From Streptomyces sp. NBC_01454 (GTDB lineage Bacteria > Actinomycetota > Actinomycetes > Streptomycetales > Streptomycetaceae): a DNA stretch of 64,000 nt. The stretch lies in NCBI RefSeq assembly GCF_036227565.1, contig NZ_CP109460.1:124001-188000 (forward strand). The letters are read 5' to 3'. Below, piece after piece: positions 1 to 64,000 of the stretch. The first letter of the stretch is position 1. Each line of letters starts with the position of its first letter. The position numbers were made by a program, and so were the translations under genes. The notes under the pieces are model-generated. The model ran no database searches, had not been told where the DNA came from, and saw nothing but the letters and a program-made list of their open reading frames with translations.

Positions 1-3000
1 GATGCGGAGGAACTGGCCGGCGCTCTGCGGGCCGCGGGCATCGACGCACGGGGCCATGAGCGGCTGCAGGACGTGCCGAGGACGGCGGACGGCGCACAGC
101 CCGGTGAGGAGGCACCGGCCACCGACGTGGTACTCCTCTCCTTCCCACCCGTGCAAGGAGGTGCCGTCGCGCCGGCCGAAGCGGCCCGCACGGCCGTGCA
201 CCGGGCCCTGTCCGGCATCCAGGCCTGGCTGGACGACGCGCGTTTCGAGGCGACCCATCTGGTCGTGGCCACCCGCGGGGCGGTCGCGGCGGGCCCCGAT
301 GCCGAGGTCTTCGACCTCGCCGGCGCGCCGCTGTGGGGACTGGTGCGGTCGGCCCAGGCCGAGCATCCGGGGCGGATCACCCTGGTCGACCTGGACCCCG
401 GTACGGAACCGGCCGGCACCGCGGCTTCCGACACGGACGCCGCAGCTGTGCTGGCGGCCGTCGCCGCGGACGAGCCACAACTCGCGGTACGCGCAGGCAC
501 GTTCCTGCTTCCCAGGCTGGCGCGTGCCTCCGAGGCGGCGGTACGCCCGGATGCGGGGCTCGATCCCGAAGGGGTCGTCGTCGTGACCGGCGGCACCGGC
601 GGGCTCGGAAGGATCCTGGCCACCCATCTGGTCACCGCGCACGGTGCACGCCATTTGCTGTTGCTGAGCAGGAGCGGCCCGGACGCGCCGGGCGCCGCCG
701 CATTGGAGGCGGAACTGGCCTCGCACGGGGCGAGCGTCTCGGTCGTGGCGTGCGACGTGGCCGACCGCGAGGCGCTGGCCGCGGTGCTCGGCGGGCTGGA
801 CCGCCCGCTCACCGCCGTGGTGCACACGGCGGGCGTACTGGACGATGCCATGCTTCCGGCGTTGACGCCGCAGCGGATGGACACCGTGCTGCGGCCCAAG
901 GTCGATGCAGCGATGCATCTGCACGAGCTGACCCGGGATGCGGACCTGGCGCAGTTCGTGCTTTTCTCCTCGGTCGCCGGGGTCCTCGGCGGGCCGGGCC
1001 AGGCCAACTACGCGGCGGCCAACGCCTTCCTCGACGCCCTGGGCCTGCACCGTCGTGCCCTCGGCCTGCCGGCCACGACGGTGGCCTGGGGGCTGTGGGA
1101 GGACGGCGGGCTGACCGCCCACCTGGGCGACACCGATCTGCGCCGGATCGCACGCAATGGTGTACGGGCCCTGTCGGCCGAGCAGGGGGCGGCACTGTTT
1201 GACGCCGCGCTCGCCCGCGACGGGGCGGCCTTCGTGGCCGCACGACTCGATTTCGGGACGCTGCGCCGGCGCTCCGGCCCCATTCCGCCCTTGCTGCGGG
1301 ATCTCGTACGGACCCCTGCCAGGCGTACGGCGGCCGGGGGCGCCGGGCCGGATGAGGGGGTCGCCGGGGAGTGGCTGGCGGGGCTGTCGACGGCGGAGGC
1401 GGAGCGGGCGCTACTCGATCTGGTCCGCACGCATGCCGCGACGGTCCTGGGACACGAGTCCGTGGCGGAGATGCCGTCCGACGGTGTCTTCAAGGACCTC
1501 GGGTTCGACTCCCTGACCGCGGTGGAGCTGCGCAACCGCCTCAACGACCTCACCGGTTTGCGGCTCGCCCCGACGGTGATCTTCGACCATCCGACGGTCG
1601 AAAGCCTCGCCGCGCACCTGCTGGAAACCTGGAGCGGGACCTCCTCGTCCACGGCAGTGCCCGTACGGGCACTGCCGGCCGGGTCGGACGACGAAGACAT
1701 GATCGCGATCGTGGCCATGGGCTGCCGCTATCCCGGGGGCGTCGCCTCCCCGCAAGGGCTGTGGGACCTGGTGGCCTCGGGGACCGACGCCGTGACCGGC
1801 TTCCCCTCCGACCGGGGCTGGGACCTGGATGGACTCTACGACCCGGACCCCGACAAGCCCGGCACCTCTTATGCGCGGGAGGGCGCGTTCCTGGACGAGG
1901 CGGGTCGGTTCGACGCCGCGTTCTTCGGGATCTCGCCGCGGGAGGCGCTGGCGATGGACCCGCAGCAGCGGCTGCTGCTGGAGACATCGTGGGAGACCTT
2001 CGAACGCGCGGGCATCGAGCCGACGTCCCTGAAGGGCAGCGCGACCGGTGTGTTCGTCGGGGCACTGGCGCAGGAGTACGGCTCGACCCTGCTGCACGAG
2101 GCGCCGGCGGGCCTGGACGGCGCGCTGTTGACGGGCAACGCGCTCAGCCTGGCCTCGGGCCGGTTGTCCTACTTCCTGGGACTGCAGGGTCCTGCGCTCA
2201 CAGTGGACACGGCGTGCTCGTCCTCCCTGGTCGCTCTGCACCTGGCGGCGCAGTCACTGCGGCAGGGTGAGTGCACCCTGGCACTGGCCGGCGGGGTGAC
2301 CGTCATCGCGACGCCGGGCACCTTCACCGCGTTCAGCACCCAACGCGCCATGTCCCCCGACGGCCGGTGCAAGCCGTTCGCTGAAGCGGCGGACGGCACC
2401 GGCTGGGGTGAGGGTGTGGGGTTGGTGCTGCTGGAGCGGTTGTCCGACGCCCGCCGCAACGGGCACCCGGTCCTGGCCGTCATCCGTGGTTCCGCGGTCA
2501 ATCAGGACGGCGCCTCCAACGGCCTGACCGCCCCGAACGGCCTTGCCCAGCAGCGGGTCATCCGCTCCGCCCTCGCACACGCCGGCCTGTCGGCCACCGA
2601 CATCGACGCCGTCGAGGGCCACGGCACCGGCACCACCCTGGGTGACCCGATCGAGGCGCAGGCCCTCCTGGCGACATACGGCCAGGACCGCCCGGACGAC
2701 CGGCCGCTGTGGCTGGGGTCGGTGAAGTCAAACATCGGGCACACGCAGGCCGCGGCCGGGGTAGCCGGAGTGATCAAGATGGTGCAGGCCATGCACCACG
2801 GCATCCTCCCCCGCACCCTCCACGTCGACGCGCCCTCCCCCCATGTCGACTGGACCACCGGCGCCGTGGAACTGCTCACCGAGCAGGGGCCCTGGCCGGC
2901 TGCGCACGGACGCCGTCGGGCGGGGGTCTCCTCCTTCGGCATCAGTGGGACCAATGCCCATCTGATCCTGGAGGAGTCGCCGGACGCGCCCGCAGCACCC

Positions 3001-6000
3001 CCGTCCGGCCCCGACAACGGCACCGACGCCGGCACCGGCTCTGACACACAGCCGGCGGGCAAGGACGCCACCGTCCTGCCCCTGGTGATCTCAGCACGCG
3101 ACCAACAAGCACTCCACGCACACGCCGAACAACTCGCCACCTTCCTCGACCACCACCCCCACACCCCCCTCCACGACATCACCCACACCCTCGCAACCCG
3201 CACCACCTTCGAACACCGCGCAGCCCTCACCCACACCACCCACACCGAACTCGCCACCGCCCTACGCACCCTCCACACCCCAACCCCCCACACCCACACC
3301 CACACCGGACCCACCCTCACCGACCCCGTCTTCGTCTTCCCCGGCCAAGGCAGCCAATGGCAAGGCATGGCCCTCGACCTCCTCCACACCAACCCCACCT
3401 TCACCCAACAACTCCACGCCTGCCAAGAAGCCCTCGACCCCCACATCGACTGGACCCTCACCGGCGTCCTCAACAACCAACCCCACCAACCCCCCCTCGA
3501 CCGCGTCGACGTCGTCCAACCCACCCTCTGGGCCGTCATGGTCTCCCTCGCCACCACCTGCCAAACCCTCGGCATCCAACCCGCCGCAGTCCTCGGCCAC
3601 TCCCAAGGCGAAATCGCCGCCGCCACCATCGCCGGCGCACTCACCCTCCACGACGCCGCCCGCATCACCGCCCTCCGCTCCCAACTCCTCACCACCCTCA
3701 CCGGCAACGGCGCCATGACCTCCCTCGCCACCGACCCCCACACCGCCCAAACCCTCATCAACACCCTCCACCTCGACGCCCACATCGCCGCCATCAACAG
3801 CCCCACCCACACCGTCATCTCCGGCACACCCCAAGCCCTCAACCAACTCCAACACCACTGCGACCACCACCACATCCGCGCCCGCCAAATCCCCGTCGAC
3901 TACGCCTCCCACTCACCCCAAATGGAACAACTCCACGACAAACTCCTCCACCACCTCACACCCATCACCCCCCAACCCACCACCACCCCCTACTACTCCT
4001 CCCTCACCGGAACACACCTCAACGGCACCGAACTCACCCCCGAATACTGGTACCAAAACCTCCGCCACACCGTCGACTTCCACACCGCCACCCAAACCCT
4101 CCTCAACACCCACCACCACACCTACCTCGAAATCAGCCCCCACCCCGTCCTCACCCTCCCCCTCCAACAAACCCTCCAACACCACCTCCCCCCCACCACC
4201 CCACACACCATCCTCCCCACCCTCACCCGCAAACACAGCACCCAAAACGACCTCCTCACCACCATCGCCACCGCCTACACCCAAGGCATCCCCCTCCACC
4301 CCACCCCCACCACACCACCCCACCCCAACCTCCCCACCTACCCCTTCCAAGGCCACCACCACTGGCTGAAGGCGGCCCCAGGGGCGTCCCGCGGTGGTGC
4401 CGGTATCGGGGCGGTGCGCGCAGAGCACGCGCTTCTGGGGGCGGTCGTCGAACTCCCCGACTCCGAGGCGGTGTTGTTCACGGGACGACTGTCGACGGCC
4501 GGCTACGGCTGGCTCGCCCGGCGCGACATCGGCGGTGCCCCCCTCGTACCCGAATCGGTGCTGGTCGAACTGGCCGGCCGGGCCGGTGATCAGGTGGGCC
4601 TCGGGAAGCTGGCGGAGCTGACGGTGCAGACCCCGCTGGTACTGCCGGAGTCCGGTGCCGTCCAGCTCCGGGTCACGGTCGGTGAGCCCGGGGAGACGGG
4701 GACACGTCCGGTGTCCGTGCACGCACGGCGGGGCGACGAAGGCGTCGGACGGCCATGGACGTGCCATGCCACGGGCTTGCTGACCGAGGAAGGTTCGACG
4801 CCCTCTTGGGACCTGGAGGCCTGGCCCCCGGCCGAGGCCGAGGACGCACCGTCCGCCCCGGAAGGGGCGGACGTCCCAGGGAGCTCCGAGGCGGTCGTGT
4901 CCGCCGTGTGGCGACGTGGCGACGAGCTCTTCGCGGAAGTCGCCCTGCCCGAGCAGCTGCGGGCGGAGGCAGCGGAGTTCGGACTGCACCCGGTCCTGAC
5001 CAACGCGGCGCTGGATCTGCTGCCGATCGACGACGTGCTGCCGGAGCCCGCACGGCCGTCGCGAGCCGTGGACTGGCAGGGGGTTTCCCTGCACGCCTCC
5101 GGGGCCTCCGTCCTGCGGGTGCGCATCAGCCCCCTGCCGGACGGCTCCTTCTCGGTACGGGCGGCCGATGCCACCGGCGCCCCGGTGCTGACGGTGGAGT
5201 CGCTGACGCTGCGACCGGTTTCCCGGAGCGGTGTCCGTGCGGCGGGCGCCGCCCAGCAGGACGGGCTGTTCGGCGTGGAGTGGACCGAGGTGGACCTCGC
5301 GGCGGTGGCCGGCGCGGCGCCCGCCACGTGGGCAGTCGTCGGCGAGGACACGCTGCGGGTTCGGTCGGGGCTGATGTCAGCGGGCCAGTACGCCGAGACG
5401 TACCCCGATCTGGCGGCGTTGTCCGCGGCCGTCGGTGACTCCTCCGAAGCACCCGCGGTGGTCGTGGTGACCTGCGCGTCCGAGGCGTCGGGGGCAGTGG
5501 AGCGGACCGGCGGGGAACTCGCGGGCGCCGTCCACGACACCACGCGGCGGGCGCTGGAGTGGGCACGGTCCTGGGTGACGACACCCGCGTTCGACCGGTC
5601 CCGGATGGTATTCCTGACCCGGGGTGCGGTGCCCGCCTGGGAAGGCGGCGGGGTGAGCGGCCGGCTCGACCTCACAGCGGCCGCGGTCTGGGGACTGGTG
5701 CGCTCGGCGCAGACCGAATTCCCGGGCCGCTTCCTGCTGGTGGATACCGATGGCGGCAAGCCGGCCTGGCGTGCGCTGCTCAAAGCCGTGGGCTCCGACG
5801 AGCCGCAATGGGCCCTGCGCAAGCGGGCGGTACGGGTGCCGCGGCTGGCCCGCCTCTCTCCCGTGAGCGATGCCGGTGCGGCGGCGCTGCCCGAAGGCGC
5901 TCAGGGCACGGTACTGGTCACCGGCGGAACGGGCCTGCTGGGCTCCGCGGTGGCGCGTCACCTGGTCGCGGAACACGGCGTACGGGACGTGCTGCTGACG

Positions 6001-6972
6001 GGCCGGCAGGGCCTCGGCGCACCGGGCGCGGTCGAGCTCCAGGCGGAACTGACCGCATCGGGTGCGCGGGTCACCGTGGCCGCCTGCGATGTGACGGATC
6101 GCCAGGCACTGGCCGACCTGCTGGCGGGCATTCCGGCGGACCGTCCGCTACGGGCCGTGATGCACACCGCCGGTGCGCTCGACGACGGGGTCATTCCGTC
6201 CCTGACGCCCGACCGGCTGAGCGCGGTGCTGCGGCCCAAGGTGGACGCGGTGCTCGCGCTGCGCGAGGCGACCCGGGATGCGGACCTGTCGGCGTTCGTG
6301 TTGTTCTCGTCGGTCGCGGGCATCCTCGGCGGCGCGGGACAGGGCAACTACGCGGCGGCCAATGCCTTCCTGGACACGTTCGCGTACGAGGCACGCTCCC
6401 AGGGAGTCCCCGCTACCTCGATCGCCTGGGGCATATGGGGTGGTCGTGACCTGCTCACCGCGGGCAAGGCGCGGCTGGCGCTACCGGGGGTGGGGGAACT
6501 CCCTCCGGCGCACGGGCTCCAGTTGTTCGACGCGGCGCGCGGGCTGGGGCACGGGCTCACCGTCGCGGCCCGGCTGGACTTCGGTGTGCTGCACGAGCGG
6601 GCCAGGGCCGGTGAGGCACCTGCGCTGCTCCGTTCGCTGCTGCCGGCCCCGGCGCGCCGGTCGGCGCAGGACACCCCGGCAAAGCCGTCGGAATTGCGGC
6701 ACCTGCTGGCCGCGATGACCGACGAGGAACGCGACGCGACGCTGACCGATCTTGTGCGGGAACAGATCGCGGCCGTGTTGGGGTACTCGTCCGCAGACTC
6801 GGTGACCGCGACCACGGAGCTGAACGGGCTCGGCTTCGACTCCCTGACCTCGCTCACCCTCCGCAACGCCCTGAACAACGTCGTCAAGCTCCCCCTGGCT
6901 CCTGGCGTGGCGTTCGACTTCACGACACCCGTCGAACTGGCCCGGCACATCAAGGAACAGCTGCTCGCCTGA
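1..6972 (+). CDS. Modular type I polyketide synthase, C-terminal part (KR-ACP / KS-AT-DH*-KR-ACP), 5' end outside window
   Basis: The frame is already open at base 1, so the start lies upstream. Domain order: a KR (Rossmann motif near 575-605, LDD motif of B-type KRs, catalytic Tyr in [10 protein letters not shown] near 1012); an ACP (DLGFDSL near 1500); a KS (DTACSSS near 2205-2225); an AT (GHSQGE near 3595, YASH near 3900, the methylmalonyl signature); a DH remnant; a KR (LDD, Tyr in [10 protein letters not shown] near 6350); and a last ACP (LGFDSLTS near 6830). The DH has lost its catalytic His (Arg codon at 4522-4524), its catalytic Asp (Asn codon at 5002-5004) and the YGP motif, so it should be inactive. 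The protein ends directly after the ACP with no thioesterase and no docking tail, unlike the other PKS ends here. The AT-coding part is extremely C-rich and G-poor. The next gene, a KAS III homologue, begins 38 bp downstream and probably takes the acyl chain from this ACP (inference). Confidence 0.95.
3070..4370 (+). repeat. Intensely strand-skewed AT-coding segment (GRINS-like)
   Basis: Over about 1.3 kb the + strand becomes almost G-free and C/A-rich, and returns abruptly to normal composition at both ends. The encoded AT is correspondingly rich in His, Thr, Pro and Gln (for example [17 protein letters not shown]). Such islands are known as GRINS in assembly-line PKS genes. A second copy is not in this window. 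Confidence 0.7.
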
Positions 6973-7010
6973 ACCGGCCCCGGGGCCGGACGGAAACGGA
7001 GAGATCCCGC

Positions 7011-8045
7011 ATGAGGGTAGAGAACGTCCACATCAACTCACTGGGAGTCACTCTGCACGAGTGGGTGAGCGCGGAACAGGCCGTGGCCGACGGCCTCCTC
7101 GGCTCGGAGGTGCCGGCGGCGAACGGACTCACCGGAACCCATGTGTCCAAGGACGTGCCGGCCGTCGACCTGGCGGTGTCGGCTGCCCGGACCGCCCTGG
7201 AGCGTTCGAAGCTCGACCCCGACGAGATAGCGTCGCACCTCCACAGCGGGGTCTACTACCAAGGGCCCGCGGGCTCCTATCCACCGGGGTACATCCAGCG
7301 GGAGCTGGGCCTGGAGGGTGTCTCCGCGCTCTACCTCCAGCAGGGCTGCAACGGCATGCTGGGCGCCTTGGAGGTGGCCATCGGCCAGATCACCGGTGCC
7401 TCGGAGACGGAGGCCGTGCTGCTGACCACGGGAGAGAACTTCACCTCCCCGGAGATCGACCGGTGGACGGGCTACGGCCAGTCGTACTTCCTGGGCGATG
7501 GGGGCGCCGCCGCTCTGCTCAGCGCAGAGGAGGGTTTCGCCGAGGTGCGGTCGCTGCACGCCGGACTGCTGCCCGCCCTGGAGAAGTGGCACCGCGGCGA
7601 CGCCCCGCTGCTGCTGCGCGATGAGCCCGGGTCGATGGCGGACATGGCGGAGCGGGCCGAGCGGTTCACCGAGACGGAACTGTCGCTGTCGGAGACGCTG
7701 GAGAAGCTGAGCGTCTTCGACCTGGGCGTCATCCACCGGGCCCTGGTCGACGCCGACGTGAACGCGTCCGACCTCGCCAAGGTGGTGCCGATCCACATGG
7801 ACGGCCGGATGATCGAGTTCTCGGTCATGACGCCGCTCGGGTTGCCGATGTCGAAGTCGTCCTTCGACATCGGCAAGGGCGTCGGTCATGTCGGCGGCGC
7901 GGACGTCTTCCTCTCGCTGGAGCATCTGGTCCGCACGCGGGAGGTCGGCCCGGGTGACCACGTCCTGCTGATCTCCCAGGGCCCCGGCTGGATCTGCACC
8001 GCGTGCGTCGTCACCATCAGCGAACTCCCCACCTGGGCGGAGTGA
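7011..8045 (+). CDS. KAS III-like acyltransferase, ChlB3/CerJ family (copy 1)
   Basis: A 344-residue thiolase-fold protein starting at an ATG behind a GGAGAG ribosome site. The active-site Cys is Cys113 in QGCNGML. The FabH catalytic His is kept as His262 (IHMDGRM). The FabH Asn region reads GHVGGAD, with His293 and Asp298, the arrangement typical of ChlB3/CerJ-type enzymes. Those relatives do not condense chains; they move an acyl group (6-methylsalicyl, orsellinyl, malonyl) from an ACP or CoA to a hydroxyl of a sugar or aglycone, or between carriers. The gene follows the TE-less PKS by 38 bp and must be co-transcribed with it, so the likely donor is the acyl chain on that PKS's last ACP. 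The acceptor is unknown. A closely similar second copy lies at 10319-11356. Family assignment is firm; substrate is inference. Confidence 0.88.
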   Translation: MRVENVHINSLGVTLHEWVSAEQAVADGLLGSEVPAANGLTGTHVSKDVPAVDLAVSAARTALERSKLDPDEIASHLHSGVYYQGPAGSYPPGYIQRELGLEGVSALYLQQGCNGMLGALEVAIGQITGASETEAVLLTTGENFTSPEIDRWTGYGQSYFLGDGGAAALLSAEEGFAEVRSLHAGLLPALEKWHRGDAPLLLRDEPGSMADMAERAERFTETELSLSETLEKLSVFDLGVIHRALVDADVNASDLAKVVPIHMDGRMIEFSVMTPLGLPMSKSSFDIGKGVGHVGGADVFLSLEHLVRTREVGPGDHVLLISQGPGWICTACVVTISELPTWAE

Positions 8046-8072
8046 CGGCACCCCCGCCTTCTTCCGCGGCAC

Positions 8073-8126
8073 AGGCCGGAGCGCCGGGGCGAGCCCGTCA
8101 AAGGGCTTGCCCCGGCGCTCCGGCCT
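8073..8126. terminator. Strong bidirectional hairpin terminator
   Basis: The arms 8073-8096 and 8103-8126 pair over 24 bp with a single G-U pair around a 6-base loop (8097-8102), followed by TCTT on the + strand. It lies between the converging KAS III copy 1 gene and the glycosyltransferase gene on the - strand and can stop both transcripts. Confidence 0.85.
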
Positions 8127-8205
8127 TCTTGGGGACGGTCACCGAAGCCGTCAGCAGCAGCGGGTTTCCTCGCCCGTCCAGCGGCACACCTTCGGTGACA
8201 TGTGC

Positions 8206-9417
8206 TCAGCCGGCCACCCGGACCCGCGATTCCAGCATGTCCGCCGCACGGGTCACTCCGCCGGCGGCGTCCGTCAGCTCCCGCATACGGCGCAGCCGGG
8301 TACGTGTGGCCTCGTCGGCGATCAGGTGCTGCAAGGTGGTGACGATCTGCTCCTCAGTGGTCTCCCGGGGGTGGTCGAGCAGCACTCCCAGCCCCAGCTC
8401 CGCCGCGCGTGCGCAGGTGACCTGATGCTCCGGCAGATGAGGTGCCATGATCATCGGGGTGCCGGTGTGCACCGCGCCCATGAGGCTTCCCAGGCCGCCG
8501 GAGGTCACGAACACATCGGCATGTTCCAGGGCGGCGATCTGGGGGATCCACGGATGCACCTCGATGTTGGCGGGCACGGCCCCCAGTGTGGTGGTGTCGA
8601 AGCCGTTGCCCACCGTGATGACGGCGCGCCAGGGCCGGCCACTGAGCGCACGCACGCAGGTGCGGAAGAACTCCGACTGCGCTTGGGACATGGTCCCCAT
8701 GGAGATCACGACCAGGGGGGTGTCGTCCTGCGGGGCGTCCCAGGTGGCAGTGAGGTCTTCCGTGAGGAAGCACGGCCCGACGAAGGCGGTCTCGTCGCCG
8801 AAGGTCTCCTGGGCGGTCTGGAACACTCGGGGTGCGTACACCACGCTGTCCACCGGCCGGTGCCAGCCCAGCAGTTCCTCGACGGTGGCGGAGAGCCCGC
8901 GTTCCTCGGCGACCTCTCCGGCGCGGCGGAAGACTTCGGGGAACGCCGGGTGGTCCTCGGGGACGCCGATCATGGCGAACATGGTGTCGAGGTCCGAGTA
9001 GTGCGCATTGGAACCCATGGCGGGGATGGACTGCACGACGGGGCGGTTCCAGAGCAGTCCCAGGGCCCGGCCTGCGAAGGAAAGGGATGTGTCGTGGAAG
9101 AGGAGATCGGGCGGATCGTCGGTGAGGTGTTCCTCGGCCGCCCGCATCACTGCCTCGCTCTCGTATTGGAGCATGACGAGTGACCAGGCCATTTGGTCAG
9201 GGGGGAGATCTACGTCCTGCCCGGCGGTAAACGCCTCGGCCAGCGGCGAATCGTAGGGCACCACGCGGGCGCCGGTTTGCTCGACGGCCCCGGTGAATCC
9301 TCCCGGCGTCAGAAAGCTTACGCGGTGCCCCCTGCGCACAAGCTCTTCGGTGACGGCCAGGGAGGGACGCATATGCCCGTGAGCGGGAATGCAGAGAACA
9401 GCAATATGGCTGGACAC
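8206..9417 (-). CDS. Macrolide-type glycosyltransferase (GT-B, family 1)
   Basis: A 403-residue GT-B enzyme. The N-terminal AHGHMRPS motif corresponds to the catalytic-His motif of OleD/OleI-like macrolide glycosyltransferases. The C-terminal donor-binding region (TSGGLGSLMGAVHTGTPM, then PEHQVTCARAAELGLG) also fits that family, but the usual HAG/HGG of the nucleotide-sugar motif is SGG here, so the His is replaced by Ser. It stands alone between a strong terminator and a 308-bp upstream gap, so it probably has its own promoter. Two roles are possible: attaching a deoxysugar of the final product, or self-resistance by glucosylating the macrolide as OleI does. The sequence alone does not decide. 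Confidence 0.87.
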   Translation of the reverse strand: MSSHIAVLCIPAHGHMRPSLAVTEELVRRGHRVSFLTPGGFTGAVEQTGARVVPYDSPLAEAFTAGQDVDLPPDQMAWSLVMLQYESEAVMRAAEEHLTDDPPDLLFHDTSLSFAGRALGLLWNRPVVQSIPAMGSNAHYSDLDTMFAMIGVPEDHPAFPEVFRRAGEVAEERGLSATVEELLGWHRPVDSVVYAPRVFQTAQETFGDETAFVGPCFLTEDLTATWDAPQDDTPLVVISMGTMSQAQSEFFRTCVRALSGRPWRAVITVGNGFDTTTLGAVPANIEVHPWIPQIAALEHADVFVTSGGLGSLMGAVHTGTPMIMAPHLPEHQVTCARAAELGLGVLLDHPRETTEEQIVTTLQHLIADEATRTRLRRMRELTDAAGGVTRAADMLESRVRVAG

Positions 9418-9725
9418 GGCGACGCTTCTCCTCGTTGAGTACAGGGCCGCAGGGAACTCCGGCTGAGCACGGACAGGCCGGCGGGCCCTACCCGGATCCG
9501 GGTTTCCTTGCGAGCGTGCGGGGTCCTGAAATGCGGTGTCAACGAGGGCGCTGCATGACTAGTTGATTCATGGTGTGCGCAGCGGCCGCCCGGCGCTGGA
9601 TGTCACCAAGGGGGCGGAGACACACCGAAGGGCGGAGGTATCAGCGGGTGTCCGACGCTCGCGGCGCCGGGACGGCACTGATTCCTCCGCCCTGCCTCGT
9701 TCCAGCCCGTCGCCGGGGCGGTGGA
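9418..9725. other. 308-bp gap upstream of the glycosyltransferase; probable promoter region
   Basis: No coding region is convincing here. The only structure I see is a weak dyad at 9554-9572 (arms CATGA and TCATG, 9-base spacer), about 140 bp before the glycosyltransferase start. It does not match the PimM-like boxes found elsewhere in the window. A core GGGAACTCC near 9450 is also too weak a match to call. Confidence 0.3.
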
Positions 9726-10166
9726 TCAGGCTTCGGTCCAATTGTGCGCAGCGACCAGTTCCATGACGCGCTTGCGTACCTGAACGAGCTGTGCCGCGGT
9801 GAGCGAGGGAGCAGCTTCGAGCAGCGCCTCGGTCAGTTCGTTCCGGAATTCGGCGTGGGACAGGACATCGCACAACAGGTCCGCCTCGGACTCCGCGCTC
9901 CCCTGCCCTTCCGGACCGCCGGCCACCGGAGCCGGCCGCCGCACCGCGGCCGCGCGCACGGGCCCCAGCAGCTTTACGTCGCTGGCCTTGAGCCCGCGCT
10001 CCCCGACCTCCGTGGTGTACTCGACCCTGAGCCCACTGCCGAACAGGTGCTTGTCGTCCCGCAAGTCGTTGGCATGGACGAAGACGTCCTCGCCACCGGC
10101 GTCGGGGGCGATGAAGCCGTACCCGCGCACCTCGTCAAATCGCACCACTGTACCTGTAGCCACCAC
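9726..10166 (-). CDS. Cold-shock-domain protein with a C-terminal helical extension
   Basis: About 146 residues. The start chosen is a GTG (second residue also Val) preceded by GAGG six bases upstream; the frame could be read from another GTG four codons earlier. Residues 1-65 form a cold-shock/OB fold with the RNP-1-like motif RGYGFIAP and the RNP-2-like motif DVFVHANDL. Family members bind single-stranded RNA or DNA. The remainder is a short Ala/Pro linker and a helical region (about residues 85-146) beyond the usual ~67-residue CspA-type length. Extended proteins of this type are common in Streptomyces. It lies downstream of KAS III copy 2 on the same strand with a 152-bp gap, so it may share that transcript or have its own promoter. 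A regulatory or RNA-chaperone role is likely; no specific target can be seen. Confidence 0.85.
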   Translation of the reverse strand: MVATGTVVRFDEVRGYGFIAPDAGGEDVFVHANDLRDDKHLFGSGLRVEYTTEVGERGLKASDVKLLGPVRAAAVRRPAPVAGGPEGQGSAESEADLLCDVLSHAEFRNELTEALLEAAPSLTAAQLVQVRKRVMELVAAHNWTEA

Positions 10167-10318
10167 AGCGTTCCTCACCCTCTACACCCTCTGCCACTGC
10201 ACATTGTCACCCTCAAGCACCCCACAGGAGCTCGGCACCCGGGCCCGGCACGGCAGGTGTGCGCCGTTCCGTCTCTTCCTCGGTCCCGTCCCCCCCGGTG
10301 CGGTCGTTCGCCGAGGTG

Positions 10319-11356
10319 TCACACGGCCCACGGGGGCGGATTCAGCACGGTCACCACGCTCGCCGTGCAGAGCCAACCGGGCGCCTGGGAAAACAACAGG
10401 ACGTTATCACCCGTACCCACCTCGCCCGTACGGACCAGATGCTCCAGCGAAATGAAGACATCGGCCCCTCCCACGTGCCCGACCGACCTCCCGAAATCGA
10501 AGCTCGACCGCTCCATGGGGAGGCCGAGCGGCATCATCGTCCCCCACTCCAGCATCCGCCCGTCCATATTGATCATGACGACCTTGGCGAGGTCGGAGGC
10601 GTTGAGCTCGGCGTCCACCAGGGACTCGTGAATGACGTCCATGTTGAAGTGCGTGATCTTCTCCAGGGCCTCGGACAGCGGCATTTCGGTTTCATTGAAG
10701 TGCTGCGCCCGCTCGGGCATGCTCTGCGTTTCCTCGGGACTCCCGGGCTCCAACAGCGGCCCATTGCCGCGGTGCCACTTTTCCAGTGGGCTCAGGACGC
10801 CGGAACTCAGGGAACGCACCTGGGCGAACCCTTCGTCGGCGTTGAGCAGAACCGCCATGCCGCCGTCGGAGAAGAAGTGCGACTGACCGAAGCCGTCGTT
10901 CCAGCGGTCAGCTCCCGGCGCGGTGAAGTTCTCGCCCGAGGTCAGCAGTATCGCCTCGGCTTCCGCGGCACCCGTCATCTGTCCGATGGCCACCTCCAGG
11001 GACCCCAGCATGCCGTTGCACCCCTGCCGGAGGTACTGCGCCGTGGCCTTCCCGATGCCGAGCTCGCGCATGATGTAGCCCGGCGGGTAAGACCCCACGG
11101 GTCCCTGGTAGTTGACCGCACTGTGAATAAGTCCGTCGATGGCGTCGACATCCGTCTTCGAGCGCTCCAGGGCGGTCCGGGCGGCGCTGACCGCCATGTC
11201 CATCGCCGGGATGTCCCCCGCGGCGTAGGTGCCGGTGAGTCCGTTGGTCTTGGGAATCTCCGGGTCCAGGATGCCGTCGGCGACCGCCTGCTCCACGCTC
11301 AGCCATTCAGGAAGGAACACTCCCAGGGAGTCGATGTAGACGTCATCCACCTTCAC
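10319..11356 (-). CDS. KAS III-like acyltransferase, ChlB3/CerJ family (copy 2, His-to-Asn variant)
   Basis: About 345 residues from a GTG start placed seven bases after GAGGAG; an upstream in-frame ATG overlaps that ribosome site and is less likely. It aligns with copy 1 (7011-8045) over its whole length with no large gaps. Cys113 (QGCNGML) and the His294...Asp299 pair (GHVGGAD) are kept. The residue equivalent to the FabH catalytic His, His262 in copy 1, is Asn263 here (INMDGRM). It begins 36 bp after the stop of the DH-KR-ACP gene, so the two are an operon, just as copy 1 follows the PKS tail by 38 bp. Likely role: transfer of an acyl group to or from the free-standing ACP. The missing His suggests a changed or reduced function, or specialisation in one half-reaction (inference). 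Confidence 0.86.
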   Translation of the reverse strand: MKVDDVYIDSLGVFLPEWLSVEQAVADGILDPEIPKTNGLTGTYAAGDIPAMDMAVSAARTALERSKTDVDAIDGLIHSAVNYQGPVGSYPPGYIMRELGIGKATAQYLRQGCNGMLGSLEVAIGQMTGAAEAEAILLTSGENFTAPGADRWNDGFGQSHFFSDGGMAVLLNADEGFAQVRSLSSGVLSPLEKWHRGNGPLLEPGSPEETQSMPERAQHFNETEMPLSEALEKITHFNMDVIHESLVDAELNASDLAKVVMINMDGRMLEWGTMMPLGLPMERSSFDFGRSVGHVGGADVFISLEHLVRTGEVGTGDNVLLFSQAPGWLCTASVVTVLNPPPWAV

Positions 11357-11392
11357 GAACAATCTCCTCATTCCGTGTGGCGCCGAGGCCGG

Positions 11393-13999
11393 TCAGCATG
11401 CGAGCAGTTCTGTCTTGAGGTGCTGCGCCAGCGCTTGCGGGCTGGCGAAGTCGAACACCACCGCGGGGGGCAGGGCGAGTTGGGTGGCCTCGTTCAGTGC
11501 GTTGCGGACCGTCAGGGCCGTCAGCGAGTCGAAGCCGAGATCCCGGAACGCGTGGTCCGGTCCGATCTCCTCGGCAGCGGCCTGGCCCAGGCCGGCGGCC
11601 ACGTGCCGGCGTACCAGTTCGAGGAGGGTCTCGTCCCGCTCGGCGTCGGTCATCGTGGCGAGGCGGTGGCGCAGCGCGGACGCCTCCGCCGGCTCGTCCT
11701 GCGCCACCGGCCGGGCCGGCCTTCGCACCAGTGCGCGCAGCAGGGGCGGGAGGCCGCCGGCCGCGGCCTGGGCGCGGATTTCGGCGCCGTCCAGCCGTGC
11801 CGCGACCACATGGCCCTCGTCCAGGCCGCGCACCGCATCGAACAGTTCCAGGCCCTCGGCCATGGGGAGGGGCTGCACCGGCAGCCGGGCGGAGCCGGGC
11901 GCCGGGACGTCCCGGCCGGCCCACAGGCCCCAGGCGATGGACAGGGCCGGGGCGCCCTGCGCCCGGCGGTGCCGAGCAAAAGCGTCCAGGAAGACGTTGG
12001 CCGCGGCGTAGTTGCCCTGGCCTGCGCCGCCCAGTACCCCCGCGATGGACGAGAACACCAGGAAGGCCGACAGGTCCAGGCCCTTGGTCGCCTCGTGCAG
12101 GACCAGCGCGGCGTCCACCTTGGGCCGCAGCACCGCCTCCAGCCGGCCGGGCGTCAGGGACAGCACGATCCCGTTGTCGGCGACGCCTGCCGCGTGCACC
12201 ACGGCAGTGAGCGGTCGGTCGTCCGGCAGCGTTGCCAGCAGGAGGTCCACCGCACCGCGGTCGGCCACGTCGCACGCCGCGAGCGTCACCTGTGCGCCGA
12301 GCGCGGTCAGCTCGGCGCACAGTTCCGCGGCACCCGGGGCGTCAGGTCCACGGCGGCTGGTCAACAGCAGGTCGTGTACGCCGTGTTCGGTGATGAGGTG
12401 TCGGGCAAGGGCTGCGCCCAACAGGCCGGTGCCGCCCGTGAGGAGGACCGTGCCGCGCCGACCGGCGAACAGCGGCGCGCGCTCGGCCGGGGCGGCGCGC
12501 CGGACCAGCCGGGGCACACGTGAGGCGCCCTTGCGCAGCGCGAGTTGGGACTCGTCGGACCCGGCGACGGTGAGCAGGGTACGCCAGGCGGCCTTGCTCG
12601 CGTCGGTATCGACGAGGCGGAAGCGGCCGGGCGCCTCGGTCTGCGCCGAGGCGATCAGCCCCCACACGGCGGCCGCGGCGAGGTCCGGCGCGGTGGTCTC
12701 GTCCCAGGCGGCGACCGCGTCACGGGTGAGGACGAGCAGCGTGGCGGCGGTGAAGGCGGGAGTCCGCAGCCACTCCTGGGCCCAGGACAGTGCCTGCCGG
12801 GTCAGCCGGTGGACGGTGTCCGCGGTGTCGACACCGCCGGTCTCCGTGCTTGCGGTCACCACCACGACGTCCGGTACGGACGCGCCGCCGTCGATCTCCT
12901 TGGCCAGGGCCTCCAGCGTCGGGTACCGCTCGGCGTACTGTCCGGCCCGCATCAGTCCGGACCGCGCCCGGAGCGGGTCGTCGCCCACGACGGCCCACGA
13001 GGTGGGGACGTCCACCGCGACCGACGCGCTCGGCGCATCGGTCCACTCCACCCGGAACAGGCTGTCCTGCTGGGCCGCGCCCGCGCCCCGGAAGGCGTGG
13101 GGGGACACCGCTCGCGGTTCAAGGTGCTCGACGGTGAGCACCGGCCTGCCGGTCGCGTCGGCGGCAACGACAGTGCACTCCCCTGACGGCGCCCAGGTGA
13201 TCCGTACGCGCAGGACCGACGCTCCCGCCCTGTGCAGGCACACCCCCCGCCACCGGCCCGGCTCCCTCGCCGTTCGCGCGTCGTCGTCGCCGCCCTGCGC
13301 CCACAGCGGGTGCAGCGCCGCGTCCAGCAGGGCGGGGTGCAGGCCGAACGCCGCGGCCTGCGCGCGATGCTCCTCGGGAAGGGCGATCTCGGCGAAGAGG
13401 TCGTCGCCGCGCCGCCACACCCCCCGCACCCCTTGGAAGGCAGGGCCGTACTCGTGGCCGGCGGCGGCCAGTGCGGGGTACAGCTCGGTGGTCTCCACAG
13501 CGGTGGACTCGGCCGGGGGCCAGACGTCGAGGCGCCACGACGGGGCGGGACCGCTCGCGGCGACGGTGCCGGTGGCATGGCAGGTCCACGGCCGGCCGGT
13601 GCCCCCGTCGTCCCGCCGGGCGTGGACGGTGACCGGCCGGCGGCCGGTCACGTCCGGTGCGCCGACCATCACCCGGAGCTGGACGGCGCCCTGCTCCGGA
13701 AGGACCAGCGGCGCCTCCAGGGAGAGCTCCTCCAGCAGGCCGCAGCCCACCTCGTCACCCGCACGGACCGCCAGCTCGACCAGCGCCGAGCCGGGTACAA
13801 CGGTGCGCTCGGCCACCCGGTGGTGGGCCAGCCAGTCGTGGGTCGGTGCCGAAAGGCGCCCGGTGAACAGCACCGCCTCGGAGTCGGGGAGCTCCACGGT
13901 CGCGCCCAGCAGGGGGTGCTCGGTGGCTGCGGCCCCCACGGCGGGGGCCGCACCGGCGTCGTGCGGCTCGTCCGGCGGCCGCATCAGTTCGGTGCGCAT
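11393..13999 (-). CDS. Free-standing DH-KR-ACP polyketide synthase fragment (no KS, no AT)
   Basis: 868 residues from an ATG; a GTG 12 bases upstream (14011) is an alternative. The DH is intact: His60 ([13 protein letters not shown], the usual Gly replaced by Glu), YGP at 184-186 and Asp226 in [10 protein letters not shown]. The KR has its Rossmann motif near 516-530 and Tyr664 in [10 protein letters not shown], but the LDD motif of B-type KRs reads ADN. The ACP carries Ser825 in [14 protein letters not shown]. No KS or AT sequence precedes the DH. The protein is most similar to the DH*-KR-ACP tail of the + strand PKS (1-6972), sharing phrases such as [16 protein letters not shown] and the non-standard ACP helix. 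It looks like a complete functional unit acting in trans, or the surviving tail of a lost module; its DH could supply the dehydration that the dead DH cannot (inference). Confidence 0.88.
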
Positions 14000-14229
14000 C
14001 GTGGCACTCACTCTCAGGCGCTCCCAACACATCGGGGAATGGGGTTCCGGCATCGGGGCGACACGGGCCGCCCGGGCACCCCCGGCACCTTCCCGCCCGC
14101 ACTTCCGATGCCCGGCACAGCTCCGGGCCCGGCGGAACGCCCTCGCGTCTGCCGGGCAAAGGCCTACGCCGCCGGCACACGACCGCGAGAAACGCTTGCC
14201 TGTCCGGCACCAGTATCTGCAGTGCGATG

Positions 14230-14245
14230 GTGGGAGATTCCCTAG
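14230..14245. promoter_or_regulatory. Candidate PimM-like (PAS-LuxR) operator
   Basis: GTGGGAGATTCCCTAG matches 13 of 16 positions of the PimM consensus CTVGGGAWWTCCCBAG. It lies about 230 bp upstream of the DH-KR-ACP start. No PAS-LuxR regulator gene is in the window. Confidence 0.4.
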
Positions 14246-14350
14246 GACTTGTCCGGCCGCACTCCTGCGCAGCGCGATCATGTGGAAAGGCTCATCCCGT
14301 GTGCTCCGTCGGCGATCCGGGCAAGGGCATGGTGGTTCACCGCCACGGCT

Positions 14351-14366
14351 CTATGGCAATTCCTAG
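14351..14366. promoter_or_regulatory. Candidate PimM-like (PAS-LuxR) operator
   Basis: CTATGGCAATTCCTAG matches 13 of 16 consensus positions and is flanked by a TCTA...TAGA dyad. It lies about 197 bp upstream of the sugar 3-dehydratase start. Confidence 0.4.
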
Positions 14367-14562
14367 ACTTCACGAGCCGATCTGGCCCCTGCCGGAGCGG
14401 CGTGCTGAAGTGAAGGCCCCCGATCAGCCGACCGGATACGCAACGCCTGTGTGCCGCGTGGCGAATCGTCGGATCATTCGCGCGCGGCGCCGCGCACCGG
14501 GATCACACCCTGGGGCAGCGCGACGGAACTTCGAGCAGGACACTCACAGGAGGCGGCAGTCG

Positions 14563-15864
14563 ATGGGGTACAGCAAGAGTGACATTCTGGAGCTGGTACG
14601 CGAGTACCACCAGGGGAACGTCGCTTCCGGATTCGTGCCAGGGGTGACGCCGGTGCCGGCCTCAGGCGCCGTCCTCGACGAGGACGACCGGGTCGCCCTT
14701 GTCGCAGCGGCCCTCGACCTGCGGATCGCGGCCGGGACCAGTTCCCGCAGGTTCGAGCGTGCGCTCGCCAAGTTCTTCGGGCTGCGGAAGGCGCATCTGA
14801 CCAACTCCGGCTCGTCGGCCAATCTGCTGGCGCTCAGTGCGCTGACCTCGCCCCAGTTGGAGGATCTGCGGCTGATGCCGGGGGACGAGGTCGTCACGGT
14901 GGCAGCCGGTTTCCCCACGACGGTGAACCCGATCATTCAAAACGGTCTGGTACCGGTCTTCATCGACGTCGAACTCGGTACGTACAACGCGTCCCCGGAA
15001 CGTATCGAGGAGGCCATCGGCCCGCGCACCCGGGCCATCATGATCGCCCATGCGCTCGGCAACCCGTTCGCCGTCGAGGAGGTCGCGAAGATCGCCGACG
15101 AGCGGGGCATGTTCCTGATCGAGGACAACTGCGATGCACTGGGCAGTACCTATCGCGGCAAGCTGACCGGGACCTTCGGGGACGTGGCGACGGAGAGCTT
15201 CTATCCGGCCCACCACATCACCATGGGCGAGGGCGGGTGCGTGGTGACGGACAACATGGTGCTGGCCCGGATCGTGGAGTCACTGCGGGACTGGGGGCGC
15301 GACTGCTGGTGCGAGCCCGGTGAGGACAATCGCTGCTTCAAGCGGTTCGAGCAGCAGATGGGCGACCTGCCGCACGGCTACGACCACAAGTACATCTTCT
15401 CGCACGTCGGGTACAACCTGAAGTCGACCGACCTGCAGGCCGCGCTCGGCCTCTCGCAGTTCACCAGGATCGAGGATTTCGGTGCCGCCCGGCGGCGCAA
15501 CTGGTCACGGCTGCGTGCCGGGCTGGACGGCCTGCCCCATCTCCTGCTTCCCGAACCCACGCCCGACAGCGACCCGAGCTGGTTCGGCTTTGTGATCACC
15601 GTCCGGGACGGCGCGCCCTTCTCGACCGCCGACATGATCGAACACCTGGAGTCCCGGCGGGTGGCCACCCGCCGCTTCTTCGCCGGTAACCTCATCCGCC
15701 ACCCGGCCTATCTGTCACGGGAGTTCCGGGTGAGCGGGCCGCTGACCAACAGCGACACCATGGCCGAGCGCACCTTCTGGATCGGGGTGTTCCCCGGGCT
15801 GACCGGCGAGATGATCGACCACAGCATCCGGAGTATCACCGAGTTCGTCACCTCCCGCACCTGA
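14563..15864 (+). CDS. NDP-4-keto-6-deoxyhexose 3-dehydratase (E1/SpnQ type, PMP and [2Fe-2S])
   Basis: 433 residues from an ATG behind AGGAGG (14548-14553). It has the aspartate-aminotransferase fold of the DegT family, but the PLP-binding Lys is His217 in SFYPAHHITMGEGG, the hallmark of PMP-dependent 3-dehydratases such as CDP-sugar E1, SpnQ and UrdQ. Four cysteines, Cys190, Cys248, Cys250 and Cys258, reproduce exactly the C-x57-C-x-C-x7-C [2Fe-2S] motif of E1. The reaction removes the C3 hydroxyl of an NDP-4-keto-6-deoxyhexose, giving the 3-deoxy sugars that lead to amicetose or rhodinose when C2 is also deoxygenated. The enzyme needs an electron donor (ferredoxin or E3-like reductase). 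The 2,3-dehydratase and 3-ketoreductase expected before it are not in the window. It is transcribed alone and ends at a strong terminator. Confidence 0.92.
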   Translation: MGYSKSDILELVREYHQGNVASGFVPGVTPVPASGAVLDEDDRVALVAAALDLRIAAGTSSRRFERALAKFFGLRKAHLTNSGSSANLLALSALTSPQLEDLRLMPGDEVVTVAAGFPTTVNPIIQNGLVPVFIDVELGTYNASPERIEEAIGPRTRAIMIAHALGNPFAVEEVAKIADERGMFLIEDNCDALGSTYRGKLTGTFGDVATESFYPAHHITMGEGGCVVTDNMVLARIVESLRDWGRDCWCEPGEDNRCFKRFEQQMGDLPHGYDHKYIFSHVGYNLKSTDLQAALGLSQFTRIEDFGAARRRNWSRLRAGLDGLPHLLLPEPTPDSDPSWFGFVITVRDGAPFSTADMIEHLESRRVATRRFFAGNLIRHPAYLSREFRVSGPLTNSDTMAERTFWIGVFPGLTGEMIDHSIRSITEFVTSRT

Positions 15865-15875
15865 CAAAGGCCCAG

Positions 15876-15922
15876 GACGGGCTGAGCCCGACGCACATGA
15901 GGTGCGTCGGGCTCCGCCCGTC
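15876..15922. terminator. Bidirectional hairpin terminator
   Basis: A 13-bp perfect stem (15884-15896 with 15902-15914, 5-base loop) is extended after a 2x2 internal loop by six further pairs (15876-15881 with 15917-15922). It lies between the converging 3-dehydratase and glycosyltransferase genes. Confidence 0.8.
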
Positions 15923-15951
15923 GGCCGGCCGCGCGGGGCGCACGACTGAGG

Positions 15952-17178
15952 TCAGGTCGCCACTGTCGAGGCGGAGGGGGCGGCCCACTGCTCCAACAGG
16001 CCCGCGGCCCGTGCCGCGCCGCCTGCCCCGCGCACGCTGGCGCGCATCCAGGCCATCCGCTCCGGGATCTCCGGGTCGGCCACGATGTCGCCCACGGCGG
16101 CGCCCAGGGTGTCCGCGGTCAGCCGGTCGCGGTCGATCATCCGGCCCAGGCCCAGCTCCGCCACGCGCCGTGCAGTCAGGATGTGTTCGAAGCCCTGGGG
16201 CACCACGACCACGGGTGTGGCGAAGTGCAGCGCCTCCATGAGACAGCTCATGCCACCGTGGCAGACCAGGACGTCGGCGTGCGGCAGTACCGCCGGGTGC
16301 GGCAGCCACCGGTAGGCCTGTACATGCGGCGGGAGGTCGCCGAGGCCGGCGAGGTCCGCCTCACGGCCGAGGGTCATCACCACCTGCCACTCGGCTCCGT
16401 CGAAGGCATCCGCACAGGTACGGAAGAAGTCACGCTGCCGGTTGGACTCGGTCCCGAGGGAGACCAGCGCGGTCCGCCTGCCGTCGGCCGGCGGCGACCA
16501 CGGCACGTCCCCCTCGAGCTCGGTGATCGTGGGCCCGACGAAGGCATAGCTCTCGTCGAACGTGGTGCCCTCGATCTGGAACTCGCGCGGCAGGAAGGCC
16601 AGGTTGCGGTCGTCCCACTCCCGCAGGAAGCGGTCCAGCCCGTCCGGGGCGAGGTCGTTGTTCCCGGCGAACCGCATCAGTGCCGCCCCGCCCTCGCGCA
16701 TCGACGGGGCGTCGGGGTCGAACAGCAGCTTGCGCATGGAGAACACTTCGTTCGCCGCATGGCTGATGCCCAGCTGCACGGTCGGGACGCAGCCGAGGGT
16801 GTGCGCGATCATCCGCGCGGCCGGAAACGACTCGAAATCGTAGAGCACGATGTCCGGCGGGTCGGCCGCCAGGGTGGAGAGCGCGAGCGGATAGACCCGC
16901 TCCATCGACTCGACCAACAGGTCATGGCCTTCGGCCGCCATACGGGTCCCGTCGGCGTCGGGCACCTTGGCGAACGCACCGCGCCGGGACGTGTAGACCA
17001 CGGCCCGGGCGCCGGTACGCTCGACCACCTCGCGGTACTGGTGATCGACGAAATACGTCACCCGGTGCCCGCGGCGGATGAGTTCGCGGGTCAGGCCGAG
17101 CGTCGGGCTGATGTGCCCGAAGTCGGCGAACACGAACACGGCGACATGCCGCCTGGGGGTGGCTGCGAATGCTGACAC
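15952..17178 (-). CDS. Macrolide-family glycosyltransferase (GT-B, MGT type)
   Basis: About 408 residues. I place the start at a GTG 10 bases after the stop of the 4-ketoreductase gene, with AAGG seven bases before it; the open frame runs further upstream but overlaps the ketoreductase tail. The N-terminus (DFGHISPTLGLTRELIRRGH) carries the acceptor-site His of MGT-type enzymes. The C-terminal half carries the donor motif CHGGMSCLMEAL followed by VPQGFEHILTARRVAELGLG, close to OleI/OleD-like glycosyltransferases. Being last in a sugar operon (thymidylyltransferase, 4,6-dehydratase, 4-ketoreductase), it most likely transfers the deoxysugar made by these enzymes to the macrolide or to a first sugar. 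It ends at the bidirectional terminator 15876-15922. Confidence 0.88.
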   Translation of the reverse strand: MSAFAATPRRHVAVFVFADFGHISPTLGLTRELIRRGHRVTYFVDHQYREVVERTGARAVVYTSRRGAFAKVPDADGTRMAAEGHDLLVESMERVYPLALSTLAADPPDIVLYDFESFPAARMIAHTLGCVPTVQLGISHAANEVFSMRKLLFDPDAPSMREGGAALMRFAGNNDLAPDGLDRFLREWDDRNLAFLPREFQIEGTTFDESYAFVGPTITELEGDVPWSPPADGRRTALVSLGTESNRQRDFFRTCADAFDGAEWQVVMTLGREADLAGLGDLPPHVQAYRWLPHPAVLPHADVLVCHGGMSCLMEALHFATPVVVVPQGFEHILTARRVAELGLGRMIDRDRLTADTLGAAVGDIVADPEIPERMAWMRASVRGAGGAARAAGLLEQWAAPSASTVAT

Positions 17179-17188
17179 ATCGACACCT

Positions 17189-18297
17189 TCATTCGGGCTG
17201 CGGTAGGGGGCGGATCGGCGGAGGCCAGCTGCTCGTGCTGCCACCACAACGGGGGTCGTCCGCGGTCTCCGGCCGGGGCGAGGCCGGCACGGCGGCTGCC
17301 GGGTGGTCCGGGGGCGACGGTTCGGCCCCGGGGGCGGTGGCCTCCCACAGGTCGCGTACCGAACTGTCGATGCCGTGGCGCACATTCCAGTGGAGCAGCC
17401 GTCTGGCCATGGCGGTCTCCACCCGCATCCAGTCGGTCCCGGCGGCGGCCCGGGCGTCGGGCTCCGCCTCCTCGACGATCCGTGCCTGCCGGCCGCTGAC
17501 GGCGATCAGCCGCTCCACCATGGTGCGCACGGGGACCGCCTCGCCCCGCCCGACGTTGATGAGCTCGTTGCCGAGCGGCAGGGCCGCCGCCGCCAGCACC
17601 GCGTCCGCGGCGTCCCGGGCGTCGACGAAGTCCCGGCTCGCCCGCAGCGGGCTGAGCCGCACTATTGCTTCCTCGTCCGTCTCCACGGCCCTCAGTTGCG
17701 CCGCGACGCGCCCCAGCAGGCTGCCCGGTGAGGTGCCTGCGCCGATCGTGTTCGATACCCGCAGGACGACCGCCGCCACCTGCCCGGCCGCGGCGGCCGT
17801 GCGGACCGCTTCGGTCCCCTGCAGTTTCGTCCGCCCGTACAGCGTGGTCGGCCGGGTCGGCGTCCGCTCGTCCAACGAGATGCCCGGCGGCTGCGGGGTG
17901 TACTCGTGCACCGAGCCCACGTGGACCAGCCTGGGGCGCCAGGAGGCGGCGGCCATGGCCGCCAGCACCTTGTCGACCAGGACGTGGTTGGCCTGCCACA
18001 TGACCTCCGGCGAACACAGCCATGCGGCGCCGGCGGCGTTCACCACGGCGTGGGGCCGCTCAGCGTCGATGAGGCGGGCCAGGCCGTCCGGTCCCTCGCC
18101 GATCAGGTCCATCGGGAAGAACCGTCCTGCCCCGGTCGCGGGGCCCGGCCGGCGTGCCACCGTCAGCAGCTCCCCGCCGGCGGCGCGTAGCGCCGCACAG
18201 ACGTGGCGGCCGACGGCTCCGGTCGCGCCGAGGACGATGATCCGGCGGTGGCTACCGTCCGGGTCTTCCGCCGTGCTCACGTTGTCGTGCTCCGCCC

Positions 18298-18304
<7 letters not shown>
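17189..18304 (-). CDS. NDP-hexose 4-ketoreductase (extended SDR, NAD-dependent epimerase/dehydratase family)
   Basis: About 371 residues from an ATG that overlaps the stop of the 4,6-dehydratase gene (ATGCTGA), suggesting translational coupling; a GTG 7 codons later is an alternative. The nucleotide motif is VLGATGAVGRHV near residue 26, and the SDR catalytic pair appears as YGRTK after a Ser in VGSVHEY. It resembles the 4-ketoreductases of deoxysugar pathways (UrdR/LanR group), which set the C4 hydroxyl as the last step before transfer. The last 45 residues are a Pro/Ala-rich tail with no recognisable fold. The neighbouring sugar genes fit this role; the stereochemistry it produces cannot be read from sequence. 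Confidence 0.82.
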
Positions 18305-19299
<995 letters not shown>

Positions 19300-19400
19300 C
19301 GAGGTTGTGGCGCGGGGCCTGGGAGCCAGGCCGGTGGAGCGCCTACCCCCTTCCGTTGTTCGGTGCGGGTGGGATGAGTCAGCCCGCCGCGCGGGCGGCG

Positions 19401-20468
19401 TCAGGACTGGATGTGGACCCTCGCGTGGTCGCCGATGACCAGCCGGTGGGCCACCGGGCGCTGCGGGGCGAGCGCCACTTGGGCGTTGCGTCCGACCAGC
19501 GAGGCCTCGACCCGGCGCACGCTCTCGAACGACGAGCCGCGCAGCACGATCGAGGAGGCGAGTTCGCTGTCGTGGATGCGGCAGTCCTCCGCGATGGAGG
19601 TGGACGGGCCGATGTAGGAGTCGGTGACGACGGTGCCGGCACCGATCACGGCCGGCCCGACGATGCGCGAGGCGCGGATCGTCGCGCCCGGCCCGATGCG
19701 CACCCGGCCGAGGACCTCACTCGCGCTGTCCACGGAGCCCTCGATGCAGCGTTCCTGGCTCTCCAGCAGCATGCGGTTGACCTCCAGCATGTCGACGACG
19801 CTGCCGGTGTCCCGCCAGTAGCCGGACAGTTCGCCGGAGCGGATGTCCTGGCCGGCCTCGACCATCCACTGCACGGCGTCGGTGATCTCCAGTTCGCCGC
19901 GCGCGGACGGCCGGATGGCCCGTACCGCCTCGTGCACCGCGGGGGTGAACAGGTAGACGCCGACCAGCGCCAGGTCGCTCTTGGGGTGCTGCGGCTTCTC
20001 CTCCAGGCCGGTGACCCTGCCCGTGGCGTCCAGTTCGGCCACGCCGAAGGCGGTGGGGTCGGGGACCCGGCTGAGCACGAGCTGCGCGTCGGGGCGCTCC
20101 TTGCGGAAGCCCTCGACGAGATCGGTGATGCCGCCGGAGATGAAGTTGTCGCCCAGGTACATCAGGAAGTCGTCGTCGCCCAGGAAATCGCGGGCGATGA
20201 CGACGGCGTGGGCGAGGCCGAGCGGGGCGCTCTGCGGAATGTAGGTCACGCGCAGGCCGAACTGTGAGCCGTCGCCGACCGCCGCGCGGATCTCCGGCCC
20301 GGTGTCACCGACGATCATGCCGACGTCGCTGATGCCGGTCTCGGCGATGGCCTCCAGCACGTAGAAGAGGATCGGCTTGTTGGCGACCGGGACGAGTTGT
20401 TTGGCAGAGGTGTGGGTGATGGGCCGCAGGCGCGTACCAGCGCCTCCCGAGAGCACAAGAGCCTTCAC
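19401..20468 (-). CDS. rmlA: Glucose-1-phosphate thymidylyltransferase, long (StrD/RmlA3-like) form
   Basis: About 355 residues from a GTG that gives the usual family start VKALVLSGGAGTRLRP; an ATG nine bases upstream (20477) is possible. The open frame extends much further upstream, but that part lies antisense-shifted under the glycosyltransferase gene. The N-terminal nucleotidyltransferase motif GGAGTRLRP and the Lys in SAKQLVPVANKP are present. The C-terminal ~100 residues show hexapeptide-like repeats of a left-handed beta helix, which distinguishes the long antibiotic-cluster form from the ~290-residue RmlA. It makes dTDP-glucose from glucose-1-phosphate and dTTP, the first step of the sugar pathway. 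Confidence 0.94.
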   Translation of the reverse strand: MKALVLSGGAGTRLRPITHTSAKQLVPVANKPILFYVLEAIAETGISDVGMIVGDTGPEIRAAVGDGSQFGLRVTYIPQSAPLGLAHAVVIARDFLGDDDFLMYLGDNFISGGITDLVEGFRKERPDAQLVLSRVPDPTAFGVAELDATGRVTGLEEKPQHPKSDLALVGVYLFTPAVHEAVRAIRPSARGELEITDAVQWMVEAGQDIRSGELSGYWRDTGSVVDMLEVNRMLLESQERCIEGSVDSASEVLGRVRIGPGATIRASRIVGPAVIGAGTVVTDSYIGPSTSIAEDCRIHDSELASSIVLRGSSFESVRRVEASLVGRNAQVALAPQRPVAHRLVIGDHARVHIQS

Positions 20469-20533
20469 AGTTTCCATCCAGGGGCGAGTGGTGTCAGGGG
20501 GAGGGTTTGTCGGTCGCCGGCCGACGGGCCCGT

Positions 20534-21781
20534 TCAGCGCTTCGCGACCAGTTGCTCCAGAGTGGCGACCATGTCGCGCGGGCTGGGCATCGCCACCGCC
20601 TCGTCGCGCAAGCGCTGCGCGGCGGAGGTGAAGCCCGGATCTTCGAGGATCTGCCGGGTGTGCCGGAGCACCAGATCGGCGGTGACCTCGCTGTGGTGGG
20701 CGTGGATACCTGCGCCGGCGCGCTCCAGGGACCGGCCCCGCCACTCCAGGTCGACGACATTGGTGGAGAGGGTGAGTTGCGGGACCGCGTTGACTAGGGC
20801 GGTGGCGAAAGTACCCCAGCCACCGTGGTGGATGACGGCCGAGCAACTGGGCAGCAGGGTGTGCAGCGCCACGCCTTCGACGACGCGCACATTGGCAGGG
20901 ATATCGACGAGCGCCTCCCGTTGCTGTGGAAGGAGCGCGGCGACCACCTCGACGTCGAGCGAAGCCAGCGCCCCGAGGATGTCGGGGACGGAGACGTAAT
21001 CGCCGCCGTATGCCTCGGTGTTGGTCGTTCCGAGGGACAGACAGACTCGCGGCCGCTCGGGAGCCTCGCGCAGCCACTGCCACCACACCGCGTCCCCGTT
21101 GTACGGCACATAGCGCATGGACAGCGCCGTCAGTGTGGTGGGCGGCCGCATGCTCGGCGGCAGGGTGTCGAGGGTGTACTGCCCGTGGAGCAGCTCTTCG
21201 TCGCAGGAGACGCCGAAGGGTGCGCCACGCTTGTCGAGCCAGTCGGCAAGCGGGTCCACCCGCTCTTCGGGCGGGACCTGGCCCTTCAGGGCGAGATAGG
21301 TCTGACGTGCTCTGCTGTAGACATCGGCGCTCCACAGCAGCCGGACGTGGACGGCGTCGCAGGCGCGGGCGGCGATGGCTCCCGCGTAGCAGAGCGGGTC
21401 CCGGACGACCAGATGTGGCCGCCAGCTCACTGCCAGGGCGGCCACATCGTCGATCATCGGATCGTTGTAGGGCGCGAAGCCGTAGGGGACGCTGGTCTCG
21501 TAACGGTCGCGGATGGTGGGCCAGTCCACTTCCCCCGGTCCCAGTCGGCTCCAGTTCGCGACGTCCTGGTCCTGTGACTCGGGGGCCTGTTTCATGGCCT
21601 CGTGCAGTCCGTGATCACGGCCGACCGGAGCGGAGACCAGGCCGGTGTCAGTGACGATGCCGGTGAGTGCCGGGGCGTTCACCATGCGTACCTCGTGCCC
21701 TGCCGCGGTCATCGCCCAGGCCAGCGGCACCATGGGATACAGATGGGACCTCTCGGGCAGTGCGGCGAACAGCACGCGCAT
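20534..21781 (-). CDS. Activator-dependent glycosyltransferase (DesVII/EryCIII type)
   Basis: 415 residues from an ATG behind GAGAGGTGAT. The C-terminal half carries HHGGWGTFATALVNAVPQ and the late PSPRDMV motif, both typical of the DesVII/EryCIII subfamily rather than of the MGT type found at 8206 and 15952. Those enzymes usually need a P450-like partner without haem (DesVIII, EryCII). No such gene is in the window: the adjacent P450 keeps its haem Cys. It is the first gene of the - strand sugar operon (then rmlA, rmlB, 4-ketoreductase, glycosyltransferase). A PimM-like box lies about 142 bp upstream. Confidence 0.87.
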   Translation of the reverse strand: MRVLFAALPERSHLYPMVPLAWAMTAAGHEVRMVNAPALTGIVTDTGLVSAPVGRDHGLHEAMKQAPESQDQDVANWSRLGPGEVDWPTIRDRYETSVPYGFAPYNDPMIDDVAALAVSWRPHLVVRDPLCYAGAIAARACDAVHVRLLWSADVYSRARQTYLALKGQVPPEERVDPLADWLDKRGAPFGVSCDEELLHGQYTLDTLPPSMRPPTTLTALSMRYVPYNGDAVWWQWLREAPERPRVCLSLGTTNTEAYGGDYVSVPDILGALASLDVEVVAALLPQQREALVDIPANVRVVEGVALHTLLPSCSAVIHHGGWGTFATALVNAVPQLTLSTNVVDLEWRGRSLERAGAGIHAHHSEVTADLVLRHTRQILEDPGFTSAAQRLRDEAVAMPSPRDMVATLEQLVAKR

Positions 21782-21922
21782 GGGGGATCACCTCTCGGTC
21801 GCGCGTAGTTTGGGTGGCCTCGTCATGGCCGCGAGGCACGCCTTCACGGATCAAAGCGCGGATAGCGTCGATGCTTATCCTGTGGTCTGGGACAGTGCAC
21901 CGCGGTACCGCGCCGCCATGGT

Positions 21923-21938
21923 CTGGGGATTCCTCCAG
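21923..21938. promoter_or_regulatory. Candidate PimM-like (PAS-LuxR) operator upstream of the sugar operon
   Basis: CTGGGGATTCCTCCAG matches 14 of 16 positions of CTVGGGAWWTCCCBAG and is flanked by a wider dyad (GTCTGG...CCAGAC, 21921-21940). It is 142 bp upstream of the glycosyltransferase start at 21781. The rest of the 21782-22188 gap holds the second box and no gene. Confidence 0.5.
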
Positions 21939-22043
21939 ACAATGACCTGCCGGCCCACGGCCCGCCTCCCGGGTGCCAGATGCACGCCGCCACTGCCCTG
22001 CGGCTCCGGGTGGGACCAAAACTCCACCGTGGCCGGGCCCGGG

Positions 22044-22059
22044 ATTGGGAAATCCCTAG
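22044..22059. promoter_or_regulatory. Candidate PimM-like (PAS-LuxR) operator upstream of the P450 gene
   Basis: ATTGGGAAATCCCTAG matches 14 of 16 positions of the PimM consensus, with the GGGAAATCCC core perfect. It lies 130-145 bp upstream of the P450 GTG start, mirroring the spacing of the box on the other side of this divergent region. Confidence 0.55.
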
Positions 22060-22188
22060 CGCTTCGCCACATTCCTGTCCTGCGCCGCGCCGCCGTGCTG
22101 AGCTTCGTTCTTACCTGTAAGAGGTGGCTTCGACGGCAGGACGCGTGCTCCGGTATGCGCCCGGGCCGGCGCGAAAGGGGAATCACCG

Positions 22189-23415
22189 GTGCCGCAGAAA
22201 ATGTCGAACGTCCTCCCGAATGTGCCGCACCCGCCGTGGGCGCCCGGCCCGGAGGTCGTTCAGCCTCCGACGGTGGAACCGGACGGAGGAGCCACGTTGC
22301 TGGCCTGGATGCGCCGGATGCGGAACGAAAGCCCGGTCTGGCGGGACGAGTCGGGCAACGCGCATGTCTTCAGACATGCGGACGTGGTGCGCATCATGGC
22401 AGATCCGGGGTTGTACTCCTCCGACACCGTGGGGCGCCTCGGCGGCGGTGAGACACCCAGCGGCGTCCTGCTGCTGCTCGACCCTCCGCAGCACGGCAAG
22501 CTGCGCCGCCTGGTCAGCCGTGCGTTCACCAACCGGCTGATCTCCGAACTGGCCCCGCAGATCACCACCCTCACCCGGGAGCTGCTCGACGCGGTCGACG
22601 CTGACCGCTTCGACCTGGTGGACGCGGTGGCCAATCCGCTGCCGGTGATGGTGATCGCGACGATGCTGGGCGTGCCGCTCCGCGACCACGGCAAGTTCCA
22701 GGCGTGGGGCGAGCAGCTGCTGGCCACGGATGCGTCGGACCCGGAGAGCGTGCGGCGCATGGAGCAGACCGGCAAGGAGATCTCGGCGTACCTGCAGGAG
22801 TTCGTGGACGCCCGCCGGCGCACCCCGCACGACGATCTGATCGGCACCCTGGTCCAGGCGGAGGTCGACGGGCAGCGGCTGTGCGACGACGAGATCGTCA
22901 GCTTCGCCACGCTGCTGCTGCTGGCGGGCCACATCACGACCTCGGTGCTGCTCGGCAACACCCTGCTGTGCCTGGACAGCGCGCCGGAGCGCTGGGAGGC
23001 GCTGCGCGCGGACCGGTCCGCGATACCCGCGGTGATCGAGGAGACGCTGCGCTGCCGGCCGCCGTTCACCCGCGTCGAGCGGGTGCCGACCCGGCAGGTG
23101 GAGATCGCCGGGGAGGTCATCGAGCCGAACACCCTGATCCATCTGTGGCTGCTGTCCGCCAACCATGACGAGCGGGTCTTCGACGACCCCGCGGCCTTCG
23201 TGCCGGAGCGGTCCAACTCCCGGCAGACGGCGTTCGGTCATGGCATCCACTACTGCATCGGGGCCCCGCTCGCCCGGCTGGAGAGCCGGATCGTGCTGGA
23301 GCTGATGCTGGACCGCTTCCGCACCGTGCGGGTGGATGCCGGCGCCCCGCTGTCGTTCCACGGCAGCAATGTCTTCGGCGCCGAGCGGCTGCCGCTGGTG
23401 GTCCGGCGCGCCTGA
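22189..23415 (+). CDS. Cytochrome P450 (CYP107-like macrolide hydroxylase)
   Basis: 408 residues from a GTG with AAAGGGG eight bases before it; an ATG four codons later is an alternative. The haem loop FGHGIHYCIGAPLAR places the axial thiolate at Cys356. The K-helix ExxR is Glu285-Arg288. The I-helix motif reads AGHITT (246-251), so the acid that usually precedes the conserved Thr is Ile. All features of a working P450 are present, so it is not a DesVIII-like helper. It should hydroxylate or epoxidise the macrolide aglycone or its glycoside. It converges with a ferredoxin gene 29 bp away, a likely electron donor. Confidence 0.93.
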   Translation: MPQKMSNVLPNVPHPPWAPGPEVVQPPTVEPDGGATLLAWMRRMRNESPVWRDESGNAHVFRHADVVRIMADPGLYSSDTVGRLGGGETPSGVLLLLDPPQHGKLRRLVSRAFTNRLISELAPQITTLTRELLDAVDADRFDLVDAVANPLPVMVIATMLGVPLRDHGKFQAWGEQLLATDASDPESVRRMEQTGKEISAYLQEFVDARRRTPHDDLIGTLVQAEVDGQRLCDDEIVSFATLLLLAGHITTSVLLGNTLLCLDSAPERWEALRADRSAIPAVIEETLRCRPPFTRVERVPTRQVEIAGEVIEPNTLIHLWLLSANHDERVFDDPAAFVPERSNSRQTAFGHGIHYCIGAPLARLESRIVLELMLDRFRTVRVDAGAPLSFHGSNVFGAERLPLVVRRA

Positions 23416-23444
23416 CCCCATCGTGACGGACCTCGCCGCACCGG

Positions 23445-23648
23445 TCAGGAAGCGGCGGGGTCCACCGTGATGGCCCGGGACGGGCACAGTTGCTCCGCCT
23501 CTTCCACGTCGCCCGCCCACCGCTCGGGCGGCTCGGTCATCAGCAGCACGACACGGCCGTCGTCCTCGTGCTGCTCGAAGACCTCACCGGCGGTCATCGC
23601 ACACATCCCGGCGCCGACACACCGGTCCCGGTCAACCGTGATCTTCAT
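23445..23648 (-). CDS. [3Fe-4S] ferredoxin
   Basis: 67 residues from an ATG with GGGAGAAG upstream. Cysteines at 10, 16 and 55 (DRCVGAGMC...QLCPSRAI) with Ala13 at the position of the missing fourth ligand indicate a single [3Fe-4S] cluster, as in ferredoxins paired with actinobacterial P450s. Probable job: passing electrons to the neighbouring P450, and possibly to the [2Fe-2S] 3-dehydratase. It lies on the PKS strand but behind a hairpin and its own PimM-like box, so it is probably transcribed separately. Confidence 0.92.
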   Translation of the reverse strand: MKITVDRDRCVGAGMCAMTAGEVFEQHEDDGRVVLLMTEPPERWAGDVEEAEQLCPSRAITVDPAAS

Positions 23649-23765
23649 GGTGTCTTCTCCCTCGTGTCGTGGCCCTGCGGCCTCGTCTTATGGGCCCGTG
23701 GGCCCGTGGGCCTGCCGACCATGGTGTCCGCTGTGCGGCGCGCCGCCGACGGTCACCGGCCGGGT

Positions 23766-23781
23766 CTGGTGAATCGCCCAG
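23766..23781. promoter_or_regulatory. Candidate PimM-like (PAS-LuxR) operator upstream of ferredoxin
   Basis: CTGGTGAATCGCCCAG matches 13 of 16 consensus positions and, like the box at 21923, sits inside a GTCTGG...CCAGAC dyad (23764-23783). It is about 120-130 bp upstream of the ferredoxin start. Confidence 0.42.
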
Positions 23782-23788
23782 ACAATGG

Positions 23789-23812
23789 GCCCGGGGCCGT
23801 GGGGCCCCGGGC
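23789..23812 (-). terminator. Hairpin after the thioesterase-bearing PKS gene
   Basis: A 10-bp GC stem (23789-23798 with 23803-23812, 4-base loop) lies 26 bases beyond the PKS stop and just before the ferredoxin promoter box. It has no strong T-run, so termination is likely but not certain. Confidence 0.5.
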
Positions 23813-23837
23813 GGCGCAGGCCGCTGCCCGCCGCTCA

Positions 23838-34772
<10,935 letters not shown>

Positions 34773-34818
34773 ACACCCTCATCCACGTGGCGGTTCCGGG
34801 GGTCCTGCGGCCGGCGTG

Positions 34819-37800
34819 TCATGACATGCCGAGGTCGTTGTCGATGAAGTCGAAGATCTCGTCCGCGGTGGCGGAGTTGATCCGGTCGCTCACCCCGGCG
34901 TCGTCGTTCGCCGCCGTGTCGGTGTCCTCCCGCTCGTGGCACTTGGCGAGCAGCATCTGGAGCCGGGAGGCGATCCTGGCCCGCTGCGGATCGTCCTGCG
35001 CCACCTCGGCGAGCGCGTCCTCCAGCCGGTCCAGCTCGGCGAGCGCGGGCAGCGCCCCGGCCGCGTCCCCCGCCGCGACCTGCTTGCGCAGATGGCGGGC
35101 GAGAGCCGCGGCGGTCGGGTGGTCGAACAGCAGCGTGGCGGGCAGCTGGGTGCCGGTGGCCAGACAGAGCCGGTTGCGCAGCTCGACGGCCATGAGCGAG
35201 TCGAAGCCCAGCTCGCTGAACGCCCGCTTCGGATCGATCGCGTCCACCGCGTCGTACCCGAGGACACCGGCGACATGGGTGCGCACGAGCGTGACAAGGA
35301 CGCGTTCCTGGTCCGTCTCGCTCCGCCCGGCCAGCTGTGCGCGCACCGTCCGCAGACCGCCCGGTCCGTCGCTGTCCGCGGACTCGCGTTCCGGGGTCGC
35401 CTGCCGGGCCTCCGGCAGCTCGGCGAAGAGCGCGCTGGTCCGCACCGAGGTGAAGCCGGGTACGAAGCGCGCCCAGTCCACGTCGGCCACGGTCAGGGTG
35501 GTGTCGCCACGGGTGACGGCCCGCTCCAGCGCGTCGACCGCGAGCCGCGGGTCGAGCGTGGCCATACCGCCGCGGGTGAGGCGCTCGGCCAGCTGCTCGT
35601 CGCCCGCGCTGCCGGCCGCCATTCCGGCGCCGGCCCATGGGCCCCATGCGACGGAGGTGGCGGGGAGGCCGAGGGCGTGCCGGTGCTCGGCGAGGGCGTC
35701 CAGATAGGCGTTGGCGGCGGCGTAGTTGGCCTGGCCGGTCGCCCCCACCGTGCCGGCGAAGGACGAGAACAGCACGAACGCCGTGAGGCCGTCGGTCAGC
35801 TCGTGCAGATGCGCGGCGGCCGCCATCTTGGACCGCAGTACGGCGTCCAGGCGGGCCCCGTCGAGTCCGGCGAGCAGCCCGTCATCGAGCACGCCCGCGG
35901 CGTGGAACACCGCATCGACGGGGTGTTCGGCCAGCAGCCGCGCGAGCGCGTCACGGTCGGCGGCGTCGCATGCGGCGAGCGTCACCCGGGTGCCCCGGGC
36001 GGTGAGTTCGGCCCGCAGCTCGGCCGCGCCCTCGGCCTGCGCGCCGCGCCGGCCCGCCAGTATCAGGTGCTCGGCGCCCCGGTCGGCCAGCCGGCGGGCC
36101 ACGTGTGCGCCGAGCGCTCCGGTGCCGCCGGTGATCAGTACGGTGCCGGCGCACGCCCACGGCTCGTCGGTATGGGGTGCGGCACCAGGGGCCTGGACCC
36201 GGACCAGCCGCCGGACGAACACGCCCGAGCCGCGCACGGCGACCTGGTCCTCGCCCGGACCGGCCTCCAGGACCGCGCACAGCCGCTCAACGGCCCGCTC
36301 ATCGGGCCCGGTGGGCAGGTCGACCAGACCGCCCCAGCTCTGCGGCTGCTCCAGCGCGGCGACCCGCCCCAGGCCCCAGACGGCGGCCTGGACGGGGGAC
36401 GGCACGGCCTCGCCCTCGCGTACCGCGACGGCCCCGGTGGTCGCACACCACAGGGGCGCGCCGGTGCCCAGGTCGTCGAGCGCCTGGACGAGGGCCATGG
36501 TCGCGGCGAGTCCGCCGGGCGTGGCGGGCTGGCTGCGGTGCGGTTCCTCGTCGGTGCCCAGCAGGGACAGCACCCCGCCCACCGGGCCCGACTCGCCCAG
36601 CAGTGTGCCCAGTTGGTCGGCGAGCGACTTGCGGTCGGCCCGGGCGCAGTCGACCTCGAACGGGACGACCGCGGCCGCCCCGTGGGCGGTGAGTCCGGCC
36701 GCGATCGCCGTCTCCCAGGCACGGCCGCCGTGACCCGCGGGGTGGGCGAGCAGCCAGGTGCCGGAGAGCACGGGAGCCGGGGCGTCGGCGGCCGGCCGCC
36801 AGGTGACCCGGTATTCCCAGCCGTCGGCGACGGTGCGTTCGCGCTGCTGGTGGCGCCATGAGGACAGCGCGGGCAGTACCTCGCGCAGCGGAGCGTCACC
36901 GGCCAGGTGGAGGCGCTCGGCCAGCTCGCCCGGGTCGGCGCTCTCCACGGCGGCCCAGAACTGGTCGTCGATCGACTGTGCCGCCTCGACCCCGGTCCGC
37001 GAGCCGGCCGGCTCCAGCCAGTACCGGCTGCGCTGGAAGGCGTAGGTGGGCAGCTCGACGCGGCGCGCGTGCTCGCCGTACAGCGCGGCGGGCCCCGTGC
37101 CGAGACCGCGGACGTGCAGGCGCGCCGCGGCCAGCAGGGCGCTGCGCACCTCGGGCCGTTCGCGCCGCAGGACGGGCAGCGCGGCGGCCTCCTCGCCGGG
37201 CTCGCGCAGGCTCTCCCACGCCGTGGCGGCGAGGGCACCGTCGGGCCCCAGTTCCAGGTAGGTCCGTACGCCGTCGGCCTCCAGCCGGCGGACGCCGTCG
37301 CAGAAGCGGACGGCCTCGCGGACATGCCGCACCCAGTAGTCGGGCGAGGTCAGGTCGGCGTCGGCCGCCGGTTCCCCGGTGAGGTTGGAGATGACGGGGA
37401 CGCGCGGCGGTGCGTAGCGCACACCCCGCGCGATCTCGCCGAACTCCGCCAGCATCGTGTCCATCAGTGGAGAGTGAAACGCATGGCTGACCCGCAAACG
37501 CCTAGTCTTTCGCCCGCGCTCGGCCAGCTGTGCCGCGATCTCGGTGACGGTGTCCTGTGCCCCGGAGACGACGACGGCCGACGGCCCGTTCACCGCGGCG
37601 ATCCCGGCCCGGTCGGCCAGGCCCTCCAGCAGGGGCAAGACCTCCTCCTCGGCGGCCTGTACGGCGATCATGGCGCCGCCTTCCGGCAGTGCCTGCATCA
37701 GCCGGCCGCGGGCGGCGACCAGCCGGCACGCGTCCTCCAGGGTCAGCACCCCGGCGACATGCGCGGCGGTCAGCTCGCCGATGGAGTGGCCGATCAGGAC

Positions 37801-40800
37801 GTCGGGCCGGATGCCCCACGACGTGACGAGCGCGTGCAGCGCGGTTTCCACGGCGAACAGCGCGGGCTGGGTGTAGGCGGTGCGGTCGAGCAGCGCGGCC
37901 TCGGGCGTGCCCTCGTCCGCGAAGACGACCTCGCGCAGCGGCCGTTCGAGGTGGCGGTCGAACTCCGCGCAGACCTCGTCGAAGGCCGCCGCGTAGGCGG
38001 AGAAGCGCGCGTGGAGCTCGCGTCCCATGCCGGCGCGCTGGGACCCCTGGCCGCTGAACAGGAAGACGAGCTTCCCGCCGGTGTCCGCGTGGCCGCGCAC
38101 CAGCTCGGCCGTGTCCTCCCCGCGGGCCAGCGCGGCGAGGCCCTTCAGGAACGCGTCCCGGTCCTCGGCGACCAGCGCCGCCCGGTGGTCGAAGGCGGCC
38201 CGGGTGGTGGCGAGCGAGTACCCGACGTCGCCCACCGGCAGGTCCGGGCGGTCGGTGAGGTGGGCGCGCAGCCGCTTCGCCTGGTCGCGGAGTGCGGCCC
38301 CGGACCGGGCGGACAGCGGCCAGACCACGGGCCCCGCCAGGTCACCGGCCCCGTCGTCCGCGGCCCGCACGGCGTCGGCGGACACGGCGCCGTCGAGCGC
38401 AGTGGCTCCCTCCGGCCCGCCGTCAACCGCCCCGTACTGTTCGAGCACCACATGCGCGTTGGTGCCGCTGATCCCGAACGAGGACACCGCGGCCCGGCGC
38501 GGCAGTTCGTGCTGCGGCCACTCCACGGCCCGGGTCAGCAAACGCACCTCACCCGCCGACCAGTCGACGTGCGAGGACGGCTCGGTGACGTGCAGCGTGC
38601 GGGGCAGGACGCCCTTCTGGAGGGCCAGCACCATCTTGATCACACCGGCGACGCCGGCGGCGGACTGGGTGTGTCCGATGTTGGACTTCAGCGAGCCCAG
38701 CCACAACGGCCGGTCCGCTGCGCGGTCCTGGCCGTAGGTGGCGATCAGCGCCTGGGCCTCGATCGGATCGCCCAGCGACGTCCCGGTGCCGTGTGCCTCG
38801 ACCGCGTCCACCTCATGGGCGTCGAGCCCGGCGTTGGCGAGCGCGGCCCGGATGACGCGCTGCTGGGAGGGCCCGTTGGGGGCGGTCAGACCGTTCGACG
38901 CGCCGTCCTGGTTGACCGCCGAGCCGCGGAGCACGGCGAGCACCGGGTGCCCGTTGCGCCGCGCGTCGGACAGCCGCTCGACGAGGACCATGCCCGCGCC
39001 CTCGCCCCAGCCGGTGCCGTCCGCGTCGTCGGAGAACGCCTTGCACCGCCCGTCGCCGGCCAGTCCCCCTTGCCGCCCGAACTCCACGAAGGCGCCCGGG
39101 GTGGCCATCACGGTCACCCCGCCCGCGAAGGCGAGATCGCACTCCCCCAGCCGCAGGGCCTGGGCGGCCAGATGCAGCGCCACCAGCGACGACGAACAGG
39201 CCGTGTCGACGGTGACGGCGGGGCCTTCGAGACCGAGGGCGTAGGAGACCCGGCCGGACGTCACGCTGGTGGCGTGGCCGGTGAGCAGCTGCCCCTCGGT
39301 GCCCTCGGGCAGGGTGTGTGCGGCCGAGCCGTATCCCTGGTAATTCGTTCCCGCGAACACCCCGGTGCGGCTGCCACGCAGCGCCGCCGGGTCGATGCCG
39401 GCCCGCTCCAGCGCCTCCCACGAGATTTCCAGCAGCAGCCGCTGCTGCGGGTCCATGGTGACCGCCTCACGCGGCGAGATCCCGAAGAAGTCCGCGTCGA
39501 AGTCACCGCTGTCGTAGAGGAATCCGCCCGCGCGCGTTCGGCTCCCACCTGTGTGGTCGGCATCGTTCCCGAAGAGGGCATCGAGGTCCCAGCCGCGGTC
39601 ATGGGGAAGCTCGGAGATCGCGTCCTCGGCCCCGGCCACCAGCCGCCACAGGTCCTCGGGACCGGCCACCCCACCCGGAAGCCGGCAGCTCATCCCGACG
39701 ATGACCACCGGGTCGTCCGAGACGGAAGCCAACACCGGCAGACCGGATACCGCCTCCGCCCCGGTCCCGAACAACTCATCACCCAAGAAGCGCGCCAGAG
39801 CGACCGGCGACGGATAGTCGAAGACGACGGTAGCGGGCAGCCGCAGACCGGTTTCCGTGTTCAACCGGCCCCGCAACTCCACAGCAGTCAGCGAATCAAA
39901 ACCCAAATCCCGAAAGGCAGAACGCGCTTCAAGCGACTCCGGCTTGCGGTAACCGAGAACCGCCGCAGCATGCGTACGCACCAACTCCAACAGCGCCCGC
40001 TCCCGCTCCACAACCGACAGCCCCGACAAACGCTCCCGCACCACACCAGCGCCAGAACCCTCACCACCGGCGCCGGCAGCCAACACCGCCCGCACCTCCG
40101 GCAAGTCCTCCAGCAACGGACTCGGACGGGCACTCGTGAACGCCGGAGCGAACCGCTCCCACGCCACATCCGCCACCACCACCGAACCCTCACCCGCACC
40201 CACCACCGACTCCAGAGCCGACACCGCAAGGACCGGATCCAGCGCCTTCAACCCACGCCGCAGCAGATGCTCCTCCGCACCCTCCGCATCGAGCATGCCG
40301 CCCTCAGCCCACGGACCCCACGCCACCGAACAACCCACCACACCCCGCGCACGCCGCGCCTCCACCAACCCCTCGACAAACGCATTCCCCGCCGCATACG
40401 CCGCCTGACCACCACTGCCCCACACACCAGCGATCGACGAGAACACCACAAACGCATCCAACGCCCGATCCCGCAACGCCTCATCCAGCACCACCGCACC
40501 GCCGACCTTCGCCCCCATCACCTCAGCGAAGTGCTCCGCATCCACGTCCCCCAACGGCACAGAATCCACCACACCCGCCGCGTGAACGACGGCATCTACG
40601 GCACACCCCGACAGCAGCTCCTCAACCGCGCTGCGATCCGCGACGTCGCAGGCCGCCACGGTTACCTGGACACCCAGCCCGGACAGCTCCGCCTCCAGCT
40701 CCACCGCACCAGGAGCCTCCAAGCCACGACGACTGGTCAGCACCACATGCTCCGCACCCCGCTCGGCCACCCAACGCGCCACACGAGCACCCAGCGCGCC

Positions 40801-43800
40801 AGTACCACCGGTGATCAGCACCGTTCCCCGCGGCCGCCAACCGTCGACACTGCTGCCCCCAGCAGGAGCCGGCGCATGCCCCAGCCTCCGCCCGAACACA
40901 CCCGAAGCCCGCACCGCCACCTGATCCTCAGCGCCGTGCGCGAGCACCTCGACCAGCCGGTCAAGCACCCCGCCGTCCACGGCCTCCGGAAGATCCACCA
41001 GACCACCCCAACGATCCGGCAGCTCCAAAGCAGCCACCCGACCCAAACCCCACACCGCCGCACCCACCGGATCCGGACCACCATCCGACCGACCCACCGC
41101 GACAGCCCCCCGCGTCACCCACCACACACGCCCACCAACACCCGCAGCCCCCAGCGCCTGCACCATCACAGCACTACGCGCCACATCAGCGCAGTCCACC
41201 ACCAGCACACCGGCAACCGGCTCCTCACCAGCCACCTCACGCACCCGCTCAGCCAACAGCCCGCGATCCACCTCCCCCGCGACACACTCCACCCGCTCCA
41301 CCGACACACCACACGCCGACAGCCCCTCCACCACGGCCTCGGACCACACCTCACCCGCACCCACCACCGCAAGCCAACGACCACCCAGCACCCCACCCGA
41401 CTGCACCACCAACGGCTTCCACTCCACCCGATACCGCCAGCCCTCGGTCGGGTCGGCGGCAGGTGCAGGCGTCGGCCAGAAACGCTCACGCTGGAACGCG
41501 TACGTCGGCAGATCCACCCGCCGGGCGACCGGGAAGCACGTACCCCAGTCCACCTCCGTGCCCAGCACAAACACATGCGACACAGCGGTCAGCAGGGCTT
41601 CCGTCTCCGAGCGGTCCTTCCGCATAACGGGAAGCAGCAGCAGATCAGGTGCCGAGAGACAGAGCTGCGCCATGGCGGTCAGGGTGCCGTCCGGACCGAT
41701 CTCCAGGAACCGGGACACCCCCTGCTGCTCCAACCACCGCACACCATCAGCGAAACGGACAGCCTCACGCACATGCCGCACCCAGTAGTCGGGAGAGGCC
41801 AACTCCTCCGCCGCGGCGAGTTCACCGGTCACATTCGAAACCACCGGGATACGCGGCTCGGCGTAGGCCACGCTCTCCGCGACCGCCCGGAACTCCTCCA
41901 GCATCGGCTCCATCAGCGGCGAGTGGAAAGCATGGCTCACCTTGAGCCGCTTCACCTTCCGACCATCGGACTCGAAGTGCCCGGCGATGGCCGCCACTGC
42001 CGATTCCTCACCGGAGACCACGACCGACCGCGGACCGTTCACCGCGGCGATACTCACCCGCTGCTCCTGGCCCTCCAGCAGCGGCAGCACCTCATCCTCG
42101 GTGGCCTGCAGCGCTACCATCGCGCCACCGGCCGGGAGCGCCTGCATCAACCGGCCACGAGCCGCCACCAGCCGGCACGCGTCCGGGAGGGACAGCACTC
42201 CGGCGATGTGCGCGGCCACCAACTCACCAATGGAATGACCCACCAGGAAGTCGGGCCGGACGCCGAAGGACTCCACCAACCGGGACAGCGCCACCTCCAC
42301 CGCGAACAACGCCGGCTGAGTGAACCCGGTCTGGTTCAGACGCTCCGCGTCCTCACCGAACACCACATCCCGCAACGGAGTCACCAACTCCCCGTCAAAG
42401 TACGCACAGACGGCGTCAAAAGCATCGGCGAAGACCGGGAACGCGTCATACAGCTCCCGACCCATCCCCAGCCGCTGCGCACCCTGCCCGGTGAACAGCA
42501 GAGCCAGCCGGCCTCCGGTGTCCACCGCACCCGATACGGCGTTGACCGCAGCAGTCCCCTCCGCCACGCCGGTGAGACCTGCAAGCAGTTCCGCGCGCTC
42601 GGAGCCGAGGACAACAGCCCGGTGTTCAAACGCCGAACGCGTCGTGGCCAGGGCGAACCCCACCTCCGCCATGCCGAGTTCAGGCCGGGCCTCCACATAC
42701 GCCAACAACCGCTGCGCCTGCGCCCGCACCCCCTCCGGACTCCGCGCGGACACCACCCACGGCGCCACACCCACCTCACCAACCTGCTGGGCTACCGCGC
42801 TTTCCTCCACCGGAGCCTGCTCGATCACCACATGCGCGTTGGTACCGCTGACGCCGAACGCCGACACACCGGCCCGACGCAGCCGCTCCCCCTCCGGCCA
42901 CGCCACAGCCTCCGTGAGCAGTCGCACATTGCCCGCCGACCAGTCCACATGAGACGACGGCTCCTCGGCATGCAGGGTCTGCGGCAGCACACCGTGCTGC
43001 AACGCCAACACCATCTTGATCACACCGGCCGCACCCGCAGCCGCCTGCGTGTGCCCGATGTTCGACTTCACCGAACCCAGCCACAACGGCCGGTCACCGT
43101 CCCGGTCCTGGCCGTACGTCGCAAGCAGCGCCTGCGCCTCGATCGGATCACCCAGCGACGTCCCCGTGCCGTGCGCTTCGACCACATCCACATCCGACGG
43201 CGACAGCCCCGCACCCGCCAGCGCCTGTCGGATCACCCGCTGCTGCGACGGACCATTCGGCGCCGTCAAACCATTCGACGCACCATCCTGATTCACCGCA
43301 CTACCACGCACCACGGCCAACACCCGATGACCCTTGCGCCGGGCATCCGACAACCGCTCCACCACCAGCACACCAGCGCCCTCGCCCCAGCCGGTGCCAT
43401 CCGCAGCGTCCGAGAACGCCTTGCACCGGCCATCAGCAGCAAGGCCACGCTGCTGGCTGAATTCGATGAACGCGCCCGGCGTCGACATCACGGTCACACC
43501 ACCGGCCAGCGCCAGATCGCATTCACCCGAGCGCAGTGACTGCACCGCCAGGTGCAAGGCGACCAGCGACGAGGAACACGCCGTGTCCACCGTGACCGCC
43601 GGCCCCTCAAGGCCCAGCGCATAGGAGATCCGGCCCGACACCACGGCTGCTGCGTTCCCGGTACCGAGGTAGCCGTCCTGGCCTTCCGGAGTGCTCAGCA
43701 GTAGGGCAGGGTAATCCTGGCCGTTGGAACCGACGAAGACCCCGGCCCGGCTCCCCCGCAACGTCTGCGGATCTATGCCGGTACGCTCCAGCGCTTCCCA

Positions 43801-46800
43801 GGAGGTCTCCAGCAGCAGCCGCTGCTGCGGGTCGATCGCGACCGCTTCCCGTGGGCTGATACCGAAGAACGCCGGATCGAACTGGTCGACTCCGCTGACG
43901 AATCCGCCGTGGCGCGAGTAGCTCTTCCCAGGCCGGCCCGGGGTCGGGTCATAGAGGGCATCGAGGTCCCAGCCGCGGTCATGGGGAAGCTCGGAGATCG
44001 CGTCCTCGGCCCCGGCCACCAGCCGCCACAGGTCCTCGGGACCGGCCACCCCACCCGGAAGCCGGCAGCTCATCCCGACGATGACCACCGGATCGTCCGA
44101 GACAGAAGCCAACACCGGCAGACCGGATACCGCCTCCGCCCCGGTCCCGAACAACTCATCGCCCAAGAAGCGCGCCAGAGCGACCGGCGACGGATAGTCG
44201 AAGACGACGGTAGCGGGCAGCCGCAGACCGGTTTCCGTGTTCAACCGGCCCCGCAACTCCACAGCAGTCAGCGAATCAAAACCCAAATCCCGAAAGGCAG
44301 AACGCGCTTCAAGCGACTCCGGCTTGCGGTAACCGAGAACCGCCGCAGCATGCGTACGCACCAACTCCAACAGCGCCCGCTCCCGCTCCACAACCGACAG
44401 CCCCGACAAACGCTCCCGCACCACACCAGCGCCAGAACCCTCACCACCGGCGCCGGCAGCCAACACCGCCCGCACCTCCGGCAAGTCCTCCAGCAACGGA
44501 CTCGGACGGGCACTCGTGAACGCCGGAGCGAACCGCTCCCACGCCACATCCGCCACCACCACCGAACCCTCACCCGCACCCACCACCGACTCCAGAGCCG
44601 ACACCGCAAGGACCGGATCCAGCGCCTTCAACCCACGCCGCAGCAGATGCTCCTCCGCACCCTCCGCATCGAGCATGCCGCCCTCAGCCCACGGACCCCA
44701 CGCCACCGAACAACCCACCACACCCCGCGCACGCCGCGCCTCCACCAACCCCTCGACAAACGCATTCCCCGCCGCATACGCCGCCTGACCACCACTCCCC
44801 CACACACCAGCGATCGACGAGAACACCACAAACGCATCCAACGCCCGATCCCGCAACGCCTCATCCAGCACCACCGCACCGCCGACCTTCGCCCCCATCA
44901 CCTCAGCGAAGTGCTCCGCACCCACGTCCCCCAACGGCACAGAATCCACCACACCCGCCGCATGAACGACGGCGTCCACCGCACACCCGGACAGCAGCTC
45001 CTGCACGGCATCCCGATCCGCGACATCACAGGCCGCCACCGTCACCTGAACCCCCAGGCCGGACAGCTCCGCCTCCAGCTCCACCGCACCAGGAGCCTCC
45101 AAGCCACGGCGACTCGTCAGGACGACATGCTCCGCACCCCGCTCGGCCACCCACCGCGCCACACGAGCACCCAGCGCGCCCGTACCACCGGTGATCAGCA
45201 CCGTCCCCCGCGGCTGCCAACCACCAGCCGCATCCCCAACCGGAGCCGGAGCGTGCACCAGCCGCCGCCCGAACACACCCGACGACCGCACCGCCACCTG
45301 ATCCTCGCCACCATCAGCCAAAACACCAACGAGCCGATCAAGAGCCCTACGGTCCACGGCCTCCGGAAGATCCACCAGACCACCCCAACGATCCGGGAAC
45401 TCCAAAGCAGCCACCCGACCCAGACCCCACACCGCAGCACCCACCGGATCCGGACCACCATCCGACCGGCCCACCGCGACAGCCCCCCGCGTCAGCAGCC
45501 ACACACGCCCACCAACACCGGCGTCCCCCAGCGCCTGCACCATCACAGCGCTACGCACCACATCAGCGCAGTCCACCACCAGCACACCGGCGACCGACTC
45601 CTCACCAGCCACCTCACGCACCCGCTCAGCCAACAACCCCCGATCCACCTCCCCCGCGACACACTCCACCCGCTCCACCGTCACACCACACGCCGCCAAC
45701 CCCTCCACCACGGCCTCGGACCACACCTCACCCGCACCCACCACCGCAAGCCAACGACCACCCAGCACCCCACCCGACTGCACCACCAACGGCTTCCACT
45801 CCACCCGATACCGCCAGCCGTCCACGGCGGACTGCTCGTGCGGCTCAGGTGTGGCGCCCGTCGATTCCAGCCAGTAGCGCTCGCGCTGGAACGCGTACGT
45901 GGGCAGATCCACCCGCCGCGCCCCGGTGCCCGCGAAGTACGCCGACCAGTCGAGCGGTGCGCCCGAAGCGAAGGCGCCGGCCATCGCCGACATCAGCGAC
46001 GTGGTCTCGGGCCGGTTTGTCCGCAGAGAGGCGAGGAATACCCGCTCGGTGCCCTCGTCCCCCGCGTCCGCAAGGCAGGCCTGTGCCATGGCGGTCAGGG
46101 TGCCTCCGGGGCCCAGCTCCAGGAGCCTCGTCACGCCGTGTTCTGCCAGCCAACGGACACCGTCGGCGAACCGGACGGCATCCCGCACGTGCCGCACCCA
46201 GTAGTCAGGGGACGTCAGCTGCTCCGCCGTGGCGAGTTCACCGGTCACATTCGAGACCACCGGGATACGCGGCTCCGCAAACGACACACTCTCCGCGACC
46301 GCCCGGAACTCCTCCAGCATCGGCTCCATCAGCGGCGAGTGGAAGGCATGGCTGACCTGAAGCCGCTTGACCTTCCGACCGTCGGACTCGAAACGCCCGG
46401 CGATCTCAGCAACCGCCGACTCCTCGCCGGACACCACCACCGACTGCGGACCATTCACCGCAGCGAGACTCACCCGCTGCTCAAGCCCTTCCAGCAGCGG
46501 CAATACCTCATCTTCGGTGGCCTGCAGCGCGACCATCGCCCCGCCCGCCGGCAACGCCTCCATCAGGCGTCCACGGGCCGCGACCAGCCGGCACGCATCC
46601 TTCAGCGACAGCACGCCCGCCACATGTGCGGCCGTCAACTCGCCGATGGAATGACCCACCAGGTATTTGGGCTTGAGTCCCCAGGACTCGATCAGCCGGT
46701 AGAGCGCCACTTCCACGGCGAAGAGCGCGGGCTGGGTGAAGGCCGTCCGGTGGAGGGCGTCGACATCGGGGGCCTCGCCGAAGACGACATCGCGCAGGGG

Positions 46801-48645
46801 GCGCTCCAGCTGGGGGTCGAGGAGGGCGCACGCCTCGTCGAATGCCGCGGCGAAGGCCGGGAACGCGGCATACAACTCCCGTCCCATTCCGGCGTGTTGG
46901 GCACCCTGGCCGGTGAAGAGGAAGGCGGTGGCACCGCGCGTCGTGCGGCCGCCGAGCACGTCGGTGTTCGGTCCCTCGATGCCCGTGGTGGCCAGTTCCT
47001 CCAGGCCGCGCAGGGCCGCGGCCCGGTCCTCGGCGAGTACCACGGCGCGGTGTTCGAACGCGGTCCGTGTGGTGGTCAGGGAGTGGCCGACGTCGGTCAG
47101 GTCCAGCTCGTCCTGCTTGACCCGCGTCAGCAGTTGTGCCGCTTGTGCGCGAAGAGCCGCCGCACTGCGGGCGGACACCACCCAGGGGACGAGGGGAAGC
47201 GTGCGGACGGGCTCGCCGTCGGTGTCCGGTGCCGGGGCCTCCTCGTCCGCCGGCGCCTCTTCCAGGATGGCGTGTGCGTTGGTGCCGCTGATGCCGAACG
47301 AGGAGACGCCGGCGCGGCGCGGGCGCCCGTCGTGCTGCCAGGGCCTCGCCTCGGTCAGTACCTCGACCTCGCCGGAGGACCACTCGATGTGGCGGGACGG
47401 CTCGGAGATGTGGAGGGTCTTGGGGAGCGACCCGTGGTGCATCGCCATGACCATCTTGATGACGCTGCCGACGCCGGCCGCCGACTGGGTGTGGCCGATG
47501 TTGGACTTGAGCGACCCGAGCTGGAGCGGTCCGTGGTCCGCACGGTCCTTTCCGTAGGTGGCGAGCAACGCCTGTGCCTCGATGGGGTCACCCAGCGAGG
47601 TACCCGTGCCATGGGCGTCGACGGCGTCGACATCGCTCGGCGAGAGTCCCGCCCGGGACAGCGCGGAGCGGATCACCCGCTGCTGGGAGGGGCCGTTGGG
47701 GGCGGTCAGGCCGTTGGAGGCGCCGTCGGAGTTGATGGCTGTGCCCCGGACGACGGCCAGCACGGGGTGGCCGTTCTTCCGGGCGTCGGAGAGCCGCTCG
47801 ACGAGCAGCATGCCGGCGCCCTCCGACCAGCCGGTGCCGTCCGCGTCGTCGGAGAACGGCTTGCAGCGGCCATCGGCGGCCAGGCCGCGCTGCCGGCTGA
47901 ACTCGAAGAACATGGCCGGGGTGCACATCACGGCGACGCCACCGGCCAGCGCCAGGTCGCATTCGCCGCGGCGCAGGGCGTGGCAGGCCCAGTGCAGGGC
48001 GACCAGCGACGAGGAGCAGGCCGTGTCGACCGTGACGGCAGGGCCTTCGAGGCCGAGGGTGTAGGCGATCCGGCCGGAGGCCACGGAGGTGGCGTTTCCG
48101 GCGAGGAGCAGCCCCTGGACGCCTTCGGGGAGGTCGGCGACGCCGATGCCGTACCCGGAGGTGGCGGCGCCGACGAACACTCCTCCGTTGGAACCGCGCA
48201 CCGACGTGGGGTCGATGCCCGCGCGTTCGAAGGCCTCCCAGGCCACTTCGAGCAGCAGTCGCTGCTGCGGGTCGGTGGCCAGTGCCTCCCGTGGGCTCAT
48301 CCCGAAGAACGCCGGGTCGAAGTACCCCGCGTCGTGGAGGAAGCCGCCTTCGCGCACAGAGATCGAGCCCGGCTTGTCCGGGTCCGGGTCATAGGCCGCG
48401 TCGACGTCCCAGCCCCGGTCGACCGGGAAGTCGGAGACGGCGTCTCCCCCTTCGGCGACCAGCTGCCACAGGTCTTCCGGACTACGCACGCTGCCGGGGT
48501 AGCGGCAGCTCATCGCCACGATGGCGATGGGCTCCTGGTCTCTGCCCTCGGCTTCGCGAAGCTGGCGACGGGTCTGCCGAAGCTCGGTCGTCACCCGCTT
48601 CAGGTACTCCATGTACTTCTCGTCGTCAGCAGCCACCAACGTCAC
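34819..48645 (-). CDS. Modular PKS, three malonyl modules each KS-AT-KR-ACP
   Basis: 4608 residues; GTG start at 48645 (a GTG three codons on is an alternative). N-terminal docking coiled coil (about 1-40). Module 1: KS Cys210, AT Ser666 and HAFH near 763 (malonyl), KR with Tyr1290, ACP near 1458. Module 2: KS Cys1690, AT Ser2138 and HAFH (malonyl), KR Tyr2750, ACP. Module 3: KS Cys3150, AT Ser3621 and HAFH (malonyl), KR Tyr4308, ACP Ser4483. KRs 1 and 2 lack LDD and have the Trp of A-type KRs (AGVWGS); KR 3 has LDD (B-type). The final residues ([15 protein letters not shown]) are a C-terminal docking tail. Together the modules add three 1,3-spaced hydroxyls, a polyol stretch. Modules 1 and 2 share a ~1.9-kb near-identical DNA block covering KR-ACP and the next KS start. 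The preceding PKS gene ends 36 bp upstream. Confidence 0.97.
39572..41440 (-). repeat. Direct repeat copy 1 (KR-ACP-KS start), GRINS-like
   Basis: Matches 43952-45820 at a constant offset of 4380 bases. From 39782 to about 40416 I see no difference (about 630 bp). From about 40580 onward scattered substitutions appear. The + strand is C/A-rich throughout. Confidence 0.85.
41930..43050 (-). repeat. AT/KS segment shared with 62880-64000
   Basis: Near-identical to the end of the window at an offset of 20949 bases. More than 200 bp without a difference (around 42320-42530 versus 63270-63480), then scattered substitutions. The two copies are in different PKS genes. Confidence 0.8.
43952..45820 (-). 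repeat. Direct repeat copy 2 (KR-ACP-KS start), GRINS-like
   Basis: Partner of 39572-41440. It covers the module 1 KR and ACP and the start of the module 2 KS of the same PKS gene. Confidence 0.85.
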
Positions 48646-48681
48646 ATCCTCGAACAGAGCCGAGCGGTTCCCCGCGTCCGG

Positions 48682-51600
48682 TCACGACGTTCCCAGTTCC
48701 TTGTCGATGAGGTCGAACAGTTCGCCGGCGGTCGATGCCGATGCCAGTTCGCCGTCGTCCCCATCGGTTTTCGCGTACGGATCCGCGCCTTGCTCCTGCT
48801 TGCCGTCGCCCTGCCAGTGCGCGGCCAGGGCCCGCAGCCGGTCGGCGATCTCGGCCCGTTCCTCGTCTCCGACCGTGGCCCCGGCCAGTGCCGCCTCCAG
48901 CCGGGTGAGCTCGCCGAGGATCGGCTGCGCACCCGAGATCTCGGGCAGGTCGATCTCGTCCAGGACATGGCGGACCAGGACGAGCGGCGTCGGGTAGTCG
49001 AAGACGAGGGTGGCGGGCAGCCTGAGCTGCGTCGCCGCGTTGAGGTGGTTGCGGAGTTCCACCGCCGTCAGCGAGTCGAAGCCCAGTTCCTTGAAGGCCT
49101 GGTCGGGTTCGATGTCCTCGGCGGATCCGTGCCCGAGGACGAGGGCCACCTGAGTGCAGACCAGGTCGAGCAGATACTGTTCGCGGTCCGCCGGAGGCAG
49201 TGCGGCCAGTCGTGCTGCGAGATCCTGCGCCGCTTCCGCTCCCTTCGCCGCGGCGGCGGTCGCGGTCTGGCGGCGGGCGGGTGCCCGGACCAGGCCGCGC
49301 AGCAGCGGCGGTACGGCCTCGGGGTGGGCGCGCAGCGGCGCCGTGTCGAGGTTCATCGGCAGCAGCAGCGGCCGGGCCAGGTCCCGCGCGGTGTCGAGCA
49401 GGCCGAGCCCCTGTTCCGGGGTGAGCGCGAGCATGCCGCCGCGGGCCATCCGCTGCAGATCGACCTCGCTGAGCTCGCCTGTCATGCCGACGCCGGGAGC
49501 CCAGGCGCCCCACGCCAGCGACTGTGCGGGGAGGCCCAGTCCACCGCGCCGGCAGGCCAGCGCGTCCACGAAGGCGTTCGCGGCCGCGTAGTTGGCCTGC
49601 CCGGCGCTGCCGAACGTCCCCGCCACCGAGGAGAAGACGACGAACGCCGCCAGATCCTCGTGCCGGGTCAGCTCGTGCAGGTTGCTCACCGCGTCCACCT
49701 TCGGCGCGAGCACCGTGTCCAGCCGCTGTGGTGTCAGCGAGGACAGGATGCCGTCGTCGAGCACCCCGGCCGTGTGCACGACCGCGGTGAGCGGGTGCTG
49801 CTCGGGCACGGAGTCCAGGAGTCCGCGCAGGGCCTCGCGGTCGGCGCTGTCGCAGGCGGCGACGGTGACCTCGGCGCCGAGGGCGGCGAGTTCGTCGCGC
49901 AGTGCGTCGACGCCGGGAGCCTGCGCGCCGCGCCGGCTGGCCAGGAGGAGGTGGCGCACTCCGTGCTCGGTCACCAGATGCCGGGCCACCAGCGCGCCCA
50001 GCCCGCCGGTGCCACCGGTCACCAGTGCCGTGCCCTGCGGATCGAGGGGAGCCGGCACGGTCAGGACGACCTTGCCGATGTGCCGGGCCTGGCTGAGGTA
50101 CCGGAAGGCCTCCGGCGCTCGGCGTACGTCCCAGGCCGTCACGGGCAGGGGCCGCAAGGCGCCCCGCTCGAAGAGGTCGAGGAGCGCGGTCAGCATCTCC
50201 CCGATCCGCTCGGGCCCGGCCTCCCAGAGGTCGAACGCCCGGTAGCGCACGCCCTCGTGCGCGGCCGCGACCTCCTGCGGGTCACGGACGTCGGTCTTGC
50301 CCATCTCCAGGAACCGACCGCCGCGCGGCAGCAGCCGCAGCGAGGCGTCCACGAACTCCCGCGCCAGGGAGTCCAGCACCACATCCACACCCCGGCCACC
50401 GGTCTCGGCGAGGAAGGACGGCTCGAAGTCCAGCTCACGCGAGGACGCGATATGCGCGTCGTCCAGACCCGACGACCTAAGCGTCTCCCACTTCCCCGGG
50501 CTCGCGGTGCCGAACACCTCGGCGCCCAGGTGCCGGGCAAGCTGCACCGCGGCCATCCCCACACCGCCCGCGGCGGCATGCACCAGCACCGACTCGCCCG
50601 CCTGCACCTCGCCGAGTTCCACCAGCGCGTAGTACGCCGTCAGGAACACGACGGGAACGGAGGCGGCCTGTGCGAACGACCAGCCCTCGGGTATGCGGGC
50701 CAGCAGCCGGCGGTCGGCCACCGCGAGGGGCCCGAAGGCGCCGAAGAACATGCCCATCACCCGGTCACCCGGTTGCAGGTCCTGTACTCCGGGACCGACC
50801 TCCAGCACCACCCCGGCGCCCTCACTGCCGAGTGCGCCGGCCTCACCGGGGTACATCCCCAGCGCGTTGAGCACATCGCGGAAGTTGACGCCTCCCGCAC
50901 GCACCCCGATGCGTACCTGTCCGGCCTCCAACTCGGCTGCCGCGTCCGGGCATGCGGTCAGGAGCAGGTTGTCCAGGGTGCCCTTGTCGGCGATGTCGAG
51001 CCGCCAGGCGTCCCCGTCCGCGTCGGGCCGGCGCAGCGCCTCCGTGGACGCGACCCGGGCCAGCCGCGGTACGTGCAGCGCTCCCGCCCGTACTGCGGTC
51101 TCGGGCTCTCCGCTCGCGAGCGCGCCGGGCACGGCCGCGGCCGAGGCCGCCGTGCCGTCGAGGTCGAGGAGCGTGAACCGGCCCGGGTTCTCGACCCCGG
51201 CGGCCCGCACCAGGCCCCAGACGGCGGCCTGCGCCGGGTCCGGGTGGTCCGCGTCCGAGGTGCTCATGGCGCCGTGCGTGAGGATGACCAGCCGGGAGGC
51301 GGCGAAGCGGTCGTCGGCCAGCCACGTCTGGAGCAGTGCGAGCGTGTCGTGGGCGGCGGTGTGCGCCCCCGCGGCCGCGTCGGACGGGTCCGTACTGGTG
51401 GAGCTGACGAGCACCACGGGGGGCACCTCGTCGGCGAGCTCGCTCAGGCTGTCCGTAGCCTCCACCCGTACGCCGGCGCCGTCCAGGGCCACGGCCAGAG
51501 CCATGTCCCCGACGACCGCCCACTGCTCGTCCGGCTGCGCGGTGGGCATCGGCACGGTGTTCCAGTCCACCTGGAACAGCGCGTCGTGGTGGGCCGCGCC

Positions 51601-54600
51601 ACCGCTCACCTGCTCACCGGAGACCTGACGGAGCGTCAAGGACTCGATGGAGGCGACCGCGCCGCCCGCGGGGTCGGCCAGTTCGAGGGAGACCGCCTCG
51701 GGCCCGGACTGCACCAGACGGACGCGCAGGGCGCTGGCGCCGGCGGCCCGCAGAGAGACGCCGTTCCAGGAGAAGGGCAGCCGGCCGCGGCCGACATCCT
51801 CCATGGACACGAACATCATCGCGTGCAGCGCGGAGTCGAGCAGCGCGGGATGCAGCCCGAACGCGCCGGCCAGCCCGTCGTGCTCCTCCGGCAGTCCGAC
51901 CTCGGCGAAGATCTCGTCGCCCCGCTGCCAGACGGCCTTCAGTCCGCGGAAGACGGGACCGTAGGCGAAGCCGGCCTCGGCGAAACGGCCGTAGAAGTCG
52001 TCGACCGAGGTGGCGTCCGCGTCGCGCGGCGGCCAGACCGTGAAGTCGTACGGCTCGCCCTGGTCCGCGGTCGCTCCGGTGGACACCACGCCGCTGGCGT
52101 TGAGTACCCACGGCTGCTCGGCGAGCTCGTCCTCCGGCCGCGAGTACAGGTTCAGCGTCCGCCGTCCGGACTCGTCCGGCGGCTCCACCGCGAGCTGCAG
52201 CTGCACCGCGCCGCGCTCGGGCAGGACGAGCGGCGCCGCGATGGTGAACTCGTCCACGCGGTCGCAGCCCACCTCGTCGGCGGCGCGGACGGCCAGCTCG
52301 AGGAAGCCGGTGCCGGGGAACAGGACGGTCCCGGTCACCGCGTGGTCGCCGAGCCACGGGTGGGTGTGCAGCGACAGCCTCCCGGTGAAGAGGAAGGAGT
52401 CCGAACCGGCCACCTCGACGGCCGCGCCGAGCAGGGGGTGGTCCGCCGAGCCGAGTCCTGCCGAGCTGATGTCGCCGGTCGGCAGGACGGGCGGCTTGGG
52501 CCAGTAGCGGTGCCGCTGGAACGCGTAGGTCGGCAGACCGACGCGCCGGGCGTCGCCGTCCGTGAAGGCGGCCTCCCAGGTCAGCGGCGTCCCGGCGGTG
52601 AACACCTGGGCGAGGGCGGTGAGCAGTCCGGTCGCCTCGGGACGGTCCTTGCGGAGGGCGGGGACGAGGAGGTGGTCCGCGTCCGTGTCGCCGTCGAGGC
52701 AGCCCTGCGCCATGGCGGTCAGGGTGCCGTCCGGACCGATCTCCAGGAACCGGGTGACCTCGTGCTCCGCCAGCCACCGGACGCCGTCGGCGAAGCGGAC
52801 GGCACCGCGGACGTGCCGCACCCAGTAGTCGGGGGAGGTCAGTTCTTCGGCCGTGGCGAGCGTGCCGGTGACATTCGAGACCACCGGGATACGGGGTTCC
52901 TCGTAGGACACGCTTTCCGCGACGGTGCGGAACTCGTCGAGCATCGGCTCCATCAGCGGGGAATGGAAGGCGTGACTCACCTGGAGCCGCTTCACCTTCC
53001 TCCCCGCGGACTCGAAATGCCCGGCGATCTCCGCCACCGCGGATTGTTCACCGGCGATCACGGTCGACTTGGGGCCGTTCACCGCGGCAATACTCACCCG
53101 CTGCTCCTGGCCCTCCAGCAGCGGCACCACCTCGTCCTCGGTGGCCTGAAGGGCGACCATCGCGCCACCCGCCGGGAGTGCCTGCATCAACCGGCCGCGG
53201 GCAGCGACCAGACGGCAGGCGTCCTCCAGCGACAACACGCCCGCTACATGCGCGGCCGCCAATTCGCCGATGGAATGTCCCACCAGATAGTCGGGCCGCA
53301 CTCCGAACGATTCCACCAGCCGGAACAGCGCCACCTCTGTCGCGAACAACGCCGGCTGGGTGAAACCGGTCTGGTTCAGCGCCTCGGCATTCCCCTCGGC
53401 ATGCCCATCAGCCTCGTCACCGAAGACCACACCCCGCAGCGGGGATGCCAATTCGCTGTCGAAGTGGGCGCAGACGGAGTCGAAGGCGTCCGCGAATGCC
53501 GGGAACGCGTCGTACAACTCCCGGCCCATTCCGAGACGTTGTGCGCCCTGTCCCGTGAACAGCAGTGCCAGCCGGCCGTCAGCCTTTGCCGTGCCGGTGA
53601 GGGCGTTCGGCGCGGTTTCGTCGGCCGCTACGGCGGCCAGACCGCGGAGCAGCTCGTCCCGGTCCGTCCCGAGGACCACGGCACGGTGTTCCATGACCGA
53701 CCGGGTGGTGGCCAGCGACAGTCCCACGTCGGCGGTGCGCAGGGCCGGGAAGGTCTCCACGTGTGCGAGCAGCCGGGCGGCCTGCGCGCGGAGGGCGGAC
53801 CTGGTTTTACCGGTGATCACCCAGGGGGCGGGAGAGGTCTCCGCTGCCGCCCGGACGTCCTCGGCCGGGTCGATGCCCTCGGCAGGGTCGATGTCCGCGG
53901 CAGAGGTGGCGTTCTCGGACGGGGCTTCCTCCAGGATGGTGTGGGCGTTGGTGCCGCTGATGCCGAAGGACGACACACCGGCGCGGCGCGGCCGGCCCGT
54001 CTCCGGCCACTGCACCGACTCCGTCAGCAACCGCACGTCGCCCGCCGACCAGTCCACATGCGACGACGGCGCATCAACATGCAGCGTCTGGGGCAGCACG
54101 CCGTGCTGCAACGCCAACACCATCTTGATGACACCCGCCACACCCGCAGCCGCCTGCGTGTGCCCGATGTTCGACTTCACCGAACCCAGCCACAACGGCC
54201 CCGCCCCGCCCCGATCCTGCCCGTACGTCGCAAGCAACGCCTGCGCCTCGATCGGATCACCCAACGACGTCCCCGTGCCATGCGCCTCGACCACATCCAC
54301 ATCCGACGGCGACAGCCCCGCACCCGCCAGCGCCTGCCGGATCACCCGCTGCTGCGACGGACCATTCGGCGCCGTCAAACCATTCGACGCACCATCCTGA
54401 TTCACCGCAGAACCAGCCACCACAGCCAACACCCGATGACCATGACGCCGCGCATCCGACAACCGCTCCACCACCAACACACCCACACCCTCAGAAAACC
54501 CCGCACCATCCGCAGCATCCGAAAACGCCTTGCACCGCCCATCAGCAGCCAACCCCCGCTGCCGACTGAAATCCACAAACAACCCCGGCGTCGACATCAC

Positions 54601-57600
54601 CGTCACACCACCCGCCAACGCCAAATCACACTCACCCGCACGCAACGACTGCACCGCCAAATGCAACGCCACCAACGACGCCGAACACGCCGTATCCACC
54701 GTCACCGCAGGACCCTCAAGACCAAACGTGTACGACAACCGCCCCGACACCACACTCGCCGCATTACCCGTACCGATATAACCCCCCAAATCCTCCTCAC
54801 CCGACGCCACCAACAACCCCGTGTAATCCTGACCATTCGTCCCCGCAAACACCCCCGTACGCGAACCACGCAACGACCCAGGAACAATCCCCGCCCGCTC
54901 AAACGCCTCCCACGACGCCTCCAACAACAAACGCTGCTGCGGATCCATCGCCACCGCCTCACGCGGCGAAATCCCGAAAAACCCAGGATCGAAACCATCA
55001 ACCCCCGGCAAAAACCCACCCTCACGCGTCGACACCTTCCCCGGCACACCCGGCTCAGGGTCATACAACGCCTCAACATCCCACCCACGATCCACCGGGA
55101 ACGGCACCACACCATCCCCACCCTCAACCAACAACCCCCACAACTCCTCCGGCGACCCCACCCCACCGGGGAACCGACAACTCATCGACACAATCGCCAC
55201 CGGTTCGTCGTGCCCCGCCTGTCCTGCCGTCACGGCGGCCGGCGCCGGCGCGGACCCGTCCTGGGCTGCCGTGTCGGACAGTTCGGTGAGCAGGAAGTCG
55301 GCGAGTACCGCGCAGGTGGGGTAGTCGAAGACGAGGGTCGCGGGCAGCCGCAGTCCGGTGATGCCGTTCATGCCGTTGCGCAGCTCGACGGCGCTGAGCG
55401 AGTCGAACCCGAGGTCGCTGAAGGCCCGTTCGGGGTCGACCGCGGAGGGTCCGGCGTAGCCGAGCACGGTGGCGACATAGCTGCGGACGACGTCCAGGAC
55501 CATGGCGGCCCGATCGGCCCCGGAGAGGCCGGCGAGGTGCTGGAGCAGCTTGGCGGCGTCGGATCCGGTGTCGTCGCTGTCCTGCGCCGTCTCCAGGACG
55601 CGCCGGGCGTCCGGGAGGTCGCGCAGCAGGGCGCTGGGCCGGGGGGCGGTGAAGGCGGGGGTGAACTTGTCCCAGCCGAGGTCGGTAACGGAGACGTAGG
55701 ACTCGTCGTGGTCGAGGGCCTGCCGGAGTGCGCCGCAGGCCAGTTCGGGCTGCATGTCGTACACGCCGTAGCGCCGGAGCCGGTCGCCGACGGCGCCCTC
55801 ACCCATGCCGTCTCCGGACCAGTGGCCCCAGGCGACGGCGGTGGCGGGCAGCCCTTCGGCGCGGCGCCGGTCGGCGAGGGCGTCGAGGAAGGCGTTTCCG
55901 GGGGCGTAGTTGCCCAGGCCCGGGCCGCTGATGGTGCCGGAGGTGGAGGAGAAGAGCACGAAGGCGGACAGGTCCCGGTCCCGGGTCAGCTCGTGGAGGT
56001 TGAGCGCCGCGGTGACCTTGGCGCGCAGCACGGTGTCCATGCGGCCGGGGTCGAGGGAGTCGATCACACCGTCGTCGAGGGAGCCCGCGACATGCATCAC
56101 CGCGTCGAGCGGGTACTGCTCGGGGACGGCTGCCAGCAGGTCGCGCAGCGCGTCGCGGTCGGCGACGTCGCAGGCGGCGAAGGTGACGCGGGAGCCGAGC
56201 GCGGTGAGTTCGGCTTCGAGTTGCGCCGCGCCCGGGGCGTCGGCGCCGCGGCGGCTGGTGAGCAGCAGGTGCTCGGCGCCTTCGCGGGCCAGCCAGCGGG
56301 CGATGTGGCCGCCGACGGCGCCGGTGCCGCCGGTGACGAGGACGGTGCCGCGCGGGCGCCAGGTGCGCTGCGGCGGTGTGCCGGCCAGCGGGGCGCGGGC
56401 CAGGCGGCGGCCGTAGGCGCCGGAGCCGCGCAGGGCGATCTGGTCCTCGCCGTCCGGGTCGGCGAGCAGGGCGCAGAGGCGGTCGGCGGCCCGCTTGTCG
56501 AGCGTCTCGGGCAGGTCGATGAGGCCGCCCCAGCGGTCGGAGTGCTCCAGCGCGGCGACCCGGCCCATCCCCCAGACCAGGGCCTGGTAGGCGTGGGTGA
56601 CGGACTCGGAGCGGCCGATGGCGACCGCCCCACGGGTCCCGCACCACAGGGGCGCGCCGATGCCGAGGTCGCCGAGTGCCTGGACCAGGGACAGGGTCGC
56701 GGACAGCCCGACGGGCACGGCGGGGTGGTCGGGGTGGGCGTGCTCGTCGAGCGGGAGCAGCGACAGGACTCCGGTGAGGTCGTCGTCTCCGAGCGCCTCG
56801 CGCAGCCGGGCGCCGGTCCGCTCGCGGCTGCCGCCGTCCTCGGGCGTCAGGCCGACGAGGCGTACCCGGGCGCCGTGTGCGGTGAGGGCGTCCTGTACGG
56901 CGGCGACCCGCCCGGCGGCGTCGTCCGAGGCCGGTGCGGGGCCCACCAGCAGCCAGGTGCCGTGCAGGGCGGCGGCGCTGCGCTCGGCGAGCGGTGACCA
57001 GCGCACGGTGTAGCGCCAGCTGTCGACGGTGGACTTCTCGCGGCTGTTCCTGCGCCACGAGGAGAGCGCGGGCAGTACGGCGCTCAGCGGCTGATTGCCG
57101 TCCAGGTGGAGCGTGTCGGTCAGCGCCTGGAGGTCTTCCTTCTCGACGCTCTCCCAGAACTTCGCTTCGACAGCGTCGGACAGCGGCCCGTCCTGGGCGT
57201 CGGCGGCGGTCAGTTCGCGTGCCTGGGGCCAGTACCGCGCACGCTGGAAGGCGTAGGTCGGCAGGTCGACGCGGGGTGCGCCGGTGCCGGCGAAGACGGT
57301 GCTCCAGTCGACGGCCACGCCCTGTGCGTGTGCTTCGGCGAGGGAGGTGAGGAGCCGGCCGAGGCCGCCCTCGTCCCGGCGCAGGGTGCCGAGCACGGCG
57401 GCGTCCGTGCCGAGCGCGTCCACGCAGTCGCGGATCCCGCCGGACAACACGGGGTGCGGGCTGACCTCGATGAAGGCACGGTGTCCGGCGGCCACCAGGC
57501 CGCGGATGGCGTCCTCGAACCGTACGGTCTGCCGCAGGTTGGTGTACCAGTAGTCGGGGTCGAGGCCGGTGGTGTCCTGCCACTGGCCGGTGACGGTGGA

Positions 57601-60600
57601 GAAGAACGGGATGGCGGCCTCGGCCGGGCGGATGCCGTCGAGGGCGTCGAGGACCCGGTCCCGTACCGGCTCGACCTGCGCCGAGTGGGAGCCGTAGTCG
57701 ACGGACACCTTGCGGGCTCGCACACCGTCCGCGGTCAGTGCGGCGAACAGCTCGTCGAGCGCGTCCGCGGCACCGGAGACCACGACGGAGGCGGGGCCGT
57801 TCACGGCGGCGACGGACAGCCGCTCGCCCCACGGCTCGATGCGCGCACGCACCGCGTCCGCGGGCAGCTGGACGGACATCATGCCGCCGCTTCCCGTGAC
57901 GGCGGTCAGCGCCCGGCTGCGCAGGGCCACCACCCGCGCGCCGTCGTCCAGAGTCAGTGCCCCGGCGACACAGGCGGCGGCGATCTCCCCCTGGCTGTGT
58001 CCGACGACCGCGTCGGGCTCGACTCCGTAGGAGCGCCACAGCTCGGCGAGCGAGACCATGACGGCCCACAGTGCGGGCTGGATGACGTCGACCCGTTCGA
58101 GGTCGGCTGCGTCGGCGTCGCCGCGCAGGACGGCCGTCAGCGACCAGTCGACGAAGGGGGCGAGGGCGCGTTCGCAGGCGGCCAGTCGGTCGGCGAACAC
58201 CGGTGCGGTGTCGAGCAGTTCGCGTGCCATGCCGGCCCACTGGCTGCCCTGGCCGGGGAAGACCAGGACGGGGCGGGCGCTGCCGTCGCGGGCGATGCCG
58301 CGGGGCACGTCGGAGACCATCGCGCCCTCGGCGATCTCGCGCAGGCCGCGATCGAGGTCCTCCCGGTCGGCCGCGACGAGCACCGCCCGGTGCTCGAAGG
58401 CGGACCGTGTCGTGGCGAGCGAGAAGCCGAGGCCGGCCAGGTCGCACTCGGCGGGCCGGGCGAGCAGGTGGGAGCGCAGCCGTGCGGCCTGGTCGCGCAG
58501 CGCCTCCGCGCTGCGCGCCGACAGGGGCACCGGCACGACGGGCAGCGCGGACACCGCCGGGGTGCCTGGCCGGGCCGGATGCCGGGGCGCCTCCTCGACG
58601 ATGACGTGTGCGTTGGTACCGCTCATCCCGAACGAGGAGACGCCGGCCCGGCGGGGCTCGTCCGCGTCCGGCCAGGTGACGGCCTCGTTGAGCAGTCGTA
58701 CATGGCCTGCCGTCCAGTCGACGTGCGGGCTGGGCTCCTCGGCGTGCAGCGTCCTGGGCAGCAGCCCGTTGCGCAGCGCCATCACCATCTTGATGACGCC
58801 GCCCACGCCGGCGGCGGCCTGGCTGTGTCCGATGTTCGACTTCAGCGAGCCGAGCCACAGCGGCCGGTCCTCGTCGCGGTCCTGGCCGTAGGCCGCGATC
58901 AGGGCCTGGGCCTCGATGGGGTCGCCGAGGGTGGTCCCGGTGCCGTGCGCCTCGACGGCGTCGACCTGCTGGGGGCCGAGACCGGCGGCGGCCAGTGCCC
59001 GGCGGATGACGCGCTGCTGGGAGGGGCCGTTGGGGGCGGTGAGACCGTTGGAGGCGCCGTCCTGGTTGAGGGCGCTGCCGCGGATGACGGCCAGGACGGG
59101 ATGCCCGTTGCGCCGCGCGTCGGACAGCCGCTCGACGGCCACCATGCCGACGCCCTCGGCCCAGCTCGCGCCGTCGGCGTCGGCCGAGAACGGCTTGCAG
59201 CGGCCGTCCTCGGCGAGCGCCCGCTGCCGGCTGAACTCGATGAGCGAGCCGGGGGTGGACATCACCGTCACACCGCCCGCGAGCGCGAGATCGCACTCGC
59301 CCTGACGGAGCGACTGGACGGCCAGATGCAGGGCGACCAGGGACGAGGAGCAGGCGGTGTCGACGCTGACCGCCGGCCCTTCGAGGCCGAGGGTGTAGGC
59401 GATCCGCCCGGACAGCACGCTGGGCGAGTTCCCGGTGCCGACATATCCCTCGAAGCTCTCCTGCGCTCCGCCGAGGATGCCGATGTAGTCCTGGTAGGTG
59501 ACGCCCGCGAAGACACCGGTGAGGGTGCCGCGGGCGGCCGCGGGATCGATTCCGGAGCGCTCCAGGGCCTCCCACGACGCTTCGAGGAGCAGCCGCTGCT
59601 GCGGGTCCATCGACAGCGCCTCGCGGGGGCTGATGCCGAAGAAGCCCGGGTCGAAGTGGCTGGCGTCGTGCAGGAAGCCGCCTTCGCGGGTGTAGCAGGT
59701 GCCCGGGTGGTCCGGGTCCGGGTGGTACAGGCCGGCGAGGTCCCAGCCCCGGTCGGCGGGGAACGGGGAGATGCCGTCGCCACCCGCGGCGACCAGCTCC
59801 CACAGCTCCTCGGGCGTACGGATGCCGCCCGGGTAGCGGCAGCTCATCCCGACGATGACGATGGGGTCGTTGTCGACGGGCGCACCGGACGCTACGGGCG
59901 CCAAGTCACCTGTCTCTCCGGTGAGTTCCGCGTCAAGGTAGCGGGCGAGCCCCACCGGGGTCGGGTAGTCGAAGACCAGCGTGGCGGGCAGTGCCATGCC
60001 CGTCGCCGCCCTGAGCTGATTGCGCAGCTCGACGGCGGTGAGGGAGGTGAACCCGAGGTCGGTGAAGCTCCGGGAGGGCTCCACCTCGTCCGGGCCGGCA
60101 TAGCCGAGGACGTGGGCGACCTGGGTACGGACGACGGTGAGCAGCGCGCGGCCGCGTTCGGCCGCACCCTTCCCCGCGAGCCGGCGCGCCAGGCCGGAGG
60201 CCGCGGTGGCCTGCTCACGTGTGGCGATCCGTCGCCCGGAGCCCTGTGCCAACGCGCTGAGGACGGCCGGCAGCGGGCCCGCGGAGCCGCGCAGCGCGGC
60301 GCGGTCCACCCGCGCGGGACGCAGCACCGTCCGGCCCGTGGCCTGGGCGGCGCCCAGCAGCGCCGCGGTCTCCTCCACCGACACCGCGGACAGCCCCGGG
60401 GCGGCGCCGGACGGCGGGAGCAGTGCCAGAACCGGCAGGCCGGCGCCGGCCCGGCGGTGGGCGAGCGCGGCCAGTTGCCCGCCCGACGCAGCGCCGGCCG
60501 GGCCGCCGATGCCGAGGAGGATGAGCGCGGACGGGGCGCCGTCCGCGCCGGTGCGGCGCGTCAGCTCATCGAGGGCGCGAGCCGTCTCGACGTCGCGGCT

Positions 60601-63600
60601 CCGGCCGAGGTCGGCGGTGTGCACGAGGGCGCTGAGCGGGCGTCCGGTTGCCTGGGCCGCGACTATCGCTGCTTGCAGGCTGTGTGGATTCTGGCTGGCG
60701 TCCGCGTACGCTGCCGCGTCCTGGTTTCCGGCTCCGTCCCCGCCCTGGTCCGGGTCCGGGTCCGGGTCCGGGTAGGCCACGGTCTGCACGTCTGCCTGGG
60801 ATTCGAGGGCAGCGGCGACCTGTTCGGCGAACGGGCCGGTGACCAGGACCGTTCCTCCGGGCTCCACGTCCAGGGCAGTGGCGGCGCTCGATGCGCACCT
60901 GACCAGCCGCGCGGCCGACACCTCGCCCCTGCGGACAGCGAGCTCGGACTCGTCCGTGGCGAGCGCGGCCGGCAGCACACGGTGGGAATCGAGGTCGTCA
61001 TCGACGTCCACGAGCACGATCCGGCCCGGGTAGTCGGCCTGGACCACGCGAAGCTCTTCCCAGAGGGCGGCGGCCTCCGCGTCCGGTGCCTCCACACCGA
61101 GGGCGATGGCGCCTCGGGTGGCGAACACCAGACGGGCCGGCGCCGACTCCTGCCCCAGCCGTTCGCTGAACGCGCTGAGGGTGGTGCGCGCTTCGGCCAC
61201 GGTGGTGACACCGGTCACGAGCACCGTGCCCGTCGTCGCGGCCGTCCCAGCCGACGTGGAGTCGGCGGCCGCCTCCACAGCCTCGGCGGCGTGTGTGCCC
61301 AGTGTCCCGGCCAGGCCCAGCGGGTCGCTCCCCACTACGGTCAGCCGCGGCACATCGGCGTCCGCTGCCGCGTCCTCGCCGATGTCCGACTCCCCGGCCC
61401 GTTCCACGGCGATCGGTGCCCAGTCGAGACGCAGCAGCGAAGCCGGCAGCGACGGCGTCCGGTCGTTCCGCAGCTCACCGGTCTTGCGCATCAGCATCGA
61501 CTCGACCGCGATCACCGGCTGCCCGGTGCCGTCGGCGGCCTGGAAGGACACCTCGTCGGGCCCGCGGCGGGCCAGCCGGATCCGCAGTGCGGTCGCGCCG
61601 GTCGCCTGCAGCGAGGCGCCACTCCACGCGAACAGCACGGCTTCTGTCGCCACACCGTCCAGCAGACCGAGGCCGAGCGGATGGAGCGCCGCGTCCAACA
61701 GCGCGGGATGGAGGGCGAATTCCTCGGCCGCAGCGGACTCCGGCAGTTCGGCCTCGGCGTACAGTCCGTCGGCGCCCCGCCAAACGGCCCGCACGCCGCG
61801 GAAGGCCGAACCGTAGTCGAAGCCGGCCGCCGCCAGCCCGTCGTACAGGTCGTCGATGTCCACGGGCTCCGCGCCGGCCGGCGGCCACGCAGCGAAGTCG
61901 AAGGTTTCCGACGGGCCGCTCTCCGCCAGGACACCGCTCGCATGCCGCGTCCACGGCGCATCGGCCGAGGCCGCCGCGGGACGCGCGTACACACCGAGCG
62001 CCCGGTCTCCGGACGCGTCCGGGTCCTCGATGCGGAGCTGCAACTGCACCGCACCGTCCTCGGCGAGCACCAGCGGTGCCTCGAGGGCGAGTTCCCTGAC
62101 GTGGGAGCAACCGACCTCATCCCCTGCGCGCACTGCCAGTTCCAGGAGCGCGGTGCTGGGGACGACGATCGCGCCGGCAATACGGTGCTCGGCAAGCCAC
62201 GGCTGTGTGCGGGGCGAGAGCCGCCCGGTCAGCACGACCTCATGGCCACCGGCCAGGGACACCGCCGCACCGAGGAGCGGGTGCCCGGCCGCAGCCAGGC
62301 CGATCGACGAGGCATCCGCGGTGGTGGACGGAATCTCCAGCCAGTAGCGCTGGTGCTGGAAGGCGTAGGTGGGGAGGTCGACGGGGGTGGGAGCGGGTGC
62401 GGCGTCGGTGGTGCTTTCGGTGGCTGTGGCTGTGGCGGTGGCAGTGGCTGTGGCCGGGAAGAAAGTCTGCCAGTTGATGGTGATGCCGTGGGCGAATGCG
62501 CGCCCGGCGGCGGACAGTACCGCGGATATCTCGCCGCGGTCGTCGCCACGCAGGGTGGGGATGAGGACCTGGTCCGCATCCAGATCCGCGTCCACATCAC
62601 TGTCGAGGCAGCCCTGTGCCATGGCGGTCAGGGTGCCGTCCGGCCCGATCTCCATGAACCGGGTGACCTCGTGGTCCGCCAGCCAGCGGATGCCGTCGGC
62701 GAAGCGGACCGCCTCACGGACGTGTCGCACCCAGTAGTCGGGGGACGTCAGCTCCTGCGGCGTGGCGAGCGTGCCGGTCAGGTTCGAAACCACCGGGATA
62801 CGGGGCTCGGCGTACGTCACGCTTTCGGCGACGGTGCGGAACTCGTCGAGCATCGGCTCCATCAGCGGGGAATGGAAAGCATGGCTCACCTTGAGCCGCT
62901 TCACCTTCCGGCCGTCGGACTCGAAGCGCCCGGCGATGGCCGCCACTGCCGACTCCTCACCGGAGACCACGACCGACCGCGGACCGTTCACCGCGGCGAT
63001 ACTCACCCGCTGCTCCTGGCCCTCCAGCAGCGGCAACACCTCATCCTCGGTGGCCTGCAGCGCTACCATCGCGCCGCCGTCCGGGAGCGCCTGCATCAAG
63101 CGGCCACGGGCAGCAACCAGCCGGCAGGCATCCTCCAGCGACAGCACCCCCGCCACATGCGCGGCCACCAACTCACCGATGGAATGACCCACCAGGAAGT
63201 CGGGCCGGACGCCGAAGGACTCCACCAGCTGGAACAGCGCCACCTCGATGGCGAACAACGCCGGCTGGGTGAACCCGGTCTGGTTCAGACGCTCCGCGTC
63301 CTCACCGAACACCACATCCCGCAACGGAGTCACCAACTCCCCGTCAAAGTACGCACAGACGGCGTCAAAAGCATCGGCGAAGACCGGGAACGCGTCATAC
63401 AGCTCCCGACCCATCCCCAGCCGCTGCGCACCCTGCCCGGTGAACAGCAGAGCCAGCCGGCCTCCGGTGTCCACCGCACCCGTTACGGCGTTGACCGCAG
63501 CAGTTCCCTCTGCCATAGCGGTGAGACCTGCAAGGAGTTCCGTGCGCTCGGAGCCGAGAACGACAGCCCGGTGTTCAAACGCCGAACGTGTCGTGGCCAG

Positions 63601-64000
63601 GGCGAACCCCACCTCCGACGGGCCGAGTTCAGGCCGGGCCTCCACATGCGCCAACAACCGCTGCGCCTGTGCCCGCAACCCCTCCCGACTCCGCGCGGAC
63701 ACCACCCACGGCACCACACCGCCGAGCACATCCAACGGTCCGGCTTCCGAGCCCTCCTCCACCGGAGCCTGCTCGATGACCACGTGCGCATTGGTCCCGC
63801 TGACGCCAAAGGCGGAGACCGCCGCACGCCCCGGTCGGCCACTCTCCGGCCATCCGACGGCCTCGGTGAGCAGCCGCACATTGCCCGCGGACCAGTCCAC
63901 GTGCGAGGAAGGTTCCTCGGCATGCAGGGTCTGGGGCAGAATGCCGTGCTGCAACGCCAACACCATCTTGATGACACCGGCCGCACCCGCGGCCGCCTGC
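48682..64000 (-). CDS. Modular PKS, 5' end outside window: (KS)-AT-DH-KR0-ACP / KS-AT-KR-ACP / KS-AT-DH-ER-KR-ACP
   Basis: The frame stays open to base 64000 inside a KS domain, so any start codon seen near 63966 is internal. Module a: end of KS; malonyl AT (HAFH near 62880); DH with His near 62187 ([12 protein letters not shown]) and Asp near 61697; a degenerate KR (about 60300-60860) without a Rossmann glycine motif or catalytic Tyr; ACP reading DLGFTSL. Module b: KS (Cys near 59350), AT with GHSQGE and YGSH (near 57692, a methylmalonyl-like variant), KR (LDD, Tyr near 55912), ACP. Module c: KS (DTACSAS near 54690), malonyl AT, DH (His near 52345), ER ([15 protein letters not shown], about 50060-50950), KR (LDD), ACP, and a docking tail ending [12 protein letters not shown]. 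Expected output: keto, then methyl-branched hydroxyl, then fully reduced methylene. It passes its chain to the protein at 34819-48645. Confidence 0.96.
54040..55200 (-). repeat. Strand-skewed KS-coding segment (GRINS-like)
   Basis: The + strand is strongly C/A-rich for about 1.15 kb, ending sharply near 55197. Its first ~370 bp closely match 42930-43300 in the neighbouring PKS gene. Confidence 0.7.

Follow-up and report, generated by a model that had tools for sequence, protein, structure and literature searches.

A putative thioesterase-free relay from a polyketide synthase to a macrolide sugar, built from paired carrier and KAS III-like proteins in Streptomyces sp. NBC_01454

How might an acyl chain leave a modular polyketide synthase (PKS) that carries no thioesterase (TE)? 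The question is raised by a stretch of 64,000 nucleotides of Streptomyces sp. NBC_01454 (the window), in which a DH-KR-ACP segment followed closely by a KAS III-like acyltransferase occurs once on each strand. The four genes, here called P8, S2, SL and S1, are the counterparts of gonP8-gonS2 and gonSL-gonS1, which are reported from the PM100117/PM100118 cluster of Streptomyces caniferus GUA-06-05-006A (PMC4763440). The window holds the following features.

1..6972, + strand: C-terminal part of P8 (gonP8 counterpart), 2323 of 4211 aa, from Pfam, the joined frame and motifs
1699..4290, + strand: KS and AT of P8 module 2 (Pfam), AT motif YASH, methylmalonyl-type
4426..5232, + strand: DH* of P8 module 2 (Pfam, motifs), catalytic His, Asp and YGPxF lost
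5896..6450 (limits approximate), + strand: KR of P8 module 2, Ser/Tyr/Lys and NADPH motif intact
6736..6969 (limits approximate), + strand: terminal ACP of P8, GFDSL motif
7011..8045, + strand: S2 (gonS2 counterpart), ChlB3/CerJ-type KAS III
8206..9417, - strand: glycosyltransferase in the place of gonG3
9726..10178, - strand: cold-shock-domain protein in the place of gonA
10319..11371 (listed ORF), - strand: S1 (gonS1 counterpart), ChlB3/CerJ-type KAS III
11393..14011, - strand: SL (gonSL counterpart), DH-KR-ACP without ligase, KS or AT
11417..11614, - strand: ACP of SL, GFDSL motif
11918..12454, - strand: KR of SL, Ser/Tyr/Lys and NADPH motif kept
13094..13918, - strand: DH of SL, catalytic His, YGPxF and Asp kept
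14227..15864, + strand: DegT-type sugar enzyme, gonD3 counterpart, true start probably later
15952..17385, - strand: glycosyltransferase in the place of gonG2
17189..21781, - strand: deoxysugar genes and a glycosyltransferase, in the order gonR1, gonD2, gonGS, gonG1
23838..64000, - strand: macrolide PKS genes, in the order gonP7, gonP6, gonP5, the last continuing to 74127

The gon order SL-S1-A-G3-(MT)-S2-P8, set among macrolide and deoxysugar genes, is matched with gonMT alone missing, and S1 and SL are 79% and 83% identical to the S. caniferus entries. The gonP7 counterpart contains a TE (checked with Pfam); the gonP6 and gonP5 counterparts are assigned by size and position only. As expected of a gon-type cluster, four futalosine-type menaquinone genes (two PF02621 and two radical SAM/CofH_C) lie roughly 35-41 kb before the window begins, and some 20 kb of the upstream genes are extra relative to the gon cluster. 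The locus is almost certainly the section that makes and transfers the naphthoquinone (NQ) acyl unit in a cluster for a 36-membered macrolide of the PM100117 type. The preliminary description knew of no system with this arrangement; a 2016 publication had, however, already reported these four genes in this order (PMC4763440). The four-gene arrangement is thus already known, and what is new is a ligase-less SL, the coupling of ACP and KAS III, and a two-module P8.

The layout of both strands withstood measurement. On the + strand the DH*-KR-ACP tail of P8 ends at 6972 and S2, of the ChlB3/CerJ type, starts at 7011, leaving the 38 nt first noted. On the - strand the 36 nt given between the DH-KR-ACP protein and the second KAS III holds if S1 starts at GTG 11356, its likely start, which is preceded by a purine-rich stretch; from the listed ORF start at 11371 the gap is 21 nt. 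SL most likely starts at ATG 13999 or GTG 14011, not at 14281, because P0001, its closest relative among the matches listed, begins at the ATG site and P0002 at the GTG site; its length is 868-872 aa, depending on the start. The two halves are, as was thought, paralogous: the P8 tail and SL share 58% identity over 858 aligned positions (E 0), and S1 and S2 65% over 344 positions (E 3e-169), far beyond chance. The trees place S1 and S2 in two distinct clades with good support, and both clades include close relatives from other strains, so the duplication is an old one and a recent tandem origin was rejected. That each carrier-KAS III pair is an old line of its own, and that relatives with a single pair exist, would suit parallel units in which each pair puts a different acyl group on a different site, but this is very unlikely, as in S. 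caniferus the one NQ unit disappears whichever of the two pairs is lost.

Both P8 and SL end right after the ACP, so the claim that neither carries a TE or a docking tail stands. The further proposal, that the acyl chain is offloaded without a TE and ends as an ester on a hydroxyl, is supported because of the published genetics of the orthologous gon cluster, where, in the account given of these genes, inactivation of any of gonP8, gonS2, gonSL and gonS1 removed the NQ unit (PMC4763440); in the related compound cyphomycin, that unit is described as an ester on a sugar (PMC6355912).

S2 has the triad Cys113-His293-Asp298 and S1 keeps Cys, His and Asp in the same columns, in accordance with the Cys113, His296, Asp301 triad of ChlB3 (PMC9573744) and with the Cys-His-Asp triad that marks ChlB3/CerJ-type acyltransferases. 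By sequence both are nearer to this subfamily than to FabH, as is S1, the one that was modelled, by fold. AfcL is described with the same triad (PMC12186527), and PtmR of pactamycin is named as a KAS III-like enzyme (PMC7466098). CerJ (cervimycin), which uses malonyl units, and DpsC belong to the same subfamily by sequence and, as compared with S1, by fold. For none of CerJ, PtmR, DpsC and AfcL do we know of a pairing with a PKS-derived, paralogous carrier and transferase. The possibility that S1 has lost its catalytic His was considered and rejected: the position in question, His in S2 (IHMDG) and Asn in S1, is also Asn in ChlB3 and in 18 of 19 other KAS III rows. The S2-type His is common to the S2 relatives P0132 and P0133; a pattern for it found no match in P0135.

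A mechanistic parallel is chlorothricin, in which 6-MSA is transferred by ChlB1-ChlB3-ChlB2-ChlB6 (PMC9573744). There, without a TE, the KAS III-like enzyme ChlB3 (Cys-His-Asp) collects the acyl group from the ACP of a type I PKS and delivers it to another ACP, and ChlB6 puts it on the antibiotic after the ChlB2 step. ChlB2 is a small discrete ACP, whereas the second carrier here would be the end of a DH-KR-ACP protein with kinship to a PKS module, and the second transferase, S1, is a close paralogue of the first, S2. Two KAS III-like enzymes are available, as a ChlB3/ChlB6-like relay of two transfers would need. In such a relay an aromatic acid would be activated by P8's own ligase, extended by P8 and, because there is no TE, would stay on the last P8 ACP; the active-site Cys of S2 would accept the acyl group from P8 and hand it to the SL ACP, from which S1 would transfer it onto a hydroxyl of a sugar carried by the macrolide, forming the ester. 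A TE-less relay from PKS to sugar, taken as a whole, is the best explanation, with a probability of roughly 0.6. That it runs in series from P8-ACP to SL-ACP to sugar, after the manner of ChlB1-ChlB3-ChlB2-ChlB6, is slightly favoured, the order P8, S2, SL, S1, acceptor being the one that we infer. That the acyl chain would shuttle from one ACP to the other is a plausible reading and the one preferred. If the relay is correct, KAS III-linked carriers would amount to a transferable, TE-less means of ester release for modular PKS chains, useful for placing new acyl groups on macrolide sugars.

One observation that runs against the relay is that gonMT, which S. caniferus is reported to require for its NQ unit (PMC4763440), has no counterpart between G3 and S2 here; another methyltransferase lies upstream.

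The authors of the gon study proposed instead, in their discussion of these genes (PMC4763440), that GonSL serves in starter loading: SL would activate or hold the starter and a KAS III would pass it to the loading ACP of P8, with the other KAS III or P8 making the attachment. The same discussion describes the elongation of the NQ acid as a step for which information is lacking and treats its transfer as speculative. SL of this strain is, however, GonSL minus its ligase domain, of which only the first few residues remain, and the domain is likewise missing from P0001 and P0002. Among SL relatives the ligase forms a series from complete through half to none, the S. caniferus form, P0006, being half (P0006 is taken to be GonSL because its species, its name and its 1107 aa agree, not through an accession, and the gon-type relatives were compared as protein sequences only). 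The S. caniferus-type proteins P0003-P0009 keep only some 240 aa of it, so that the later motifs and the catalytic Lys are missing, and the Lys of TSGTTGxPKG is altered in seven of seven. The half ligase of such SLs also diverges faster than the corresponding part of P8 (79-83% versus 86-92% identity in three pairs, one of them matched only as S. platensis), while P8 retains a complete ligase and a loading ACP. On this sequence evidence the series undercuts the proposal that starter activation is the work of GonSL, and starter loading is unlikely, in spite of the loci L043 and L044, where a full ligase has a KAS III next to it, no P8 was seen nearby and a starter could load in cis. The trimmed-down version in this strain helps to show which parts matter: the ligase-less SL weakens the starter-activation proposal, and the relay becomes an alternative that can be tested with four genes.

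Units of complete ligase-DH-KR-ACP and KAS III are found at L043 (P0017) and L044 (P0016), and with P0011 and P0127 (contig of 128163 bases). They share with SL-S1 a DH-KR-ACP without KS or AT, followed by a KAS III of the same family, and differ from SL in their full ligase, a KR without its Tyr and a DH without YGPxF. No P8 was seen near them in the stretches fetched; menaquinone-pathway genes lie near the unit in genome G253.

What, then, are the DH and KR of SL for? SL has neither KS nor AT by Pfam and so is not a type I PKS extension module. Its DH, KR and ACP motifs are kept in at least nine 90%-identity clusters of relatives (P0001-P0009); the DH and KR catalytic motifs are intact in all ten SL sequences, against intact DH motifs in 0 of the 21 other terminal modules compared. 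In three matched organisms (two pairs share a strain name, the third being matched only as S. platensis) the SL DH and KR are more conserved than those of P8. Homologues came from searches that listed at most 120 proteins, some of them scoring only part of the candidates. The preliminary description would have been contradicted had SL been a pseudogene-like remnant confined to this strain, and the stepwise loss of its ligase has the look of decay; the open frame, the motifs kept across those clusters, DH and KR domains conserved at least as well as P8's and the requirement for gonSL in S. caniferus (PMC4763440) make decay without a role a negligible prospect.

The same conservation would suit a processing module, to which S2 delivers, in which the SL KR and/or DH modify the chain, and which S1 unloads. 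This is nevertheless doubtful: the mass of PM100117-type acids fits a retained beta-hydroxyl, so that a DH acting on such an acid would yield the wrong product, the P8 KR looks intact and leaves that of SL without an obvious task, and important substitutions in the KR and DH of GonSL are reported in the gon authors' treatment of that protein (PMC4763440). It is possible that the SL DH supplies the dehydration that P8 lacks, but those published masses, with their retained hydroxyl, speak against that too. A tentative reading is that SL is a non-extending station without KS or AT, with KAS III enzymes for entry and exit and a KR and DH that act on the chain; such a station might derive from a cis-AT PKS module and would then hand the chain to the sugar. 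As for the preferred relay, intact DH motifs and the stronger conservation of the SL DH and KR are left unexplained by a pure carrier role.

P8 itself departs from the gon type. It starts 5.7 kb upstream of the window (L004:14337), and the full protein of 4211 aa reads, by Pfam on the joined frame, ligase-ACP-[KS-AT-DH-KR-ACP]-[KS-AT-DH*-KR-ACP], with two extension modules where S. caniferus has the single one expected of a gon-type protein. The DH-KR of the last module is 83-85% identical to that of the sole module of P0209, P0210, P0212 and P0213, and its DH*, judged by motifs, is dead: Arg replaces the catalytic His, Asn replaces the Asp, and YGPxF is gone. The YASH motif of its AT is among those given for methylmalonyl-type domains (PMC3943440). 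Because of the extra module, a longer acid, Ar-CH=C(CH3)-CH(OH)-CH(CH3)-COOH, is predicted for this strain.

At E 1e-80, KAS III proteins of this type occur in 16 of 392 genomes of a genus sample and in 12 of 395 genomes of an overlapping sample of relatives; S1 and S2 occur together, among the 392, only in the window's own genome. Sixteen of the 17 matches from other genomes were studied with their flanks, the one left out being the second end copy in G226, where two of three matches are apparently one gene at both chromosome ends. Eight named loci were matched by the search patterns, and no gon-type cluster is among them. At three of three loci with an adjacent KAS III the ACP of the SL or second ligase-type gene has been retained, and at seven of seven loci lacking a KAS III that gene has no ACP; the loci are not independent, and a Mantel test leaves shared ancestry in place. 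A reciprocal loss of ligase between SL and P8 was considered and dropped, because the P8 ligase is present in G169, G013 and G226 too. A further observation that counts against the relay comes from five genomes (G302, G169, G013, G226 and G110) in which a P8-type tail and its KAS III have as neighbour a second ligase gene that lacks both ACP and KAS III, so that one KAS III may suffice for offloading; G226 has a further KAS III elsewhere in its genome.

The two carrier proteins of the window, each followed directly by a ChlB3/CerJ-type KAS III-like gene, form a pair of related cassettes on opposite strands. The first begins with P8, a type I PKS that enters the window (72% G+C; positions 124001-188000 of a contig of 8.36 Mb) from the flanking stretch L004:

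L004:14337 (5.7 kb upstream of the window) to window 6972, + strand, P8, 4211 aa

The domain order of P8 is ligase-ACP-[KS-AT-DH-KR-ACP]-[KS-AT-DH*-KR-ACP], DH* denoting a DH that has lost its catalytic residues. The KAS III-like gene S2 begins 38 nt beyond the end of P8. The - strand carries SL (DH-KR-ACP, 868-872 aa) and, 36 nt behind it as counted from a likely GTG start, a second such gene, S1; a glycosyltransferase and a cold-shock-domain gene separate the two cassettes. The preliminary description had recognized a free-standing protein resembling a PKS tail, a second KAS III copy and spacings of 38 and 36 bp. All of these hold: by alignment, SL is 58% identical to the P8 tail and only 44% to P8 module 1, and S1 and S2 are 65% identical. 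In the module tree the SL-S1 lineage branches outside the P8-S2 lineage, and the KAS III tree gives this placement less firmly; the pairs are therefore old units and did not arise by a fresh duplication of the cassette.

A homologue search matched Streptomyces caniferus entries to SL (P0006, 1107 aa) and S1 (P0125), and these led to the paper on the PM100117/PM100118 (gon) cluster (PMC4763440). Its Table 1 gives the order gonP7-F1-G1-GS-D2-R1-G2-D3-SL-S1-A-G3-MT-S2-P8, continuing G4-T1-T2-R2-E-CM-H1-T-M1-M2-F2-M3-M4-R3-CP (PMC4763440). In the window and its flanks the counterparts run P7, G1, GS, D2, R1, G2, D3, SL, S1, A, G3, S2, P8; beyond P8 lie two ABC-transporter genes, an epimerase/reductase-family gene, an RmlC-type epimerase, a C-methyltransferase and, in the place of H1, a gene without Pfam match. 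Past this position come about 20 kb of other genes, then a thioesterase, four menaquinone-type genes, a GFO/IDH-type oxidoreductase and a P450. In window and flank, none of the ORFs at the expected places fits gonMT or gonG4. Four of the five PKS lengths agree with those of gon:

PKS lengths here and in gon
P3, 3938 and 3959 aa, agrees
P4, 5263 and 5234 aa, agrees
P5, 8481 and 8461 aa, agrees
P7, 3644 and 3641 aa, agrees
P6, 4608 and 5238 aa, shorter here

The system is thus of a type already described, in variant form. The earlier statement that no such system was known falls, since the published cluster has all four counterparts among the same neighbours in its gene table (PMC4763440). Several genes found here are absent from that table, which lists only a ferredoxin between P7 and G1 (PMC4763440):

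window 22189-23415, + strand, cytochrome P450, between P7 and G1 on the opposite strand
L004:6129-7463, - strand, sulfotransferase
L004:3471-4622, - strand, SsfX3/GDSL-type hydrolase
L005:7494-17285, + strand, Ig-like repeat protein, 3263 aa

The last three fall within the approximately 20 kb between C-methyltransferase and thioesterase. A sulfated product would fit the sulfotransferase gene; caniferolide A has been reported to be a sulfate ester (PMC10669366).

In S. caniferus, PM100117/18 disappeared when gonP8 was disrupted or when gonSL, gonS1, gonS2 or gonMT was deleted; analogues devoid of the naphthoquinone (NQ) unit were made instead, and complementation brought production back in part (PMC4763440). 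The NQ unit sits on the second sugar, and the third sugar is in turn borne by the NQ unit (PMC4763440); in cyphomycin an ester bond joins the NQ acyl carbonyl to O-4 of amicetose (PMC6355912). A gonE mutant set free an NQ acid of m/z 297 and a precursor of m/z 239 (PMC5103430), values fitted by the computed masses of C15H14O5 and C12H8O4, consistent with an aryl acid extended by one methylmalonyl unit with the beta-hydroxyl retained. One new point of this analysis concerns P8. Four gon-type P8 proteins (P0209, P0210, P0212 and P0213; 2395-2414 aa) have a single module, orthologous to module 2 of the window P8. Module 1, whose DH and KR motifs are intact and whose AT has the YASH motif, is extra relative to these four; P8 proteins with two modules are found in G169, G013 and G226 as well. 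If both modules work, the predicted acid would be Ar-CH=C(CH3)-CH(OH)-CH(CH3)-COOH. Within P8 (L004:14337 to window 6972), the KS-AT regions of both modules agree without a mismatch over at least 1.27 kb of DNA, and their AT domains are identical (330/330 aa); elsewhere the two modules differ. Either gene conversion in the recent past or an effect of the assembly would explain this.

In the proposal of the gon authors, GonSL would activate the starter and the KAS III enzymes would carry it to GonP8; their discussion of these genes assigns no route for the final NQ transfer (PMC4763440). As a single product requires all four parts, they would act in series, and as P8 brings a ligase and a loading ACP of its own, the start would not require SL. 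What SL offers is an ACP and an adjoining KAS III, with nothing to load or extend with. The most likely and simplest order would be P8-ACP to S2 to SL-ACP to S1 to the sugar, the same logic as that of ChlB1, ChlB3, ChlB2 and ChlB6 (PMC9573744). Relatives whose clusters contain a single KAS III argue against this order, as do the intact DH and KR of SL.

Erosion of the SL ligase is another new point. Among 15 SL-type proteins aligned against the complete P8 ligase, five have a complete ligase (P0011, P0014, P0016, P0017, P0018); in seven, S. caniferus included (P0003-P0009), it ends after about 240 residues; and in three (window SL, P0001, P0002) only its first residues remain ahead of the DH. 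All seven half-ligases have Glu for the Lys of TSGTTGxPKG, and their mean pairwise identity is 81%, against 87-92% for the DH to ACP regions of the same proteins. If P0006 is GonSL, its sequence is hard to reconcile with the 'apparently active' ligase of the gon authors (PMC4763440).

New as well is the catalytic state of the modules. The DH His, YGPxF and Asp are present together in none of 21 terminal modules outside SL (17 beside a KAS III, the window's included, and four gon-type P8 known as proteins only; L013 and L014 left out), and the KR residues are kept in 13. In SL, all three DH motifs and the KR Ser, Tyr and Lys are present in 10/10 sequences, of which only the window's was seen beside its KAS III. 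Across three matched organisms, SL exceeds P8 in identity for DH (88-89% vs 82-86%) and KR (89-92% vs 85-87%), is slightly lower in the pre-KR stretch (85-88% vs 86-91%) and is similar in the ACP regions (85-91% vs 86-90%). These intact, conserved domains contradict the remark that GonSL KR and DH carry important substitutions (PMC4763440), and none of the explanations offered accounts for them well.

A further new point is the co-occurrence of ACP and KAS III. The nearest KAS III relatives come from 22 distinct loci other than the window's own (8 named, 14 unnamed; L038 and L039 dropped as repeats of L010 and L011), and in 18 of these they lie directly behind a PKS-type ACP; among the exceptions, L051 has an upstream ACP match missed by the script, and L047, L052 and L053 have none. 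The SL or second-ligase-type gene keeps its ACP in 3/3 loci with an adjacent KAS III (window, L043, L044), and the ACP is absent in 7/7 without one (L010, L011, L013, L014, L040, L041, L042; Fisher p 0.008 over ten loci that are not independent). KAS III distances track upstream-module distances (Mantel r 0.90, 20 pairs), with common descent contributing.

In the seven loci lacking the ACP, the second ligase-type gene is cut to ligase-DH beside a P8-S2 pair, that of L011 retaining part of the KR region. Menaquinone-type genes lie nearby in 4/4 genomes checked (G253, G013, G226, G169) and near L011, a locus identical with the one in G169. G253 (L044, L054, L056) combines a complete ligase-DH-KR-ACP, one KAS III and menaquinone-type genes, with no P8 seen, and is possibly a minimal unit attaching an unextended aryl acid. 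KAS III relatives beside an ACP in L048 and L049 (G117, G125) have Ser for the catalytic Cys, as does DpsC. In G226 the same KAS III match occurs at C1:67626-68657 and C1:9736657-9737688, equidistant from the two chromosome ends and inverted relative to each other, a pattern like that of terminal inverted repeats.
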